Source: Ensifer adhaerens (GTDB lineage: Bacteria > Pseudomonadota > Alphaproteobacteria > Rhizobiales > Rhizobiaceae). Taken from it: a stretch of DNA of 64,000 nucleotides. The stretch lies in the NCBI RefSeq assembly GCF_002940685.1, contig NZ_PNFP01000011.1, positions 1-64,000 on the forward strand, in the 5' to 3' direction. Each line of letters begins with the position of its first letter. Position 1 is the stretch's first letter. Of the stretch, positions 1 through 64,000 are shown in pieces. The notes below the pieces were generated by a model that worked only from the letters and a program-made list of their open reading frames with translations, did not search any database and was not told the DNA's origin. A program made the translations under genes and the position numbers.

Positions 1-74
<74 letters not shown>

Positions 75-82
75 AATCAAAA

Positions 83-115
83 AAAAGCCCGCCGAGAGAA
101 ATCCGGCGGGCTTTT
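83..115 (+). terminator. Rho-independent terminator of the tRNA gene
   Basis: The inverted repeat AAAAGCCCGCCG / CGGCGGGCTTTT has a nine-base loop and ends in a T run. It begins nine bases after the tRNA CCA end. Confidence 0.9.
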
Positions 116-528
116 GACGTTCCAGGGCAACAAGGCAAAGGCCTAAAGCTGTCTCTATTACCGAAATTCCCGGGATGAACGCCGCGTTAGTGGCGCGCGA
201 CGCGGCCTAGCGCACAGGCCCCGGGCCCGATGTTCCCACTGGGGACGGCGCCGATCCAGCGGCAGGATCGCAGTTACCGAAGACACGACAATCGCCGCCA
301 TTTGTGGAGCGGCACGTTCCGCCGCTACATTGTTGTCTGACATGTTTTCGGCGTCTGACGTGGCCTCGATCCACGATAGATGACGCTCAGGCACCGTAAC
401 GCCCGGTTTCGGGGATGCTTCCGCAGAGCGGAGGCCTATGATGCCCGGCGGTTGGGGGCCGGCGCGCTGGCTGCCTGAAGCGCGGCCGCCCTTTGGGAGG
501 GCGGCCAGCGCAAAGCAGGCCCCATCAG
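116..528. other. Intergenic region, no convincing gene
   Basis: Short open frames here lack a credible ribosome site and resemble no family known to me. A GC hairpin GGCCGCCC / GGGCGGCC (484-491 with 499-506) lies just past the end of the minus-strand MFS gene and may terminate it, although no T run follows. Confidence 0.5.
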
Positions 529-1794
529 CTAGCCGTTCAACATTGTGCCGTCTTGCGAACCCGAGGGCCTTGTCGCCAGCCAGAAGAGCAGGGTTGCAAG
601 GCTAAGTGAGGCGCCCATCAGGCAGACGCCTTGCCATCCCGCATAGGCGTAGGCGACGGTGGAAAACGACGATCCGATCGCGCTGCCGAGCGAATAAAAG
701 AGCATGTAGGCGGCGGTGAGCCGGTTCTGCGCTTCCGGGCGAATACGATAGATCAGGGCCTGGTTGGTCACGTGCACGGCCTGGAGCCCAAAGTCGAGGA
801 CGAGCACGCCGGCGACAAGCCACAGCAGCGAGTGGTCCAGCAGGGAGATTGGGAGCCAGGCGGCGAGCATCAGCGCCAGCGATATCCCCGTCGTCCTCTG
901 GCCAAAGCCAAGATCGGCCCAGCGCCCGGCGCGCGACGCGGCGAGTGCACCGGCGATGCCCGCCAGCCCAAAGAGGCCGACCTCCGTATGCGACAGGAAA
1001 AAGGGCGGCGCGCTCAGCGGCAGGACGAGCGGGGTCAATAGCGTCGTCACGTTGGCGAAGATCAGCATGGCGATCACACCGCGGATACGCAGGACCGGCT
1101 CTTGGCCGATCAGCGTGAAGGTGGAGGCGACGAGGCGGGAATAGCTGAGCCTGCTCGTTTCGCGCCGCTGATGCGGCAGCAGCCTGTAAAGCAACAGCGC
1201 GATCAGCAGTGTAAGACCAGCCGACACGAGATAGACGGACCGCCAGCCGGCCAAATCTGTCAGAAGACCGGCAACGGCGCGCGCGGAGAGTATGCCGATG
1301 ACGATGCCGCTGGTGACGAATCCCACCACCCTTCCCCTTTCCGCCTGATGAGAGAGGCTGGCCGCATAGGCCACCAGCGCCTGCGTGAGGACTGCCAGCA
1401 GGCCGACGGCGGCGATTGAAACCATCAGCATCTCGACATTGGCCGAAAGTGCGACGAGGCCGAGGGCCCCGACCGACAGCAGCGACTGGACGATGATGAT
1501 CTGGCGGCGATCGAAAAGGTCGCCGAGGGGAACAAGCAGGATCAGGCCGAGCGCATAGCCGAACTGGGTCGCGCCGACGATCAGGCCGGCGCTGGTCTCC
1601 GACAGATCGAGATCGGCGGCCATGACGTCGAGCAGGGGGTGGGCGAAGTAGGCATTGGCGACCGCAAGGCCGGCGGCGAAGGCAAAGAGCGTCATCATCG
1701 GGCGCGTCAGCGGCGAAGTCGGGTCAGCGCCTTCAATCGGGCACGCGGCGTCGTTTGCGGCACCCGCCGGGGCCGCAGCAATTCTACCATCCAT
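529..1794 (-). CDS. MFS transporter, DHA1-type
   Basis: This 421-residue protein has about 12 hydrophobic segments and is probably an inner-membrane drug or metabolite exporter. A hydrophilic N-terminus of about 30 residues precedes the first helix. The loop after the second helix holds a motif-A-like PLGDLFDRRQ, as in major facilitator proteins. The ATG at 1794 follows AAGGAGCAAG at good spacing. It is divergent from an HxlR regulator across about 100 bp containing two palindromes, so the regulator probably controls it. Substrate unknown. Confidence 0.85.
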   Translation of the reverse strand: MDGRIAAAPAGAANDAACPIEGADPTSPLTRPMMTLFAFAAGLAVANAYFAHPLLDVMAADLDLSETSAGLIVGATQFGYALGLILLVPLGDLFDRRQIIIVQSLLSVGALGLVALSANVEMLMVSIAAVGLLAVLTQALVAYAASLSHQAERGRVVGFVTSGIVIGILSARAVAGLLTDLAGWRSVYLVSAGLTLLIALLLYRLLPHQRRETSRLSYSRLVASTFTLIGQEPVLRIRGVIAMLIFANVTTLLTPLVLPLSAPPFFLSHTEVGLFGLAGIAGALAASRAGRWADLGFGQRTTGISLALMLAAWLPISLLDHSLLWLVAGVLVLDFGLQAVHVTNQALIYRIRPEAQNRLTAAYMLFYSLGSAIGSSFSTVAYAYAGWQGVCLMGASLSLATLLFWLATRPSGSQDGTMLNG

Positions 1795-1813
1795 TGGACT
1801 TGCTCCTTATTTC

Positions 1814-1830
1814 GGTTTAATAATGAAACC
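1814..1830. promoter_or_regulatory. Candidate HxlR operator, copy 1
   Basis: The palindrome GGTTTaataatgAAACC lies in the divergent gap between the MFS gene and the HxlR gene. A near copy lies 36 bp away (1850-1866). Its role as the HxlR binding site is inferred. Confidence 0.55.
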
Positions 1831-1849
1831 AAACAATGCGTATCATTTT

Positions 1850-1866
1850 GGTTTCATAATGCAACC
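1850..1866. promoter_or_regulatory. Candidate HxlR operator, copy 2
   Basis: GGTTtcataatgcAACC matches the upstream copy in sequence and length. A start-to-start spacing of 36 bp puts both on roughly the same DNA face, which suits cooperative dimer binding. Confidence 0.55.
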
Positions 1867-1898
1867 AAAATTCCGTTGGACGCGAGAGGAGAGCATGC

Positions 1899-2348
1899 AT
1901 GGTGGCCCGCAGACGGCTGAAGGGAGACTATTGCCCGAGTGCCCGGTCACTGGATGCCATCGGGGACTGGTGGTCGCTATTGATCGTGCGCGATGCCTTC
2001 GATGACATCCGGCGCTTCAGCGATTTTCAGAAGAGCCTCGGCATTGCCAAGAATATCCTGACGGATCGCCTGAGAACGCTCGTCGATCGCGGCATTCTCG
2101 AAACGGTTCCGGTCGGCGAGGCGAAGGCGCGGGTCGAGTATCAGTTGACGCCGATGGGCCGCGACCTGTTTCCGGTCATGGTCGCCCTGCGACAGTTCGG
2201 CGAAAGGCACCTGTTTGAGCCCGGAGAGGAGCATTCGCTGCTGGTGGAGAAGGAAACGGGGCTGCCCGTGAGGCTCGATATCCGCACGCAGGATGGCAGG
2301 CCGATCGATGCCGCCGAGACTGTGCTGATCAAGGTTCCCGAGGATTGA
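1899..2348 (+). CDS. HxlR-family winged-helix regulator
   Basis: The 149-residue protein carries the family's N-terminal signature CPSARSLDAIGDWWSLLIVRD, with the conserved cysteine, then a winged-helix region (FSDFQKSLGIAKNILTDRLR, about residues 40-65). HxlR proteins are dimeric one-component regulators, often of redox or electrophile responses. The ATG follows GAGAGGAGAG. Divergence from an MFS pump with paired palindromes between suggests local control of that pump. The stop overlaps a possible upstream start of the next gene, so co-transcription is possible. Confidence 0.9.
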   Translation: MVARRRLKGDYCPSARSLDAIGDWWSLLIVRDAFDDIRRFSDFQKSLGIAKNILTDRLRTLVDRGILETVPVGEAKARVEYQLTPMGRDLFPVMVALRQFGERHLFEPGEEHSLLVEKETGLPVRLDIRTQDGRPIDAAETVLIKVPED

Positions 2349-2464
2349 TGTCCCCTGCGGTCGCGCCCGTGCAAGGCAGCGCCGCAAACCGATCTAACTT
2401 TAGACGAATATTCAGTTTTCTCTGCCAGCCTGCTTCAGTCTTTCCGCAGCTCGGGAAATTGGCG

Positions 2465-3649
2465 ATGGGCGTTGTGACGCTAGACCAGGTAGAAAGCCAG
2501 ATCGCGCGCGGCTTCCGCTACCTGCATTTTTCGCCTGAAATCGAAGAACTCTTCTGCAAGGATTATGCGGCGGAGCGGGTTCGGCTTGCCGCAATCTGGG
2601 GCGTGATCGGCATCTTCATCTACGATCTCGTCTATTTCGGCGATCACACGATGCTGCCGGATGTCTTCTCAGCGCTGTTTACCGTGCGTTTCCTGGTGTT
2701 CACGCCCTTCGTCATCGTGTGCATCCTGGCGGTACGCCGCTGGCCGAATGCCCGCCTCTACGACGGTCTGGCGGTGGCGATTGCCGTGCTCGGCGTGACC
2801 CTGCCGATGGCGGTCGCCACGCAGAGCACCAGCCCCTATCTCTTCGTCTACCAGAACGGCAATTCTGCCGCCTTTCTGTTCTTCGTCATAGCGTTGCGCC
2901 CCCGTTTCGTTGCCGTCGTTTCCGGGCTTGCGCTGATGTGCGCGTCGCATTTCACCACGACGCATCTGACCGGCGCCTTTGACGACGTCACCTATTCCGG
3001 CATCATCACCTTCTATCTGACGCTGTCGATCTTCCTGGCGGTGAGCGCCTATTTTCTGGAGCAGAAGGACCGGCAGAATTTTCTCAATCAGCTGAGAGGC
3101 AGCCTCCTTTGCCAGCAGCTCGAACGCAACGCCGAACGGGATGAACTGACGGGTCTATTGAACCGCCGCTCGCTGGTGCGGATCGGCGGCATGCTTTGGA
3201 ACGATGCGCCCGGGCAGACCGCGATTTCAGCGATCCTGCTCGATATCGATCACTTCAAGCGGTTCAACGACGTTCACGGCCATATCGAAGGCGACGCCTG
3301 CATCCGCGCGGTCTCGCAGTGTATCCGTGCAACGGTCGACGAGGCCGCCTTCGTCTTCCGTTTCGGCGGAGAGGAACTCCTGGTGCTGGCCGTCGGCCGT
3401 GAACCGCTGCAGGCTTTGGCGATGGCAGAGCGGATCCGGACGGCGATCGAGGGGCTGCGGATCACGCATCGGGGTCTGGGCGACGGCTGCGTGACCGCCA
3501 GCCTCGGGGCCGCGTCGGCAATCGCTGCCGAGACGACGCTCGAGCGACTGCTGCAGAAGGCGGACGACGCGTTGTATGAAGCCAAGCGCCTGGGCAGAAA
3601 TACGGTTGTTCTGGCCAAGGACCCGGGGCCAGACGCCCAGGTCGCTTGA
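2465..3649 (+). CDS. Membrane diguanylate cyclase (GGDEF)
   Basis: About six hydrophobic segments occupy roughly residues 40-205 of this 394-residue protein, followed by a GGDEF domain opening ERDELTGLLNRR and containing the active-site loop FRFGGEELLVL. It should make c-di-GMP at the inner membrane; the membrane part is probably a sensor. The position for an RxxD inhibitory site five residues before GGEEL reads DEAA, so product inhibition there looks absent. An open frame reaches back to 2348, overlapping the previous stop (TGATG), but the 2350-2464 stretch is AT-richer and looks intergenic, so I prefer 2465. Confidence 0.85.
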   Translation: MGVVTLDQVESQIARGFRYLHFSPEIEELFCKDYAAERVRLAAIWGVIGIFIYDLVYFGDHTMLPDVFSALFTVRFLVFTPFVIVCILAVRRWPNARLYDGLAVAIAVLGVTLPMAVATQSTSPYLFVYQNGNSAAFLFFVIALRPRFVAVVSGLALMCASHFTTTHLTGAFDDVTYSGIITFYLTLSIFLAVSAYFLEQKDRQNFLNQLRGSLLCQQLERNAERDELTGLLNRRSLVRIGGMLWNDAPGQTAISAILLDIDHFKRFNDVHGHIEGDACIRAVSQCIRATVDEAAFVFRFGGEELLVLAVGREPLQALAMAERIRTAIEGLRITHRGLGDGCVTASLGAASAIAAETTLERLLQKADDALYEAKRLGRNTVVLAKDPGPDAQVA

Positions 3650-3721
3650 AGGGCAGCCGAGCCAAGCCAGGAAAGCGCTACGTTCAGGCCCCTAAAATCG
3701 GAACCGAGCGCCTGCCTTCCA

Positions 3722-4507
3722 TCAACATGGCACGGCAATGACACGATCGGCCGAGGGGTGAGGAATGATGTCCATCTGCACCCCGTAGATATGTTCGAGC
3801 GTCGTCTTTTCCATGATCCGGCTTGGCCGGCCGTTGGCGATAAGGCGGCCGGAATGAAGCGCAACGATCTGGTCTGAGAAGCGGCTGGCCATGTTGATGT
3901 CGTGCAGCACGAGAATGACCGTCAGTCCGTTCGCGCGTGACAGCGTTCGCACCAGCGAAAGCACCTCGATCTGGTGTGCGATGTCGAGGGCGGCCGTGGG
4001 TTCGTCGAGCAGGAGGCATGCCGCATTCTGCGCGAGCAGCATGGCGAGCCAGGCGCGCTGGCGTTCGCCGCCGGACAGCGTGTCCACCAGCCGGTCGGCA
4101 AGCGGCAGCATGTTCGTGCGATCCAGGGCGCGTTCAACGCTCTCCCGGTCGTCGCGCCCGAACCGGCCTAGCGCGCCGTGCCAGGGGTAGCGCCCCATGG
4201 CCGCCAATTCCCGCACCGTCATGGCCGGAGCCGCCGGGATCTGCTGCGGCAGATAGGCAAGACGACGGGCAAAGTCGCGGCTGGACCAGGCGTCGAGCGG
4301 TTTGCCGTCGAACGCGATCGTGCCGGATGACGGCGCCTGCTGCCGGGCCAGCATCTTCAGCAGCGTCGACTTGCCCGAGCCGTTGTGTCCGACGAGCGCC
4401 AGCATTTCGCCCCTGGCGATCTCCAGGTTCGTCGGTTGCACGAGCAGCCGGTCGCCGACGGCAAAACTGGCGTCACGCAGCGAAAAGAGAGGTCTGGCGT
4501 CCGTCAT
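3722..4507 (-). CDS. fhuC: Iron-siderophore ABC transporter ATPase
   Basis: At 261 residues this has normal FhuC/FecE length. Walker A is GHNGSGKST, the signature LSGGERQR, and Walker B CLLLDEPTAALD. It should energise ferric-siderophore import across the inner membrane with the fused permease upstream. It is the last gene of a minus-strand iron-uptake series, 82 bp after fhuB. The symbol reflects family and context; the exact siderophore is not proven. Confidence 0.9.
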   Translation of the reverse strand: MTDARPLFSLRDASFAVGDRLLVQPTNLEIARGEMLALVGHNGSGKSTLLKMLARQQAPSSGTIAFDGKPLDAWSSRDFARRLAYLPQQIPAAPAMTVRELAAMGRYPWHGALGRFGRDDRESVERALDRTNMLPLADRLVDTLSGGERQRAWLAMLLAQNAACLLLDEPTAALDIAHQIEVLSLVRTLSRANGLTVILVLHDINMASRFSDQIVALHSGRLIANGRPSRIMEKTTLEHIYGVQMDIIPHPSADRVIAVPC

Positions 4508-4589
4508 CGGGGCTCCTGCAATGTCTGCTGACGGGCCACGATCGGGCCGTACTCGTTCGATTGATCGGATAAAGTGTTCGAGCCGGGCT

Positions 4590-6596
4590 TCATAGGGCGC
4601 GACCTCGCCAGATCAGCCAGAGGAAGATCGGTCCGCCGAGCAGCGCGGAGATCAGTCCCGGCGCCATCGGCCACGGCCACGCGAGGTTGCGCCCGATCCA
4701 GTCCGCTCCGACGAGGAAGGAAGCCCCAACCAAAGCGCAGGCGAGCACGAGATCGCGTTCTCGACGGAACCCGACCTGGGCGACGAGGTGGGGAACCATG
4801 AGGCCGACGAAGCTGACCGGACCGACGATCATCGTTGCCGCGGCGACGGCGATGGCGGCGACGAAGAACAAGGTGGTTCGTGCAGCACGGACCGGTATCC
4901 CGATCGCCGAGACCGTTGTATCGCCAAGCGGTAGTGCGGCGAGCCAGCGGCCCAGAACGAAAGCAGCCGCCGTCGCGAAAAGAGCGACGATGCAGACCAT
5001 GGCCGCGTCGCCAAGACGGACTGCGCCGATCGATCCGGAGAACCAGCTGAGGAGGGCTGCGCCGTTCGGGCCGCCGCTTGCGAGAAACAGGACCAGCAGC
5101 GCGTGGACCATGCTGCCGAGCCCGACGCCGACGAGCAACGTTCTTTCCGGCTGGAACGATGCGCGCCGCGCGAGCACTGCGACAAGCGCAAGCACCACGG
5201 CGGCGCCGATCGCCGAAACCGCAAGCTTGGACCAGACCGCGCCCGCCGGCACGATCATGAAGGCTATGATCAATCCAAGACCGGCGCCGTGGCCGATCCC
5301 GAGTAGATCGGGGCTGGCGAGAGGATTGCGCAAGGCACGCTGCAGAAGCAGGCCGGCGACGGCAAGGCATGTGCCTGCGCCCGCCGCGCCGAGCAGTCGC
5401 GGAAGCCGCCAATGCCACGGTACGGCAGGGTCCGCAGGCGAAAGCACCTGCCATCCGTGGTCGCTGACGCCGGTCAGGACCGAAAGCGCCGCGGCGAGCA
5501 GCAGGAGGACGAGAAGCAAGGCCAGGCCGAGCTTTGGCCGGTTCAGCCGGCGCGCGGGCAGCGGTGTGCGGTCCGTTCGCGGACGTTCCGCCTGACGCCC
5601 GGTCACGGCGAGCAGCGCAAGCAGCGGACCGGTAAAGAGACCGGCGGCGGCGCCGGCCGGAATGTCACCGGCATAGGGTGCGAGACGAGCGAGCGTCTGG
5701 TCGATGAAGAGCAGCAGGATCGCGCCGACGAAGGCGGCCGGAAGTGGATTGTGGGACCGCCGCGGCCACAGACGGCGTGCCAGCGCTGGTGCTGCAAGGC
5801 CGATGAAGCCGACGATCCCGATTTCGGCCGTCACGATCGCGGCGAGCGCGGACGCGAGCCCGAGCAGCGACACCTTGACGAAGGCCGGGGAGAGCCCAAG
5901 GCTGCGGGCCGGCCCGTCGCCGAGCGACAGGAGGCGCAGGGGCCGCAGCAGCAGGAGCATGAGCAACCCGACAGTGCCGACTTGAGCCGTCAGCCTGGCT
6001 ATCGATTGCCAGCCGCTCTGTTGCAGCGATCCCGCCTGCCAGCTCAACAGATCGCTCAGGAAGTCATGATGGAAGAGGATGAGCAGGCCGTAGACGGCGT
6101 TGCAGTAGAGGCTGATCACGACGCCGGTCAGGACGAAGGCGGGCGCGGACGCGCCACGACCGGCCGCGGCGAGCGCGACGATGGCGAAGACGGCGATGCC
6201 GCCGCCAAGAGCCATCAGCTCGTAGCCGTTGATCCAAAGCGCCGGTGCATAGAGCAGCGATGCGGCGAGCGCGAGTTGCGCGCCCGAGGTCACTCCAAGC
6301 AAGCCGGGTTCGGCAAGCGGATTGCGCAGCACCGTCTGGAAGACCGAGCCGGCGAAGCCAAGCGCCAGGCCGGCGACGAGGGCAAGGAGGACCCGTGGCA
6401 GCACGCTGAGATAGGCGACCGCCTGGCGGGGATCGGCAAGATCGGGCGCCAGGAGAATTTGAAGCCAACCGGGCGGCCCGGCAGCCGCCTGCAGATTGGC
6501 AAGGGCGAGCCCGAACGCAGCGATTGCCAGCGCGGCAACGCAGATGCTGGCGCCGGAAAAGGCGGCGCGCGTCGGGATCGTGGATGCATGCGTCAT
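4590..6596 (-). CDS. fhuB: Fused FhuB-type siderophore permease
   Basis: The 668-residue protein contains two tandem FecCD-type permease halves (about 1-330 and 345-668), each with its own NPLAxPxLLG motif: NPLAEPGLLGV and NPLASPDLLGI. This double architecture is typical of FhuB, where one chain replaces a heterodimer. It forms the inner-membrane channel for a ferric hydroxamate-type siderophore. Its ATG overlaps the fhuD stop (ATGA), implying translational coupling. Confidence 0.92.
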   Translation of the reverse strand: MTHASTIPTRAAFSGASICVAALAIAAFGLALANLQAAAGPPGWLQILLAPDLADPRQAVAYLSVLPRVLLALVAGLALGFAGSVFQTVLRNPLAEPGLLGVTSGAQLALAASLLYAPALWINGYELMALGGGIAVFAIVALAAAGRGASAPAFVLTGVVISLYCNAVYGLLILFHHDFLSDLLSWQAGSLQQSGWQSIARLTAQVGTVGLLMLLLLRPLRLLSLGDGPARSLGLSPAFVKVSLLGLASALAAIVTAEIGIVGFIGLAAPALARRLWPRRSHNPLPAAFVGAILLLFIDQTLARLAPYAGDIPAGAAAGLFTGPLLALLAVTGRQAERPRTDRTPLPARRLNRPKLGLALLLVLLLLAAALSVLTGVSDHGWQVLSPADPAVPWHWRLPRLLGAAGAGTCLAVAGLLLQRALRNPLASPDLLGIGHGAGLGLIIAFMIVPAGAVWSKLAVSAIGAAVVLALVAVLARRASFQPERTLLVGVGLGSMVHALLVLFLASGGPNGAALLSWFSGSIGAVRLGDAAMVCIVALFATAAAFVLGRWLAALPLGDTTVSAIGIPVRAARTTLFFVAAIAVAAATMIVGPVSFVGLMVPHLVAQVGFRRERDLVLACALVGASFLVGADWIGRNLAWPWPMAPGLISALLGGPIFLWLIWRGRAL

Positions 6597-7480
6597 GCCG
6601 GCAACCCCTCAAGGGCAGGAACGAGCGTTTCGGCGAAATGGATGACCGAGGGCAATCCGCCAAAGGGATGGAACTGCGGTATGGTCACGCTTCGCGCGGC
6701 GCGGATTGGTTCCAGCCTCTGCCAGAGGGCGCTTCGTGCCAGCGATCGGGCCGTTCGTACCTTAAGCGTCGGGATCTCGACCTGAACGAAGGTCGCGCCG
6801 TCAAGCGGCATCAGCGCGTCGAGGCCGACCTGCGCAAGACCATTGGCGTTGACCGGGCCGGTCCATGCGTTGGCGAGCCCCAGTTTCTTCAGGACCGCGT
6901 CGGGCAGGCTGCCGTCGCCATAGACCATGGTGCGACGTCCATTCTGGTCCGGCAACAGGACGAGGATCGGCCGGCGCGTGTCGCCAAGCCGCTGGCGCTG
7001 CACGGCAAGCCGCGCCTCGACATCGGCAAGACAGGCGTCGACATCGGCTTGTGGCACGCCGGCAACCCCGGCTGCGTGCGTTATGATCGCAACGGCCAGC
7101 TCGAAGCGCCTGCCCTCCTCGGCCCGGTCGGGAACCTGCTCCACCGGCGCGATCTCGCCGATCGCAGGTGTCATGGTCAGGCTCGAGCTGTTTGCGAGGA
7201 TCGCGTCGGGTGCGATCGCTGCGAGGCGTTCGAGGTTGATCTCCCAGAATGGACCGATATCGGCGACGCTCTCCGGCAAGGAAACCGGCATGCGTTGGCG
7301 AAAGTATTGCGTGTCCGATACGGCGACCGGTGTTGCGCCGAGCGCCACCAGCGCCTCCGCGGCCGCCCAGTCGATGGCCGCGATGCGTCTGGGATTGCCG
7401 CTCGCCGACGCCCGGAAGGGAGCGGCGAAGGCGGCAAGCGCCAACGGTGTTGCGGCGAGAAGGCGACGACGGGTGAGCAT
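6593..7480 (-). CDS. fhuD: Periplasmic siderophore-binding protein
   Basis: A twin-arginine-like N-terminus TRRRLLAATPLALAAFAAP leads into a 295-residue periplasmic binding protein. The IDWAAAEALVALGATPVAV segment and the helical-backbone layout fit the FhuD/FecB class. It should pass ferric siderophore from the TonB receptor to FhuB. It lies 11 bp after the receptor gene and overlaps fhuB, so the three are very likely one transcript. Confidence 0.9.
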   Translation of the reverse strand: MLTRRRLLAATPLALAAFAAPFRASASGNPRRIAAIDWAAAEALVALGATPVAVSDTQYFRQRMPVSLPESVADIGPFWEINLERLAAIAPDAILANSSSLTMTPAIGEIAPVEQVPDRAEEGRRFELAVAIITHAAGVAGVPQADVDACLADVEARLAVQRQRLGDTRRPILVLLPDQNGRRTMVYGDGSLPDAVLKKLGLANAWTGPVNANGLAQVGLDALMPLDGATFVQVEIPTLKVRTARSLARSALWQRLEPIRAARSVTIPQFHPFGGLPSVIHFAETLVPALEGLPA

Positions 7481-7491
7481 TTTCTCTCGTC

Positions 7492-9882
7492 CTAGAAGCC
7501 GATCTTCAACCGGCCGATGACGCTGCGTCGGTCACCCTCGTAGCAGGAGGTGGCGGGGTTGCAGGTCGTGTAGTACTTCTTGTCGAAGACGTTGGTGGCG
7601 TTGAGGGAGACGGTGGCGTTTTCGGTCACCTTGTAGCTCGCGCCGAGGTCGAAGACCGTACGGCCGTCGACGGCAAGCGTATTGGCGTTGTTGCCGAAGC
7701 TCGATCCGACGAAACGTGCGCCGCCGCCGAGCGAAAGCCCTTCGAGCGTGCCGCCGGTGACCGTGTAGTTGATCCAGGCAGAGGCCTGGTGTTCGGGCAC
7801 AAGCGCCGGGCGGCGGCCGATGTTGCCGCTGTTGTCCTTCGTGATTTCCGCATCCGTCCAGGTGTAGGAACCGGTGAAATCCCAGCCGCTGGCGATGCTG
7901 AACTTGCCCTCGAGCTCTATGCCGCGCGACTGCACTTCGCCGGTTGCGACGAACGAGCCAGTGTGGCCCGGCTGCGTGTCGGGCGTGAGCACATTGGATT
8001 TGACGATATCGAAGTAGGCGAGCGTGAACAGGCCGTCAAACGCGGTCGGTTCATACTTGACGCCGATCTCCCATTGGCGCCCTTCGGACGGGTCGAAGGT
8101 GTTGCCCTCGAAAGAGACACCCGAGTTCGGCACGAAGGATTGGGAGAAGCTGACATAGGGTGCCACGCCCCACTCGGTCAGGTAGGTCAGGCCGGCACGA
8201 CCGGAGAAATGCCCGACGTCGATCTCCGTCCTCTTCCCCGAGATCCGGTTCGAATTGTCGAGGTCCAGCCAGTCGTAGCGGCCGCCAAGGGTCGCGATCA
8301 GGCTGTCGGTCAGGCTGATCTGGTCCTGTGCATAGACGCCGATCTGCTGGTAGCGTTCCTTGTAGCTCTGGAGCGGAGTGCCGGGCGGCGTAACGGGAAC
8401 GCCATAGACCGGATTTTGCGGGTCCAGCGCCGGAGCCGGTCCGGTGTAGTGCCGCACGTCGGACCTCGACCAGGCATAGTCGAGGCCGAGGAGCAGGTCA
8501 TGGCCGATCGAACCGGTATCGAACTCGGCTTGCGCCTGGTTGTCGATCGCCAGGCCGTCGAAGCTCTCGTCGAAACGACGCGCCACGCGGGCGATCCCAC
8601 CGCCCGGGGCCGGGCCGGAAATCAGCAGGTTATCGAGCAGGAAGTTGACGTGGCCGTAGCGCAGGTTCTGTCTGACCGTCCAGGTCTCGTTCAGCCGATG
8701 TTCGAATTCGTAGCCGATCGTCTTCTGGATCTGTTCGCTTCGGTTGAAGGTCGGCTCTCCGATCAGAACGCCCGTCGGCGTATAGCGGATGGCGCTGCCG
8801 CCGCTCTTGTCCTGAAGCAGATCGCCGCTGATGGTCAGGGACGTTTCGGCATCCGGCGCGAAGGTCAGCGATGGCGCAAGCAACAGCCGGTCGTCGCCGA
8901 TATCGGTGCCGTTGCCGTAAGTGAATTGCGTGTCGCTGTTGCGGGCGACGCCGATCACCCGATAGAGCAGCGACGGATCCTCTCCGATCGGTCCGGACAG
9001 GTCGAAGGCGCCCTGCAGGCGGCTGAAGCTGCCATACTCGACCTCGACCTCGTTGCGTCGGTCCGCCGTCGGCTTCTTCGAGACGCGGTTGACGATGCCG
9101 CCCGCGTCGCTCTGCCCGTAGAGTGAGGAGGAGGGGCCGCGCAGCACCTCGACGGTTTCAAGCTGGTAGGGATCCGTGCGGAAGAAGGTATAGCCACTCG
9201 ACAGCTGCCGCAGGCCATCCTTGTAGGAACTGGTCGATTGGGCGTTGAAGCCACGCATCATGATCCAGTCGTATCCCTTCGGATCAGGCCCATAGGTCTC
9301 GATCGTCACGCCGGGCACGTAGCGGAGAATTTCAGTGACCGATTGCGCATTCTGCGCTTCGATCTGCTTGCGGCCGATGACGGAGATCGACTGCGGGATC
9401 TCGATCAACGGCGCATCGGTCTTGGTTCCCGTGCTGCTGTCGGCAACGACATAGCTGTTTTCGCCGGCCTCGCCGGTTGCGACGATGGTCTGCAGCTTGG
9501 TGGCGCCATTGGCGTCGACTTCCGTGCCGGCAGGGGTAGCCGGATCGGAGATCGTCACCGATTTCGGACCGGTGAAGCGGTAGGTGAGCCCGGTGCCCGC
9601 GAGGATCCGGGCGAGGGCCGCATCCGGCGACAGGGCGCCGCTTGCGCCGCTTGATGTTCTGCCCTTGGTGATCGCCGCGCTGTAGAGCACCTGAACGCCG
9701 CTGGTCGCGCCAAAGCGCGAAAGGGCAGTATCGAGGGAGCCACTGCCGATGGAGTAAGAAGGGTTCGGTTGCTGCGCCGCTGCCGGGGCCGTCACGCTTG
9801 CCAGCGCGAGGAATGCTGTCGTTGCCAGCATTCTCTTGATTGCAGCCTTCGCCGAGCGCTGCTGCCCAATTCCGTTCATCAT
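7492..9882 (-). CDS. TonB-dependent siderophore receptor with STN domain
   Basis: From ATG 9882 the product has 796 residues. A signal peptide ending APAAAQ is followed by an STN signalling domain (about 35-105, starting YSIGSGSLDTALSRF), then plug and 22-strand barrel typical of FhuA/FoxA receptors, ending in aromatic IGF. The STN domain indicates transmembrane signalling to the FecR/FecI pair upstream, so ferric-siderophore binding should induce the locus. The same frame stays open to 10245, but that extension overlaps fecR and lacks a signal peptide, so I start at 9882. Confidence 0.92.
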   Translation of the reverse strand: MMNGIGQQRSAKAAIKRMLATTAFLALASVTAPAAAQQPNPSYSIGSGSLDTALSRFGATSGVQVLYSAAITKGRTSSGASGALSPDAALARILAGTGLTYRFTGPKSVTISDPATPAGTEVDANGATKLQTIVATGEAGENSYVVADSSTGTKTDAPLIEIPQSISVIGRKQIEAQNAQSVTEILRYVPGVTIETYGPDPKGYDWIMMRGFNAQSTSSYKDGLRQLSSGYTFFRTDPYQLETVEVLRGPSSSLYGQSDAGGIVNRVSKKPTADRRNEVEVEYGSFSRLQGAFDLSGPIGEDPSLLYRVIGVARNSDTQFTYGNGTDIGDDRLLLAPSLTFAPDAETSLTISGDLLQDKSGGSAIRYTPTGVLIGEPTFNRSEQIQKTIGYEFEHRLNETWTVRQNLRYGHVNFLLDNLLISGPAPGGGIARVARRFDESFDGLAIDNQAQAEFDTGSIGHDLLLGLDYAWSRSDVRHYTGPAPALDPQNPVYGVPVTPPGTPLQSYKERYQQIGVYAQDQISLTDSLIATLGGRYDWLDLDNSNRISGKRTEIDVGHFSGRAGLTYLTEWGVAPYVSFSQSFVPNSGVSFEGNTFDPSEGRQWEIGVKYEPTAFDGLFTLAYFDIVKSNVLTPDTQPGHTGSFVATGEVQSRGIELEGKFSIASGWDFTGSYTWTDAEITKDNSGNIGRRPALVPEHQASAWINYTVTGGTLEGLSLGGGARFVGSSFGNNANTLAVDGRTVFDLGASYKVTENATVSLNATNVFDKKYYTTCNPATSCYEGDRRSVIGRLKIGF

Positions 9883-10003
9883 GTCCCCGAACCCTGTCTC
9901 AGATCGCCACGCCAATTGCGTGCCTTCGATGACAAGAACGACTCCGCTTCGCGGGACCGAAATGATTTTCCAGATTTTTTTAGTGCCGTTGCGGCGTGCG
10001 GGT

Positions 10004-10948
10004 TCAGTAGAGCAGCACGACGCCGCCGCCGACCGGGCGCGCGGAGAGCTGCAGCGTCGCTTCGAGATGGGCCAGGATTTCGTCGGGCCGATCGAGGTGA
10101 AACACGCCGGAAACGCGTCGGGCGCCGAGATGGTTGCGGGCGATGACGACACGCCCCTTGCGGTGGCGGTTGATGTCGAGCACGACGTCGTTGAGCGACC
10201 GATCGCGGAAGACCAGAAGCCCGCGCCTCCAGGCTGCCATTTCATCGGGGCTTCCGGGGGAGATCGCGCCGAGGCCTTGGCCCGAATAGAATACGCTGTC
10301 GCCGGCCGAGAGCCGGGCTTCGTTGACGCACGCTACCTTGATCTTGCCTTCAAGACATTCGACTTCGACGTCGCCAGCGCCATGGCGAACGGCGAAGGTG
10401 GTGCCGAGCGCCACCGTCCGCCCCTGCGCGGCTGCGACAGCAAACGGGCGCGACGGGTCATGCGCAACGGTGAAGAGAGCTGCCCCTTCGTGAAGGGTTG
10501 CCGACCGGGCATTGGCGGAAAAGGCGACGGAAAGGCTCGATCCCCCGTCGAGGTCGACCGTGGATCCGTCTTCGAGTTTGACCTGGCGTTGCTGGCCCCT
10601 TGCGGTCGCGTAGTCCGCGAGCACCGCGTTCATCGACGGAAGCAGGCCGAGATAGGAGGCAAACGAGGCGCCGGCGGCGACGGAAGCGCCGGCCGCGGTG
10701 GCACCGAGAAAGCGGCGGCGAGAGATTGCCGAGTGTGACCGGGCCTGACCAGCGTGAAGCGCCGGGCCGCTGATCTTCCAGAGGCGGACCGCTTCGCGAT
10801 AGGCGTCTTCATGGGCTGCGCATTCGGCACGCCAGAGCGCCAGGCGCGCGGCATCTTCCTCGGTGGCGGTGCCGGACGTGATGCGCACGACCCACGCGAT
10901 CGCCTCGCGCTTCAGTCTTTCCGCTTCTTGCGAATCCTCAATGTGCAT
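10004..10948 (-). CDS. fecR: FecR-type anti-sigma factor / signal transducer
   Basis: This 314-residue protein has a cytoplasmic N-terminal FecR region (LALWRAECAAHEDAYREAVRLW), a membrane segment near residue 90 preceded by SRRRFLGATAAG, and a periplasmic FecR domain including VALGTTFAVRHG. It should relay receptor occupancy to FecI. It lies 66 bp after fecI and about 120 bp before the receptor gene. Confidence 0.92.
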   Translation of the reverse strand: MHIEDSQEAERLKREAIAWVVRITSGTATEEDAARLALWRAECAAHEDAYREAVRLWKISGPALHAGQARSHSAISRRRFLGATAAGASVAAGASFASYLGLLPSMNAVLADYATARGQQRQVKLEDGSTVDLDGGSSLSVAFSANARSATLHEGAALFTVAHDPSRPFAVAAAQGRTVALGTTFAVRHGAGDVEVECLEGKIKVACVNEARLSAGDSVFYSGQGLGAISPGSPDEMAAWRRGLLVFRDRSLNDVVLDINRHRKGRVVIARNHLGARRVSGVFHLDRPDEILAHLEATLQLSARPVGGGVVLLY

Positions 10949-11014
10949 GGATCAGGCTTCCGGTGACGCCGACATATAGGACAATAAACGATTGAAGACG
11001 TCTAAGACCGAAAT

Positions 11015-11545
11015 TCACCGTCTATTTTTGTCGGTAGCCGGTCCGATTTCGCTCAACCTGCGGGAGCAGTATTCGATTGCCGCGCGAATTTCCAGCTCCA
11101 CCGTGCGCGTGGAAACGCCATGCGCGTCGGCGATTTCGCGATGCGGCTTCTCGTCCAGCCGGGCCGCGACCAGGATTGCCCGACGACGCTCCGGCAGCTC
11201 CGCAAGGATCTCGGCCAACCGCAGAAGTTCGCTTCTGGCGTTGTGCGCCTGCTCGGGACCGGGCTTCTCGTCCGGCAGCGCCAGCAGCTCCTCGATCTCC
11301 AGCGACGTCAGCCGCCGGCGTGCGGACGCGCGGCTGTGGTCGATCGCAAGATTGCGCACGATGCGGCGCAGATAGGGGACGGGTGCTTTCAATGCGGCGG
11401 CACCATTGCGCGAAAAGCGGATCCAGGCCTCCTGCGCCAGGTCCTCGCCATCTTCGGCCGAGCCGGCGCGCGACGACAGGTAGCGTGAAAGACCCGCACG
11501 CTCGCGCATGAAGATCAAAGCCAGCTTGTCATCACGGCTTTTCAT
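11015..11545 (-). CDS. fecI: ECF sigma factor, FecI type
   Basis: The 176-residue protein has sigma region 2 (EDLAQEAWIRFSRNG, then PYLRRIVRNLAIDHSRA) and region 4 (LPERRRAILVAARLDEKPHREIADAHGVSTRTVE). No other sigma domains are present, as in ECF factors. It should direct transcription of the receptor operon when FecR signals. The frame extends to a GTG at 11611, but MKSRDDK at 11545 has the better upstream purine tract. It is first in the iron locus. Confidence 0.9.
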   Translation of the reverse strand: MKSRDDKLALIFMRERAGLSRYLSSRAGSAEDGEDLAQEAWIRFSRNGAAALKAPVPYLRRIVRNLAIDHSRASARRRLTSLEIEELLALPDEKPGPEQAHNARSELLRLAEILAELPERRRAILVAARLDEKPHREIADAHGVSTRTVELEIRAAIEYCSRRLSEIGPATDKNRR

Positions 11546-11923
11546 CGGATTGAAGTCGCCCCTGCCATCCCCGCGCCGGTATCCGACGCCGGGCAAGGGA
11601 TAGCGGGCCACAAAGCCAAGCGCAATAGTGGAGTTTAAATCTCATGTTATTGATTCACGCGGGAGCAGGGATTGCGGCGCGCGGCCATCTGACGTAAATA
11701 TTGCGCGTCGCGAAAAGCGGCCGCTTCCCTTGATCCGCTCAGTGGCGGAGTAAACAGGTGGACGAATTGGCGTCCAGGCGGTCGAGCACATGCCATCTTC
11801 GCCTATTTGGGCGCGGATCGGCCAGCGTCTCCCAGAAACCAGATATCTGACACTTCGTCAGCCCCTGCTCGCGAGCCATTGGCGCCTGGCGGTGCCGCAC
11901 GCTCGCGTCTACCGGAGCGTGCC
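11546..11923. other. Divergent intergenic region, fecI and MFS promoters
   Basis: The gap contains an AT-rich patch around 11630-11660, which probably holds the fecI promoter, and a short inverted repeat CTGAC-n5-GTCAG near 11848. I see no gene and no iron-regulator site I would defend. Confidence 0.4.
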
Positions 11924-13126
11924 ATGACCACACCCTTCACCATGAACAGACCACTTATCGTCATTTTTGCCGCCATTATTCTCGATGCCGTCGGCATCGG
12001 GTTGATCTTTCCCATCCTGCCGTCGCTGCTGAAGGAGGTCACGCAGACGCAGGATGTCGCGCCGCTGATTGGCACGATGACCGCCCTCTATGCGGTGATG
12101 CAGTTCCTGTTTGCACCGGTGCTCGGCGCACTCAGCGACCGCCTCGGCCGACGGCCCGTCTTGCTGCTTTCTCTTGGCGGAGCCGCCGTCAACTACCTGT
12201 TTCTGGCCTTTGCCTCCAACCTCTGGATGCTTCTTGCGGGTCGCGCGGTCGCCGGCCTGACGAGCGCCAATCTGGCCGTCGCGACCGCCTACATCACCGA
12301 CATCTCGCCCGAGGATAAGCGCGCGCGCCGCTTCGGCCTGTTCAACGCCATGTTCGGCATCGGCTTCATCGTCGGTCCCGTGCTCGGGGGCGTGCTTGGC
12401 GATCATGGCCTGCGGCTGCCTTTCATCGCGGCCGCCGTTCTGAACGCCTGCAATCTGCTGCTGGCGTTCTTCGTCCTGCCGGAACCACGCGTTCCCGGCG
12501 AAAAGAGGATCGACCTGGCTGCGCTCAATCCGCTCCGCCCGCTCGGTTGGGCCTTCTCCTCGAAGGGCTTGATGCCGATCGTCGTTTTGTTCATCACCTT
12601 CAGCGCGACCGGGGAGGCCTACAGCACCTGCTGGGCGCTGTGGGGCAGCGACGCCTTTCACTGGAACGGGTTCTGGATCGGTCTTTCGCTCGGCGCCTTC
12701 GGCGTTTGCCAGGCCCTTGCCCAGGCCTTCCTTCCCGGCCCGGCGGTCAAAAGGCTCGGCGAGCGTGCGACGATCCTGACCGGCGTCGCCGGCGCGTGCA
12801 TCGGATTGGTCGTCATGGCATTTGCGACGGAAGGCTGGATGATCTTCGCCATCATGCCGGTTTTCGTTCTTGGTGGCATTGGCGCGCCGGCCTTGCAGTC
12901 GCTGGCGACCCGGCAGGTCGATGAGACCCAGCAAGGCCAGTTTCAGGGCGTGCTGGCCTCGGCGGTGAGCCTGGCATCGATCGCCAGCCCGCTCGCGTTT
13001 TCGAGCTTCTATTTCGTCTTCAGGCAGGAATGGCCAGGCGCTATCTGGCTGTCGGTCGTCGCCGTCTATCTGGTCGCGGTGCCGCTCGTTCTCGGCCTGC
13101 GATTTGAGCGGCCGGCCGCGAACTAA
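11924..13126 (+). CDS. MFS transporter, TetA-like
   Basis: This 400-residue, 12-helix transporter resembles the TetA/multidrug branch. The N-terminus LDAVGIGLIFPILPSLLKEV is family-like, and motif A is GALSDRLGRRPVLL between helices 2 and 3. It probably exports a drug or metabolite by proton antiport; resistance to tetracycline cannot be inferred. CCGGAG precedes the ATG at 11924. No TetR-like regulator is adjacent. A hairpin over the convergent gene ends (13131-13170) may stop transcription. Confidence 0.85.
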   Translation: MTTPFTMNRPLIVIFAAIILDAVGIGLIFPILPSLLKEVTQTQDVAPLIGTMTALYAVMQFLFAPVLGALSDRLGRRPVLLLSLGGAAVNYLFLAFASNLWMLLAGRAVAGLTSANLAVATAYITDISPEDKRARRFGLFNAMFGIGFIVGPVLGGVLGDHGLRLPFIAAAVLNACNLLLAFFVLPEPRVPGEKRIDLAALNPLRPLGWAFSSKGLMPIVVLFITFSATGEAYSTCWALWGSDAFHWNGFWIGLSLGAFGVCQALAQAFLPGPAVKRLGERATILTGVAGACIGLVVMAFATEGWMIFAIMPVFVLGGIGAPALQSLATRQVDETQQGQFQGVLASAVSLASIASPLAFSSFYFVFRQEWPGAIWLSVVAVYLVAVPLVLGLRFERPAAN

Positions 13127-13130
13127 GCCA

Positions 13131-13170
13131 GCATCAGGCCGCTGGCCGCGCGCCGCCGGCGGCCTGATGC
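13131..13170. terminator. Hairpin at convergent gene ends
   Basis: GCATCAGGCCGC (13131-13142) pairs perfectly with GCGGCCTGATGC (13159-13170). It sits across the end of the sulfotransferase gene and just after the MFS stop. No T run follows, so terminator activity is uncertain. Confidence 0.45.
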
Positions 13171-13979
13171 AGCCAGCCCGAAAGGTCCTGCTTCAAAAGC
13201 GCGCCCAGCCTTTCGGTTTCCGGCGCGTAGAATTCGATCATCCGGTTGCGCAGGTCCGTCGACAGCGGCACGTAGTCGAGTTCGCGGGCGACCAAGGAGC
13301 GCAGGCCCTTGACGATGGGATTGCCGCGGAACGGTGCGGCGATGGGCTTCAACGGCTGAAGAAGCTTGCGCAGGGTCGGCGGCACCACCGGCACGGTCTT
13401 GTCCTTGACCTTGTTGACCACCGGCTTCAGCGGTGAGGGCAGTTGCAGGAAGTCTCTGACCGCATCGAGATGCGCCTGCGGGTTCTGGCGCATGTGCTCA
13501 TAGAGCAGAACCTGCAGGTTCTCGGCCGGAAACAGATCGAGATAGGCTTCGAGTTGGCTACAGTAGAGCCCGCCGACCAGGAAACGACCGCCTTTGGCCA
13601 GGCGCGGATCGAGATATCTGGTGATGTCGGTGCCGACTTCCCCGCGGCGATAAAGCATGCAGTAGTCGGAATAGGCGCGGTCGACCGGATTTCGAAGCTG
13701 CGCGATCAGCCGCGCCCGCGGCAACGCCTTCTTGATGCGGGCGGCCGCTTCCGGCGCGTCGAGGTAGGAATTGGATTTTTCGCCGACGATGGTCTGTTCG
13801 GCCTTCGGTGCGAACTGCTCCAGATACCAGCCGTCGCCTTTTTCGAAGTTGCGGCTGAAGAAGTGAAGTTCGGGGTCCGGCATATAGACGGAAGGGTTCT
13901 GCTGCAACGACTGCTGCAGCCATGTGGTCGCGCTCTTGGCGGCGCCGATGATCAGGAAATCGATATCGGGGAACTTCAC
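13134..13979 (-). CDS. PAPS-dependent sulfotransferase
   Basis: The 281-residue protein opens with the 5'-phosphosulfate loop FLIIGAAKSATTWLQQ and has the 3'-phosphate-binding RNPVDRAYSDY, the two hallmarks of cytosolic/Golgi-type carbohydrate sulfotransferases. It should transfer sulfate from PAPS to a sugar. The GTG at 13979 follows AGGAAAGGAAG; longer ATG-started frames run into the upstream glycosyltransferase. A PAPS-forming cysDNC set lies about 16 kb away in the same polysaccharide region, so a sulfated glycan is likely. The acceptor is unknown. Confidence 0.88.
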   Translation of the reverse strand: MKFPDIDFLIIGAAKSATTWLQQSLQQNPSVYMPDPELHFFSRNFEKGDGWYLEQFAPKAEQTIVGEKSNSYLDAPEAAARIKKALPRARLIAQLRNPVDRAYSDYCMLYRRGEVGTDITRYLDPRLAKGGRFLVGGLYCSQLEAYLDLFPAENLQVLLYEHMRQNPQAHLDAVRDFLQLPSPLKPVVNKVKDKTVPVVPPTLRKLLQPLKPIAAPFRGNPIVKGLRSLVARELDYVPLSTDLRNRMIEFYAPETERLGALLKQDLSGWLHQAAGGARPAA

Positions 13980-13998
13980 GCTGTGCTTCCTTTCCTGG

Positions 13999-15201
13999 TC
14001 AGTCCACGCAATCTTGCTCGTTGCCTGGCGCCTCTCTTCCGAGAATACGTTGATAGATGCTGACGATGCCGTCGACATGCGGCTTGATGCCGTAGGCCGC
14101 CAACGCCGAAACTCGAGCTCGCTCCCCAATGCGCTGCCATTCGCTTTGGTCTTTGAGCAGGAGCTCCATGGGAGCGACAAAGGCTTGAGGACTTTCCGGT
14201 TCGACGAGGAATCCGGTCACCTCATTCTCTATCGCTTCCGGATTGCCGCCGTGGTTCGTCGCGATGACAGGGGTCCCGTGCATCATCGCTTCTATGAGGG
14301 TCCGCCCGAATGGTTCGTCTAGGGCCGGAACAAGCAGGATATCGACCCCGGCCATGCAGGGCGCCACGGGCTGCCGGAATCCCATGAGGCGGATCTTGTC
14401 GGTGATGCCCAATGTGCGAGCGAGTTCGATAGCCTCAAGGTCCAGTCTCGACCCCGTTTGATCCGGCGCTCCGAATAGGAGGCCGGCGATCGGAAAGTCG
14501 GGGTTGTTGCGATGGAAGGCGTGTACGGCTTCGACAAAGCGAAGAGGCTTCTTGCGCTCGGTGAAAGTGCCGAAATATCCCACGAGGCGTGTTTCCTCGG
14601 GCAACCCGATCTCGCGAACCAGCGCAAGCCGACATTCCTCGCGATCGAGCGTGCGCTCCGGATGCTTGAATGGGCTGTGCAGAACGGACATGCGCCCTTT
14701 GAGTGGCAGGAGTGGTTTCGCCGGCTGTGAAAAGCTGGAGACCGTTACGACGTAGGTGGCGAGAAAGGGAGCGAGTATATTGACCGCCTTACCGGTCGGA
14801 ACACCGCGGTGGTGCCATAAGAGCTTCGCACCGGCCAGCCATGTCGGAAGCGCCCAAGTGGCGTGGATAGCGCCATCGTTGGTATGCACGATGTCGATGC
14901 GATGGCGCCGGAGAAGCTTGACGATCTTCAGTATCGAAATCGAATACCGCAGAGCAGAAATGAAGCGTTTTCCAAATCCGGCGCCGTGCGGGTTCAGAAC
15001 CTCGATGTCCTCTATCGCTACGTAATCAATCTTGTTTTCGTCCAGATATCTGGAGAGAGCCTGATCGGGATGATGTACGAAAACGACCGGCTTGATGCTC
15101 TTCCTGTCAAAAGATGAGACAAGATTGAGAGCTGAGATATGACTTCCTCCGATGGAGTCTCCGGAGAATGGAAATCCAACCGCTATTTCTCTTTGAAACA
15201 C
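13999..15201 (-). CDS. Glycosyltransferase, GT4 family
   Basis: A two-lobe GT-B protein of 400 residues. The N-lobe starts [20 protein letters not shown]; the C-lobe has [20 protein letters not shown] and the nucleotide-sugar site [20 protein letters not shown], with the usual E-x7-E pattern. I start at GTG 15201, preceded by AGGAC. It ends 19 bp before the sulfotransferase start, so the two are probably co-transcribed and may act on the same glycan. Donor sugar unknown. Confidence 0.85.
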
Positions 15202-15460
15202 GAAAATAAGTCCTGAAAAAATATAAATATGGCGGCACTGTAGCATGTCCTGGAAATATTTCGATGGTCCTGGCTTTTTTCATGTGTAATCATTTTGGAT
15301 TATAAAAAATATTAGAATTGACGGTGAGTAATAAAGGTGAATATGTTTGTATTGATTGTTCGATAAGAGATTTTTTTGACGAACCGAGAAAATTTGGTGA
15401 AAGTCTGACGAGGATCGCAAGCTTTTGTTGCGCAGCCGGCAAAAGTTTTGGGAGAGGCGC

Positions 15461-16921
15461 ATGCCAATCACGAGTTTCATTTTGAGCCTGCGCAATCGCA
15501 CGGCGCGGAAAAACTATTCTTCAGGTTTCTGGCATTTCGTACGCGCTGCGAGGCGCATGGTCGATCCATCCCGTGGATTGCGGATGGTCGTTTTTCTCTC
15601 GAGCCTCGCGGCCGGCGCGGCTTTGGCGGAAGGGGGGCCACCTGTGGCGTTTCCGGGCGCCGAAGGGCATGGCAAGATGGCGCAGGGAGGACGTGGTGGC
15701 CGCATCATCCCTGTGACAAGCCTTGAAGACACTGGTGCTGGCACATTGCGCGCGTGCGTCGATGCGGTTGGGCCGAGAAACTGCGTGTTTCGAGTGTCAG
15801 GCGTGGTGCACCTGAAGTCCTCGCTCGTGGTCAGGGGAGGAAGTCACTCGCTTTCGATCCTGGGGCAAACGTCTCCAGGTGGCGGAATATCGCTCACGAT
15901 CAATCAGGAGAACGCTGAAAAGAAGCATACACCCCTGGTCGTACGCAAAACCCAAGACGTGATCGTCCGGCATCTGCGCATTCGGCCTGCCCTGGCCAAT
16001 GTCGTCAGGGGTGTCGATGGAGTGACGATAGAAGATAGCAAGCGCATCTACTTCGATCACAACTCCGTATCATGGGCCACGGACGAAAACATCAACACCT
16101 ATTCGAACACGACGGACGTCACCATCGCAAACTCGATATTTGCCGAAGGGCTGAACAAGCACAGTAAGTGCGCATTGCTTGGCTCTGATCCGCGGATTCC
16201 GCAGAACATCACCTTCTGGCGAAATGCCTGCATTTCCAACAACGACCGAAACCCGGACAACAACCACTATGGACGCTCCTGCATTGAGATCATAAACAAC
16301 GTGTTCTTCAATGCGCGATCCGAATGGGGTGAGGTGTTCTCACAATATCCGGGAGGCACGCCGATCTCCTTTGTCGGGAATTATTTCAAGGCGGGGCCGA
16401 GCACCCAAGAAACGACCTACGCGATCAATTGGAAGAATGTCGAAAGCGCCGGCGAGCCGCAGATCTACGAGAGCGGCAACGAGGTATGGGCGCCGCCGCC
16501 CAAATCGCTTCAGATGCTGGCGCCGGGGACCGACCAATTCGTCGTGTCCCGCCCGCCTTGCCCATTGGCGGTCGATACGCTTCTGGCAGCCGGAGAGGCC
16601 TACGATCATGTGCGCAGCCAGTCCGGGGCGTTTCCCCGCGATGAGCTCGATAGCCGCTGGATCAGCGACATGGGAGCTCAAGGCAAGGGTGGCGAAGGGC
16701 GAATGGTGGTCGCGCCGGGCGAGATCCCGGCGATAGAAGAGGCGCATGCCTATGTCGACAAGGATGGCGATGGCATGGCCGACAGCGTGGAGGAAAAATT
16801 TGGCGGCGTTGTGGGTGTGAACGATGCCTGGGAGCCGGCCTCGACGGGCGGAGGCACGCGGTTCGATCAGTTCATGGAGTGGTTGTCGCAGGAGCGGGTT
16901 GCCGGTCGCTATCCGAATTAG
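15461..16921 (+). CDS. Pectate-lyase-like secreted polysaccharide lyase
   Basis: At 486 residues, it has an unusually long N-terminus before a signal-like stretch MVVFLSSLAAGAALAEGG. The body is a right-handed beta-helix: PVAFPGAEGHGKMAQGGRGG opening, then IRPALANVVRGVDGV, FDHNSVSWATDEN and NITFWRNACISNN turns, as in PL1-type pectate lyases. It may trim or release the local polysaccharide in the periplasm or outside, or attack plant pectin. GGGAGAGG precedes the ATG at 15461. Substrate cannot be read from sequence. Confidence 0.78.
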   Translation: MPITSFILSLRNRTARKNYSSGFWHFVRAARRMVDPSRGLRMVVFLSSLAAGAALAEGGPPVAFPGAEGHGKMAQGGRGGRIIPVTSLEDTGAGTLRACVDAVGPRNCVFRVSGVVHLKSSLVVRGGSHSLSILGQTSPGGGISLTINQENAEKKHTPLVVRKTQDVIVRHLRIRPALANVVRGVDGVTIEDSKRIYFDHNSVSWATDENINTYSNTTDVTIANSIFAEGLNKHSKCALLGSDPRIPQNITFWRNACISNNDRNPDNNHYGRSCIEIINNVFFNARSEWGEVFSQYPGGTPISFVGNYFKAGPSTQETTYAINWKNVESAGEPQIYESGNEVWAPPPKSLQMLAPGTDQFVVSRPPCPLAVDTLLAAGEAYDHVRSQSGAFPRDELDSRWISDMGAQGKGGEGRMVVAPGEIPAIEEAHAYVDKDGDGMADSVEEKFGGVVGVNDAWEPASTGGGTRFDQFMEWLSQERVAGRYPN

Positions 16922-17215
16922 GCTTGGCCGCTGGCTCCGTTTCTGCAAAGTCGCCCAATCGCCGGAAGTCCTCGACAATGTTTGCCGTAGCCATGGAGGT
17001 CAGGTGTTCTGTGGTTCGCGGCAAGCAACTATTGCTCTTCCGGAGGCGGTATAATATAGTTTTCTAAATTTTAATGTTATTTCTGTGCCAGTATTTTGTC
17101 TGCGCGGTGCTGCCTGTCGCCGCGAGTTCTCTCTGTGTGTATGCCCTTCGTTCTTTGAGTTCAGACATTTCTATCAAATCACGTTTTTCTATCATATGTA
17201 TATGTTAGGGGCCTC
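16922..17215. promoter_or_regulatory. Leader/promoter region of the wzc-like gene
   Basis: No gene seen. The second half (about 17040-17215) is AT-rich and T-rich compared with flanking genes, as expected for a promoter. No terminator for the lyase gene is obvious. Confidence 0.4.
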
Positions 17216-19396
17216 ATGCTGACGATCGATCGCAAAGTCGAAGCGCCTCCGGGTCGGGGCCAAATGCCTACGGTTCAGTATCGGGAGGCGCGCGTGGCGC
17301 CGCGCGGCTATGGCATCCGCGATCTGTTCGAGCTGTTCCGGCGGTATAGAATTGTCTTCTGCTCGCTGCTGGGATTGGCGTTGCTTGCGACACTTCTCAC
17401 GGCCGCGCTGCTGTCACGCTCCTATACAGCGACGTCCGCCATTGTCTTCGACCGTAATGATGTTCGGCCATACGAGGCGCAGATCGAGTTGCGCAAGCTC
17501 GAGCGCGACCGGTCGGTCATGGAAACGGAGCTGGACATGATCCGCTCGCGCGTCTTCGTCGGCGTCGTCGTCGATGCGCTCAATCTCGTCAATGATGCCG
17601 ATTTCAACACCTATCTGCCCAAGACCCGCAGCGAGCACGAGACGTTCCTGCAGTCGTTCCTCGCCAATATTTATGAGTTCGTTTTCGGCGCCCCGGATCA
17701 GGCCGCCCAGAAGAAACGGATCATTTCGGAGAACGTGCAGCGCAACCGGGCCATATCGACACTGCTGAACTCCTATATCGTCACCCGTACCGGCGAAAGC
17801 CTGGCATTGACGATCCGCGTGGTGCAATCCAATCCCTTGAAAGCGGCCACGATCGCCGACGCCATCGCGGAGCAGTACCTTTCCTGGACGGCGCGAAAGA
17901 CCGAAGAGGCGACGAACAACACAGTCGCGTATCTGCGCGGCGAGATGGCCAACAGTGCCGCCAGGATCGCCGGCATGGAGCGGGATATCGCCGCCTTTGC
18001 CCGCGACAGCGACCTTACTTTCGATCCCCAGGACGACGTCCTGAGGGCGCGCATGCTGCAGCTCAACGAGCAATATGTCGGGCTGCGCGTCGAGGAGGCA
18101 GGCGCGGCAGCGAAGTATAACGAAGCCAAGCAACTCCTATCCTCGGACGGCAGGGAAATTGCTGGCGGTGCAATGACCTCGACACAGCTTGACCGGCTGC
18201 GCAATGAAGAGGCGCGGCTGGAGCGCACGCGCGCGCAGCTCGGCGCCAAATTCGGCAAGAACCATCCGCTGGTTCTTGATGCTACGAACGAATTAGGGTC
18301 CGTGCGCGCCATGATCGGAACCGAGGCGCAGCGTCTCGTGCAGGAACTGGCGAATAATGCCAAGGTCGCAGGCGTACGTGCCCAGCAGTTTCAGGCCGAG
18401 TTGGGTCTGCTGCAAGACAAGGTCCAGGGGCGGAACCTCGCCGAAATTCGCCGGCGTGAGCTTGATCGCGATCTTCAGTCGGAACAGGCAGTTTACGATC
18501 AGATCGTGCTACGGCTCGGTGCTCTTAATCCCGAGAGGGGGGAGTACAAGCCGACGGCAAGGATTGCGTCTTACGCGGAAGTACCGACGAAGCCTTCGTT
18601 CCCCAACACCACGCTGGTGGTTGTCGCTGGCAGCATCGGGTCGATATTGTTGGCGGTCGTCGGTGTGATCATCTCGGATGCGCTTGAAAACAGGCTGTAT
18701 TTGCCGCGCGATGCCGAGCACCTGCTCAACCGTCCGAACCTTGCCAGCGTACCCGACATGCGCAAGCGCTTGCGGAATTCGTCGGCCTTCTATCACTATA
18801 TGATGAACAATCCGGAGTCGGCGGCTGCTACCGCCATGCGAACACTGTGCATGGCTTGGCTCACGATCGACCACGAGGCAGGGGGCAAGGCGGTGATGCT
18901 GTGTTCGCCGGCGCGTGGCGACGGCAAGACCACAGTTGCCCTTGGAATGGCCATGATGGCCAAAATCGATGGTTTGCGGCCGATCGTGATCGATCTCGAC
19001 ATGTCGGCGCAAAGCGCGCCAATCGTGGCCGGTGCCAACACCAAAGAGACTGCGATTACGACGCCGCTCGAAGGCACGGTCGATATCAAGAGCCGGATTT
19101 CCTCGTCGCCGGCCTATCCTTTCCTCGAATTCATCTCGGTGCGACCGGGCCTCATGAATCTCGATGTTCTCTGTGCCGAATTGCGCGATAGCTATGACCT
19201 CGTCATCGTCGACGCCCCGGCGGTCGAGGAATATGAAGGCGTGATCTGGCTGGCTTCACATGTCGACTCCGTTATTCTTGTCTGTCGCTCGGGCGTCACG
19301 ACCGACGGCCAGCTCTCCAGTGTTCAGCAAAGATTGTCACTGAACCATGCCGTCGTCCTCGGTAGCGTGATGAACTACTGCGACCAGTCGGCGTAA
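17216..19396 (+). CDS. Wzc/ExoP-like polysaccharide copolymerase
   Basis: The 726-residue protein has a Wzz domain between two membrane helices (about 44-65 and 465-485), coiled coil between them, and the pre-TM2 proline motif PTKPSFPNT. A cytoplasmic BY-kinase-like domain follows, with Walker A SPARGDGKTT, A' PIVIDLDMS and Walker B LVIVDAPAV. It should set chain length and contact the outer-membrane exporter. The C-terminus MNYCDQSA has no tyrosine cluster, so the usual autophosphorylation tail is missing. An IS630 remnant begins just after the stop, so truncation is possible. Confidence 0.9.
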   Translation: MLTIDRKVEAPPGRGQMPTVQYREARVAPRGYGIRDLFELFRRYRIVFCSLLGLALLATLLTAALLSRSYTATSAIVFDRNDVRPYEAQIELRKLERDRSVMETELDMIRSRVFVGVVVDALNLVNDADFNTYLPKTRSEHETFLQSFLANIYEFVFGAPDQAAQKKRIISENVQRNRAISTLLNSYIVTRTGESLALTIRVVQSNPLKAATIADAIAEQYLSWTARKTEEATNNTVAYLRGEMANSAARIAGMERDIAAFARDSDLTFDPQDDVLRARMLQLNEQYVGLRVEEAGAAAKYNEAKQLLSSDGREIAGGAMTSTQLDRLRNEEARLERTRAQLGAKFGKNHPLVLDATNELGSVRAMIGTEAQRLVQELANNAKVAGVRAQQFQAELGLLQDKVQGRNLAEIRRRELDRDLQSEQAVYDQIVLRLGALNPERGEYKPTARIASYAEVPTKPSFPNTTLVVVAGSIGSILLAVVGVIISDALENRLYLPRDAEHLLNRPNLASVPDMRKRLRNSSAFYHYMMNNPESAAATAMRTLCMAWLTIDHEAGGKAVMLCSPARGDGKTTVALGMAMMAKIDGLRPIVIDLDMSAQSAPIVAGANTKETAITTPLEGTVDIKSRISSSPAYPFLEFISVRPGLMNLDVLCAELRDSYDLVIVDAPAVEEYEGVIWLASHVDSVILVCRSGVTTDGQLSSVQQRLSLNHAVVLGSVMNYCDQSA

Positions 19397-19473
19397 CGAG
19401 CGAGCGGGCTGAGGAACTGGTCAAGGCGCGCGGCGCATGGCTGTCGTTCGTGCCGCCCTATTCGCCCGATCTT
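19397..19473 (+). pseudogene. IS630-family transposase fragment, inverted piece
   Basis: Read on the plus strand from 19402 this gives ERAEELVKARGAW, then the IS630 signature PPYSPDL (19453-19473). The rest of the transposase is on the minus strand immediately to the right, so this piece is inverted relative to its parent. It begins directly after the wzc-like stop codon. Confidence 0.75.
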
Positions 19474-19985
19474 CGATGGAAGCCGACATTGTCGAGAATG
19501 ACGACATCGCCCTGTGACAGGGCCGGAGCAAGTTGGGTCTCGATCCAGGTCTCGAAGATACGGTGGTCCATGGGGCGTTGATAATCATCCGATGCGGTCT
19601 CAGTCCTGCGATGAAGGTCTGGGTTCTCCACGCGCCGAATGGGGCTTGGCTGCAGTAGTGTCGGCCCCTGGGTGACCATCCCGAGCGATTGGTCAGCTTC
19701 GTGTTGGTTGACGTCTCGACGATAAAGATCAGCCTTGCCAATGCCTTGTTGAAGAAGCGCCGGTGCCGCCTGGTCCACAACTCACGGGCTCGCGCGATCT
19801 CCGGGCGGCGATGTTCGCTCGCCCGCAAGCTTTTTATGGCCCAGCCCGAGAGGCGCCCGACATTGGAGCGGTGCACGATGACGCCCCGGTCAGCCAGCTC
19901 CACGCACAGGTCGTCCAGCGTCAACTCGCCGTTCGGCGCCAGGCGCTCGGGCACCCATGCGCATTCAGCTTGCCGCCGCCCATGA
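19474..19985 (-). pseudogene. IS630-family transposase remnant, frameshifted
   Basis: Two minus-strand frames together give an IS630 transposase core: ERLAPNGELTLDDLCVELAD, then LARLIFIVETSTNTK and PRGRHYCSQAPFGAWRTQTF in one frame, and MDHRIFETWIETQLAPALSQ plus GDVVILDNVGFHR in another. The frame switch is near 19560-19590. The first catalytic Asp appears replaced by Val (FIVETS where FIDET is usual), and the N-terminal HTH is absent. The element is dead. Confidence 0.85.
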
Positions 19986-20056
19986 TCTCCCTCGTCATGA
20001 AGGAATCACAAGCCCGGTGATTTGAGAATCCTGAACCTCAAAAAACGCGACACGCT

Positions 20057-21001
20057 TTAGCGTTGCGCGCCTTGATAGTAGTTTATGATGTCTCTCGGGC
20101 TGATTGCTGTTTGTGATTTGCGCCCATAAAAATACACGCCGCTTGCGCCGTCGGCTCCGTAGGGAGCTGGTATTAGCGCATCAAGATACTGGGTCCAAAA
20201 AAAGGCGAGCTTTGCGATCTTGCCGGCGGTGGCTGAACGTAAAACACTCCGTGCCAAATAATCGGCGGCCCACATGAATTGAATCCCTGGACCGCCCGAG
20301 GCCCCGGATGCTACATGCGCGAAGTGCCGGAACAGATAGCGATGTCCACTTTCGGTAAACCGCGTGAAATCGTATGGCCCCTCGTGAACCTGTTGCATGA
20401 AGGGTGTTTCCGCATAGACGAGACCGGCAGGACGCAGTACGCGCCATATTTCAGAGACGACTTGAGCCGGTTGCAGCACATGCTCCAGAACCGCCTGTAT
20501 GACGACCGCGTCGAAGAAATCGTCCGGCAAGGGCATATGGTGGGCGTCAGCCACAAACTGCGTCAACTCCGTACCGTACACATCGAAACTATAAAGTTGG
20601 ACTCGTGGATGCTCGTACAAGGGGGCCATCCCTTGACCGATGGTGCCGCCTCCCACGATTAGAACGCGCGCCGGTTCGGGAAGCTGTTGCAGATCGGCGA
20701 CCAAACGGCGCACGTTATTGCGGGTGGTACTTTTTTGCGGCGACAGCAGCCGTTTTATCGGTGTCATCAGGCCGCTTGCTTTTTTCCGCTCAATCGGACT
20801 GCCTGCGGCACTGGCAAAAACCGAATCCTCAGAAAGCACGGAATCCGAGAAATCGATTAGGATAGGCTGGCCGTTCAAGAATCGATATTGCAGAGTCGGG
20901 CTTTCAAGAAAATCTTCTGTATCCGAAGAGGTTCTCTTAAGCGTTTCTTTGGTTCGCGGGCAGAGAAGAATCGGAATGCATGCTTCGGTACTGACGAGCA
21001 T
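20057..21001 (-). CDS. Class I SAM-dependent methyltransferase
   Basis: About 100 N-terminal residues (ILLCPRTKETLKRTSSDTED) look like a Trm112-type small domain. A Rossmann methyltransferase follows: VLIVGGGTIGQGM (motif I), YSFDVYGTE, ADAHHMPLPDDFFDAVV and LEHVLQPAQVVSEIWRVLRPAG. It may methylate a sugar or polysaccharide end, judged by location only. GGAGGAAA precedes the ATG at 21001. Codon and base use look less GC-rich than the flanking genes, suggesting transfer. Confidence 0.82.
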   Translation of the reverse strand: MLVSTEACIPILLCPRTKETLKRTSSDTEDFLESPTLQYRFLNGQPILIDFSDSVLSEDSVFASAAGSPIERKKASGLMTPIKRLLSPQKSTTRNNVRRLVADLQQLPEPARVLIVGGGTIGQGMAPLYEHPRVQLYSFDVYGTELTQFVADAHHMPLPDDFFDAVVIQAVLEHVLQPAQVVSEIWRVLRPAGLVYAETPFMQQVHEGPYDFTRFTESGHRYLFRHFAHVASGASGGPGIQFMWAADYLARSVLRSATAGKIAKLAFFWTQYLDALIPAPYGADGASGVYFYGRKSQTAISPRDIINYYQGAQR

Positions 21002-21280
21002 AGAGTTTCCTCCGAAGGATAATCATAGGCCACCGCCAGGTGGTAAATATTCTAGTAATTCATCGTGGCGCTATCGTGGAAATTGTTCGGGCAAAAGAAA
21101 GAAATTAAGTAGGGTACGCTCGATCATTAATATTACGTCCGGGCAGACGAGTTCGTCAATGTTTTCTCAGAGTTATAAAATTGTTGGCATGCGCGGAAGC
21201 GTTGCGACGAAAGCCCTGAACGCGTCTCGTTATTTACGGTGCGATAGGCCGGTAATGCAGGGCCGACCTGCGCTACATTA
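21002..21280. promoter_or_regulatory. AT-rich gap upstream of methyltransferase gene
   Basis: No gene is seen. The stretch lies between the flippase stop and the methyltransferase start and is AT-rich. It probably carries the methyltransferase promoter. Confidence 0.35.
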
Positions 21281-22630
21281 TTACTCCCTGCTGGCTAGTT
21301 TCCTGCGGTAGGCGATGCCCATCTGGAGGAGCCAGACCCCCGACATCACGATATGAGCGACATTCGCACCCACCGCGCCGAAGCGCGGGATGAGGGCGAT
21401 CGCCGTGAAGAAGAAGAGAAGGCCCCCAAGGAGCGCGCTTCGTAGCAGGACCTTTTCGTGCCCCATGGCGAGCAACGCCGAATAGAGTGTTCTGCCGCAG
21501 AGAAAGAGGATGACGGCGACGAATTGGACCATGACGAGCGGGGCTGCCGCCTCGAAGCCCGCACCTGCTGTCACGCGCAGTACCCATTCGATCGTCAGAT
21601 GCGCACCGATGAGGGCGCAGACGCCGAAGCCAAACAGCAGCCATCCGGTCTGGCTAACGGTCTTTCTGAATTCGGCGACCCCCTTGGTCGCCCATACGCG
21701 TGAAAGATCCGGGTAGAGTACCGCCTGAACCTGCTCGCCGGCCTGCTGTGCGATTTTGGCCACCCGCTTGGCGATATGGTAGAGGCCGGCCGACCCCGGG
21801 TCGGCGAGATAGCCGACGAGAAGCGTGTCGAATTCGAAGGCGCAGGCCTGAATGATGAGCGCCATGTTGCTCCATAGCGAGAAACTCCAGAAGCCGGGGA
21901 AACGGGTTCGGATATCGCCGAGCGGCGTCCACATCACGCCACTCAGTCCCTGCTTGCGTAGCTCCCGGAAGGCCCAGGCGGTTCTGTTTATGCTGCTGCA
22001 GATTTGGGAAGCCATCCAAAGCAGCATGAACTCGAACAGCCCCCAGCCAAGATGGACACCGGCAAGGCACAGGACCACTCGGAGGCTGCTGGCGGCGACC
22101 TGGCCATAGGCGACAATCTTGAAGCGGCCGTACAAGCGCATTACCGCCGTCGGCATGCCGGTCACCTGGAAGGGCAGGACGGCGCAGTAGATCAGCACGA
22201 AGCGGCTCATTTCTTCGGAGATGCCGAAAAACGGTCCGGCAAGCAGCACGATCAGCACCGCGAGGCCCCATCCCGCAAGCGCAGTGGTAAGATCGATCAG
22301 CAGTCCGAACTTGAACAATGCCTTGAGGTCGTCGGTCTCGCCGGCTTGAAGCGCCTTCGCTCCATATTTGATGAGCGGCTGCCAGGAGCGGAAGCTCACG
22401 AAGCGTTCTATGCCGCGCGTATAGGCGAAGGACAGGGCGAGGAGGCCGTAGTCGGCGGGGCCGAGCGCGCGCGCCGTCAGCGCGAAACCGGCCAGCCCGA
22501 TGAAGGCGCTCGCGAAGTTGCCGGTTAGCAGGTGCGCTATGTTCTTGAGCCGTCCGTGGAGGTCCGCTTCAGCTTGCCACGCCAGACGATACTTTCTTGT
22601 CTTTTTTCGTAGTGATTCCAATAATATCAC
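21281..22630 (-). CDS. Wzx-like oligosaccharide flippase
   Basis: The 449-residue protein has 12 or more hydrophobic segments and the MATE/MVF-like N-terminus LTGNFASAFIGLAGFALTAR followed by ALGPADYGLLALSFAY, standard for polysaccharide flippases. It should move undecaprenyl-PP-linked repeat units to the periplasm for Wzy-type polymerisation. The start is GTG at 22630, preceded by AGGAT. It is divergent from the ExoF-like exporter gene across about 300 AT-rich bases. Confidence 0.88.
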   Translation of the reverse strand: MILLESLRKKTRKYRLAWQAEADLHGRLKNIAHLLTGNFASAFIGLAGFALTARALGPADYGLLALSFAYTRGIERFVSFRSWQPLIKYGAKALQAGETDDLKALFKFGLLIDLTTALAGWGLAVLIVLLAGPFFGISEEMSRFVLIYCAVLPFQVTGMPTAVMRLYGRFKIVAYGQVAASSLRVVLCLAGVHLGWGLFEFMLLWMASQICSSINRTAWAFRELRKQGLSGVMWTPLGDIRTRFPGFWSFSLWSNMALIIQACAFEFDTLLVGYLADPGSAGLYHIAKRVAKIAQQAGEQVQAVLYPDLSRVWATKGVAEFRKTVSQTGWLLFGFGVCALIGAHLTIEWVLRVTAGAGFEAAAPLVMVQFVAVILFLCGRTLYSALLAMGHEKVLLRSALLGGLLFFFTAIALIPRFGAVGANVAHIVMSGVWLLQMGIAYRRKLASRE

Positions 22631-22931
22631 AAAATTACATCCTGCTTCGAGGTTGCAATCGCGTCTGTTTCATGGAAGAATGCTAATATGTTTTTAGTGT
22701 TCTCGCTCTGCGAGGATTGTTTGTTTCCCCTTATCTGGGGAAATTTAATTACTAATCCAAATGCAATTAAGAATTGCGCGTTGGAACCTATTTTTGAAGC
22801 ATATCATAGTGACTGAAAGAATTTACAGAGGTCTCGCAAAATAAATTCATTCATTGGTGGAGTTTAAATTCCGCTTCTTTTGGTGCGGTTGGACCATCGT
22901 GAAGATCGGACTTTATTCGTTAGAGGGAAGC
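22631..22931. promoter_or_regulatory. Divergent promoter region, wzx and exoF-like genes
   Basis: About 300 bp of markedly AT-rich sequence without a gene separates two divergent export genes. Promoters for both should lie here. I could not pick a single -35/-10 pair with confidence. Confidence 0.45.
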
Positions 22932-24251
22932 ATGAAGTTTCCGGCTCAGACAATCTATCGTTTCCTCGGCCAAATCGCTTTTGTCGCGACGGCGACGTTG
23001 GCACTGACGGTTCCCGTCCATGCCGCCGGCGCGCCGAATGCCGGCACGCCCGGCGCCGCCACAACGGGCGCTGCAACAGCGAGCATGCCGACACCGACAC
23101 AGGTGGCGCCGGCTGCCTATCGGGTTTCGGTCGGAGACATTCTGTCCTTCGACATTCTGGATGATGCCGACCTGCCGGTCTCCCTGACAATTGGCACCGA
23201 TGGAACGGCATCCTTTCCCCTGTTCGGCGGGTTCAAGATCGAAGGGCTAACCATTCCCGAAGCGATCGACGCCCTGCGTGGCGAATACCTGTCCCGCCAG
23301 TTGCTGACAGACCCGAAGCTGTCGCTGTCGATTGTAACGGTTCGCCCCGTGCTGATCCTTGGCGAGGTCAGGACGCCCGGTTCCTTCGCGTACTATCCGG
23401 GACTGACGGTCGAGCAGGCCGTTGGTCTGGCGGGTGGACCGCAGTCGGCGATGAGCAATCCGGCCGACCGCATCATTGCCCGGGCGAAGCTGCGCGGAAC
23501 GATCGAGGAGACGGATGTCGAGATTGTGCGGGAGGCGATCTACACCGCCCGCCTTTATGCGCAATATCGCGGTTCCGACAAGGTCGACCTCAAGGATGTT
23601 CCACAAAGCGCCAAGAAGTATGTCGATGAAGCAGCCGTCGGTCCCGTCATTGCCATCGAGGAAAAAATCCTGAAGTCGGACCTGCTGTCCACAAAGAACC
23701 AGAAGGAGATCCTCCAGCAGAGCATCATGCAGACGCAGGCGAGCCTGGTCATCCTCGAAAAACTCAGGGTGCAGCAGGAAGAAGTGGTCGCGCTCAACGA
23801 ACAGATTGAGGAGAGAACGCTCGCGCTCAGAAAAAGGGAGCTGAATACGGAATCCGAGCTTTCACGGGTGAAGATGGCGACATCGGGCGAAAAAGCGCGC
23901 TTGTGGCAGCTCGTTTCCGAGATCGGGCGCTCCAACCGCGAGTTCGCCAGCCTCCAGCTGCAGCTCGAAACCTTGCAGGCAAACCGCGAGAAGGAGATCC
24001 TGACCTTGCTCCAGGAGCGGGAGGCCACGCTCAAGAAGCTCGAAACGCAGCGCCGAACGACCGAGCAGCAGATGCTCCTGATGGCTGCGGCCGATAACGA
24101 TGCGAGCAAGCACGAGCAGGTCTCGTTTCTCTACAAGATCGACCGCGAGACCGGTCGCGGCGGGGCCAGGACCAGGCAGAGCATTGAGGCCACGAAACTG
24201 ACAGCGGTTCTGCCTGGTGATGTCATCTTCGTATCGATCGCCGGCCTCTAG
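22932..24251 (+). CDS. ExoF/Wza-like polysaccharide export protein
   Basis: From the ATG after GAGGGAAG the 439-residue product has a signal peptide ending ALTVPVHAAG, an alanine/threonine-rich linker, a polysaccharide-export domain (YRVSVGDILSFDILDD), an SLBB-like segment (VRPVLILGEVRTPGSFAYY), and a long heptad-rich coiled coil at about 230-390. That layout matches rhizobial ExoF rather than short Wza lipoproteins; no lipobox cysteine is seen. It should form the outer-membrane/periplasmic exit with the Wzc-like copolymerase. Confidence 0.88.
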   Translation: MKFPAQTIYRFLGQIAFVATATLALTVPVHAAGAPNAGTPGAATTGAATASMPTPTQVAPAAYRVSVGDILSFDILDDADLPVSLTIGTDGTASFPLFGGFKIEGLTIPEAIDALRGEYLSRQLLTDPKLSLSIVTVRPVLILGEVRTPGSFAYYPGLTVEQAVGLAGGPQSAMSNPADRIIARAKLRGTIEETDVEIVREAIYTARLYAQYRGSDKVDLKDVPQSAKKYVDEAAVGPVIAIEEKILKSDLLSTKNQKEILQQSIMQTQASLVILEKLRVQQEEVVALNEQIEERTLALRKRELNTESELSRVKMATSGEKARLWQLVSEIGRSNREFASLQLQLETLQANREKEILTLLQEREATLKKLETQRRTTEQQMLLMAAADNDASKHEQVSFLYKIDRETGRGGARTRQSIEATKLTAVLPGDVIFVSIAGL

Positions 24252-24406
24252 CGCCGGAACATTGGGAGCTTCGGCCGTGGATAAAGGGAGCGTTGCGTGA
24301 GAGGCGAGTTGGCGTGGGGGCCGATGCCGGCGTTGGACGGCAAACATAATCGTCTCTGCCGGGCGAAGGTCCCGTCGGCGAGCGGCATGTTGGTGGGGGC
24401 GGCAAG

Positions 24407-25090
24407 ATGAGCCTGATGGAAACGCTCGGGCGAACGCTTGTTATCGCGCCACATCCCGACGATGAGGTTTTGGGCGCCGGCGGCACGATGGCACGGCTGG
24501 CGGCGCAAGGAAGCGACGTCTTCGTGGCGGTGGTCACGGAAGGAAAACCGCCGGCCTATGATCGCGCGACGGTGACGGCCGTTCAGGCCGAAGCGCACGA
24601 GGCGCATCGAATACTCGGTGTCAAGGAAACGCGTTGGCTTGGCTTTCCCGCTGCGGCGCTTTCCGAAACCTCCCATTCGGCGCTCAACGCCGCCCTGTTC
24701 GAACTGGTGCGTTCCGTCGCGCCGCAAACGCTGCTCATCCCCTTCATCGGCGACATGCATGTCGACCATCAATTGATCTTCCTGTCGTCACTGGTCGCCG
24801 CAAGGCCGCACCAGCCCGGTTATCCCAAGGTGATCCTGGCCTACGAGACGCTTTCGGAGACAAACTGGAACGCTCCTTATGTGACGCCCGGCTTCGCGCC
24901 GAATGTGTTTGTCGACATCACCGATCATATCGATCGAAAGCTTGCGGCGATGAAGGCGTTCAAATCCCAGGTTCGGGCGGCACCCCATGAGCGCAGCCTC
25001 GAGACCTTGAGCGCGCTCGCCACGTTGCGCGGCGCAACCGTACTCAAATCGGCCGCCGAAGCCTTCGTGATGGTGCGGCAGGTCATCTGA
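24407..25090 (+). CDS. PIG-L/LmbE-family N-acetylglucosamine deacetylase
   Basis: The 227-residue protein starts with the zinc-binding TLVIAPHPDDEVLGAGG and has the downstream MHVDHQ histidine motif. Family members remove acetyl groups from GlcNAc-type residues on lipid or nucleotide carriers. It lies between the exporter gene and an aminotransferase gene, in line with a role in making or trimming an amino sugar. It could equally act on a lipid-linked intermediate. Confidence 0.87.
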   Translation: MSLMETLGRTLVIAPHPDDEVLGAGGTMARLAAQGSDVFVAVVTEGKPPAYDRATVTAVQAEAHEAHRILGVKETRWLGFPAAALSETSHSALNAALFELVRSVAPQTLLIPFIGDMHVDHQLIFLSSLVAARPHQPGYPKVILAYETLSETNWNAPYVTPGFAPNVFVDITDHIDRKLAAMKAFKSQVRAAPHERSLETLSALATLRGATVLKSAAEAFVMVRQVI

Positions 25091-25127
25091 TATTTCCGGA
25101 GTTTTCAGTCGAGCGAGGGAGCAAGCT

Positions 25128-26336
25128 GTGGCGACGTGGCCGGTATATGACGAGGAGCAGATTGCGGATGTCGCGGCGGTCTTGAGGTCGGGCAAGGTGA
25201 ATGCCTGGACAGGACCGCACGTCGCGTCCTTCGAGGAAGCCTATGCCCGTGCGCTCGGGCGCACGCACGCCATCGCGCTTGCCAACGGGACGCTGGCGCT
25301 GGAGCTGGCGCTTTTCGCGCTCGGTCTTGAAGCCGGCGACGAGGTGATCGTCACGCCGCGCAGTTTCGTCGCCTCGGCGTCCTGCGTTTCCTTCTGCGGC
25401 GGCATCCCCGTCTTCGCCGATGTCGACGAGAACAGCCAGAACATCAGCGCCGCAACGATCGCACCGAAGATCACCAGCCGGACAAAAGGCATCATCGCCG
25501 TCCACCTTGCCGGCTTTCCCTGCGACATGCCTGAAATCATGGCCCTTGCCCGAAAGGCGGGGTTGTGGGTGATCGAGGATTGCGCACAGGCTCACGGCGC
25601 GGAGATCAACGGCAGGCCGGTTGGAAGCTTCGGCGATATTGCCGCATTCTCCTTCTGCCAGGACAAGATCATCACGACCGGCGGCGAAGGCGGCCTGATT
25701 GCTCTTGACGACGAAGCGCTGTGGAAAAAGGCATGGGGCCGAAAGGACCACGGCAAATCCTATGACGCGGCGTTCCTGAGAGAGCATCCGCCGGGTTTTC
25801 GCTGGCTGCATGAAACGATCGGCACGAACTGGCGGATGACATCGCTCGCGGCCGTCCTGGGATTGCGGCAACTGGAGCGCTTGACGGCGTGGCATGCGAC
25901 GAGGACCCGCAATGCCGCGATCCTAGATCAGGCAGTTGGCGACCTTGCCGCGCTGCGGGTGCCGACGCTGCCGAAGGGCTTTCGTCACGCCTATTACCGC
26001 TATTATGTTTTCGTTCGGCCGGAAGCATTGAAGCCCGGACACGACCGGGACTCGATCGTTGCCGCCATGAATGCGGCAGGCGTGCCGTGCTTTACCGGGA
26101 GCTGCTCTGAGGTCTATCTCGAAAAGTGCTTTGCCGACCTTGGTCTCTCGCCTTCCGAGCGACTTCCCGTCGCGCGCCGGCTGGGTGAAACCAGCATCGC
26201 GCTTCTCGTCGATCCGGCGCAGAGTGAAGAGGCGATGACCAGGGTTGCCCGCCGTCTGCATGCGGTCGTCACCGGGGCGTCTCTTCCCGGTCTCGGCCAG
26301 CGCGCGCCCGTGCCTGAAATGGAAGCGCGAGCATAG
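25128..26336 (+). CDS. DegT/DnrJ/EryC1 sugar aminotransferase
   Basis: The 402-residue fold-type I PLP enzyme has TGPHVASFEEAYARALG, ALANGTLALELAL and the PLP lysine in FSFCQDKIITTGGEGG. Enzymes of this family aminate 4-keto (or 3-keto) nucleotide sugars, as PglE does in bacillosamine synthesis. The likely partner dehydratase is the FlaA1/PglF-like protein at 52828. The start is GTG at 25128, 37 bp after the deacetylase, and an initiating sugar-phosphate transferase follows. Confidence 0.9.
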   Translation: MATWPVYDEEQIADVAAVLRSGKVNAWTGPHVASFEEAYARALGRTHAIALANGTLALELALFALGLEAGDEVIVTPRSFVASASCVSFCGGIPVFADVDENSQNISAATIAPKITSRTKGIIAVHLAGFPCDMPEIMALARKAGLWVIEDCAQAHGAEINGRPVGSFGDIAAFSFCQDKIITTGGEGGLIALDDEALWKKAWGRKDHGKSYDAAFLREHPPGFRWLHETIGTNWRMTSLAAVLGLRQLERLTAWHATRTRNAAILDQAVGDLAALRVPTLPKGFRHAYYRYYVFVRPEALKPGHDRDSIVAAMNAAGVPCFTGSCSEVYLEKCFADLGLSPSERLPVARRLGETSIALLVDPAQSEEAMTRVARRLHAVVTGASLPGLGQRAPVPEMEARA

Positions 26337-26414
26337 GGCGGCTTTTTCGGAGGTGATTATGCAGCCGTGACGGGGTTGCCCGACCGCGCGGCGACCGATG
26401 CATGGGAGTTGAAT

Positions 26415-27005
26415 ATGAAGCGGTGCTTTGACATCGTCTTTGCGTTGCTTGCAGGCATCGTGAGCCTGCCGATCATGCTGGTGGTCGGGATCGCCGTGGC
26501 CATCTGGCTCGGGCGGCCGGTGCTGTTTCACCAGTCCCGGGCGGGGCTCGACCGGCGCCCATTCCGCATGATGAAATTTCGATCGATGTCGGATGCGCGG
26601 GACGCCGAAGGGCGTCTCCTCGGCGATGCCGAGCGCACAGGCCGGTTCGGGCTTCTGCTCCGGCGGACGCGCCTGGACGAATTGCCCGAGCTCTGGAACA
26701 TCCTGATCGGCGACATGAGCCTGATCGGCCCCCGACCGATCCTTCCGGAAACGATCGACGCGCTCGGCGAGCGCGGTATTTGGCGATGCAGCGTGCGGCC
26801 CGGTCTTACCGGCTGGGCCCAGATCAGCGGCAACGCCATTCTGTCGAACGACGACAAGCTAGACCTCGATCTCTGGTACATTGCCAACCGGTCGGCCTGG
26901 GTAGACCTCAAAATCGTTGCCGAAACCGTTCTGGTGATGGTTCTCGGCGACCGCATCAACGAGCGGCGGCTGAGCGCCGCACGTCAGAGCATGCCTGAGC
27001 CATAG
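26415..27005 (+). CDS. PglC-type undecaprenyl-phosphate sugar phosphotransferase
   Basis: At 196 residues this is the minimal monotopic form. It has one N-terminal re-entrant helix (CFDIVFALLAGIVSLPIML), then PVLFHQSRAGLDRRPFRMMK, TRLDELPELWNI, GDMSLIGPRP and RPGLTGWAQISGN. It should start repeat-unit assembly by moving a sugar-1-phosphate to undecaprenyl phosphate. Small PglC-like enzymes often use diacetamido or amino-sugar donors, which fits the aminotransferase just upstream. The ATG at 26415 follows GGGAG. Confidence 0.92.
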   Translation: MKRCFDIVFALLAGIVSLPIMLVVGIAVAIWLGRPVLFHQSRAGLDRRPFRMMKFRSMSDARDAEGRLLGDAERTGRFGLLLRRTRLDELPELWNILIGDMSLIGPRPILPETIDALGERGIWRCSVRPGLTGWAQISGNAILSNDDKLDLDLWYIANRSAWVDLKIVAETVLVMVLGDRINERRLSAARQSMPEP

Positions 27006-27008
27006 GCG

Positions 27009-28343
27009 CTATGGCCGCGGATCGGTTCGCAGCACCGGTTCGACCTGGGCAATGACATCCGGTTCCGGTCTGGCTGAACGCGCGAGGGCAATGTGGGCGC
27101 AGGCAAGCGCCACGGGCAACAGAAGCGGAAACGGCCAGAACCGGCTATAGGCGTGCGGGACTGCATTGGTGACCAGGAGCAGAATGGAGATATTTGCTGC
27201 GACGCAGCCGGCAAATGGCCGGCCACCCGGAACTCGCGCGACCACAAGTGCCGGGCCGAGGGCGGAGAGCAGCATTACCAGAAGGCCGACCGCCGAGATC
27301 AGGCCGCCCTCCATCCATAGAAGCAGATAGAGGTTGTGCACCGGTTTCTTGAACGCGCTTAATATCCGGTATTGGTCCGCCCCAACGCCGATCAGCAAGG
27401 TGCTGTCGACCTTGCTGATCGCTTCATGGATGAGTTCCACACGAAATTCGAATGTGCCGGCCTGGCCGATGTCACCGGTTTCGAGTGCCCCCAGCACCCG
27501 TTTCTGGAATGTGTCTGGCAGATAGTCCCGCGCCGATGTGCCGACGGCGAGGATCAGGCCGGCAATCACGGCGGCGTAGACAACCAGTCGCTTCCAATTG
27601 ACACCGAGAACGGTGAACACGGTCATTCCCAAGGCGAGCGCAATGAGGCCGGTATTGGAACCGGTCAGCAGGATCCCGTAGATCAGGATCAGCAAGGCGA
27701 AAATGGCGAAGACGCGGTTGATGCGCTTCGTCGTGATCAGCAGAAGCAGGATAGGGACAGCGAGCGCGATCACCGCCGCGCACTCGTTTTCGCGCTCCAT
27801 CAAGCCGCTGAAGCGCCCGCTGCCGCTGACAAAGTTCGTGTTCTTGCGGCCGTCTATATGGATGAGGTAGATGCCCTGGATGCATAGCACGAGTATTGAG
27901 AACACATAGGTCTTCGCGAGCAGGAAGAGTTGGTCCAGCGTACGACCGCCGTATAACAACGCTACGAAGAGATAGGCGTAGAGATACTGCGCGACTACGA
28001 CGACGCCGCGCATGGGATCCGGGGCCGCGATGCTGCTCACGAGCAGACCAGAGGCCAGCATTGTCAGCCCCAGCCACCATAGTCCGCTGCTCAGTCGCCC
28101 GAATAGCTGAAAATCGAGGTTTCCGTTGAATAACGCAAAGCAGAAGCAGAACAAGGCAAGGATGTCGGCCACTGTGTAATTCGTGTCGCCATAGCGAAAA
28201 TAGTTCATGGTGCAGAAGAAGACGGCGCCAATCAGCAGCAGGAATTCGATCCTCCTGGTGAGCACGGTGCCCCGCGTATCGCGGTGCGTGGCTTTCCGGC
28301 TGGGACCCAGCCCGGCCGAAAGGGTATGGTTGAACATGTTCAT
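27009..28343 (-). CDS. Wzy-like O-antigen/EPS polymerase
   Basis: The 444-residue, 10-12-helix protein has the large periplasmic loop and the O-antigen ligase-type core FSGLMERENECAAVIALAVP, followed by GVGADQYRILSAFKKPVHN and LYLLLWMEGG. It could be the polymerase or a ligase; being the only such protein in a Wzx/Wzy cluster supports polymerase. It converges with the sugar transferase gene (3 bp apart). Confidence 0.85.
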   Translation of the reverse strand: MNMFNHTLSAGLGPSRKATHRDTRGTVLTRRIEFLLLIGAVFFCTMNYFRYGDTNYTVADILALFCFCFALFNGNLDFQLFGRLSSGLWWLGLTMLASGLLVSSIAAPDPMRGVVVVAQYLYAYLFVALLYGGRTLDQLFLLAKTYVFSILVLCIQGIYLIHIDGRKNTNFVSGSGRFSGLMERENECAAVIALAVPILLLLITTKRINRVFAIFALLILIYGILLTGSNTGLIALALGMTVFTVLGVNWKRLVVYAAVIAGLILAVGTSARDYLPDTFQKRVLGALETGDIGQAGTFEFRVELIHEAISKVDSTLLIGVGADQYRILSAFKKPVHNLYLLLWMEGGLISAVGLLVMLLSALGPALVVARVPGGRPFAGCVAANISILLLVTNAVPHAYSRFWPFPLLLPVALACAHIALARSARPEPDVIAQVEPVLRTDPRP

Positions 28344-28369
28344 GGCATGCGGTCACCTTCACCCTACAT

Positions 28370-28451
28370 TACAGCACCGCGCGTCTTATCAGACGCGCAA
28401 AGATTGCTGTAGAACTTTGAATTCCTGCATGTTTTTGTCTTTTAATCGGCT
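28370..28451 (-). repeat. Intergenic palindromic repeat element, copy 1
   Basis: On the minus strand this reads AGCCGATTAAAAGACAAAAA, then CATGCAGGAATTC, ending in a two-part hairpin: outer TACAGCA/TGCTGTA (28370-28376, 28405-28411), inner GCGCGTCT/AGACGCGC around loop TATC. A close second copy lies at 41339-41419. Both are in sense orientation downstream of a stop codon, here cysQ. It may be a REP/RIME-like element or a 3' RNA hairpin. Confidence 0.75.
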
Positions 28452-28541
28452 ACGATTAGAGGAGATATCCTGCAGGCCGCGCATCCTTTCGGCACACCGA
28501 ACCCAACCAGCCTTTGCGCTTATTCCTCGCCTTCGGGCACT

Positions 28542-29366
28542 CTACCCGCTTTCCCTTCCATCCGCTTCCTTTTCGCGCCCCTCCGGGCCGCAATCGCGCC
28601 CCCAGCCGATGAAGCCGGGATTGGCGAAATCGCAGTCGTTTGCCTGGCGTCGCTTTCCGTAGCGAAAAGGCTGCCCGTCGAGCGTCGTGACGCGGCCACC
28701 GGCCGCACGCAATACCGCATCGCCGGCGGCCGTATCCCATTCCATCGTGCGCCCGAAACGCGGATAGACATCGGCAAGGCCTTCGGCGAGCAGGCAGAAC
28801 TTCAGCGAGGAGCCAATCGACGTGCAGTCGCGGATCGCGTTCCTCGCAAGAAAGTCCGCCGTTTCCGCATCGCTGTGCGAACGGCTGGCGACCGCCGTCA
28901 GGCTCGCAGGTCGCGTCCGGCAGCGTATTTCCGTCGTTTCGATGACGGCAAAGTCGGCGGCCACCTGAAACTTCGCGGCCCGCCCCCCTTCGGCAACATA
29001 GCCCACTTGCCGGGCAGGTGCGAAGACGACGCCGGCCACCGGCTCGCCATCGCTGATCAGCGCGATGTTGACGGTGAAATCGCTGCGCCGGTTGATGAAT
29101 TCCTTGGTACCGTCGAGCGGATCGACGAGAAAGAAGCGTTGACCTTCGATTTCGGGCACGGCGCCGGCCGCGACGGACTCCTCGGCCACCACCGGAATAT
29201 CGGGGAAGCTTCGCGCCAGAATGGCAAGGATGATCTCTTCAGCACAGCGATCGGCTTCGGTGACTGGCGAACAATCGGCCTTTTCATCGACCGCGATGTC
29301 ACGCGCGTAGACGTCGAGAATAGCCTTGCCGGCCTCTATCGCTGCGGCCGTGAGCGTATCGATCAT
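28542..29366 (-). CDS. cysQ: 3'(2'),5'-bisphosphate nucleotidase
   Basis: An inositol-monophosphatase-fold protein of 274 residues with the metal-binding VVAEES, DPLDGTKEFINRR and EWDTAAGDAVL motifs. CysQ hydrolyses PAP (and PAPS), recycling the by-product of sulfotransferases. Its place as last gene after cysD and cysNC points to sulfate transfer rather than only cysteine synthesis. Confidence 0.92.
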   Translation of the reverse strand: MIDTLTAAAIEAGKAILDVYARDIAVDEKADCSPVTEADRCAEEIILAILARSFPDIPVVAEESVAAGAVPEIEGQRFFLVDPLDGTKEFINRRSDFTVNIALISDGEPVAGVVFAPARQVGYVAEGGRAAKFQVAADFAVIETTEIRCRTRPASLTAVASRSHSDAETADFLARNAIRDCTSIGSSLKFCLLAEGLADVYPRFGRTMEWDTAAGDAVLRAAGGRVTTLDGQPFRYGKRRQANDCDFANPGFIGWGRDCGPEGREKEADGRESG

Positions 29367-29420
29367 CGTCTCTCTCCGTAGTGCCGCTGGCGTCGTCGTC
29401 CTTGCTCGCCGAACTTGGCG

Positions 29421-31313
29421 TCATTGATTGTCCAGGTAGGCCTCGATCTCGCCCGCAAGCGTCGTGACCTCACGGCCGACGGTATGGAGGTGGATTTCGG
29501 GCGTCTCGGGGCGCTCGTAAGGCGAACTGATGCCGGTGAAATTGCGGATCTCGCCGGCAAGCGCCTTCTTGTAGAGACCCTTGGGATCGCGACGTGCGCA
29601 TTCCTCGATCGGTGTGTCGACGAAGATCTCGATGAATTCGCCGGGACCGAACAGCTCGCGGGCCATGCGGCGCTCCGAGCGGAAGGGCGAGATGAACGAC
29701 ACGAGCACGATCAGGCCCGCCTCGGTCATGAGCTTCGCGACCTCGGCCACGCGCCTGATGTTTTCGACCCGGTCTTCTTCGGTAAAGCCGAGATCCCGGT
29801 TGAGGCCATGCCGGACGTTGTCGCCATCGAGCAGGAACGTGTGTTTGCCCCGGGCGTGCAGCATTTTCTCCACGGTATTGGCAATCGTCGATTTCCCGGA
29901 GCCCGAGAAACCGGTGAACCACAGCACGCGTGGTGTCTGATGATTGAGCGCGGCTCGCGCCTTCTTGTTGATGTCGAGTGCCTGCCAATGAACGTTGAGC
30001 GCGCGACGCAGCGGAAAGTCGATCATGCCGGCGCCGACTGTCGCGTTGCTGAACCGATCGATCAGCACAAAGTTGCCGGTGATACGATTGTCCTTGTAGC
30101 TGTCGAAGACGATGGGCGCCTGGGTGGAAAGATTGCAGACGCCGATCTCGTTCATGCGCAGTGACTTTGCCGCTTCCTCGGCAAAGCTGTTGACGTCGAT
30201 CTGGTGTTTGAGGCTGGTGATCGTCGCGCTGACGCTGTCGACTTCCGTGCGCAGGATGTAGCTACGCCCTGGAAGCATCGGATCCGGGTGAAGCCAGATC
30301 ACGTGCGCCATGAACTGATCGGCGACATGCGGCCGGTCCTCTGGCGGTACGAGCATGTTGCCGCGCGAGATGTCGAGTTCGTCCTCAAGCACCAGCGTGA
30401 CCGACTGGCCCTCGACCGCGCGCGAAATATTGCCGTCGTAGGTGACGATTTCCTTGATCCTGGAAAGCTGGCCGGATTTCGCCACCGCGATCGGATCGCC
30501 GACAGCGACGCTGCCCGACGCCACCTGGCCGGCAAAGCCGCGGAAGTCGAGATTTGGGCGAAGGACAAGCTGGACCGGGAAGCGGAAGGCCGCTTCGGCA
30601 GCCTCTTCCTCGATCGGAACCGTCTCGAGATGCTCCAATAGCGTCGGTCCGCCGTACCAGGGCATGTTCGGCGAGCGGCTCGTCATGTTGTCGCCGAAGC
30701 GCGCCGAGATCGGTATCGGCGTGATCGTCGTGAAGCCGAGATTCTCGGCGAACTCTCTGTAGTCGGCCACGATCGTGTCGAAGACCCGGCGGTCAAAACC
30801 AACGAGATCGATCTTGTTGACGGCAAGAACGACATGGCGCACCCCAAGCAGAGACGCGATGAAGGAATGCCGCCGCGTCTGACGAAGAATGCCTTTGCGG
30901 CTGTCGACAAGCACGACCGCGAGAGCGGCCGTCGACGCCGCGGTGACCATGTTGCGGGTGTATTCCTCGTGCCCCGGCGCATCGGCCACGATGAACTTGC
31001 GGCGCGACGTGGCGAAGAAGCGATAGGCAACGTCGATGGTGATGCCCTGCTCCCTCTCGGCCTCCAGGCCGTCGATCAGAAGCGCAAAATCAATGTCGCC
31101 GTGGTTGGCGCTGTTTCGTTTGGTCTCGCGCTTGAGCGCTGCGAGCTGGTCGTCGAACAACAGCTTGCTGTCATAGAGCAGCCGGCCGATCAGTGTCGAC
31201 TTGCCGTCGTCGACCGAACCACAGGTCATGAACCGCAGAAGCGACTTCTTCTCCTGCTTGGCGAGATACTCGAGCACGCTGCCCGGTGTTGCGGGGATGC
31301 TGGCAGTCATCAA
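29421..31313 (-). CDS. cysNC: Bifunctional sulfate adenylyltransferase subunit 1 / APS kinase
   Basis: The 630-residue fusion begins with a CysN GTPase ([35 protein letters not shown]; about 1-440) and ends with an APS kinase ([34 protein letters not shown]; about 450-630). With CysD it makes APS and then PAPS. Fused NodQ-type enzymes commonly supply PAPS to sulfotransferases in rhizobia. It overlaps cysD by an ATGA, so the two are translationally coupled. Confidence 0.95.
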
Positions 31314-32209
31314 AAGTACCCCTCCCGCTTTTTCTTCTCCATCGATGCGGCCTCGTCCGCATCGATCAGGCGGCCGTGCCTTTCAGACGTGCGGGCGGTC
31401 AGCATTTCTCGGACGATGTCCTGGAGCGTCGTGGCTTTGGATTCGATCGCAGCGGTGAGCGGGTAGCAGCCAAGGGTGCGAAACCGCACCAGCCGCTGTT
31501 CGACCTTCTCGTCTTCGTGGAGCGGCATTCGCTCGTCATCCACCATGATCAGCATGCCGTTCCGTTCGACGACCGGGCGGCGTGCGGCGAAGTAGAGCGG
31601 CACGATCGGGATGTTTTCCTTGAGGATGTATTGCCAGATGTCGAGTTCCGTCCAGTTGGACAGGGGAAAGACGCGAATGGACTCGGATGGACCGACACGG
31701 GTGTTGTAGCTCTTCCACATTTCCGGCCGCTGGTTCTTCGGATCCCAGGCGTGCTGGACGTTGCGGAAGGAGAAGATGCGCTCCTTTGCCCTGCTCTTTT
31801 CCTCGTCCCGCCGCGCGCCTCCGAACGCGGCATCGAAGCCGTATTTGTCGAGCGCCTGGCGCAGGGCGATGGTCTTCATCACATGCGTGTGGACGTTGGA
31901 GCCATGGGTGAAGGGGTTGATTTTCTGCTCGACGCCGTCGCGGTTGATATGGACGAGCAGGTCGATGCCGAGTTCGGCGGCCGTGCGGTCGCGAAACTCA
32001 ATCATCTCGCGGAACTTCCAAGTGGTGTCGACATGGAGGAACGGGAAAGGCGGCTTGCCGGGATAAAACGCCTTCATCGCCAGATGCAGCATGACGGAGG
32101 AATCCTTGCCCACCGAATAGAGCATGACCGGCTTCGCAAAGGTTGCGGCGACCTCTCTGAATATGTGGATCGCCTCGGCTTCGAGGCGCTGTAAATGAGT
32201 TAAGGGCAT
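31310..32209 (-). CDS. cysD: Sulfate adenylyltransferase subunit 2
   Basis: The 299-residue PP-loop protein has [20 protein letters not shown] near residue 28 and the conserved [19 protein letters not shown]. CysD/NodP pairs with CysN to adenylate sulfate. It is the first gene of the three-gene sulfate-activation operon; an AT-rich gap of about 100 bp separates it from gtrA and probably carries its promoter. No assimilatory reductase genes are nearby. Confidence 0.95.
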
Positions 32210-32311
32210 CGGTGCGAATACTCCAAAACTGCAAAATATAAAATTATAAAAACTTCAACTATATATTTGTTTCAGCTGGTGTAGTTTGACAACGTAACTA
32301 TATTTATTGTT

Positions 32312-32749
32312 TTAGGCGTTATTTCTTGTGGGCGTACTTGTCGCGCCTGAGCCGCGAAAGACCCAAAGTCGCGACGCCAGATAATTCCAGACAAAGACGA
32401 TCGGAACGCTGATCACCTTGGCGACCGGTGCCGGGATCAGGAGGGCAAGGCCCGCGACGATCGCCGTCGATATGAAGAGGCCCGTCAGGGTGGCGGCAAC
32501 GAACTTCACGGCCTGCACATGGCTGCGGGCGGCACGGAAGGTCCAGGCGCGATTGAGCATGTAGCTGACCGCGATGCCGCAGGAATAGGAAACGAGGTTG
32601 GACGGCGTTGGCGGCGCCCCTGCAAGATAGAACGTGTTGAACAACGCCATGTCGAGCAAGGTCGTCACGGCGCCAACGGCCGCAAACCGGGCAAGCGTTT
32701 CGCCGGCGCGTTGCCGGGGGCTAGCGTCTTTTGTTGTCGGCAGCGACAT
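32312..32749 (-). CDS. GtrA-family membrane protein
   Basis: At 145 residues with four hydrophobic helices, it matches GtrA: RFAAVGAVTTLLDMALFNTF at the start and VWNYLASRLWVF at the end. GtrA proteins are thought to flip undecaprenyl-phosphate-linked sugars made by GtrB. The ATG at 32749 lies inside the 3' end of the GT2 gene, so translation is coupled. This ends a seven-gene operon beginning with CDP-sugar genes. Confidence 0.88.
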   Translation of the reverse strand: MSLPTTKDASPRQRAGETLARFAAVGAVTTLLDMALFNTFYLAGAPPTPSNLVSYSCGIAVSYMLNRAWTFRAARSHVQAVKFVAATLTGLFISTAIVAGLALLIPAPVAKVISVPIVFVWNYLASRLWVFRGSGATSTPTRNNA

Positions 32750-33734
32750 CGCCGCGCCTCCAATCCGGCATCGCCGGCGTCGGGCGCCGGTGTTCGTCAT
32801 TGTTGATTGAAGCTTCGATGATCGGGGCCGGCCTGTGCTTCGACTGCATGAAGATGCGGCCGACATATTCGCCCATGATCCCGAGAAAGATCGCGTTCAG
32901 GGTGATGGAGAGCAACAGCAGCATCGTGGTCGTGGCAAAGCCGGCGGGCCAGTCCTGCCCGAACAGAAGCTTGCCGACGAGGTAGGCGAACAGAAGCAGG
33001 AGCGTGGCGGTGCCCATGACGAGGCTCGCCATCGAGGCGAGCCTGAGGGGTGTCAGCGAATGGTTGAGAATGCCGTCGACGGCAAGCGAGAGCATCGCTT
33101 TGAACGGGAACTTGCTTTCGCCGGCGACACGGGCCTGACGGTCATATTCGAAGCCGACCTGGGAAAACCCCATGGCGCTGATGAGGCCACGCAGATAGGG
33201 AGACGTGTCGTCGACCTTGCGCAGTTCGTCGAGGATGCACCTGTCGACGAGCCTGAATTCGCCGGCGTTGAGCGGCAGATCGTCCTCGCTGAGCGCGTTG
33301 ATGCACCAGTAGAAGGCGCGACGGATGTGCGTCGTCAGCCATCCGTCGGTGAGCGTCCGGCGAATGCCGTAGACCACCTGGTGCCCCTTCAGCCAGAGAT
33401 CGATCATGCCGGGTATGAGGTGCGGCGGATCCTGCAGGTCGCAGTCGATCTGCACCGAGCAATCTCCGGTCGCCGCCTTGTAGGCCACGAGCAGCGAGCG
33501 CTGATAGCCGATGTTGCGGCTGAAGCGGATCACCCGAACGCTCGGATCCTCGCTCGCGATCTCCGTCAGGATCTCGAAGGTTCTGTCGGTGGAGTGGTTG
33601 TCCGTGAAGATGATTTCGCGGTCGTATTCGGGCAAGCTGCCGAACATGTCGACGATCGCCTCGTGGGCGCGCCGGACATTGGCCTCTTCGTTGTAGGCCG
33701 GAACCAGGATCGAGATTTTCTGCCTCTTTTTCAT
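32721..33734 (-). CDS. GtrB/DPM1-like polyprenyl-phosphate glycosyltransferase
   Basis: The 337-residue protein has an N-terminal GT2 domain (ISILVPAYNEEANVRRAHEA, TDNHSTDRTFEIL, QIDCDLQDPP, the DxD-type metal site) and two C-terminal membrane helices at about 235-300. This is the GtrB/ArnC/DPM1 architecture, which moves a sugar from a nucleotide to undecaprenyl phosphate. Position downstream of rfbF-rfbG-dehydratase genes suggests the donor is the CDP-sugar made by the same operon; classical GtrB uses UDP-glucose, so this is inference. Confidence 0.9.
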   Translation of the reverse strand: MKKRQKISILVPAYNEEANVRRAHEAIVDMFGSLPEYDREIIFTDNHSTDRTFEILTEIASEDPSVRVIRFSRNIGYQRSLLVAYKAATGDCSVQIDCDLQDPPHLIPGMIDLWLKGHQVVYGIRRTLTDGWLTTHIRRAFYWCINALSEDDLPLNAGEFRLVDRCILDELRKVDDTSPYLRGLISAMGFSQVGFEYDRQARVAGESKFPFKAMLSLAVDGILNHSLTPLRLASMASLVMGTATLLLLFAYLVGKLLFGQDWPAGFATTTMLLLLSITLNAIFLGIMGEYVGRIFMQSKHRPAPIIEASINNDEHRRPTPAMPDWRRGDVAADNKRR

Positions 33735-33753
33735 CTCGTCGTCACCACCATCT

Positions 33754-34734
33754 TCACGCCGTTTCTCGCGACAAACGGCCGTCGTTCGAACCGGGCAGCG
33801 CGGGCGCCTGCCGGTGCCACTCGACCGTACGGGTTATTCCTTCGCGCAAGGGGATGCGCGCACTCCAACCGAAGAGGTCCTTGGCGCGCGCCGTAGATGC
33901 GCGCAACTCGCGCGCACCCGCGGACATTCCTCCCAGACGATATTCGATGAGATCAGGGTTGGCGCCCGTCCGCTCGACGATGAGTTCGGCGACCTCCCGC
34001 ATAGTTGGTGCGACGCCGCTTGCGACATTGACGAGCCGCGTGCTGACCGGGGCGTCGGCGATGCGAAGCAGCGCGTCGACAACGTCGCTCACATGAAGCA
34101 GGTCGCGACGATCACCGGGATGGTGGACGATGCAGGGCTGACCGGCAAGGCAACGTTCGATGAACAGCGGGATCATGAATTCGGTCGACTGCGTTGGACC
34201 GTAGACCAGAGCCAGTCGGGCGGTGATCACGGGGAAGGGCAAGCGCCTCTGCAATCCGCCGATGAGGTGGGTTGCAGCCGCGAGTTCGGCACCATAGGCG
34301 GTGACGGGCATTTCCCGGCTATCTTCCTCATAGGGTCTAGGCGCGGTGCCGTATTCGGCAATCGATCCGGATCTGATGATTTTCAGGGGCGGATGGCGAA
34401 CGCTGCTCGCGGCGCCGAGAAGGTTCAACAAAGCGGTGAGGTGTTCCTTGATGCCTGCCTTGGCGTCGCCCAACTCCGCTTCCTCGCGTCTTCTCGGGCG
34501 CGCGGCGAGATGGAAGACGAATTCCGGTGAGACCTCCGACAGGCAACGCTTCATGGCGTCTTCCGACTGGAGGTCGAAGTTGTGCCGTTTAATTGACTGA
34601 TCGAACGCATCGAGCCGGCTGTCGTCGGAGCCGGGCCGAACCACGACGTGGATTTCGTGGCCGACATCAAGGCAGGCCCGCGTCACATGCGAACCAATGA
34701 AGCCAGCCGCGCCGGTAATCAGAACCCTCGACAT
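33754..34734 (-). CDS. NAD(P)-dependent epimerase/reductase, extended SDR, active site altered
   Basis: A 326-residue extended SDR with nucleotide motif LITGAAGFIGSHV and SGSIAEYG. The catalytic YxxxK site reads YGAEL, so the lysine is replaced by leucine while the tyrosine remains. The family normally reduces or epimerises nucleotide-4-keto sugars, and the operon suggests a last step on a CDP-4-keto-deoxyhexose. With the Lys missing it may bind without catalysis or work by another route. It sits 19 bp ahead of the GT2 gene. Confidence 0.82.
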   Translation of the reverse strand: MSRVLITGAAGFIGSHVTRACLDVGHEIHVVVRPGSDDSRLDAFDQSIKRHNFDLQSEDAMKRCLSEVSPEFVFHLAARPRRREEAELGDAKAGIKEHLTALLNLLGAASSVRHPPLKIIRSGSIAEYGTAPRPYEEDSREMPVTAYGAELAAATHLIGGLQRRLPFPVITARLALVYGPTQSTEFMIPLFIERCLAGQPCIVHHPGDRRDLLHVSDVVDALLRIADAPVSTRLVNVASGVAPTMREVAELIVERTGANPDLIEYRLGGMSAGARELRASTARAKDLFGWSARIPLREGITRTVEWHRQAPALPGSNDGRLSRETA

Positions 34735-34782
34735 TGCCTATTCCCACTTGAGCCGGACAGCCGGACCGAAGCCCCAACCAAG

Positions 34783-34812
34783 TGCGTTTCCACCGCGACG
34801 GGTGGAAACGCA
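34783..34812. terminator. Intercistronic hairpin inside the CDP-sugar operon
   Basis: TGCGTTTCCACC (34783-34794) pairs perfectly with GGTGGAAACGCA (34801-34812) around a six-base loop, in the 93-bp gap between the C-methyltransferase and SDR genes. No T run follows on the minus strand, so it may attenuate or be an mRNA processing/stability hairpin. Confidence 0.5.
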
Positions 34813-34827
34813 TCACCCCCGTCGTGT

Positions 34828-36057
34828 TCAGTTGACCATGGTGGGGTAGGGCAACGGTACGAGGAAGCGGCCGCCTTGCGCGGCGAAGTCCGTCTGCTGC
34901 GCGCGGATCTCATCGAAGAAATTCCACGCCAGCACCAGGAGCACGCCGGGCGCATCCTTCCTCAACACGTCCGGGGAGCGGATCGGTATCTTCATGCCCG
35001 GCGAATACAGGCCCTGCTTCAGGGCGTTCCGGTCAACCAGGTAATCGAGCCTGTCCGGGCCGATCCCAAAGTAGTTGAGGAGGGTGTTGCCCTTGGCCGG
35101 CGCCCCATAGCCCGCGACGGTGACGCCGTCTTTCTTGAGCTGGTCCAGCATGGCGATCAGATCGACGCCGATCTTCCGGATGCGCTCGGCAAAGGCAAGA
35201 TAGGTATCCGCCTCGAGCATCCCTGCATCCAGCTCCTCCGCAAGCATCTCGCTGACGATCGCCGTCGGGGGCGTCGCCGTTGCGGCGTGCTTGAGGAAAA
35301 CTCGCATCGAACCTCCATGCACGCCGAGACGATGAACATCGACGACGTCGAGGTCGAAGTATCCGCCGAGCTTGACGAGCGAGAGCAGGCTGAACTCGGA
35401 TACATGCTCGTGATAGATCGTGTCGAACTCGTTGTTTTCGAGAAGATTCTTCGCCCAGGGCACTTCGATGACGAAGACGCCATCATCGGCCAACCAGTCC
35501 TTGATGCCGGCCATGAAGTCATGAAGATCGCCGATGTGGTTGAACGTGTTCGTCGTAACGATCGCCTTTGCCGGACCGTACTCGCTGACCAGCCGAGCCG
35601 AGCCGCTGTGGGTGAAGTAGCCGACGTCCACGTTCACCCCGCGCGAGCGGGCGATCTCGGCCAGGTTTGCCGCAGGATCGACGCCGAGCGTCTTGCCGCC
35701 GACCTTGTTGCACGCCGAAAGCAGAAGGCCGTCATTGCAGCCGATGTCGACGATCAGTCCGCCGCCGGCGACCTTCTTCAAGACGCCGGCCAGCCCTGCA
35801 AAATGGTCGTGCATGGATGTGGCGCTCGATGGGACGTAGAGATAGTGCTCGAAGAAGCCGTCGGGAACCTGGTCGGAAACCTGGATCAATCCGCAGGTCA
35901 GGCAGGCCTGCGAGTCCAGCGGATACATGGGCTGGTCCTCGGGCACATCTTCCGGACGCACGAAGCTGTTTGCCGGCGGGTGATCGCCCATGCATAGAAA
36001 CGTCAGCGGGTCGGCTGCAAGGCAAGCGCGGCATCTCGTAAGGCGTGTCATCTTCAA
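34828..36057 (-). CDS. Sugar C-methyltransferase (TylC3-like)
   Basis: At 409 residues it has all three parts of the family: an N-terminal zinc domain with CRAC and CLTCGL, a SAM-binding domain (GLIVDIGCNDGLLLSA) with EHVSEFSLLSL, and the C-terminal C-methyltransferase domain (VAGYGAPAKGNTLLNYFGIG). Such enzymes add a methyl to C3 (sometimes C5) of nucleotide 4-keto-deoxysugars, giving branched sugars. Its ATG overlaps the stop of the PLP-enzyme gene upstream, tying it to the CDP-sugar pathway. Confidence 0.9.
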   Translation of the reverse strand: MKMTRLTRCRACLAADPLTFLCMGDHPPANSFVRPEDVPEDQPMYPLDSQACLTCGLIQVSDQVPDGFFEHYLYVPSSATSMHDHFAGLAGVLKKVAGGGLIVDIGCNDGLLLSACNKVGGKTLGVDPAANLAEIARSRGVNVDVGYFTHSGSARLVSEYGPAKAIVTTNTFNHIGDLHDFMAGIKDWLADDGVFVIEVPWAKNLLENNEFDTIYHEHVSEFSLLSLVKLGGYFDLDVVDVHRLGVHGGSMRVFLKHAATATPPTAIVSEMLAEELDAGMLEADTYLAFAERIRKIGVDLIAMLDQLKKDGVTVAGYGAPAKGNTLLNYFGIGPDRLDYLVDRNALKQGLYSPGMKIPIRSPDVLRKDAPGVLLVLAWNFFDEIRAQQTDFAAQGGRFLVPLPYPTMVN

Positions 36058-37304
36058 GCTCCAGGTTGTTCGAAGGAAGCTGCTTTCGGCTGGCGGCGCT
36101 TGCTAGCGCCGGAGCTCGTGAACCGCGCGGCGAAATCGCGGAACGACTGATGGATATGGTCGAGATGCGCCTGTGTCAGGCCGTGGTGGCAGGCGAGCAG
36201 GATACCGCCACGCATCACGTCGTCCGCAACCGGATAGCCGCGTGGCTCGACCTTGCTATGAACGCCGCTCATCGCCGGCTGGCGCAGGATGTTTCCGGTA
36301 AACACCGGACGGGTCTGGATATCGCGCTGTTCCAGGAAGATCTGCATCTCCCGCCGGGTGAACGGCGCATCGGCACGCACGGTCATCGGGAAGGCCAGCC
36401 ACCCGGTTCGCGAAAGCGGCAGTTGCTCCGGCAAGACGAACCAGTCCTCGTAGGTCTCGAAGAAGGCGCGCTGCTTGGCGAAGTTGCGCTCGCGCGCGTC
36501 GATGTTCTGCTGCAGCCGATCGAGCTGGACAAGCCCGAATGCTGCGCCCATTTCGGATGGTTCGATGTTGAAACCCAGCACTTCGAACACGAACTTGGCG
36601 TCGTAATCGAAGCCGTCGAGATCGATGTTGAAACGGTTCTCGATGGTCTCCGACTCGACAAAGAGCGAGGATGTACGGCCCCAGGAGCGATAGAGTATCG
36701 CCTTGCGGGCGAGTTCATCGTCGTTGACGCAGACCATGCCGCCATTGCCCGCCGCGGTGATGACATGCGAGCCGTAGAAGCTGGTCGTGCTGATATCGGA
36801 CCGCGCGCCGGTGCTGGTGTCCCTGATCGTCGCGCCCAGTGTGTCGGCGCTGTCTTCGATCACCAGCAGCTTGTGGGCGTCGGCGATGGCACGGATGCGG
36901 TCCCAATCGGGCAGGTTGCCGATCAGCGACGGGATCATCACCGCCTTCGTCTTCTTGGTAATCATCCGCTCGATCGCGTCGGCGTCGATGTTGTAGGTTC
37001 CCTCGACGACGTCGACGAAGGCCGGGACAAGACCGGCGCGCACGATCGGGGCGACGGTCGTTGCAAAGGTCAATGCGGGCGTGATGACCTCGGATCCCTT
37101 CGCAAGGTTGGCGATTTCGATGGCGAGATGGTTCGCGGACGAACCGGAGTTCACCATGATGCCATGCCGTTTCGCAAAGAGGGTCGCGACACGTTCCTGC
37201 ATCGTCCTGACGGCCTTGCCCATCTGCGTCGATGAGCGCAGGACTGCCACAACGGCATCAATCTCTTCCTGACCGTAAACGGACTGTCCGTAATTAACTC
37301 GCAT
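36054..37304 (-). CDS. RfbH/ColD-like PLP-dependent sugar 3-dehydratase
   Basis: The 416-residue DegT-fold enzyme has GSSANHLAI and, where aminotransferases have the PLP lysine, histidine: SFYGSHVITAAGNGG. His here marks the E1 (RfbH) and ColD dehydratases that remove the 3-hydroxyl from 4-keto-6-deoxy sugars. After YRSWGR the Cys-rich [2Fe-2S] segment of RfbH is absent; only two cysteines occur in the protein. It therefore looks mechanistically ColD-like yet is encoded between CDP-glucose enzymes. It overlaps rfbG by 11 bp. Confidence 0.85.
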   Translation of the reverse strand: MRVNYGQSVYGQEEIDAVVAVLRSSTQMGKAVRTMQERVATLFAKRHGIMVNSGSSANHLAIEIANLAKGSEVITPALTFATTVAPIVRAGLVPAFVDVVEGTYNIDADAIERMITKKTKAVMIPSLIGNLPDWDRIRAIADAHKLLVIEDSADTLGATIRDTSTGARSDISTTSFYGSHVITAAGNGGMVCVNDDELARKAILYRSWGRTSSLFVESETIENRFNIDLDGFDYDAKFVFEVLGFNIEPSEMGAAFGLVQLDRLQQNIDARERNFAKQRAFFETYEDWFVLPEQLPLSRTGWLAFPMTVRADAPFTRREMQIFLEQRDIQTRPVFTGNILRQPAMSGVHSKVEPRGYPVADDVMRGGILLACHHGLTQAHLDHIHQSFRDFAARFTSSGASKRRQPKAASFEQPGA

Positions 37305-38451
37305 CTTTCCAATCTCCGATGTCGCGCAATGGCAATGGTCTTGCTTCGTGTTCGACTTCCTGTTTCCAGGCGGCGGCGTATTGCTCGATCTGATGCTCCG
37401 AGAACGAGCGGATGTTCCCAGGGTCGTCCCGGTACTTCCGGTACCAGGCGACGGTCATGGCCACGGTGTCGCGCAGGCGCAGCACCGGCTTCCAGCCGAG
37501 CTCCGTGCGCGCCTTGGTGCTGTCGAGGCGCAGGATGGTCGACTCCACCGGCGCATTCGCCTGCGGCTCGACGATGTATTTTGGCGCTGCTTCACCCCAC
37601 TGGGCGACGACCATGTCCGCAAGCGTTCCGACATTCACGGTCGCTTCCTGGTCGGGACCGAAGTTCCAGCCGCCGGCAAAGCGCGTTCTGCCGTGAAGCA
37701 GGTGCGCCGCCAGCATCATGTAGCCGCGAAGCGGCTCGAAGACGTGCTGCCACGGCCGGATGCTCGACGGATTGCGCAGCCGTGCGGGGTTGCCGCCTTC
37801 CACCGACCGGACCAGATCGGGCACGAGCCTGTCGGCACCCCAGTCGCCGCCGCCGATGACGTTGCCGGCGCGCACGCTGACGAGCTGTGGCCCATTCGGG
37901 TCATTGAAGAACGAGGATCGATAGGCCGCGGCGACCAGTTCGGCACAGCCTTTCGACGAGCTGTAGGGGTCGCGTCCGCCCATCGGGTCGTTTTCCCGAT
38001 AGCCCCAGACCCATTCGCGGTTCTCGTAGCACTTGTCGCTCGTGACGACGATGACGCCCTTCAAGGACTTCATGCGCCTCGCCGCGTCGAGTACGATGGC
38101 GGTGCCGACGACATTGGTCGCATAGGTGTCGACAGGGCTCTCGAACGAAGCGCGCACCACCGCTTGGGCTGCCATGTGGATGACGAGATCGAAATCCTGG
38201 CCGTCGGTCACCCGCGCCACGTCGGCGGCGGACCGAATGTCGCCTTCATGGCCGTTGACGACCTCGCCGAGGCCGGTCGCCGTGAAGAAGGACGGCTTGG
38301 ACGGTGGCAGCGAAAGGCCGATCACCGACGCACCCAGCCGCCTCAGCCATAGCGAGAGCCAGCCTCCCTTGAAGCCGGTGTGTCCCGTGACCAGTATCTT
38401 GCGGCCACGGAACGCATCGGAAAGGTCCGCCTCGCTGGTGATCACAGCCAT
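37294..38451 (-). CDS. rfbG: CDP-glucose 4,6-dehydratase
   Basis: The 385-residue extended SDR has ILVTGHTGFKGGWLSLWLRR (the GHTGFKG variant is characteristic of RfbG), HMAAQAVVRASFESP, VTSDKCYENREWVWG and active site DPYSSSKGCAELV. It converts CDP-glucose to CDP-4-keto-6-deoxyglucose. The gene lies 3 bp after rfbF and overlaps the dehydratase gene, so the pathway order matches the gene order. Confidence 0.94.
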   Translation of the reverse strand: MAVITSEADLSDAFRGRKILVTGHTGFKGGWLSLWLRRLGASVIGLSLPPSKPSFFTATGLGEVVNGHEGDIRSAADVARVTDGQDFDLVIHMAAQAVVRASFESPVDTYATNVVGTAIVLDAARRMKSLKGVIVVTSDKCYENREWVWGYRENDPMGGRDPYSSSKGCAELVAAAYRSSFFNDPNGPQLVSVRAGNVIGGGDWGADRLVPDLVRSVEGGNPARLRNPSSIRPWQHVFEPLRGYMMLAAHLLHGRTRFAGGWNFGPDQEATVNVGTLADMVVAQWGEAAPKYIVEPQANAPVESTILRLDSTKARTELGWKPVLRLRDTVAMTVAWYRKYRDDPGNIRSFSEHQIEQYAAAWKQEVEHEARPLPLRDIGDWKDAS

Positions 38452-38454
38452 GTC

Positions 38455-39279
38455 CTACATCCGTACGTGATGGGTGGAAGGTGCTGCTGTCGCGGCGGAG
38501 AGGTGATCGCGGTCAAAATGCAGCCACGGCGGATCGTCGCTTTCGCACAGGCCGTTCAGGTAATCCCGATCGCGGATCGTATCCATCGGATGCCAGAAGC
38601 CGTGATGCTTGTAGGCAAACAGCTGACCGTCTCTCGCGAGGTTGGTCAGCGGCGACATCTCGAGAGGCTCGGAAAGGCTCGGGATGTAATCGAGGACGCC
38701 GGGTTCAAAGACGAAGAAACCGCCGTTGATCCAGGTTTCCTTCTTCTGCACCTTCTCGGTGAACTCGACGACCTGGTCACCTTCAATTTCAAGGTTACCG
38801 AAGCGGGCCGGCGGCTGCACCGCGGTCACCGTCGCAAGGCGGCCGTGCGAGCGGTGGAAGGCGAGCAACGCCGCGATGTCGATGTTTCCGACGCCGTCCG
38901 AATAGGTGACCATGAAGGTCTCGTTGTCGAGCCATTCGCGCAGGCGCAGAAGCCGCCCGCCGGTCATCGTCGAGAGGCCGGTGTCGACCACCGAGACATT
39001 CCAATCGAGCGGATGGTTGGGATGCAGCACCATCGAGCCGCTTCCAAGTGCCACGGTAAAGTCTGCGGTCGAGAGGTGGAAATTATGGAAGAAGCTCTTG
39101 ATCGACATGCATTTGTAACCGCCGGCGACCACGAAGTCGCGGTGGCCCCAGTGGCTGTAGATGTCCATGACGTGAAGAATGATGGGCTTGCCACCAACCT
39201 CGACCATCGGCTTGGGTATACGCGTGGTTTCCTCGGCAAGGCGCGAGCCAAGCCCTCCCGCAAAGAGAACGACTTTCAT
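38455..39279 (-). CDS. rfbF: Glucose-1-phosphate cytidylyltransferase
   Basis: The 274-residue nucleotidyltransferase begins VVLFAGGLGSRLAEETTRIP and has KPMVEVGGKPIILHVM and VTYSDGVGNID, the RfbF pattern rather than RmlA. It makes CDP-glucose and commits glucose-1-phosphate to the CDP-deoxysugar branch. I start at ATG 39279 after TTGGAGACC; a TTG at 39291 is possible. First gene of the operon, divergent from a GT-C transferase gene. Confidence 0.94.
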   Translation of the reverse strand: MKVVLFAGGLGSRLAEETTRIPKPMVEVGGKPIILHVMDIYSHWGHRDFVVAGGYKCMSIKSFFHNFHLSTADFTVALGSGSMVLHPNHPLDWNVSVVDTGLSTMTGGRLLRLREWLDNETFMVTYSDGVGNIDIAALLAFHRSHGRLATVTAVQPPARFGNLEIEGDQVVEFTEKVQKKETWINGGFFVFEPGVLDYIPSLSEPLEMSPLTNLARDGQLFAYKHHGFWHPMDTIRDRDYLNGLCESDDPPWLHFDRDHLSAATAAPSTHHVRM

Positions 39280-39683
39280 AGCGGTCTCCAAGAAGATATG
39301 TTTGGGATACTGTTGACGTCTCAGGTTTTATTCATGAGCAATCGCGATCCAATGCGCGATTTGGGCGTTTTCAATAACTGATTAAAATGCACGTCAATAA
39401 ATGCAGGTGATTACCTGCGCGCAACGGAATATGTCTGGATAAGTCCCAGGGTTTCCGTTATGTTAATTAACTAATATACAAGGAATACCTTATATTCTGC
39501 TTGGCCGCAAGCCTTTTTACATGTCAGGTTTATCCCCGCGCGCTTGTCGGGATTATCCCGTTACGCCATGCGCCGGGGCGCATTACAATCCCTTTGCGAT
39601 CCATTTGAAGCCGTGTGCGACCGCATCGTTTCCCGTTGCCCGAGCGTGTTTTTACTTCGTCTATTTTTGTTCGGAGTTTTCGT
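39280..39683. promoter_or_regulatory. Divergent promoter region, rfbF operon and GT-C gene
   Basis: About 400 bp without a convincing gene. The 39330-39510 part is strongly AT-rich and probably holds promoters for both the rfbFGH operon and the GT-C gene. Shared control would suit their proposed joint role. Confidence 0.45.
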
Positions 39684-41321
39684 ATGGCCTATCCAGAAAG
39701 TGTTTCGTCGGAGAGACATGAATCCGTCCAAGGAAAATCATCGGGAATTTTCTATCAGATTGCAGCTGCCCTGTTCTCCCTGTTCTTTTTTTATTTCCTG
39801 TTTCTGAGAATTATGAATTTTGATATGCGGCGAGACGAGCAGCTGTATGTCCCGCCGATCAGGTTGCTGAACGATCAGGCGCTCTATGGCGACTTCTTCT
39901 ACAATCATCCGCCGGCCTCCGCCTGGTACTTCTACGGCATCGGCAAGCTGACAGGATCGAGCGACCTGCTTTTGAGCGGCCGCCTCGGCATTTTCCTGGC
40001 CTGGATCCTTTTCGCGGTCGCGGTTGGCGGCGTGGTTTACGCGTTGACGCGTTCGGGTTGGGCAACCCTCTGCGTCGCCATCCTGTCGCTGGTAAACGAG
40101 TTGTTCCTGACCCAGACTGGTGTCAGCGCCACCAACAATTTCCTGCCATGGCCGTTCGCCTTTCTCGGCCTCAGTCTTTTCCTTTTCTCCTTGCGCAGCG
40201 AGCAGCAGCGTTCGTTGCAGGTGGCGCTGGCCGGGTTCCTGCTGGCGCTTGCCGTGTGCTTCAAGTTGAGCGCGGTCGCCTTCATCCCGGCCGTGGCCGT
40301 TGCCGCATTCCTCTTGCCGCGATCGCTGGCGCTGAAGGATCGCATCGTTCAGGTCGCGGGGCCGCTCCTGGTCGGTGGCCTTGTCGGTGGCGCGCCGATC
40401 CTCTTCTACCTCTTCAGGGATCCGCAGCTCTTCCTTGCCCACGTGGTGCGCTACCATACCGGTCCGCACCCGCAATTTTGGCGGCTGATGAGTGGCGACG
40501 GGGAGGGTGGCGCGATGTCGCTCGCCCAGAAAGTGGTGCTTGCGCAGGAAATATGGCTCGCGCCGGCCGTTGCCGTGGCGCTCGCGGCCCTGCTTGCGAC
40601 CGCGCTCACCCTGCTAACCCGGCGCGCCGACAATACGGAAGCCGCGCCCCGGATGCGAATGGAAGAGCTCCTGGTTCTTGCAGGCGTGTTGCTCTGCAGC
40701 TTCGCCTTGAGCTTCGTGCCGACGCCTGGGTTCCCGCAATATTTTGCGCCGCCGCTCGTCTGCCTTCCGCTGGCTTTCGGCCTGTTGCTTGAGGCGCTAG
40801 GACCGCGCGCGCTTCCGATGATGCGGCCGATCCTTCTGTCGGCAACGCTTGTGGTGCTCGCGATCAACGCGCCGCGTCTTGGTCAATACCTCGGCAAAGC
40901 GACCCACCCGCAACAATGGACGGCGATGCGCGTGCATGCGGAGGGGGTGGCGATCGCGGAGAGAATGCGGGCTGCTGGCGTCAGCGGCAAGGTGGCGACG
41001 CTTGCGCCCATCTATCCGCTGGAAGGCGGTCTCGATGTCTACGCCGAGCTGGCGACGGGGCCATTTGTCTACCGCACCGCCGACATGACCAGCCCTGAAT
41101 TGGCGAAATACTACAAGATGACATCGCCATCGACGATCGAGGCGCTGTTTGAGAAAGACCCGCCGGCGGCATTCCTGCTTGGCTTCGAAGAGGAGCTGGA
41201 AAAGCCGATGCGCGCTTATGCGGAGAGCCACGGTTACGTGCAGTCCGCGTCTCTCGGCTTCAGGGACAGATACGGGGTCCCCATCCTCTACCTGAAATCC
41301 GCAACACCTTCTGGATCCTGA
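39684..41321 (+). CDS. GT-C membrane glycosyltransferase (ArnT/PMT-like)
   Basis: At 545 residues with about 10-12 helices, it carries the GT-C acidic motif MRRDEQLYVP in the first periplasmic loop, right after helix 1, and then NHPPASAWYFYGIGKL, as in ArnT/GT39 proteins. Such enzymes use polyprenyl-phosphate sugars on the periplasmic face. It is divergent from the CDP-sugar/GtrB/GtrA operon and is the natural candidate to use that operon's product. A second palindromic repeat follows its stop. Confidence 0.85.
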   Translation: MAYPESVSSERHESVQGKSSGIFYQIAAALFSLFFFYFLFLRIMNFDMRRDEQLYVPPIRLLNDQALYGDFFYNHPPASAWYFYGIGKLTGSSDLLLSGRLGIFLAWILFAVAVGGVVYALTRSGWATLCVAILSLVNELFLTQTGVSATNNFLPWPFAFLGLSLFLFSLRSEQQRSLQVALAGFLLALAVCFKLSAVAFIPAVAVAAFLLPRSLALKDRIVQVAGPLLVGGLVGGAPILFYLFRDPQLFLAHVVRYHTGPHPQFWRLMSGDGEGGAMSLAQKVVLAQEIWLAPAVAVALAALLATALTLLTRRADNTEAAPRMRMEELLVLAGVLLCSFALSFVPTPGFPQYFAPPLVCLPLAFGLLLEALGPRALPMMRPILLSATLVVLAINAPRLGQYLGKATHPQQWTAMRVHAEGVAIAERMRAAGVSGKVATLAPIYPLEGGLDVYAELATGPFVYRTADMTSPELAKYYKMTSPSTIEALFEKDPPAAFLLGFEEELEKPMRAYAESHGYVQSASLGFRDRYGVPILYLKSATPSGS

Positions 41322-41338
41322 CGGCTGCTGTTTTCTTT

Positions 41339-41419
41339 GGCCGATTAAAGGACAAAAACATGCAGAAATTCAGAACTCTGCAGCGACCTTTGCGCGTCTG
41401 ACAGGACGCGCAAAGGTCG
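41339..41419 (+). repeat. Intergenic palindromic repeat element, copy 2
   Basis: The sequence GGCCGATTAAAGGACAAAAA, then CATGCAGAAATTC, ends in a perfect 15-bp hairpin CGACCTTTGCGCGTC / GACGCGCAAAGGTCG (41384-41398, 41405-41419). It matches the reverse complement of 28370-28451 over most of its length and lies 18 bp past the GT-C stop, between convergent genes. Confidence 0.78.
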
Positions 41420-41458
41420 GTCGATGCGGCCGCCTCGCCACTTGGCGGCCGTGCCGCA

Positions 41459-42571
41459 TCAGGTCGATAGGCGTGCCGCCGGGTAAAGGACCCCCGAATC
41501 CTCAGGCGTCGCGATGACGTCGTCCCATTGCTGGAGCACGGACTGGATCGCGTAGCGCGCGGCAACCGCGCGCGCACCCGCGGCGCCGATCTGCTGCTGG
41601 AGCACTGTATCGCCGGCCAGGCGCCCGATGGCATCTGCGAGCTGGCGGACGTTCTCCCTCGGTATGAGCACGCCGACCGCGGGCGTATCGATGATTTCCG
41701 AGGGACCCCAGGGACAATCGAATGCGATACTGGCCAGGCCCGCAGACATCGCCTCCAGCAGCACGTTCGGAAAACCTTCGAAGCGGGAGCTGAGGACGAA
41801 GATATCGCCGGCATCGACCCATTCGACGGGTGATTTCGTCGTGCCGGGAAGGCGGACGCGGTCTGAGAGGCCGAGATGCCGGACCTGTTCCTCCAGGGCA
41901 CGGCGCTCGGGACCTTCGCCGAAGATGGTCAGCGTCATGCTAGGAGTGTGCCTGGCAATATCGGCAAAGGCGTTGATCAGCAGATCGAAGCCTTTCTGCC
42001 TGTCGAGGCGACCCACGGCAACCACTCGGCTGCCCGCGCCGGTCGCCCGATCGCGCACATGCTGAAGGGTGATCGGATTGGGAATGATCACGGCTCTGGC
42101 CTGCAGGGCTGGCGGCAACGAATTGGCGGCCTCCGTCGTCTGCATCACCAGCCGCTCTGCCAGGCGCGCCGCCAGCGGCCGGGCCAGCCGCCAAATCGGG
42201 CTCATGTCTTGCGTGTTGAAGTTGTTTCGCTCGGAAAGCACGAGCCGCATGCCGAGACCCCGGCTGGCAAGGACGACCATGATGTTGACCTTCGTCAGAA
42301 AGGAAATGACGAGGTCCGGCGACAGGGCACGCAGCCGTCCACGCAGCCGGGCGATACGTGCGGCCGTCCGGAAAACAGGGGCCGACGGGCCACCGCCGAG
42401 CGCTTCCACGCCGACGGACCTGTCGTAGGCAAAGTAGCTTTCCGGGGTTTCTGCACTGAGCGCAAGCACGTGAACGTCGTCGCCGCAGGTCGAGCGATGG
42501 CGCGCGAGGATGTTGACGATCTTTTCCGCGCCGCCGGCACCAAGCCCCGAAAGCACAAACACAATTCGCAA
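41459..42571 (-). CDS. Glycosyltransferase, GT4 family
   Basis: A 370-residue GT-B protein whose N-lobe begins RIVFVLSGLGAGGAEKIVNI. The C-lobe has VVAVGRLDRQKGFDLLINAF and SSRFEGFPNVLLEAMSAGLA with the donor-binding E-x7-E. The start is TTG at 42571 after GAGGAG. It lies 63 bp downstream of the response-regulator gene. Donor and linkage are unknown. Confidence 0.86.
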   Translation of the reverse strand: MRIVFVLSGLGAGGAEKIVNILARHRSTCGDDVHVLALSAETPESYFAYDRSVGVEALGGGPSAPVFRTAARIARLRGRLRALSPDLVISFLTKVNIMVVLASRGLGMRLVLSERNNFNTQDMSPIWRLARPLAARLAERLVMQTTEAANSLPPALQARAVIIPNPITLQHVRDRATGAGSRVVAVGRLDRQKGFDLLINAFADIARHTPSMTLTIFGEGPERRALEEQVRHLGLSDRVRLPGTTKSPVEWVDAGDIFVLSSRFEGFPNVLLEAMSAGLASIAFDCPWGPSEIIDTPAVGVLIPRENVRQLADAIGRLAGDTVLQQQIGAAGARAVAARYAIQSVLQQWDDVIATPEDSGVLYPAARLST

Positions 42572-42634
42572 TGGCGGCTCCTCTTGAAGGGGCAGGTGCA
42601 AAATCTCGCCTGCGCTCGACGGTCCGACCCTCGT

Positions 42635-43294
42635 CTAGACGGCGCTCATCCAGCCGTGGGTCAAGGCAAAATGGACAATCTGCGCTCGCGTGTGGAGTTG
42701 CAGCTTCTCCGTCGCGCGGGCCTTGTAGGTTTCGATCGATTTGACGCTGACATTTGCGCGCGCGCCGATTTCCTTGTTGGAGTATCCAAGCGCGACGAGG
42801 CGCAGGACGTCCTGCTCGCGACGCGTCAGTCCCGGAGCGCCGGCTATCTTCATCGCTCGTGAACCGGTACTTGGCGCCGCGCGCGTCAGTTCCTGCGCCG
42901 TCGGCGGATCGAGATACAGCCCTCCGAGCGTGACGGAGCGAACCGCGAGCAGCAGGTGCTCGGGCGCGGAGCTTTTCTGGATGAACCCTTTGACGCCGAT
43001 CTGCAACGCCTGCTGTGCATAGGTTCTTTCAGGATAAACCGTCATCACAACCACATAGGCCGAAAGCTGCTGCTCAAGGATTTGCTGGGCGAGCGAAAGG
43101 CCGCTCATATCGGGAAGGGCGATATCGACGACCGAGACGTCCGGCCCGGTTTCCTTGATCAGCGCCAGCGCGTCCGCGCCAGTTCCGGCGGAGCCGACGC
43201 AGACGATATCGTTGGTCGTCTCGATCGTCGAGCGAGCACCGACGATGACGAGCGGATGATCGTCGATGATGACCGTGCGTATTGGCGCCGTCAT
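42635..43294 (-). CDS. NarL/LuxR-type response regulator, no partner kinase
   Basis: The 219-residue protein has a receiver domain (IDDHPLVIVG acidic pocket, phospho-acceptor Asp in VVDIALPDMSG, Thr in VVMTVYPERTY, Lys in GFIQKSSAPEH) and a C-terminal LuxR HTH (LTRREQDVLRLVALGYSNKEIG). It is a complete phospho-regulated transcription factor. No histidine kinase is encoded in the window. Its place between two glycosyltransferase genes suggests it controls polysaccharide genes. Confidence 0.93.
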   Translation of the reverse strand: MTAPIRTVIIDDHPLVIVGARSTIETTNDIVCVGSAGTGADALALIKETGPDVSVVDIALPDMSGLSLAQQILEQQLSAYVVVMTVYPERTYAQQALQIGVKGFIQKSSAPEHLLLAVRSVTLGGLYLDPPTAQELTRAAPSTGSRAMKIAGAPGLTRREQDVLRLVALGYSNKEIGARANVSVKSIETYKARATEKLQLHTRAQIVHFALTHGWMSAV

Positions 43295-43418
43295 GATGCC
43301 CGCCTGTCTGCCGGCGCCAAGCCCGCCGGCGTTCGAGTAGATAGTGCCCCCTGATCGTCGTTCATGTATCGGTCCCCCTCCGAATTTTCTTTTGCAGCTC
43401 GAGGCGTGCGACGGCCCC

Positions 43419-44504
43419 CTAGAAATTCCTCAAGTAGCTGGAATATCGCCTCTCGATCTTGTGCAGCGTGTACTCGTTTTCGATACGATCGCGGGCGAGG
43501 TGCGCGTAGCGGGCATACTCCTCCGGCGAAAGGTCGAGCGCCTTGCGCATGGCGTCGGCAAAGGCCTCGGGATTGCGGGCCGGCACGACGATGCCGGCCT
43601 TGCCGGCGACCTCTGCCGCGTCGCCCACATCGGTTGCCACCACCATCTTTGCATAGCTCATCGCCTCGGCAAGGACGTTCGGAAACCCCTCGGTCCTGGA
43701 GGACAGGGCGAGAATGTCGATGTTGCGGTAGAACTCCTCCATGTCCGCGACCTCGCCCCTGAGGTCGATGGCCTCGCTCGGCAATCCGGCATCGGCGATC
43801 AGCCGGACGACCTCCGGATTGTCCCAGGCCAAGCCTCGGCCAGCGGCCAAAAAGCGGGTTTCGGGATGCGTGCGCAGCACCGAGGCGGCAGCGCGAAAGA
43901 AAGTGGCGTGATCCTTCTGCGGATGGAAGCGCGCGACGATGCCGATCCGTCGGGGTGGAGCCTCGTGGCCGGCGGCAACCGTCGGAATTTCGAAGCCGTT
44001 CGGGATGACGACCGAATTCAGGTTGCGGTAGCCATAGGCGCGGTGCATCTCCCGGGCGCGCGACGAGTTGTAGATGATGCCAGAGGCGGAACCGGAGAGC
44101 ACCCGGGCAGCGGCGATCGCCAGATGCGAGCTTCGCGACAGCGAGGCAACATCGTCCAGCGACTGTCGAACATTCCAGATGACCGGCGTCGCGCGGCGCG
44201 CGAGCTTTGCTGCGACCGTTCCGACGACCATCGCATGGTACATCCAGCATAACATGACGCTCGGCTTTTCCCGGCGAATGATACTGGCAAGGCGCATCGT
44301 GCCCTGGAGAATGGCCGGGAGCGAGTGCGCGCCAAGCGCCACATACTCGACACGCGGATTGTCCGCGAGGTCACGATTTCGCGCCGAGACATCGCGCAGC
44401 GAGACGACCATGACGCGTTCGTCAGATGAAGCCTTGAGCAGGCGCGCGAGCATCGTCTCAGCTCCGGCGCTTGCGCTGAAATTGGTGATCAAATGCAATA
44501 TCAT
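43419..44504 (-). CDS. Glycosyltransferase, GT4 family
   Basis: The 361-residue GT-B enzyme starts MILHLITNFSASAGAETMLA, with IGIVARFHPQKDHATFFRAA and SSRTEGFPNVLAEAMSYAKM in the C-lobe. I start at ATG 44504; the open frame continues to 44606 without a good ribosome site. A gap of 124 bp separates it from the response-regulator gene downstream. Acceptor and donor unknown. Confidence 0.86.
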   Translation of the reverse strand: MILHLITNFSASAGAETMLARLLKASSDERVMVVSLRDVSARNRDLADNPRVEYVALGAHSLPAILQGTMRLASIIRREKPSVMLCWMYHAMVVGTVAAKLARRATPVIWNVRQSLDDVASLSRSSHLAIAAARVLSGSASGIIYNSSRAREMHRAYGYRNLNSVVIPNGFEIPTVAAGHEAPPRRIGIVARFHPQKDHATFFRAAASVLRTHPETRFLAAGRGLAWDNPEVVRLIADAGLPSEAIDLRGEVADMEEFYRNIDILALSSRTEGFPNVLAEAMSYAKMVVATDVGDAAEVAGKAGIVVPARNPEAFADAMRKALDLSPEEYARYAHLARDRIENEYTLHKIERRYSSYLRNF

Positions 44505-44931
44505 ACCGTGGATCCGAAGTTGCGCCGCGGTTTGGGCATTCCTCCGCATTCCCTGATCACGGCGACAGGTCACACGCGTGTGTATCCCTGCGCCTGTCAC
44601 AAGCATTAAATTCCTGGGCGTGCATTGCGCGCCAGGACATCAACTTCCTATTGCCCCGATTTTGGAGGACACATCGGACGCGATGATTTCTGAAATAGTT
44701 TCGTACTCTAAATTGGTCGTCCAGGGCGAACCCTAGAAAGGCAGTGGTTTCAAGATACAACGGCAGACACTGTCATGCAATTATTCTCTTGCAGTATAGT
44801 CCGTCTCTGAAATAGCATCCTGTCATATCATACTTGAAATACATTAATATCGCCCGGATGGGTTATTTCTTCCCTTGGTTGTGGTCGAGTTGTATATTGC
44901 GCTCTGACACATTGTGCATTTGAGAACCAAA
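44505..44931. promoter_or_regulatory. Divergent AT-rich region, GT4 and formyltransferase promoters
   Basis: About 430 bp without a supported gene. The 44690-44910 segment is AT-rich and lies upstream of two divergent genes. I expect promoters in it but cannot fix their boxes. Confidence 0.4.
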
Positions 44932-45837
44932 ATGCGTTTTGCTCTGGTTGGTGCCGTCGAAGGATCCCGAATAGCGCTCGATGCCCTTTTGTCGAAGGGG
45001 ATGCTGCCGTCGCTGGTCGTCACGCTGCCGCCTGATGCCGCGGATCGTCATTCGGACTTCGCGGACTTGACGACGCCGGCGCGTGCGGTGGGCATCACGG
45101 TCTGCCATACGACCAACGTGAACGCTGAAGATACGCTTGCAGCCGTTCGCGCCAGCGCGCCGGATCTCATTCTGGTCCTCGGCTGGTCGCAGATCTGCCG
45201 CCAGTCGTTTCGGGCCATCCCGCGGCTGGGCGTGATCGGCTTTCACCCGTCGGCACTGCCGCGCCTGCGGGGCAGAGGGGTCATCCCCTGGACCATTCTG
45301 CTCGACGAAAAGACAACCGGCTCGTCGCTGTTCTGGATCGACGAGGGAACGGATTCCGGCCCCATCATCCTGCAGCGTCTGTTCCCCGTCGCCCCGGACG
45401 AAACGGCACGCAGCCTCTACGGCAAACATGTGCGCAATCTTGCGGAAATGGTGCCCGAGGCTGTCGAACTGGCGGCTGCGGGGAAGGCGCCGAGGATCGA
45501 GCAGGATCACAGCCTGGCCAGCTATTGCGCAAAACGCATCGCCGAGGATGGCCTGATCGATTGGCAGCGCCCGGCGGCAGAGGTCCTGCGACTGATCAGG
45601 GCGGTCGGTGAGCCCTATCCGGGCGCCTTCTCGCGGCAGAACGGAAACGTCGTGCATATCGATCAGGCGCGGAGCTTCGCCGAATCTTCTCGCTACATTG
45701 GTCTGCCGGCACAGATCCAGACACATACGCCTGACGGTTTTACCGTCATGTGCGGCGACGGGCAGTGCATTGAAGTGATCGCCTGGCGCACGGCGGTTGA
45801 GCGGCGCCCCTCCATCCACAGCCGGTTGGGGGCATAA
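44932..45837 (+). CDS. Sugar N-formyltransferase-like protein
   Basis: A 301-residue formyltransferase-fold protein with LILVLGWSQICRQSF, GVIGFHPSALPRLRGRG and the Asp motif IDEGTDSGPI. Relatives formylate 4-amino sugars with 10-formyl-THF, and the C-terminal third matches the Fmt_C/ArnA-type extension. The usual N-x-H catalytic pair reads G-x-H here, the Asn being Gly, which also occurs in some divergent members. With an aminotransferase and a PglF-like dehydratase in the region, a formamido sugar is plausible; Fmt itself is unlikely in this context. Confidence 0.8.
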   Translation: MRFALVGAVEGSRIALDALLSKGMLPSLVVTLPPDAADRHSDFADLTTPARAVGITVCHTTNVNAEDTLAAVRASAPDLILVLGWSQICRQSFRAIPRLGVIGFHPSALPRLRGRGVIPWTILLDEKTTGSSLFWIDEGTDSGPIILQRLFPVAPDETARSLYGKHVRNLAEMVPEAVELAAAGKAPRIEQDHSLASYCAKRIAEDGLIDWQRPAAEVLRLIRAVGEPYPGAFSRQNGNVVHIDQARSFAESSRYIGLPAQIQTHTPDGFTVMCGDGQCIEVIAWRTAVERRPSIHSRLGA

Positions 45838-45924
45838 AGACGGGGCAGGTCGATATTTGCCGGGTTCGGTCAGACGAGATCAGGGACAGGCCGGTTCCCT
45901 CGTCACATCAAGGAGAAGGCGTGT

Positions 45925-46896
45925 ATGGCGTATCGGTCGTTCAAGATCCTCGTCTCTTCGGCGGGAAGACGCGTCGGCCTGATCGAGTGCTTCCGTCGCG
46001 CCGCTCGGGCGCTGGACCTCGACGTCCAGATCCTGGCCTGCGACCTTGATCCGGACTTGAGCGCGGGCTGCGCGGTGGCCGACCGGGCCTTCGCGGTGCC
46101 GGCTTACGATCACCCGGAGTTCACGGCCAACCTGACCGAGATCGCGCGCGCATATGATGTGCGCCTGCTCGTGCCAACGATCGATCCGGAACTGGTGCCG
46201 CTGGCAGCAGCAGCGGGCGATTTCGCGCGCTTTGATTGCCGCGTGCATGTCAGCCCGCCGCCTGTCATCGATGTCGTGCGCGACAAGCTCGAAACCATGC
46301 GCGTGCTCGATGCGGCGGGGGTCCCGGTCCCGCGCACGGGACGGCTGGAGGAGGTTCGCGGCGAGCTTTCCCATTGGGATTGGCCGCTGTTCCTCAAGCC
46401 CAACGCCGGAAGCGCGAGCCGCTCAATCAGCATGGTCCGCTCAACGGCCGATCTGCCCGAGACGACATCGGAGCCGATGATCCTGCAGCAATATCTCGAT
46501 GGCCCGGAACATACGGTCAACGCTTTCGTCGATGATCGCGGCGAACTGCTGTCGGTCATTTCGCATCGGCGTTTGCGCATCCGGGCAGGCGAGGTCGAAA
46601 AAGGCATCACTGAGCGCCATCCGGGCCATCGTGCCATGGCCGAGGGCATCGTGCGGGCCTTGCCGGCCCTGCGCGGTGCGTTCTGCTTCCAGGTCATGGA
46701 CGATCGGCTGACCGGTCCGCGGGTGATTGAAATCAACGCCCGCTTCGGCGGAGGCTATCCGCTCGTGGACCATGCCGGCGCGACTTTTGCCCAATGGCTC
46801 CTGGAGGAAGTGGCGGAGTTGCCGAGAACGGTCCACGACGATTGGCGCGAAGGTGTTTTGATGCTGCGATACGATGCGGCGATCTTCAGAGGATAG
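45925..46896 (+). CDS. ATP-grasp carboxylate-amine ligase, CarB-like
   Basis: The 323-residue protein begins with a pre-ATP-grasp Rossmann part (ILVSSAGRRVGLIECFRRAA) and continues with ATP-grasp motifs LFLKPNAGSASRSISM and the Mg site VIEINARFGGGYPL. The family joins a carboxylate to an amine using ATP. Next to a formyltransferase gene it might acylate an amino sugar with an amino or other acid, but this is inference. GGAG lies well placed before the ATG at 45925. Confidence 0.82.
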   Translation: MAYRSFKILVSSAGRRVGLIECFRRAARALDLDVQILACDLDPDLSAGCAVADRAFAVPAYDHPEFTANLTEIARAYDVRLLVPTIDPELVPLAAAAGDFARFDCRVHVSPPPVIDVVRDKLETMRVLDAAGVPVPRTGRLEEVRGELSHWDWPLFLKPNAGSASRSISMVRSTADLPETTSEPMILQQYLDGPEHTVNAFVDDRGELLSVISHRRLRIRAGEVEKGITERHPGHRAMAEGIVRALPALRGAFCFQVMDDRLTGPRVIEINARFGGGYPLVDHAGATFAQWLLEEVAELPRTVHDDWREGVLMLRYDAAIFRG

Positions 46897-46900
46897 ACGG

Positions 46901-47599
46901 ATGGACGAGCAGGTGCTTGTCTTCGATCTCGACGACACGCTCTATCTGGAGCGGGATTTTGCTGCGAGCGGCTTCAAGGCCGTCGGTGCCTGGCTTTCCG
47001 CGCATGCTGGCGTCGACGGTTTCGCCGCGCAGTGCGAAGCGGCCTTTTCTGCCGGACACCGCGGGCGGGTCTTCGACGAGGCACTGGCGGCAATGGGCGT
47101 CGCGTTCGATCCGGCGCTGGTCGCCAAGCTGGTCGCCGTCTATCGCGGCCACGCGCCGACAATCGCGCTTGCGGCCGATGCCCGGGTTTACCTGGAGCGG
47201 CCTCGGACCAGTCGACGAGCGATTATCACCGACGGACCGGCGGCAACGCAACGGGCCAAGGTTCAAGCGCTCGGGCTCGAAACCCTGGTCGATTTCGTGA
47301 TCTTTACCGATAGCTGGGGACGGGAATTCTGGAAGCCGCATGCCAGGGCCTTCGAAACGATCGAAACCTGGGCTGAGGTTGGTCCGGCAAACCTGGTCTA
47401 TATCGCCGACAATCCGGTGAAGGACTTCGTGACGCCACGCCAGCGCGGGTGGCACACAGTGATGGTGGCGCGCGAGGGGCGGGTCCACGACATGCCGGCG
47501 CCGGATGTGGCACACCAAGCCGCTGCGCGGATCACCGAATTCGCAGAGTTGGATGATGCGCTGCGATCGCTCAATGCCGGTAAGGCGCTTTCCGGATAG
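46901..47599 (+). CDS. HAD-superfamily hydrolase
   Basis: The 232-residue protein carries motif I VFDLDDTLYLERDF, motif II IITDGP, and YIADNPVKDF in the motif III/IV region. It is probably a phosphatase of a small phosphorylated metabolite. It lies 4 bp after the ATP-grasp gene, with AGAGGAT upstream, so the two are almost certainly coupled. The substrate may be a sugar phosphate. Confidence 0.85.
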   Translation: MDEQVLVFDLDDTLYLERDFAASGFKAVGAWLSAHAGVDGFAAQCEAAFSAGHRGRVFDEALAAMGVAFDPALVAKLVAVYRGHAPTIALAADARVYLERPRTSRRAIITDGPAATQRAKVQALGLETLVDFVIFTDSWGREFWKPHARAFETIETWAEVGPANLVYIADNPVKDFVTPRQRGWHTVMVAREGRVHDMPAPDVAHQAAARITEFAELDDALRSLNAGKALSG

Positions 47600-47641
47600 G
47601 CTCCAGCATTGCCTGCATATGGCAGCAAAACCGAATGGCGC

Positions 47642-47676
47642 AGTGGCCGCGGACGCCTGACACGTCCGCGGCCACT
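47642..47676. terminator. Bidirectional terminator between convergent genes
   Basis: AGTGGCCGCGGACG pairs perfectly with CGTCCGCGGCCACT around CCTGACA. It lies between the HAD stop and the RTX gene's end, with GTCTTTA on the plus side. Confidence 0.75.
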
Positions 47677-47680
47677 GTCT

Positions 47681-48874
47681 TTATGCGAAGTGAAAGTCTG
47701 CTGAACTGAAGTTGGCGGCCGACAACGTTCCGTTCGGATCGTCGACGACGATCGAGAAGGCATGGCCGGCCGAATCCTGTGCCTTCAGGATCACGTCGCC
47801 GCTCGCGTCGTCGTAGGCAAACACCGTGCCGGGGCCACCCGTGTTGGCGTAACGGGTGATACCGAGCTTCTCCAGAACGATGCGATCGAGGCCATCCTGG
47901 TAGTCCATTATGGTGTCACGACCGCCGTCGATCGCGCCTGCGCCTTTGAAGACGAACCGGTCGGCATCAGCACCGCCCCAAAGCTTGTCAGAGCCGGATT
48001 CTCCGATAAGCGTGTCCTTGCCGGCGTCGCCGCGGACCGTATCGTTGCCGGAGCCGGCATAGAAGAAGTCGTCGCCGTCACCGCCGTTGAGAACGTCGGA
48101 GCCGTCCTCGCCGCTGATGCTGTCGTTGCCACCGTCGCCGTAGACGAGGTCATCGCCCGCGCCGACAGCGATTCTGTCAGCGCCGCTCCCGCCATGCGCC
48201 TCGTCTCGGCCGTTCTCGGAATCGAGAATGTCGTTGCCGTCGCCGCCGTCGAGGTAGTTATCGCCATCGCCGCCGTCGACCCGGTCATCGCCGATACCGC
48301 CATAGACGTGGTCGTTGCCGGACTGGCCCTTCAGTGCATCGTTGCCGCCTTCACCGTAGACGTAGTCGTCGCCGGCGCCACCGCTGACTGCTTGTGTTGT
48401 CACCTTGCCGGTTGCAGGGTCGACGCGATTGACGAAACCATCGTTGCCGTCGCCGGCATAGATGATGTCGTTTCCATATCCGCCGTCGATGTATTCCTCA
48501 CCGGCGCCGCCATAGAAAGTGTCGTTGCCGCCACCGCCGATCATGTGGTCATGGCCGTCGCCGCCGTCGAGGATGTCGTTACCATCCTCCCCGTCGAAAA
48601 TATCGTTGCCGGCTCCGCCTAGGAAGCGATCGTTGCCGATTCCACCGTCGAAGGAATCGTTGCCGATCCCGCCCTCGGCGTAGTCGTCACCTGGTCCGGC
48701 CTTGAAGAAGTCGTCGCCGTCGCCACCGTACATCCGGTCGTTTCCATCTCCACCTTCGAGATAGTCGTTGCCAGCATAACCCCAAAGGCTATCGTCGCCG
48801 CCGTAACCGTAAATGGTATCCGCTGCGCTCGTTCCGTAAAGCGTGTCAGCCACGGCTCTTCCCTTAACGATCAT
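47681..48874 (-). CDS. RTX calcium-binding secreted protein
   Basis: The 397-residue protein consists almost wholly of nonapeptide repeats of type GGxGxDxxx (for example GGDGNDRMYGGDGDDFF) from about residue 10 to 330, and has no signal peptide. The C-terminal 60 residues are the likely type I secretion signal. No enzymatic domain is visible, like rhizobial ExpE1-type calcium-binding proteins that act on polysaccharides. AGGATGG precedes the ATG at 48874. The divergent neighbours encode a matching ABC exporter. Confidence 0.9.
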   Translation of the reverse strand: MIVKGRAVADTLYGTSAADTIYGYGGDDSLWGYAGNDYLEGGDGNDRMYGGDGDDFFKAGPGDDYAEGGIGNDSFDGGIGNDRFLGGAGNDIFDGEDGNDILDGGDGHDHMIGGGGNDTFYGGAGEEYIDGGYGNDIIYAGDGNDGFVNRVDPATGKVTTQAVSGGAGDDYVYGEGGNDALKGQSGNDHVYGGIGDDRVDGGDGDNYLDGGDGNDILDSENGRDEAHGGSGADRIAVGAGDDLVYGDGGNDSISGEDGSDVLNGGDGDDFFYAGSGNDTVRGDAGKDTLIGESGSDKLWGGADADRFVFKGAGAIDGGRDTIMDYQDGLDRIVLEKLGITRYANTGGPGTVFAYDDASGDVILKAQDSAGHAFSIVVDDPNGTLSAANFSSADFHFA

Positions 48875-49124
48875 GTTTCCATCCTTAATTAGTTCGGTAG
48901 AATACGCGCCGATGCTTTTACCGGCCGCCGCGTAAGGACAGCAAGCGACCGGAGCGTGTGAAAAATGTGACCTGTCGCGTTGTTTGGGAAAGTCTAAAAT
49001 AGCATCTACAAGCAACCGCTACAACAGGTATATAGTATCTACTCAACCCCCGGCATGTTGACATCGGGGAGCGCTTCCATCGATACGGCCCCACTCAAAT
49101 CCCTGGAACCGGTGTCGTTGCAGC
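48875..49124. promoter_or_regulatory. Divergent region, RTX gene and type I exporter promoters
   Basis: A 250-bp gap with no gene seen, between the RTX substrate gene and its presumed exporter. An AT-rich patch lies near 48985-49050. Confidence 0.4.
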
Positions 49125-50906
49125 ATGGCAGACAAGAGAATCAGAAGCGGCAGTTTACGCGCTGCGTTCCGACGCAGCGTGATCGATCTCGGCTTGTTCT
49201 CAACGGTCGTGAACGTCTTGGCGCTGACCTCGCCCCTTTTCCTGATCCAGGTTTATGATCGGGTTTTGCCCTCTTCGAGCATCGAAACGCTCGTCTATCT
49301 CACGATTATCGCGTTCCTTGCCTTCGCATTCCTCGGTCTGCTCGATGTCATCAGGGCGATCTATGCGGTCCGGATGGCGGCCAAGCTCGACTGCGAACTC
49401 GGGGCGGCAGCCTTTGCAAACGTGGTCACGGCAACCGGACGGGAGCCGGGCGACATCCAGCCTCTGCGGGATCTTGCGACCATCAGGGGCTTCGTCGCTT
49501 CGCGCGGCACGCCGACCCTCTTCGATCTGCCGTTCTCGCCGGTGTTCGCAGCGCTCCTTTATCTGCTGCATCCACTGCTTTTCCTGATGACCACGGTCGG
49601 CGCGATCGCGATCCTGTTGCTGGTTTTCCTCAATCAATCCATGAACAAGAAGGCATCGCAGTTCGCGCAGGAGCGGATCACCAGCGCCAATCTCACGGCG
49701 CAGATGTTCAGCCGCAATGCCGAGACGGTGCGCGCGATGGGCATGTCGGGCAATGTCGGCGAGGTCTGGGGCCGCCAGTTTGCGGCCGCAACTACGGCGG
49801 CGGACGGAAGCCTCGTCGTCAACGCCATCTTCGGCGGCATATCACGATCTGTCAGAATGATCCTGCAGATGGCAATCCTCGCCGTCGGTGCGGCGCTTGT
49901 CCTGAAAGGAGAGATGACCGCCGGCATGATCTTTGCCTCGTCGATCCTGTCGGGCCGTGCGCTTCAGCCGCTCGATCAACTGGTCGGGATCTGGAAGCAG
50001 GCGATGGAGGCGCGCAGCGCCTGGGGACGGCTCGAAAAGGTGATCGAGGCCGGCAACACCAGCGGCCGCAAGCTCCTCCTTCCGAACCCCGCCGGCGATA
50101 TTGCCGTGCGCGACCTGCTTTACGTCTCGCCGGACGCCGGAGCCGATCCCGAGCCGATCCTGAAGCGGCTGAATTTCACCATCGCTGCGGGCGAAAGCAT
50201 CGCAGTGGTCGGGCCGAGCCGGGCGGGCAAGTCGACGCTTGCAAGGCTTCTCACCGGAGCGGTTGCGCCGACCGCGGGCTCGATCAGCATCGACGGCGCA
50301 GATCTGAGGACCTGGGACGCGGCGCAACTCGGCAGTCTCATCGGTTATCTGGCGCAGGACGTGCAGCTGATGCCGGGCACGATCGCCACCAATATTTCCC
50401 GCTTCGAGCTTGATGCGCCGGACGAGGCGGTGGTCGCAGCCGCGCGCGCGGCCCATGCCAATGATCTGATCCTGTCGCAGCCGAAGGGCTACCAGACCCT
50501 GATCGGGCCCGGTTCCAACAATCTCTCCGGCGGCGAGCGGCAGCGCATTGGGCTCGCACGCGCGTTCTATGGCGCTCCGCGCCTGCTCGTCCTTGACGAG
50601 CCGAATGCCAACCTCGACAGCGAAGGGGAGGCTGCACTCGGGCGGGCGCTGAAAGACGCGAAGGCGCGCGGCGTCACGGTTGTCCTCGTTACGCACCGCA
50701 TTTCGATCGCAACCACCTGCGACCGGATCCTGGTGATGAAGAATGGCCGGATCGACGACTTTGGTCCGACGGAGGAGGTGGCGCGTCGGGCGCAGTCCGA
50801 CAGGGCGGAACGGGCCGCAAGGGCAGCCGCCGCCAAGCGACCGCCGAACCTGCCGCCGGCAAAGCTCTCCGCTTTCCTGCCCGGCAGAACCGGTGAGCGG
50901 CCATGA
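49125..50906 (+). CDS. Type I secretion ABC transporter (PrsD-like)
   Basis: At 593 residues this fuses a membrane domain (six helices, about 20-300) and an ATPase: Walker A VGPSRAGKSTLARLL, signature LSGGERQRIGLARA, Walker B LLVLDEPNANLD. This is the PrsD/AprD/LapB-like exporter class without a C39 peptidase domain. It should pump the adjacent RTX protein and perhaps other glycan-modifying proteins with the HlyD-type protein that follows (ATGA overlap) and an outer-membrane TolC not encoded here. Confidence 0.92.
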   Translation: MADKRIRSGSLRAAFRRSVIDLGLFSTVVNVLALTSPLFLIQVYDRVLPSSSIETLVYLTIIAFLAFAFLGLLDVIRAIYAVRMAAKLDCELGAAAFANVVTATGREPGDIQPLRDLATIRGFVASRGTPTLFDLPFSPVFAALLYLLHPLLFLMTTVGAIAILLLVFLNQSMNKKASQFAQERITSANLTAQMFSRNAETVRAMGMSGNVGEVWGRQFAAATTAADGSLVVNAIFGGISRSVRMILQMAILAVGAALVLKGEMTAGMIFASSILSGRALQPLDQLVGIWKQAMEARSAWGRLEKVIEAGNTSGRKLLLPNPAGDIAVRDLLYVSPDAGADPEPILKRLNFTIAAGESIAVVGPSRAGKSTLARLLTGAVAPTAGSISIDGADLRTWDAAQLGSLIGYLAQDVQLMPGTIATNISRFELDAPDEAVVAAARAAHANDLILSQPKGYQTLIGPGSNNLSGGERQRIGLARAFYGAPRLLVLDEPNANLDSEGEAALGRALKDAKARGVTVVLVTHRISIATTCDRILVMKNGRIDDFGPTEEVARRAQSDRAERAARAAAAKRPPNLPPAKLSAFLPGRTGERP

Positions 50907-52225
50907 CGACGGTTGACACACGGAGGTCCTGGCGGGAGTCGATTGCGACCGGTACCGGGCGGATCGCCCGGCTCGGCTATGGAACGCTTGCCCTGATCCT
51001 TGTGGGTTTCGGCTATTGGGCGGCAACGGCGCCGCTCTCCGGGGCAGCGGTCGCTGCCGGCACAATTGCCGCCACCGGCCGAAATGTCCTGGTGCAGCAT
51101 CTCGAAGGTGGGATCGTCAGCGAGATCGCGGTTCGCGAGGGGGATGCGGTCGCAAGGGGTCAGACGCTCGTCGTTCTCGACGACACCGTGGCCCGCACCC
51201 AGCTCAACCGTCTCGCCAAGCAATGGGTGGCGCTGAAGGCGCGGGAGGCGCGTCTTGCCGCCGAACGGGACGGACGGCGGGATCTGACGATTGCAATCGG
51301 CAATGCGCCGGCCACGATGTCGGCGGCGAGCCGCGACCTGACCGAGGAGCAGGTCAAGGAGTTCCAAAGCCGGCTTGCTCGCTTCACCTCCGAGACCGTC
51401 ATCCTGCAGCAGCGGGTCGAGAGCCTGAACGATGCGCTTGACGGCTTGGCGGCTCAAAAGGCGGCGGTCGAAAAGCAGACGCAGATCGTGCGCAGCGAAG
51501 CGGAACGGAAGTTCAGCCTTCTCGAAAAGGGGCTGACGAACCGTACGGAATATACCCAGCTCCTTCGGGTCGAAGCCGACCTGCTCGGCCAGGTCGGAAT
51601 GCTGCAGGCGGAAGCCTCGTCGAGCCGCACGCAGGTCGCCGAAGCGCGTGAACAGATCGAACGGCTGAAGACCCAGCGCGTCGAGCAGGCGGTGACCGCA
51701 ATGAACGAGGTGAAGACCGGACTTGCGGACGTGGAAGAACAGGTGGAGGCGGCACGCCGGGTGCTCGATCGCACCGTGGTCAAGGCGCCGGTCGAGGGGG
51801 TTGTCGTCGCCTCGGTCTACAATGCCGTCGGCAGCGTCGTCGGCCCCGGCGAGAAGATCATGGAGATCCTGCCGACAGGGGATCTGGTCGTCGATGCCCG
51901 TCTCAGCCCGCGCGACATCGACGTCGTCCATGTCGGGCAGGCGGCCAGGGTTCGCCTCTCGGCGCTCAACGCCAGCCTGACGCCGGAGGTATCGGCGACG
52001 GTTGCGCATGTTTCGGCCGACCGTCTGACCGATCCGGCCACCCGCGAACCCTACTATCGCGCCGTGCTGCGCCTGGACATGCCGCTGCCGGCGGGCGTGC
52101 GCATGGAACAGCTGCATCCCGGCATGCCGATCGATGCGTTCATTGAACTCGGCGACCGAACCTTCCTCGAATACCTGGTGCGTCCGATCTCGGATTCCTA
52201 TCAGCGCGCCTTCGCCGGGGAATGA
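50903..52225 (+). CDS. Type I secretion periplasmic adaptor, HlyD family (PrsE-like)
   Basis: The 440-residue protein has one N-terminal helix (LGYGTLALILVGFGYWAATA), a biotinyl-lipoyl segment (GTIAATGRNVLVQHLEGGIV), a long coiled-coil region (about 95-280) and a C-terminal barrel with VVKAPVEGVVVASVYNAVG. It bridges the ABC pump to a TolC-type channel. Its ATG overlaps the exporter's stop. Without other substrates in view, the divergent RTX protein is the best candidate cargo. Confidence 0.93.
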   Translation: MTTVDTRRSWRESIATGTGRIARLGYGTLALILVGFGYWAATAPLSGAAVAAGTIAATGRNVLVQHLEGGIVSEIAVREGDAVARGQTLVVLDDTVARTQLNRLAKQWVALKAREARLAAERDGRRDLTIAIGNAPATMSAASRDLTEEQVKEFQSRLARFTSETVILQQRVESLNDALDGLAAQKAAVEKQTQIVRSEAERKFSLLEKGLTNRTEYTQLLRVEADLLGQVGMLQAEASSSRTQVAEAREQIERLKTQRVEQAVTAMNEVKTGLADVEEQVEAARRVLDRTVVKAPVEGVVVASVYNAVGSVVGPGEKIMEILPTGDLVVDARLSPRDIDVVHVGQAARVRLSALNASLTPEVSATVAHVSADRLTDPATREPYYRAVLRLDMPLPAGVRMEQLHPGMPIDAFIELGDRTFLEYLVRPISDSYQRAFAGE

Positions 52226-52746
52226 TCGGCGGGAAACTGTCCGCGACATCTGCAATCGACGGGTCCAGCGGACAGGGATGAGTACCGCGAGCATTGGAGC
52301 GCGCGTCCGAAACGGTCAAGATTTTCTAGAAGTAATATTGCAAAGATTTCTTTGTAATCTCTCGATTATCCTAATGGATATCTAATTGTATGATCATAAT
52401 ATTGAAATTATACTCATTCTCGCGTGTTTCAATTGTGGCTTACACTCCGTCCGCAAAGGTGTCGTTCGCTGCATAGGATGGTCGGGTGGCTTCTAATTAA
52501 TCCTTATGGGTTATAGATAAATAAGCAATAATACTATTGAGTTCTAAGTTAATTAGGTAAATTGCTCGCGATAGAACAAAAAGATAATTTACACGTTGAT
52601 TCTGGCGTGCGAGAGTTTTGGGGAAAGTGGCGTATATCATTGCGAGTACCAAAGCGTATATCAGTGGATAAATGAAATTAATTTCAGGTAACGTAGTGTG
52701 ATCTAACGAGTATTAGAAGTTTATTCCAAAACAAATTCAACGAGAC
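52226..52746. promoter_or_regulatory. Long AT-rich leader before the FlaA1-like gene
   Basis: This 520-bp stretch has no supported gene. From about 52310 to 52740 it is far more AT-rich than any neighbour, with many TA steps. It must hold the downstream promoter and may bind a Ros/MucR-like protein. A small palindrome GAGACatgacGTCTC covers the first possible ATG at 52747. Confidence 0.45.
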
Positions 52747-52827
52747 ATGACGTCTCAAGGAGCATCATTCGTCCGTCCGTTCTCGGTGCGGCGGTTGAAT
52801 GGCGTTCTATGGATCGAAGGGTGTCGC

Positions 52828-55041
52828 ATGCATCGCAACGAGGCCGCTGCCCAGCCCACGCAAGCCGTCGCCCCGTCTCCGCCGTCAATGGCGAGATATT
52901 GGGCAAGGTTTCTCACCATCTTCACCTGGTTTGCCGCCGTCGGACGTGCGCTTTTGCGCTTGGCGGCAAAAACGGCCGTGTCCTCGGTCAAGCAGGTTCG
53001 TCGTTCTCGCGCGCTCTACGCCATGGACCTGGCGTCGGCAGGCCTGGCGCTCGTGGCCGCCTTTTTCCTGCGTTACGGCTTCGACGGCATGTCGTCGCGA
53101 CCGGAGCTCTTCTGGGCGCTTGCCGCCACCGGGCCGCGATACCTTCTGGCGTGTGCGATCGCCTTTCCGATTGCGGGATTGTACGCCCGCGACTGGCGTT
53201 ACTGCTCCGTCTCGGACCTGCGCTCGATCCTCCAGGCCGTATTGATCAGTTCGGCGGCCCTGGTGTTGATGTCCTTTTTCGCCAACCGTCTCCAGGATAT
53301 GCCGCGCAGCGTCGTGCCGCTCGAGGCGCTTCTCCTGACCGCGTTTCTTTCCGCCTCGCGGTTGAGTTTCCGGCTCGATGAGTTGGTGCTGCGCCCGGCA
53401 CGGCGGCGGCCGGTCGCCGAGGACAATGCCGACCAGATCCCGACCTTGCTCGTCGGCAGTGGCCATGCGGCCGATCTCTATCTGCGAGCGCTTCGTCGCG
53501 ATCCACATTGCAACCACAGGCCGGTCGGCTGCCTGGAGGCGACGCCGGAGCATACGGACATGACGCTACGCGGGATTCCGATCCTCGGTGCGCTCAGCGA
53601 TTTCGACCGTGTGGTCTGCGAGCTCGCCGAAAGCGGACAGATGCCGCGCCATGTGGTCTTCACCGAAGCGCTTTCGGCGTTCGGCGAGGGCGCGGAAGAT
53701 GTCGTGCGGCGCGCTGAAGCGCGCGGCATGACCGTATCGCGCTTGACGCAGATCACGGAACTCAAGAGCGCCAAACAGGAAAGCCGTTTCGAGTTGCGCT
53801 CCATCGAACTGACGGACCTTCTGGAACGGCCGCAGGCTGCCCTCGACAACGAGGCTATTCTTCGTCTGATCCGCGGCCGGCGCGTCTTGATCACCGGCGC
53901 TGGTGGTTCCATCGGCAGCGAGTTGACCTTGCAGGTAGCCGCGCGTGAACCGGCGGAGCTCATTCTGGTCGAGAACTGCGAATACAATCTCTATGCAATC
54001 GACATGGAGCTTGGCGAGCGCTATCCGCGCGTCAAGCGGACGGCGAACTTGTGCAATGTGCGCCGGGCCAACCGGGTCAACGGCGTCTTTGCACGATATC
54101 GGCCGGAGCTGGTCTTCCATGCCGCCGCGCTCAAGCATGTGCCGATGGTGGAGCTCAACCCATGCGAGGGCGTGCTCACCAACGTCATCGGCACGATGAA
54201 CGTCGCCAACGCTGCCCGTCGCTACAAGGTGCAGGCGATGGTGCAGGTCTCGACCGACAAGGTCGTCAATCCGACCAGCGTGATGGGCGGGACCAAGCGA
54301 CTGGCGGAGCTCTATTGCCAGGCGCTCGACCTTCATTGCCTCAAGAAGGGCTCCGGCCCGCGATTCATGACCGTTCGGTTCGGCAACGTGCTCGGGTCCA
54401 GCGGCTCGCTGATCCCGCTCTTCAAGCGGCAAATTGCAAGGGGCGGGCCGCTCACCGTTACCGATCCCCGCATGACGCGCTTCTTCATGACCATTCGAGA
54501 AGCTGTCGAACTGACGCTGCAGGCATCGGCCTATGGGTTGGAAGGTGAAATCGGCAAAGGCGAGATTTTCGTGCTGGACATGAATGAGCCGATCAAGATC
54601 ATCGACATCGCCAGGCGCATGATCCGGCTTGCCGGGCTTACGCCGGGCAAGGACATCGATATCGAAATCATCGGTCTCAGGCCCGGCGAGAAGCTCTACG
54701 AGGAGCTGTTCGACAGCGGCGAGCAGCGCATAAGCTCACCCATTCCGGGCGTGCTCGGCGCGATCCCGAACGCCGTGCCCCTGGCGACGCTCAAGGAGAT
54801 GTTCGCGCGGCTGAAGCTTTTTGGCGAGCTCGGCGACCAGGCGATGGTCTTTGCGATCATGAACAGCCTCATTCCCGGCTTCGACAAGCACCCGGCCGAA
54901 GGTGCGGCCGGAGGGCTGTCCTCGGACGAAGGCGAGGACGGTGCCGCCGACTCCGATGTCGCGCATCTCTCCGACGATGTGCTGCAGGCAGCGCTGACGG
55001 GTATCAGGCGGGGGCCGCCCTCGACGCCGATGCCGATATGA
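52828..55041 (+). CDS. FlaA1/PglF-like nucleotide-sugar 4,6-dehydratase, membrane-bound
   Basis: The 737-residue protein has four membrane helices (about 75-200), a first Rossmann-like region (IPTLLVGSGHAADLYL), and a C-terminal SDR domain with VLITGAGGSIGSEL and the PglF-type VSTDKVVNPTSVMGGTKR. These enzymes turn UDP-GlcNAc into the 4-keto-6-deoxy intermediate of bacillosamine or QuiNAc. It is the probable source for the DegT aminotransferase. An ATG at 52747 is in frame, but GAAGGG precedes 52828. About 60 low-complexity residues follow the catalytic domain. Confidence 0.9.
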   Translation: MHRNEAAAQPTQAVAPSPPSMARYWARFLTIFTWFAAVGRALLRLAAKTAVSSVKQVRRSRALYAMDLASAGLALVAAFFLRYGFDGMSSRPELFWALAATGPRYLLACAIAFPIAGLYARDWRYCSVSDLRSILQAVLISSAALVLMSFFANRLQDMPRSVVPLEALLLTAFLSASRLSFRLDELVLRPARRRPVAEDNADQIPTLLVGSGHAADLYLRALRRDPHCNHRPVGCLEATPEHTDMTLRGIPILGALSDFDRVVCELAESGQMPRHVVFTEALSAFGEGAEDVVRRAEARGMTVSRLTQITELKSAKQESRFELRSIELTDLLERPQAALDNEAILRLIRGRRVLITGAGGSIGSELTLQVAAREPAELILVENCEYNLYAIDMELGERYPRVKRTANLCNVRRANRVNGVFARYRPELVFHAAALKHVPMVELNPCEGVLTNVIGTMNVANAARRYKVQAMVQVSTDKVVNPTSVMGGTKRLAELYCQALDLHCLKKGSGPRFMTVRFGNVLGSSGSLIPLFKRQIARGGPLTVTDPRMTRFFMTIREAVELTLQASAYGLEGEIGKGEIFVLDMNEPIKIIDIARRMIRLAGLTPGKDIDIEIIGLRPGEKLYEELFDSGEQRISSPIPGVLGAIPNAVPLATLKEMFARLKLFGELGDQAMVFAIMNSLIPGFDKHPAEGAAGGLSSDEGEDGAADSDVAHLSDDVLQAALTGIRRGPPSTPMPI

Positions 55042-55080
55042 TCAGTGCGATCGTTCGAACGCTCGTATGGAGTTCCCCGT

Positions 55081-56304
55081 ATGTTGATTGACGCGAGCGA
55101 ATTTTCTCCGGTCAAGTTGCCGCCACAGCGGGCGGCGGCCGAGGCGGGGGCGGTGGTTGCCGGAACAGTTCCCAAGCAGCGTATCGCCGTGCTTTCGAGC
55201 TACAGCCGTTCGCTGACCAATTTCCGCCTGGAGCTGCTGCGGCGCCTCGTGGAGGCCGGTCATTCGGTCGTGGCCGTTGGGCCGGAGCAGGACGACGACG
55301 TCGTCCGCCAGCTTGCCGCGATCGGCGTCGAGTTCGTTTGCTTGCCAATGGCGCGTACCGGCCTCAACCCCCTGACCGATCTCGCGACGCTTTGGTCCTA
55401 CTGGCGGCTGTTTCGTTTGCGGCAGGTCGATGTCGTGATCCCCTATACGATGAAGCCGATTGTCTATGGCGGCATTGCCGCCCGCCTTGCCGGCGTCAAG
55501 CGGCGGTATTTTCTCGTTACCGGTCTCGGCCACGTCTATTCGGACGCAGCGAGCAAGCGTTGGCTCGGGCGCCGCATCAAACAGCTGAGCGTCCTGCTCT
55601 ACCGCTTGGCGCTCAAGGGGGCAGGCGGGGTCTTTGCCTATAACCGTGCGGATTCGGCCGACATCGCCGATTGCAGGCTGATGTCCGATCAACGGGAGCT
55701 GACGCTGGTGCCGGGCTCCGGCGTCGATCTCGATCACTATGCCTTTTCGAACCCGCCCGCCGGGCGCCCGGTCTTTCTGCTTGTTGCCCGTCTGTTGAAG
55801 GACAAGGGGATCGGCGAATATGTCGAGGCCGCGCGCCTCGTCCGCCAGCAGTTCCCCGAAGCCGAGTTTCGGCTCTTGGGACAGTTCGATCCGAGCCCGG
55901 CGGCGATCTCCGCCGAGACCATCGACGCATGGGTCAGCGACGGGAGCCTGACCTATCTCGGAGAAACCAAGGACGTGCGCCCGCATCTTAGAGATTGCAG
56001 CGTCTTCGTCCTGCCCTCCTACTATCGCGAGGGCATTCCGCGCAGCATTCTCGAGGCGATGTCGACAGGCCGCGCGGTCGTCACCACGGACCTGCCGGGC
56101 TGCGACGAGACGGTGGTCGACGGGCTCAACGGCTACCTTGTCGAACCGCGCAATGCCAAGCAACTGGCAGAGGCGATGTGCCGCTTTCTGAGAGCGCCTT
56201 CGCTCATCACGGAGATGGGGTTCAGGTCGCGTGAACTGGCCCAGTCGAAATTCGATGTGCACGCCGTGAACAAGTTGCTGCTTGAGCACATGGCTTTGCT
56301 TTGA
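55081..56304 (+). CDS. Glycosyltransferase, GT4 family (PglA-like)
   Basis: The 407-residue GT-B enzyme has IPYTMKPIVYGGIAARLAG and VTGLGHVYSD in the N-lobe and YREGIPRSILEAMSTGRAVV in the C-lobe. These fit the PglA/CapM branch, which adds the second sugar to an undecaprenyl-PP-linked acetamido sugar. Its place 40 bp after the FlaA1-like gene and the PglC-like transferase elsewhere in the region suit this. GGAG precedes the ATG at 55081. Confidence 0.85.
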   Translation: MLIDASEFSPVKLPPQRAAAEAGAVVAGTVPKQRIAVLSSYSRSLTNFRLELLRRLVEAGHSVVAVGPEQDDDVVRQLAAIGVEFVCLPMARTGLNPLTDLATLWSYWRLFRLRQVDVVIPYTMKPIVYGGIAARLAGVKRRYFLVTGLGHVYSDAASKRWLGRRIKQLSVLLYRLALKGAGGVFAYNRADSADIADCRLMSDQRELTLVPGSGVDLDHYAFSNPPAGRPVFLLVARLLKDKGIGEYVEAARLVRQQFPEAEFRLLGQFDPSPAAISAETIDAWVSDGSLTYLGETKDVRPHLRDCSVFVLPSYYREGIPRSILEAMSTGRAVVTTDLPGCDETVVDGLNGYLVEPRNAKQLAEAMCRFLRAPSLITEMGFRSRELAQSKFDVHAVNKLLLEHMALL

Positions 56305-56735
56305 CGGCAAGTCGCGCTTACAGCAGGGCGCAATACAAAATGACGACGGGCGACTGCCAAGGTTTCCGGAGTCATACAGGTCGACACCGACGATTTGGCG
56401 GCTTGTTTGATGTCGTGCTGACGGTTTGCCGCCGACGTAGATCCCCATCGGTGGCCAATCAGAGGTCGATCACCTCGTCCGCGGCCATCGGAGGGCATGG
56501 AGGCTCTCTGCGCCTCATGTCACTTTTCCATTTGAGATCGTCGAATCCATTATTTGCAGGCGCTAAGGTCGACGCGCAACGGTAAACCGCGCCGCCTGCG
56601 TCTTGACGGCAGTGCGGCCGCAAGCGAGGATTGCGACCGAGACGAAAGCGAGGTTGCGTTTGTACCTCGGCGCTGACCCCGACAACATCGCGGATCCAGG
56701 TGCTTCCCATCGGAAGCGTCGAGAGGGAAAATCAC
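56305..56735. other. Intergenic region, no supported gene
   Basis: About 430 bp between the GT4 and epimerase genes. Open frames here are antisense or lack a ribosome site. The stretch is of mixed base content and I see no structure worth naming. Confidence 0.35.
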
Positions 56736-57647
56736 TTGAAACGCATCTTGGTTACCGGTGGGGCCGGCTTCATCGGCGCGAATCTGACGCGAAAATTGCT
56801 GCATCTCGGATATGATGTCGTTGTTCTCGACGACCTGAGTTCCGGAAAAATCGAGAACCTTCCCAAAACCGCTGCCTTCATCGAGGGCTCCGTTCTCGAC
56901 CGCGATGCCGTGCGTCGCGCGCTCGCCGATGTCGACGCATGCGTTCATCTGGCGGCGATCTCCTCGGTGGAGCGATGCAAGCGGCAACTGACGTCGTCGC
57001 ATGCCATCAATATAACGGGGTTCCTGACGATCATCGAAGAGCTTGCCCGTTCCCGCGCGCATCTTCCGCTTGTTTACGCCTCGTCGGCGGCGGTCTACGG
57101 GGCGAGCCAGGAGTTGCCGCTTTCCGAAACCGGCAATTGTATTCCGCTCTCGCCTTACGGGGCGGACAAGCTTTCCTGCGAACTCCATGCGCGGGCAGCC
57201 TACGAGGTCTACGGCATTTCGAGCCTGGGCCTGCGGTTTTTCAACGTGTACGGGCCGGGGCAGGACCCGGCGTCTCCCTATTCCGGCGTGATCGCGAAGT
57301 TCGCCGAACGCTTGGCGCGCGGCGAGAACATCACGATTCATGGGGATGGCCGCCAGACCCGCGATTTCGTGCATGTCGACGACGTTGTGGAGGCGTTGCT
57401 GCACGCGATCGGCCACTGGGACACCGGCGCGCGCATCGTCAATGTTTGCAGCGGTGTCGAGACCTCGATCAGCGATCTCGCACGGATCATGATCGAGGAA
57501 ACCGACAGCGGCTCGGATATCACCTATGTGGACGGCCTGCTTGGTGAGGTCAGGCGCTCGCGGGGTTGCGTGCAGGCGCTCCACGCAAAACTCGACTATC
57601 GCTGCGCAACCGACCTTCGAGCTGGGCTTGCGCGACTGTTGCGCTAA
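56736..57647 (+). CDS. NAD-dependent nucleotide-sugar epimerase
   Basis: A 303-residue extended SDR with ILVTGGAGFIGANLTRKLL, the intact active site SPYGADKLSCE and substrate segment FFNVYGPGQDP. It resembles UDP-glucose/UDP-GlcNAc 4-epimerases. The start is TTG at 56736, preceded by GAGAGGGAAA; no ATG lies near the family N-terminus. It may provide UDP-galactose or UDP-GalNAc for the polysaccharide. Confidence 0.85.
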   Translation: MKRILVTGGAGFIGANLTRKLLHLGYDVVVLDDLSSGKIENLPKTAAFIEGSVLDRDAVRRALADVDACVHLAAISSVERCKRQLTSSHAINITGFLTIIEELARSRAHLPLVYASSAAVYGASQELPLSETGNCIPLSPYGADKLSCELHARAAYEVYGISSLGLRFFNVYGPGQDPASPYSGVIAKFAERLARGENITIHGDGRQTRDFVHVDDVVEALLHAIGHWDTGARIVNVCSGVETSISDLARIMIEETDSGSDITYVDGLLGEVRRSRGCVQALHAKLDYRCATDLRAGLARLLR

Positions 57648-57999
57648 TTTTGACGGCGAGGCGACGTCCGGGTGACGACGTTGCCCGCTGCCGGGCGAGA
57701 GCGAGGGCGTGGGCGGTGACGCCGCAGTCGACCGCTTGCCGTCGGGCGAGCACAGCCATTCCGGTTCGCGAAGGCCCTTGCGTTGAACCTCCCATCCGCT
57801 GAAGACGCCGGCAACGACCGAAGCGGGAATTCTCGACGGATCCGGACGTCGGTATCGCCTCCCGCCAGACCAATCATCGTTCCGACAAAATAGGACGGCG
57901 CATTGGACTGGCGGGTGAGAAGCGAGGCTGCTCTGCCACGCCTTCGAGCGCTCCACGACCGCACCGAGTGCAGGTTGCGCGAAGCAGCGCCCGAAGGTT
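57648..57999. other. Intergenic region, no supported gene
   Basis: About 350 bp between the convergent epimerase and tautomerase genes. Minus-strand open frames cross it, but none has recognisable domains or a ribosome site; possibly decayed coding sequence. Confidence 0.3.
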
Positions 58000-58410
58000 T
58001 CAGGCGCCCGACTTGAGCTTGCCGCTGATGTAGCGGAACTCCTGCGTCTTGCCGCCATAGCCATAGGCGGCGGCCGAAACCTCGTGGACGAGGACGTAGC
58101 TCTCGTGGTGCAGCCTTCCGAGCAGTTGTTCAAAGCGACCGAAGATCGCTTCGAGATAGGCGGCCATTTCCTGCTTGGTGTTGGTCCCGTCGACGACCTT
58201 GATGTCGAGCCAGAAGCTGTTGGCATTCTGTTCGGCAAGCGACGTTCCGCCGGCGAACCAATGTTCGGGATCCGCATAGGTGACGACGATGGCCGTTATC
58301 GTCGGGTCCTTGCGCAGATGAGCGGCCGTGAGTTCGCTGACCGCAGCGGCGATCCGTGACGAGAGTGCCGGGTCTGGCTTGCCGCTGACGGTGACGTTGA
58401 TGATGGGCAT
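58000..58410 (-). CDS. Tautomerase-superfamily protein
   Basis: The 136-residue protein begins MPIINVTVSGKPDP, so Pro2 would be the N-terminal catalytic base after Met removal, as in 4-oxalocrotonate tautomerase and MIF-type folds. At this length it is a two-beta-alpha-beta chain. AAAGGAACC precedes the ATG at 58410. It is divergent from a LysR gene with two perfect palindromes between them, so it is likely its target. Natural substrate unknown. Confidence 0.82.
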   Translation of the reverse strand: MPIINVTVSGKPDPALSSRIAAAVSELTAAHLRKDPTITAIVVTYADPEHWFAGGTSLAEQNANSFWLDIKVVDGTNTKQEMAAYLEAIFGRFEQLLGRLHHESYVLVHEVSAAAYGYGGKTQEFRYISGKLKSGA

Positions 58411-58449
58411 TGGGTGGTTCCTTTCGGGCTTCGTATTTCTTGTGTGAGC

Positions 58450-58474
58450 CCAATCTGCCACCGGTTCAGATTGG
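58450..58474. promoter_or_regulatory. Palindrome in the tautomerase/LysR gap
   Basis: CCAATCTG-n9-CAGATTGG is a perfect 8-bp inverted repeat, nearer the tautomerase start. It is a candidate LysR activation or repression site. Confidence 0.55.
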
Positions 58475-58478
58475 ATAA

Positions 58479-58509
58479 AATCGAATTGTTTTGCATATAT
58501 AATTCGATT
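58479..58509. promoter_or_regulatory. LysR-type box overlapping the lysR promoter
   Basis: AATCGAATT-n13-AATTCGATT is a perfect 9-bp inverted repeat, 12 bp ahead of the LysR start. Its length and ATT/AAT ends are usual for LysR-family recognition sites, suggesting autoregulation. Confidence 0.65.
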
Positions 58510-58520
58510 ATTATGAAGTT

Positions 58521-59384
58521 ATGCAAGCCTTCGACCCTGACCTGCTTCGTACCTTTCTCGCCTTTGCCGAGAGCGGCTCTCTTGCGAATGCGGCCACGAC
58601 CGTGGGGCGAACGCCTTCGGCGGTCACCGCCCAGATGCAGCGCCTGGAAACGATGATCGGCGAACCGCTTCTCGCGCCCTCGGGCAGGGGGCGAATTCTG
58701 ACGCCGGCCGGAGAGGAACTGGTCATTCACGCGCGACGAATTCTCGAGGTCCATCGGGATGCGTGGCTGAGCCTCAAGGGCGCCAGCACCGACGGCCGCC
58801 TGGCGCTCGGCTGCACCCAGGATTTTGCCGACAGCAACCTGCCGGATCTCTTGCGTCACTTCGGCCGCACCCATCCGCGTGTGCGGCTCGATCTCAGGGT
58901 CGGCCGGTCCCGCGAACTGACCTCCGCCTACGATCAGGGGCTGATCGAGGTGCTGATCGTCATGCGGGAGGGGCCGACGCCCGACGAACTCGCGATTCTG
59001 CGCGAACCGATGCATTGGTTATCGGCAGCGGATGCTTCATCGACGGCGGACGACGAGTTGCCGATTGCGGTGCTGGACCCGCCTTGCGGCTTTCGCGCGG
59101 CCGCCACAGCGGCGCTCGAAGAGGCGGGGCGTCGCTACCGCATAGCGGCGACAAGCCCGAGCCTTTCGGGTCTGCGCGCGGCGGTGCGAAGTGGTATTGC
59201 CGTCACGGCGCGCACGGCACGGTTCCTCGGAGAAGGCGTGGCAGTCGCGCCCCCGGCGCTGTCGCTTCCGCCATTGCCGCATGCGGAGTTCAGCCTGCGG
59301 CTGAAGGCAAAAGCCGAGAAGCCGGCGTCGAACCTGGCGACGCTGCTTGCCGAGGGGTTGCCTGCCGGTTCCGAGCGGTGGTGA
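58521..59384 (+). CDS. LysR-family transcription regulator
   Basis: The 287-residue protein has an N-terminal HTH (LLRTFLAFAESGSLANAATT, VGRTPSAVTAQMQRLE) and a periplasmic-binding-type effector domain from about residue 90. It is divergent from the tautomerase gene and probably governs it in response to a small aromatic or keto compound. The ribosome site is weak, and the candidate box 58479-58509 may cover its promoter. Confidence 0.92.
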   Translation: MQAFDPDLLRTFLAFAESGSLANAATTVGRTPSAVTAQMQRLETMIGEPLLAPSGRGRILTPAGEELVIHARRILEVHRDAWLSLKGASTDGRLALGCTQDFADSNLPDLLRHFGRTHPRVRLDLRVGRSRELTSAYDQGLIEVLIVMREGPTPDELAILREPMHWLSAADASSTADDELPIAVLDPPCGFRAAATAALEEAGRRYRIAATSPSLSGLRAAVRSGIAVTARTARFLGEGVAVAPPALSLPPLPHAEFSLRLKAKAEKPASNLATLLAEGLPAGSERW

Positions 59385-59459
59385 CGACCAGCCGCCCAAA
59401 GAATGCGCGGCGGTCGCGGCACAGCCCCAAGCTCGGGGCAAGTCGTTCGCGGATGATCC

Positions 59460-60209
59460 TTACATCTGAGCGGTCATGCCGCCGTCCACCGTCACGGTGA
59501 TGCCATTGACGAAACTTGCGGCCGGCGATGCCAGGAACACGGCTGCGGGTGCGATTTCCTCCGGCTGACCCCAGCGCTTCAAGGGAATCCGGACATCGAC
59601 GAAGGCCTGCAGCGCCGGATCGGCGGCGAGTGCCGCATTGGTCTCGGTCGCAAACCAGCCCGGTGCGATCGCATTGACCGTCAGCGTCTCCGATCCAAGC
59701 TCCACCGCCAGCGAACGGGTGAGGGCATCGAGACCGCCCTTGGCCGCCGTGTAGGCCGGGTCGCCAGGCCGCGCGACGGAGGCGGCAATCGAGGTGACGA
59801 AGATCAGCCGGCCGGAACGAGAGCGCCGGAGGAAGGGGAGCGCCGCTCTTGCCATTGCATAGGCGGCCGTCAGGTCCGTGTTGACGAGGGCGGCAAAAGC
59901 GGCGGGGTCCATGACGTCCGTGCCGCGCCGGTCACGCTCGCCGACGGCGTGAATGACGATGTCGAGTTGACCGGTGCTGCCTGCGGCGGCAGCGACGATC
60001 TGCTCCGCTTCGGCTGAAACATCGCCTGGCACGATGTCGAGTGCGATTCCGTCGAAGGCGGCCTGCTGGCGCGCGGTTTCGAGCGCCGCCGGATTGCGGC
60101 CATTGATCGCGACGGCAGCCCCGGCCCGTGCGAGCGCCTTTGCCATCTCAAGGCCAAGCCCGCGGCCGCCGCCGGTTACCAGGGCCGTCATTCCGTTGAG
60201 GTCGAACAT
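59460..60209 (-). CDS. SDR-family oxidoreductase
   Basis: A classical 249-residue SDR: TALVTGGGRGLGLEMAKALA (cofactor), catalytic Ser in VTSIAAS, YTAAKGG active site, then VNAIAPGWFATE. It resembles gluconate 5-dehydrogenase and 3-oxoacyl-ACP reductase-like enzymes; substrate unknown. GGAG lies before the ATG at 60209. Confidence 0.88.
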   Translation of the reverse strand: MFDLNGMTALVTGGGRGLGLEMAKALARAGAAVAINGRNPAALETARQQAAFDGIALDIVPGDVSAEAEQIVAAAAGSTGQLDIVIHAVGERDRRGTDVMDPAAFAALVNTDLTAAYAMARAALPFLRRSRSGRLIFVTSIAASVARPGDPAYTAAKGGLDALTRSLAVELGSETLTVNAIAPGWFATETNAALAADPALQAFVDVRIPLKRWGQPEEIAPAAVFLASPAASFVNGITVTVDGGMTAQM

Positions 60210-60429
60210 GTCGGTCTCCGATGCTTTCACCGATTTCGGCGTGAGACTACACCAAATCTTGGCAAGAGAGCCTTAGCGCCTGCCCTGGCAGTCGCCAAAG
60301 CGGCGTGCCGGACGGCAGACCATTTTGCTGCCGTTACCGTTAAGCGCTTGCGCTGCACGGCCTGGCTGCCTAGTCCGTCGACTGCAATCGCGTCCAAATC
60401 GGCGCGTGCAAGAAGAGAGAGGTAACAAG
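60210..60429. other. Divergent gap, SDR and GNAT-side promoters
   Basis: About 220 bp with no gene seen. A short AT-containing part near 60325-60350 (TTACCGTTAAGCGC) may belong to a promoter. Confidence 0.3.
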
Positions 60430-60603
60430 ATGACAGTGTTCAACGCCGTGCGCCGGTCGGCTGAAGCCGGTCTGAAACGGGACGACCTGCTCGTCTCTTC
60501 TCTTTCTTCTGGCGGCAGGGATGGGATATCCCGCCGCAACAGGATTGCACTGTCATGTTTCTACTCGAACAGGCGGCCTATCCGGCTGCCCAACGCCGTC
60601 TAA
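60430..60603 (+). CDS. Possible small protein or leader overlapping GNAT gene
   Basis: A 57-residue frame starts at ATG 60430 with a strong ribosome site AGAGAGGTAAC and overlaps the next gene by about 49 bp. Its start, MTVFNAVRRSAEAGLKRDDL, resembles nothing I know. It might be a real small protein or a leader coupling translation of the GNAT gene; it may also be chance. Confidence 0.35.
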   Translation: MTVFNAVRRSAEAGLKRDDLLVSSLSSGGRDGISRRNRIALSCFYSNRRPIRLPNAV

Positions 60604-61613
60604 AGGATCTCTCTTCCATTCATGTGGCCATCGCAGCCGTGCTCGACGGCACGATCGATGGGGAAGTCTGGGTCGACCGCCCGGTCGAACCACGCATCGC
60701 GCTGCTCGCCAATGGCGATGCCTATTATCTGGCGGGATTGCCCGACGAGGCGAGCGACAGCCTTGCCGACCTGAAGGAACTGATCCCTGCCTGGGCCTAT
60801 TTCTTCGTTGAGGACCACTGGTCCGACCGCCTCGGCGCTATATGGTCCAATACCTTCGCCCTGCCGCATCCGCGCGTGCGGCTGGGTTTTTCCGGCGCAA
60901 GTCATGGTCCTGCGGCGACGGCATTGCCTGAAGGCTTTCGTCTCGTGCCCATCGATCAACGCCTGCTCGATCTTGAGCCCGGCAACATCGACACGGTGAC
61001 GGACCTCATGGAAGGATGGGCTTCGGCCGAGCTCTTCCTGGAAAACGCCATCGGCTTCTGCGTGCTTTATGACGGATGCATCGTCAGCCATTGCGCAACC
61101 GACAGCGTCAGCGGCTCGCGGTGCGAACTGGGCGTCGGGACGGAACGCGGCTATCGGCGTCTCGGGCTTGCCAAAGTGGCGGCCACGGCGACGATCGCCG
61201 AGTGCGTCAGGCGCGGACGGCCTGATATCGAATGGCATACGCACGCCTCGAACAAGGGGTCGATCGCGATCGCCAAGGGCTGCGGCCTTATCGAGCGCGA
61301 CCGGCACATCGCCTATAGCGGCAATCTTCCGGCGGAAAACGTCGGCGATCTCCATCCCGCCACTTGCCGGGATTGGGGGCTGCATCTGGAACGGGCAAGC
61401 CATCACATCAGCTGGTATCGCTTTCATGCCACCGGGGCCTGGACGCTTGCCGGCGATCGCCCGCGGGCGCTTGCCAATCTGCGCCAGCTGGTTGACGGCG
61501 GCTGGGAGGGCGAGGCCGAGTGGCTCGAGGGCTACTGGGCCGTGCAAACGCTCGTCGACGATCCCGAGTTCAAGGCGATCGTGGCGAAGCAGCGTGCGTT
61601 GAAGGAAGCCTAG
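60555..61613 (+). CDS. GNAT-family N-acetyltransferase with N-terminal extension
   Basis: The 352-residue protein has a GNAT core at about 120-270: CELGVGTERGYRRLGLAKVA is the acetyl-CoA loop with the usual R/Q-x-x-G-x-G/A-like pattern. N- and C-terminal parts are longer than in simple GNATs. Target unknown. AGGAT precedes the ATG at 60555. Confidence 0.75.
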   Translation: MFLLEQAAYPAAQRRLKDLSSIHVAIAAVLDGTIDGEVWVDRPVEPRIALLANGDAYYLAGLPDEASDSLADLKELIPAWAYFFVEDHWSDRLGAIWSNTFALPHPRVRLGFSGASHGPAATALPEGFRLVPIDQRLLDLEPGNIDTVTDLMEGWASAELFLENAIGFCVLYDGCIVSHCATDSVSGSRCELGVGTERGYRRLGLAKVAATATIAECVRRGRPDIEWHTHASNKGSIAIAKGCGLIERDRHIAYSGNLPAENVGDLHPATCRDWGLHLERASHHISWYRFHATGAWTLAGDRPRALANLRQLVDGGWEGEAEWLEGYWAVQTLVDDPEFKAIVAKQRALKEA

Positions 61614-62083
61614 CCGAAAAAGGCCGGCCGCGCCCATGGGACGCGGCCAGAATTCCGAACGCGCCGTGTCGCCCGGCCATCCAGCATGTCGTGCGGATTG
61701 GCTTCGGCCAGGGCTGAGAAAGCGCTTCTGCGACCGGCCGTGGCCGGCTCAGCGATGGAAGCGGTGAACCATAAGCGGACGGGCAATCCTGCCAGCGGCA
61801 TCCGGCGCGCAACACACGGACAATACCGCTGATGACGCGGCGATCATCGACCCGGCGGGCACCGGGCCGGGTTTCCGCGGCAGCGGCTCAATGACGGACC
61901 GCCGCTGGTTGCCCAACTGGAATACATTTCCGACGATCCCAAGTGCCAAGAGCGAAGCTTCCGGTCGCCGCAGCGTTGCCCGATCAGCGTGCGTTGTCGC
62001 GGTGCTCCCGCGCCGAACTTGTCCCATATCGCTTCCTTCCATTCCGCAGAAAGGATCGCATCACTAAACCACGGGCCACACAC
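61614..62083. other. Intergenic region with IS5 remnant
   Basis: About 470 bp without an intact gene. It contains the decayed IS5-family transposase piece at 61765-61927. The rest shows no function I can defend. Confidence 0.5.
61765..61927 (-). pseudogene. IS5-family transposase N-terminal fragment
   Basis: Minus-strand reading gives VFQLGNQRRSVIEPLPRKP and, after a frameshift, RVDDRRVISGIVRVLRAGCR followed by WQDCPSAYGS, the start of IS5-group transposases. The downstream catalytic part is absent. It lies between the GNAT and second GtrA genes. Confidence 0.75.
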
Positions 62084-62506
62084 CTAATGCGTAAACACGA
62101 AAAAGCGATTGCCGATATAGCTGATGATGATTTGCAGGCAGGTTGCGAAGACAAAGCTCACTCGAAAGTCGAATTTTAGCCAATCGGTGCAGACAAGAAG
62201 CAACGCGGCATGGAAGCAGGCGATCGTTGCGTATAGGCAAGCAAAAGACTTTGCTTGCACCCATATCTGTTCACTCCGCGATCGAAAGACAAAGTAGCGG
62301 TTCCCCAGAAACGAGGCCGTGATGCCGAAAAACGCGGCGATGAAGTTTGCCAGGCCGGCCGACGGTATATGCAGAACCTCGATCCCGAATGTCAGGATGG
62401 CGAAATGTATCCCAGTGGCTAGAACCCCATTTCCTACGAAGCGCGCGACTTCGAGGGTTCGGCTATCCGGCCAAGGCAACTTCCTTCTCAACAGGTACGA
62501 TTTCAT
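62084..62506 (-). CDS. GtrA-family membrane protein, second copy
   Basis: A 140-residue four-helix protein with RFVGNGVLATGIHFAILTFG and the paired GNRYFVFRS and GNRFFVFTH motifs. It is the likely flippase for the polyprenyl-P-sugar made by the overlapping upstream GT2 gene. Its sequence is less GC-rich than most of the window. This is a separate copy from the one at 32312. Confidence 0.86.
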   Translation of the reverse strand: MKSYLLRRKLPWPDSRTLEVARFVGNGVLATGIHFAILTFGIEVLHIPSAGLANFIAAFFGITASFLGNRYFVFRSRSEQIWVQAKSFACLYATIACFHAALLLVCTDWLKFDFRVSFVFATCLQIIISYIGNRFFVFTH

Positions 62507-63425
62507 CGATCAACTCGAGGTAGTTGCTGGCAAGGAGATTGTTGCCCCGAACGATGCCGGTCAGCATCAATGTCATGAGTGTCAGCACGCCGGTTTGCGA
62601 CAAGACGAGCGCAAGTATGCCCATCACGGTCGATGACCATCCTGGTGTGGCGTGGCCGAAGAGCTTTAGGAGAAGAGAGATGAGAATGCCGGCAAGCGAA
62701 AATGCGGCGATGGCAGTACATGCAATGCCCACTCGCACGAGCACGTATTCCGCGAACACCATGAACGCCTGAAAGCCGTGGAGTACGAGACCAGAGAAGT
62801 TCATTTTACTTTTTCCCGCGTATCGAGGACCGCGGCTGATCGGCTGACGCGTCACCCTAAGCTTGGAGGTCAAGACACAGGCGGCGACGTGTATTCCGAG
62901 TTCATGCATGCCCGCAAGTCGCTTCACGGCCGACGGTTTGAGGGCCATAAAGTTGCCGAAGCTGATGCTGCGTCCGGTCATCAGCTTGAACAAGAATCTG
63001 TAAATGACGTAAAACAGCTTGAACTCGACCGTCTCGACACGGCTCCTTCGTTGCGCAACCACGACATCGACGTCGTCGGCCGCTAGCGGAGCAAGTAGAT
63101 CGGGAATAGTCGACGGAAGGTCCTCACCATCCGAGTCCATGACAACACAAGTGGCCATTGGCAAATGTTGTGCAACATATCCAATGCCGACCATTATCGC
63201 CTTCTGGTGGCCAACATTGCGTTTGAGCCTGACGACGACACCCTTAAGGCCCGCAGCCGCGATGGCGGAGGGCTCCACCGGCTCCCGCACGGATCCGTCG
63301 TCGACGGCGACGACAAAAACGTCGCGTCCCAATGCCAGCTTCAGCTCCTTGAACAGACGGGAAGACGCTATCCTGTCTTCGTAGACCGGTGTGACCACGA
63401 CGTGGGCAACCACATTGCCAGTCAT
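62463..63425 (-). CDS. GT2 polyprenyl-phosphate glycosyltransferase, second copy
   Basis: A 320-residue protein with a GT2 domain ([39 protein letters not shown] as the DxD-like site) and two C-terminal membrane helices. It is GtrB/DPM1-like. It overlaps the GtrA gene by 44 bp and starts within 4 bp of the end of the SDR gene upstream, so the three form one unit. Donor unknown, possibly the product of that SDR. Confidence 0.87.
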
Positions 63426-64000
63426 GACAAGACCTCCTTGAAATAGGCGACCGTTGGCTTAAGGCCATCTTCAAGTGTCACCTTAGGCTCCCAGCCGAGC
63501 GTCTTTGTTGCAAGACTAATGTCTGGTCTGCGCTGCTTCGGGTCATCCTGAGGAAGTGGTAGAAAAACCAGTTTCGACGGGCCGCCGACTATTCTCAGGA
63601 CGAGGTCGGCGAGCTCGATCATGCTGAACTCTCCGGGATTGCCGATGTTGACCGGGCCAGTGACTTCAGCAGGACTTTCCATCAACCGCACCATCCCGTC
63701 GATGAGGTCGTCGACATAACAGAAGCTGCGGGTTTGAGAGCCGTCACCGTAGATCGTTATGGGTTCACCCTTCAGTGCCTGGACAATGAAATTGCTGACG
63801 ACTCTACCGTCATTGGGATGCATGCGCGGACCATAGGTGTTGAATATACGCATGACCTTGATTTCAAGGTTCACTTGCCGGTGGTAGTCGAAGAACAAGG
63901 TTTCTGCACAACGCTTGCCCTCATCGTAACAACTGCGTGGTCCAATCGGGTTGACGTGTCCCCAGTAATTCTCGACCTGAGGATGGACATCGGGGTCGCC
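63422..64000 (-). CDS. UDP-glucuronate decarboxylase-like SDR, 5' end beyond window
   Basis: Only the C-terminal 190 or so residues are present. The reading is open to the window edge and includes the active site [39 protein letters not shown] and the end [19 protein letters not shown]. These match UXS/UDP-glucuronate decarboxylases, which make UDP-xylose. The stop overlaps the GT2 start (ATGA). Confidence 0.85.

Follow-up and report, generated by a model that had tools for sequence, protein, structure and literature searches.

Eight neighbouring genes in an Ensifer adhaerens-like genome probably make up a complete glycosylation module of the three-component kind that draws on a cytidine-diphosphate donor and in which a GtrB-like enzyme would read cytosine via residue Asn46. 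The genes are a tight minus-strand run of RfbF, RfbG, RfbH-like, C-methyltransferase, SDR, GtrB and GtrA, together with a divergent GT-C gene. If this reading is true, lipid-phosphate-linked periplasmic glycosylation, a route so far described for other sugar donors, gains a further donor class. Likewise, rare CDP-deoxysugars could be delivered to envelope polymers with no cytoplasmic transferase devoted to them.

The module and its genes

The window is the whole stretch of DNA that was analysed, 64,000 nucleotides long. A sequence-only reading had listed seven minus-strand genes and a divergent GT-C gene, and open reading frame and profile checks found all eight in their places.

38455..39279, minus strand: RfbF-like glucose-1-phosphate cytidylyltransferase, giving CDP-glucose (TIGR02623; ORF listed to 39291)
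37294..38451, minus strand: RfbG-like CDP-glucose 4,6-dehydratase (TIGR02622)
36054..37304, minus strand: RfbH/E1-like PLP enzyme, predicted ColD-like 3-dehydratase (closest PDB relative E1 3bcx, and motifs)
34828..36057, minus strand: sugar C-methyltransferase of the TylC3/TcaB9 family (PF08421, PF13489 and PF08484; 4rv9)
33754..34734, minus strand: extended SDR, presumed to catalyze the final CDP-sugar step as a 4-ketoreductase or epimerase (PF01370)
32721..33734, minus strand: GtrB-like polyprenyl-phosphate glycosyltransferase whose base-reading position holds Asn46 (TDNHS) (PF00535; 5ekp; 9nyc fold)
32312..32749, minus strand: GtrA-like membrane protein, putative flippase (PF04138, E 5.5e-25)
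39684..41321, plus strand: divergent GT-C glycosyltransferase (PF13231, PMT_2; ORF listed from 39615)
28542..32209, minus strand: sulfate activation genes CysD and CysN-CysC with an Inositol_P-family gene; context, outside the core (profile matches)
17216..28343, no single strand given: Wzx/Wzy-type polysaccharide genes, namely GNVR protein, Polysacc_synt, Poly_export, PIG-L, DegT, Bac_transf and Wzy_C (profile matches)

The likely starts of three genes lie slightly off the listed frames, at about 32749 for GtrA, 39279 for RfbF and 39684 for GT-C. Intergenic distances in operon order from RfbF to GtrA, computed with the listed starts except for GtrA (32749), are 3, -11, -4, 93, 19 and -29 bp. 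The Inositol_P-family gene beside CysD and CysN-CysC would be CysQ-like by position, a name taken from its company. Two GT4 genes of the cytoplasmic type (41459-42601 and 43419-44606) flank the module, and genes of the RTX, ABC and HlyD families lie near it at 47681-52225.

The process would start with RfbF and RfbG, which by family membership convert glucose-1-phosphate to CDP-4-keto-6-deoxyglucose. The RfbH-like PLP enzyme, devoid of an Fe-S cluster, would then act like ColD in removing the 3-hydroxyl, the C-methyltransferase would add a methyl group (most likely at C3, possibly at C5), and the SDR would complete the CDP-sugar. GtrB would transfer the sugar from CDP to polyprenyl phosphate, reading the cytosine with Asn46, the counterpart of an Asp in UDP-type enzymes. 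GtrA would flip the lipid-linked sugar, and the GT-C enzyme would attach it on the periplasmic side. The most likely product is a side group of the adjoining Wzx/Wzy-type polysaccharide, whose genes are the probable source of the acceptor. The sequence-only reading had likewise proposed that a CDP-sugar is loaded on undecaprenyl phosphate, flipped and added in the periplasm; the comparisons below support this as the best reading.

Linkage of GtrB to the CDP-glucose genes

Related loci were collected by scanning genome contigs with GtrB as the sole query, a scan confined to close relatives, and comprise the best 80 of 85. These 80 are spread over many phyla; 72 of them have RfbF, and 70 have RfbG, no more than 10 kb from GtrB. 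The gene company is far beyond chance, since the 54 closer loci of the same set (best 80 of 85) contain RfbF in 51 cases, an SDR in all 54 and a GT-C homologue in 51. The position of the GT-C gene varies: in Ensifer and Kaistia it lies upstream and divergent, in Rhodobacterales upstream and in the same direction, and in sphingomonads downstream and convergent. Next to RfbF-RfbG-SDR-methyltransferase-GtrB, an acidobacterium has a YfhO gene and a thermoleophilian has a PMT_2 gene.

A control came from 114 genomes sampled evenly across the class, which gave 60 GtrB matches besides the window. The six top-scoring matches lie within 7 kb of RfbF and none of the other 54 lies within 8 kb (6/6 versus 0/54 at 8 kb; Fisher 2e-8, a value that ignores relatedness and depends on a score cut chosen afterwards). 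The limits of 8 kb and 10 kb and the 200-bit line were set after the distances were known. Loci L085 and L086 are identical in sequence, which the set of 80 loci and the class sample therefore have in common; for the tree and for the residue comparison of Asn and Asp groups, duplicates were dropped. In the window's own genome, the sole other full-length GtrB-like match has the motif DDGS and a ten-helix neighbour (helix counts come from a crude hydropathy scan), and no RfbF was found for it.

Asn46 as the base-reading residue

In Synechocystis GtrB, Asp43 hydrogen-bonds N3 of the UDP uracil, according to one report (PMC5526996). Alignment places Asn46 of the window GtrB in the same column, so that the Asp of UDP-type GtrB enzymes at the uracil N3 contact is replaced. 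A change from Asp to Asn at this position is the one expected for cytosine.

The residue and the gene company go together. In the class sample, 7 of 8 Asn46 genes have RfbF no farther than 10 kb away, as against 2 of 52 Asp genes; at 8 kb the latter count falls to 0 of 52. A phylum sample comprised 61 of 97 further matches (56 loci chosen by rank plus four picks, one locus having two genes; 36 matches were left out), and one pick, G121:C20, was taken because RfbF was 9.3 kb away. Here RfbF is at most 10 kb from 7 of 14 Asn-type genes versus 1 of 47 Asp-type genes. The counts from both samples rule out a chance neighbourhood. As a predictor of RfbF, Asn46 alone is only half true in the phylum sample, with no RfbF nearby for the other 7 of 14 Asn-type genes.

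One alternative is that GtrB takes UDP-glucose and forms undecaprenyl-P-glucose, while a cytoplasmic Leloir transferase, for instance one of the two flanking GT4 enzymes, uses the CDP-sugar, and the genes are neighbours only through a shared polysaccharide locus. GtrB-type enzymes described in the literature searched do use UDP-sugars. In 17 of the 54 closer loci (best 80 of 85), a GT4-like gene also comes after GtrB in the same orientation and at most 3 kb away, and other glycosyltransferase genes are near in L064 and L074; with the GT4 genes of the window, these make another user of the CDP-sugar possible at such loci. However, this alternative sits poorly with the replaced Asp, with the rarity of RfbF near Asp-type genes in both samples, and with an RfbF linkage that persists across phyla while other neighbours vary. 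It also meets three sphingomonad loci (L030, L056 and L062) in which a gene-by-gene scan found GtrB to be the sole GT2/GT4-type transferase besides a glycogen-synthase-like gene of L056, which adjoins an alpha-amylase-family gene. The UDP-glucose explanation is quite improbable.

The proposed use of a CDP-sugar by GtrB is, in turn, well supported by comparison: RfbF/RfbG linkage extends across phyla and is nearly absent in other GtrB-like enzymes of the class, Asn stands for Asp at the base-reading residue, and at some loci nothing nearby except GtrB is a candidate for using the CDP-sugar. If true, a testable one-residue rule (Asp for uracil, Asn for cytosine) would predict the donor of many unannotated GtrB-like enzymes.

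On the tree, a single clade takes in all 100 Asp-Asn sequences, its basal support being weak (0.251), and there are two “VENGS” singletons besides. Repeated evolution of Asn46 was sought on this tree and not found; the single clade suggests one historical change rather than repeated convergence. This single origin also agrees with an explanation in which Asn46 is a mere mark of ancestry and the lineage takes both CDP- and UDP-sugars, or another nucleotide. The absence of RfbF within 10 kb of 14 of the 100 Asp-Asn genes points the same way; for four of the 14, the stretch of sequence measures 4.2-13.9 kb. Against it, the position is described as a base contact in related enzymes, and further positions that differ sharply between the Asn and Asp groups include 77 and 47 (the full separation at position 46 arises by construction, since that position defines the groups). 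Taken together, mere ancestry is an unlikely explanation.

A wider form of the CDP-sugar reading is moderately probable. CDP-sugar:polyprenyl-phosphate glycosyltransferases, marked by the Asp-Asn base loop, would occur across phyla and feed diverse CDP-sugars into periplasmic glycosylation, and members away from RfbF may use other cytidylated sugars. The CDP-sugars meant are 6-deoxy, 3,6-dideoxy, C-methyl and branched ones, the latter from clusters with thiamine-diphosphate enzymes. One Asp-Asn member away from RfbF adjoins NeuB and a TPP enzyme.

The three components

GtrB is a GT2-type protein with C-terminal membrane helices and a DXD motif. Its best NCBIfam match is PgfS (212.3 bits, under the cut-off of 500), and GtrB 5ekp is a PDB relative (E 4.7e-49). 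The AF2 model (pLDDT 86.7) best matches the fold of Synechocystis GtrB 9nyc (TM 0.76/0.80). Across 32 aligned members, residues D97, D99, R125 and R202 never vary. Residue 159, the position of the proposed catalytic Asp157 of GtrB, is Glu in all 54 closer members and Asp in all 26 distant ones (best 80 of 85), which counts against the best explanation. In one GT2 enzyme, WbbE, mutating the equivalent Asp had little effect, according to PMC3849446.

A GtrA-family membrane protein adjoins GtrB (PF04138), with profile matches in 42 of the 54 closer loci and none in 12 (best 80 of 85). The third component, a GT-C-fold transferase linked to GtrB, has an AF2 model with pLDDT 89.3, and its D74 and E75 are the same in every one of 33 aligned members. 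Its best fold match is ArnT 5f15; DPY19 and Pmt4 also match.

The acceptor could also be a different one. GtrB may charge the lipid with a CDP-sugar, as proposed, while the GT-C enzyme acts on lipid A-core, a secreted RTX protein or a glycolipid. ArnT is a lipid A transferase, RTX, ABC and HlyD-family genes are present in the window, and RTX-like repeats occur in 10 of the 80 related loci (best 80 of 85). A fold match, however, says nothing on the acceptor, and Wzy_C, flippase-type and export genes lie near the module; the sphingomonad loci also contain Wzy_C and Poly_export genes. Another acceptor is possible but rather doubtful.

No described system of the CDP-sugar GtrA/GtrB/GT-C type turned up in the open-licence literature searched, in agreement with the sequence-only reading, which knew of none. 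The Gtr systems of Shigella and Salmonella and Synechocystis GtrB share the GT2 enzyme with C-terminal helices, the GtrA-family protein and the GT-C enzyme, which is serotype-specific there. In contrast, the Ensifer module sits with a CDP-deoxysugar pathway, has Asn for Asp43, and would use a CDP-sugar rather than UDP-glucose. Lipid A modification by ArnC and ArnT shares both folds (ArnC is among the GtrB matches, ArnT the top GT-C match), but its donor is UDP-L-Ara4FN and ArnC retains Asp. In the pentofuranose system of Citrobacter youngae O1/O2, a GT-C enzyme also adds side chains in the periplasm from a polyprenyl-phosphate donor, but that donor comes from PRPP via a protein unlike GtrB (PMC11127046).

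Biosynthesis of the CDP-sugar

RfbF and RfbG score above their curated cut-offs (TIGR02623, 331.8 versus 300.25 bits; TIGR02622, 436.3 versus 278.45 bits). The C-methyltransferase has the three-part architecture of PF08421, PF13489 and PF08484, and its closest PDB relative is the D-mycarose 3-C-methyltransferase 4rv9 (E 5.9e-88). The sugar of the Ensifer strain is thus probably C-methylated, and a simple abequose or paratose pathway is ruled out for this strain by the presence of the gene in the operon. The C-methyltransferase is missing in 14 of the 54 closer loci (best 80 of 85), 13 of them on adequate contigs and L027 on a 4.7 kb contig. In the YxxxK motif of the SDR, Tyr is kept and Lys is absent in 56 of 56 aligned rows, among them the window and the copy in its own assembly; this, too, counts against the best explanation.

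The gene between RfbG and the C-methyltransferase had been read as a dehydratase. The gene is indeed present, and its identity can be refined to an RfbH/E1-like protein without Fe-S cysteines. It scores 317.6 bits in the profile search, under the RfbH cut-off of 423. The nearest PDB relative is E1 3bcx (E 4.7e-62); ColD is also a relative (E about 5e-45), E1 being closer in sequence. By motif comparison, a catalytic His replaces the PLP Lys. The [2Fe-2S] cysteine segment is absent from the window protein and from 44 of 44 close relatives in a motif alignment that finds it in RfbH of L090, L091 and L122, and no E3 reductase partner occurs among the operon genes. The action of the enzyme is probably ColD-like; if so, CDP-3,6-dideoxysugars might be made by a route that needs no Fe-S cluster.

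The CDP-3,6-dideoxyhexose pathway of Salmonella and Yersinia consists of RfbFGHI and WbaV. It shares with Ensifer RfbF, RfbG and an RfbH relative, but the Ensifer relative is without Fe-S cysteines, a C-methyltransferase is added, and transfer would be lipid-linked rather than direct. ColD is a PLP 3-dehydratase with a GDP-sugar substrate. Like the RfbH-like enzyme, it carries His at the position of the Lys and lacks a cysteine segment of the E1 type, whereas the window enzyme stands in a CDP pathway context and is nearer E1 in sequence.

Genes of the module

The sequence-only reading proposed seven minus-strand genes and a divergent GT-C gene, and this arrangement was borne out.

About 39279 to 32312, minus strand: the seven genes, in the order below
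First and second genes, minus strand: RfbF and RfbG of the CDP-glucose pathway, both exceeding curated cut-offs
Third gene, minus strand: RfbH-like, a relative of E1/RfbH
Fourth gene, minus strand: C-methyltransferase, a relative of the 3-C-methyltransferases 4rv9 and TcaB9
Fifth gene, 33754-34734, minus strand: extended SDR
Downstream of the SDR gene, minus strand: GtrB-like, then GtrA-like
About 39684-41321, divergent: GT-C

The genome carrying the module is 7.5 Mb in size. The closest named relative found through GtrB among the best 80 of 85 loci is Ensifer adhaerens L18 (98% identity).

The AlphaFold2 model of GtrB (pLDDT 86.7, pTM 0.79) has GtrB 9nyc as its top PDB match (TM 0.76/0.80). 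That of the GT-C protein (pLDDT 89.3, pTM 0.88) has ArnT 5f15 (TM 0.58/0.60), with DPY19, AftA and Pmt4 among the next matches. GT-C enzymes have a catalytic acidic residue located just after the first helix. In the window protein, Asp74 and Glu75 lie just past the first predicted helix and are invariant in 33/33 aligned members.

Three-component systems have been described with UDP-hexoses or PRPP-derived pentoses (passages of PMC11127046 and PMC8035078), whereas the donor predicted for the window module is a CDP-sugar. By term counts over the available text, the term CDP appears in the main text of neither paper. The earlier statement that no described system of this type is known agrees with a literature search, which recognised no CDP-sugar polyprenyl-phosphate transferase in the titles, abstracts and passages covered. 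The module thus appears to be a three-component glycosylation system in which the predicted CDP-sugar donor is the new part.

Linkage of GtrB to CDP-glucose genes

The window GtrB alone was searched against genome_contigs, and the best 80 of 85 loci were analysed. RfbF lies within 10 kb of GtrB in 72 of these 80. The eight loci where it is absent comprise four stretches of 4.2-13.9 kb (L027, L034, L060 and L080, the last of which has RfbG) and four of 17-21 kb (L049, L066, L072, L082).

The 54 closer loci hold RfbF (51), RfbG (48), the RfbH-like gene (50), the C-methyltransferase (40), the SDR (54), a GT-C homologue (51) and GtrA (42). Among the 26 distant loci, the counts are 21 for RfbF, 22 for RfbG, 8 for the C-methyltransferase, 1 for the RfbH-like gene and 3 for GtrA; at the thresholds used, none has a close SDR or the window type of GT-C. 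A gene of 400-1100 aa with at least six predicted helices is present in 23 of them. By record title, they include Acidobacteria, Gemmatimonadetes, Thermoleophilia, Planctomycetota, Nitrospirae, Omnitrophota, Myxococcales, Paenibacillus and Bradyrhizobium. Residue 159 of the window GtrB, which corresponds to the catalytic Asp157 proposed for GtrB, is Glu in 54/54 closer members and Asp in 26/26 distant ones.

As a control, GtrB-like genes and RfbF were both searched in 114 evenly sampled genomes of the class, giving 60 GtrB-like matches besides the window. The six top-scoring matches (202-327 bits) have RfbF 36 to 6,563 bp away. None of the remaining 54 has RfbF within 8 kb, and three have it at 9.2-9.9 kb.

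The window's own genome holds a second RfbF-RfbG-C-methyltransferase cluster on contig 14, with no GtrB found in the 19.5 kb read there. Likewise, no RfbF was found in 18.4 kb around its GtrB-like gene on C81, which precedes a gene of 508 aa predicted to have ten helices. Thus, CDP genes and GtrB genes do not imply one another in general.

The base-reading residue

The window residue aligned to Asp43 of Synechocystis GtrB is Asn46. N3 bears a hydrogen in uracil but not in cytosine, so a change from Asp to Asn is the exchange that would be expected for a switch to cytosine. According to passages of the cited papers, Asp43 (Asp39 in Pyrococcus DPMS) hydrogen-bonds UDP N3 (PMC5526996), and the equivalent Asp of SpsA coordinates uracil N3 (PMC3849446). 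Changing this Asp left MG517 with <2% activity and was not critical in WbbE (both PMC3849446). In models of a mannose synthase the equivalent Asp contacts guanine N1, and the Ala variant was nearly inactive and misfolded (passages of PMC13224292).

In the class sample, Asn occurs at position 46 in 8 of 60 genes, and RfbF lies within 10 kb of seven; the exception is L097 (VENGS), at a contig edge. RfbF is as near to 2 of the 52 Asp genes. A second sample, from the phylum, was read after the Asn rule had been formed. Its 61 genes comprise 14 with Asn (RfbF near 7) and 47 with Asp (RfbF near 1). Pooled and de-duplicated, RfbF is found within 10 kb for 86/100 Asp-Asn genes, counting the window, versus 5/102 Asp genes. 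In three of these five cases (L083, L085, L087), the Asp gene is a second copy accompanied by an Asp-Asn gene at the same locus. The groups also differ at other positions, among them 77 (Tyr/Phe versus Lys/His) and 47 (His versus Gly).

In a tree of 206 sequences, all 100 Asp-Asn sequences form one clade, with weak basal support (0.251). The correlation thus reflects one origin long retained rather than repeated convergence, and Fisher values overstate independence.

Asp-Asn GtrB genes without RfbF nearby occur in L147, L151, L153, L154, L160 and L181. That of L151 adjoins a NeuB-family gene and a TPP enzyme, so other cytidylated sugars are conceivable. Glu-Asn (VENGS) is found in the base-reading loop at L097 (154-1233) and L158 (12726); these are separate on the tree, and no RfbF was seen near them.

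Other candidate users of the CDP-sugar

It is possible that a cytoplasmic GT4 enzyme uses the CDP-sugar instead of GtrB. GT4 genes flank the window's module, and in 17/54 closer loci, by title mostly Rhodobacterales, a GT4-like gene is located no more than 3 kb past GtrB. Against this, three sphingomonad loci (L030, L056, L062) have three GT2 matches in all, equal to the number of their GtrB genes (Pfam, 45 of 50 called genes, 25 of 41 families listed). A neighbour-by-neighbour scan gave one further GT2/GT4-type match, a glycogen-synthase-like gene in L056 adjoining an alpha-amylase-family gene. The three loci also hold Wzy_C, Poly_export, sulfotransferase, DegT and beta-barrel genes. In the gene-by-gene scan, some neighbours had no family match, so an unrecognised transferase may be among them.

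Two loci bear on use by GtrB or by another transferase. Acidobacterial L064 has the order RfbF, RfbG, SDR, methyltransferase, GtrB and a YfhO gene, and a large gene combining GT2 and GT4 domains (492-4334) lies upstream of RfbF. A passage of PMC8035078 counts the YfhO family among GT-C enzymes of Gram-positive multi-component systems. In L074, a PMT_2 gene precedes an RfbF-RfbG-SDR-methyltransferase-GtrB set, and the second gene past GtrB is a GT4 gene.

The sugar

The RfbH-like protein keeps the catalytic His ("SFYGSH"), and the E1 iron-sulfur segment is without cysteines in the window and in 44/44 aligned relatives. RfbH proteins from L090, L091 and L122 do have these cysteines, and no gene of the window's own genome passes the RfbH cut-off. 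The predicted enzyme likely acts as ColD does, without an electron-transfer partner. The SDR, a putative 4-ketoreductase or epimerase, keeps the Tyr of YxxxK and has another residue in place of the catalytic Lys in 56/56 rows (Leu 34, Met 17, others 5).

A 3,6-dideoxy-3-C-methylhexose is a possible product, given the methyltransferase. Thirteen relatives on adequate contigs have no C-methyltransferase gene; thus the sugar would vary while GtrB and GT-C stay constant. In L122 the CDP genes are separated from GtrB by a TPP enzyme, and L090 and L091 have transketolase-domain genes, which suggests branched CDP-sugars there.

Acceptor and neighbourhood

Window neighbours match Wzx/Wzy-type families (an export protein, a phosphoglycosyltransferase and a Wzy_C protein), and the likeliest product is a side group on this neighbouring polysaccharide. 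Lipid A-core or a secreted protein is also a possible acceptor. Sulfate activation genes adjoin the module (28542-32209) and, with the sphingomonad sulfotransferases, suggest a sulfated polymer.

An RTX-repeat gene lies beside ABC and HlyD-family export genes at 47681-52225. RTX-like repeats occur in 10/80 related loci (L009, L010, L011, L013, L014, L015, L029, L030, L033, L062) versus 2/119 other loci, in stretches not matched for size. At 44914-47599 there is a run of formyltransferase, ATP-grasp and HAD-family genes.
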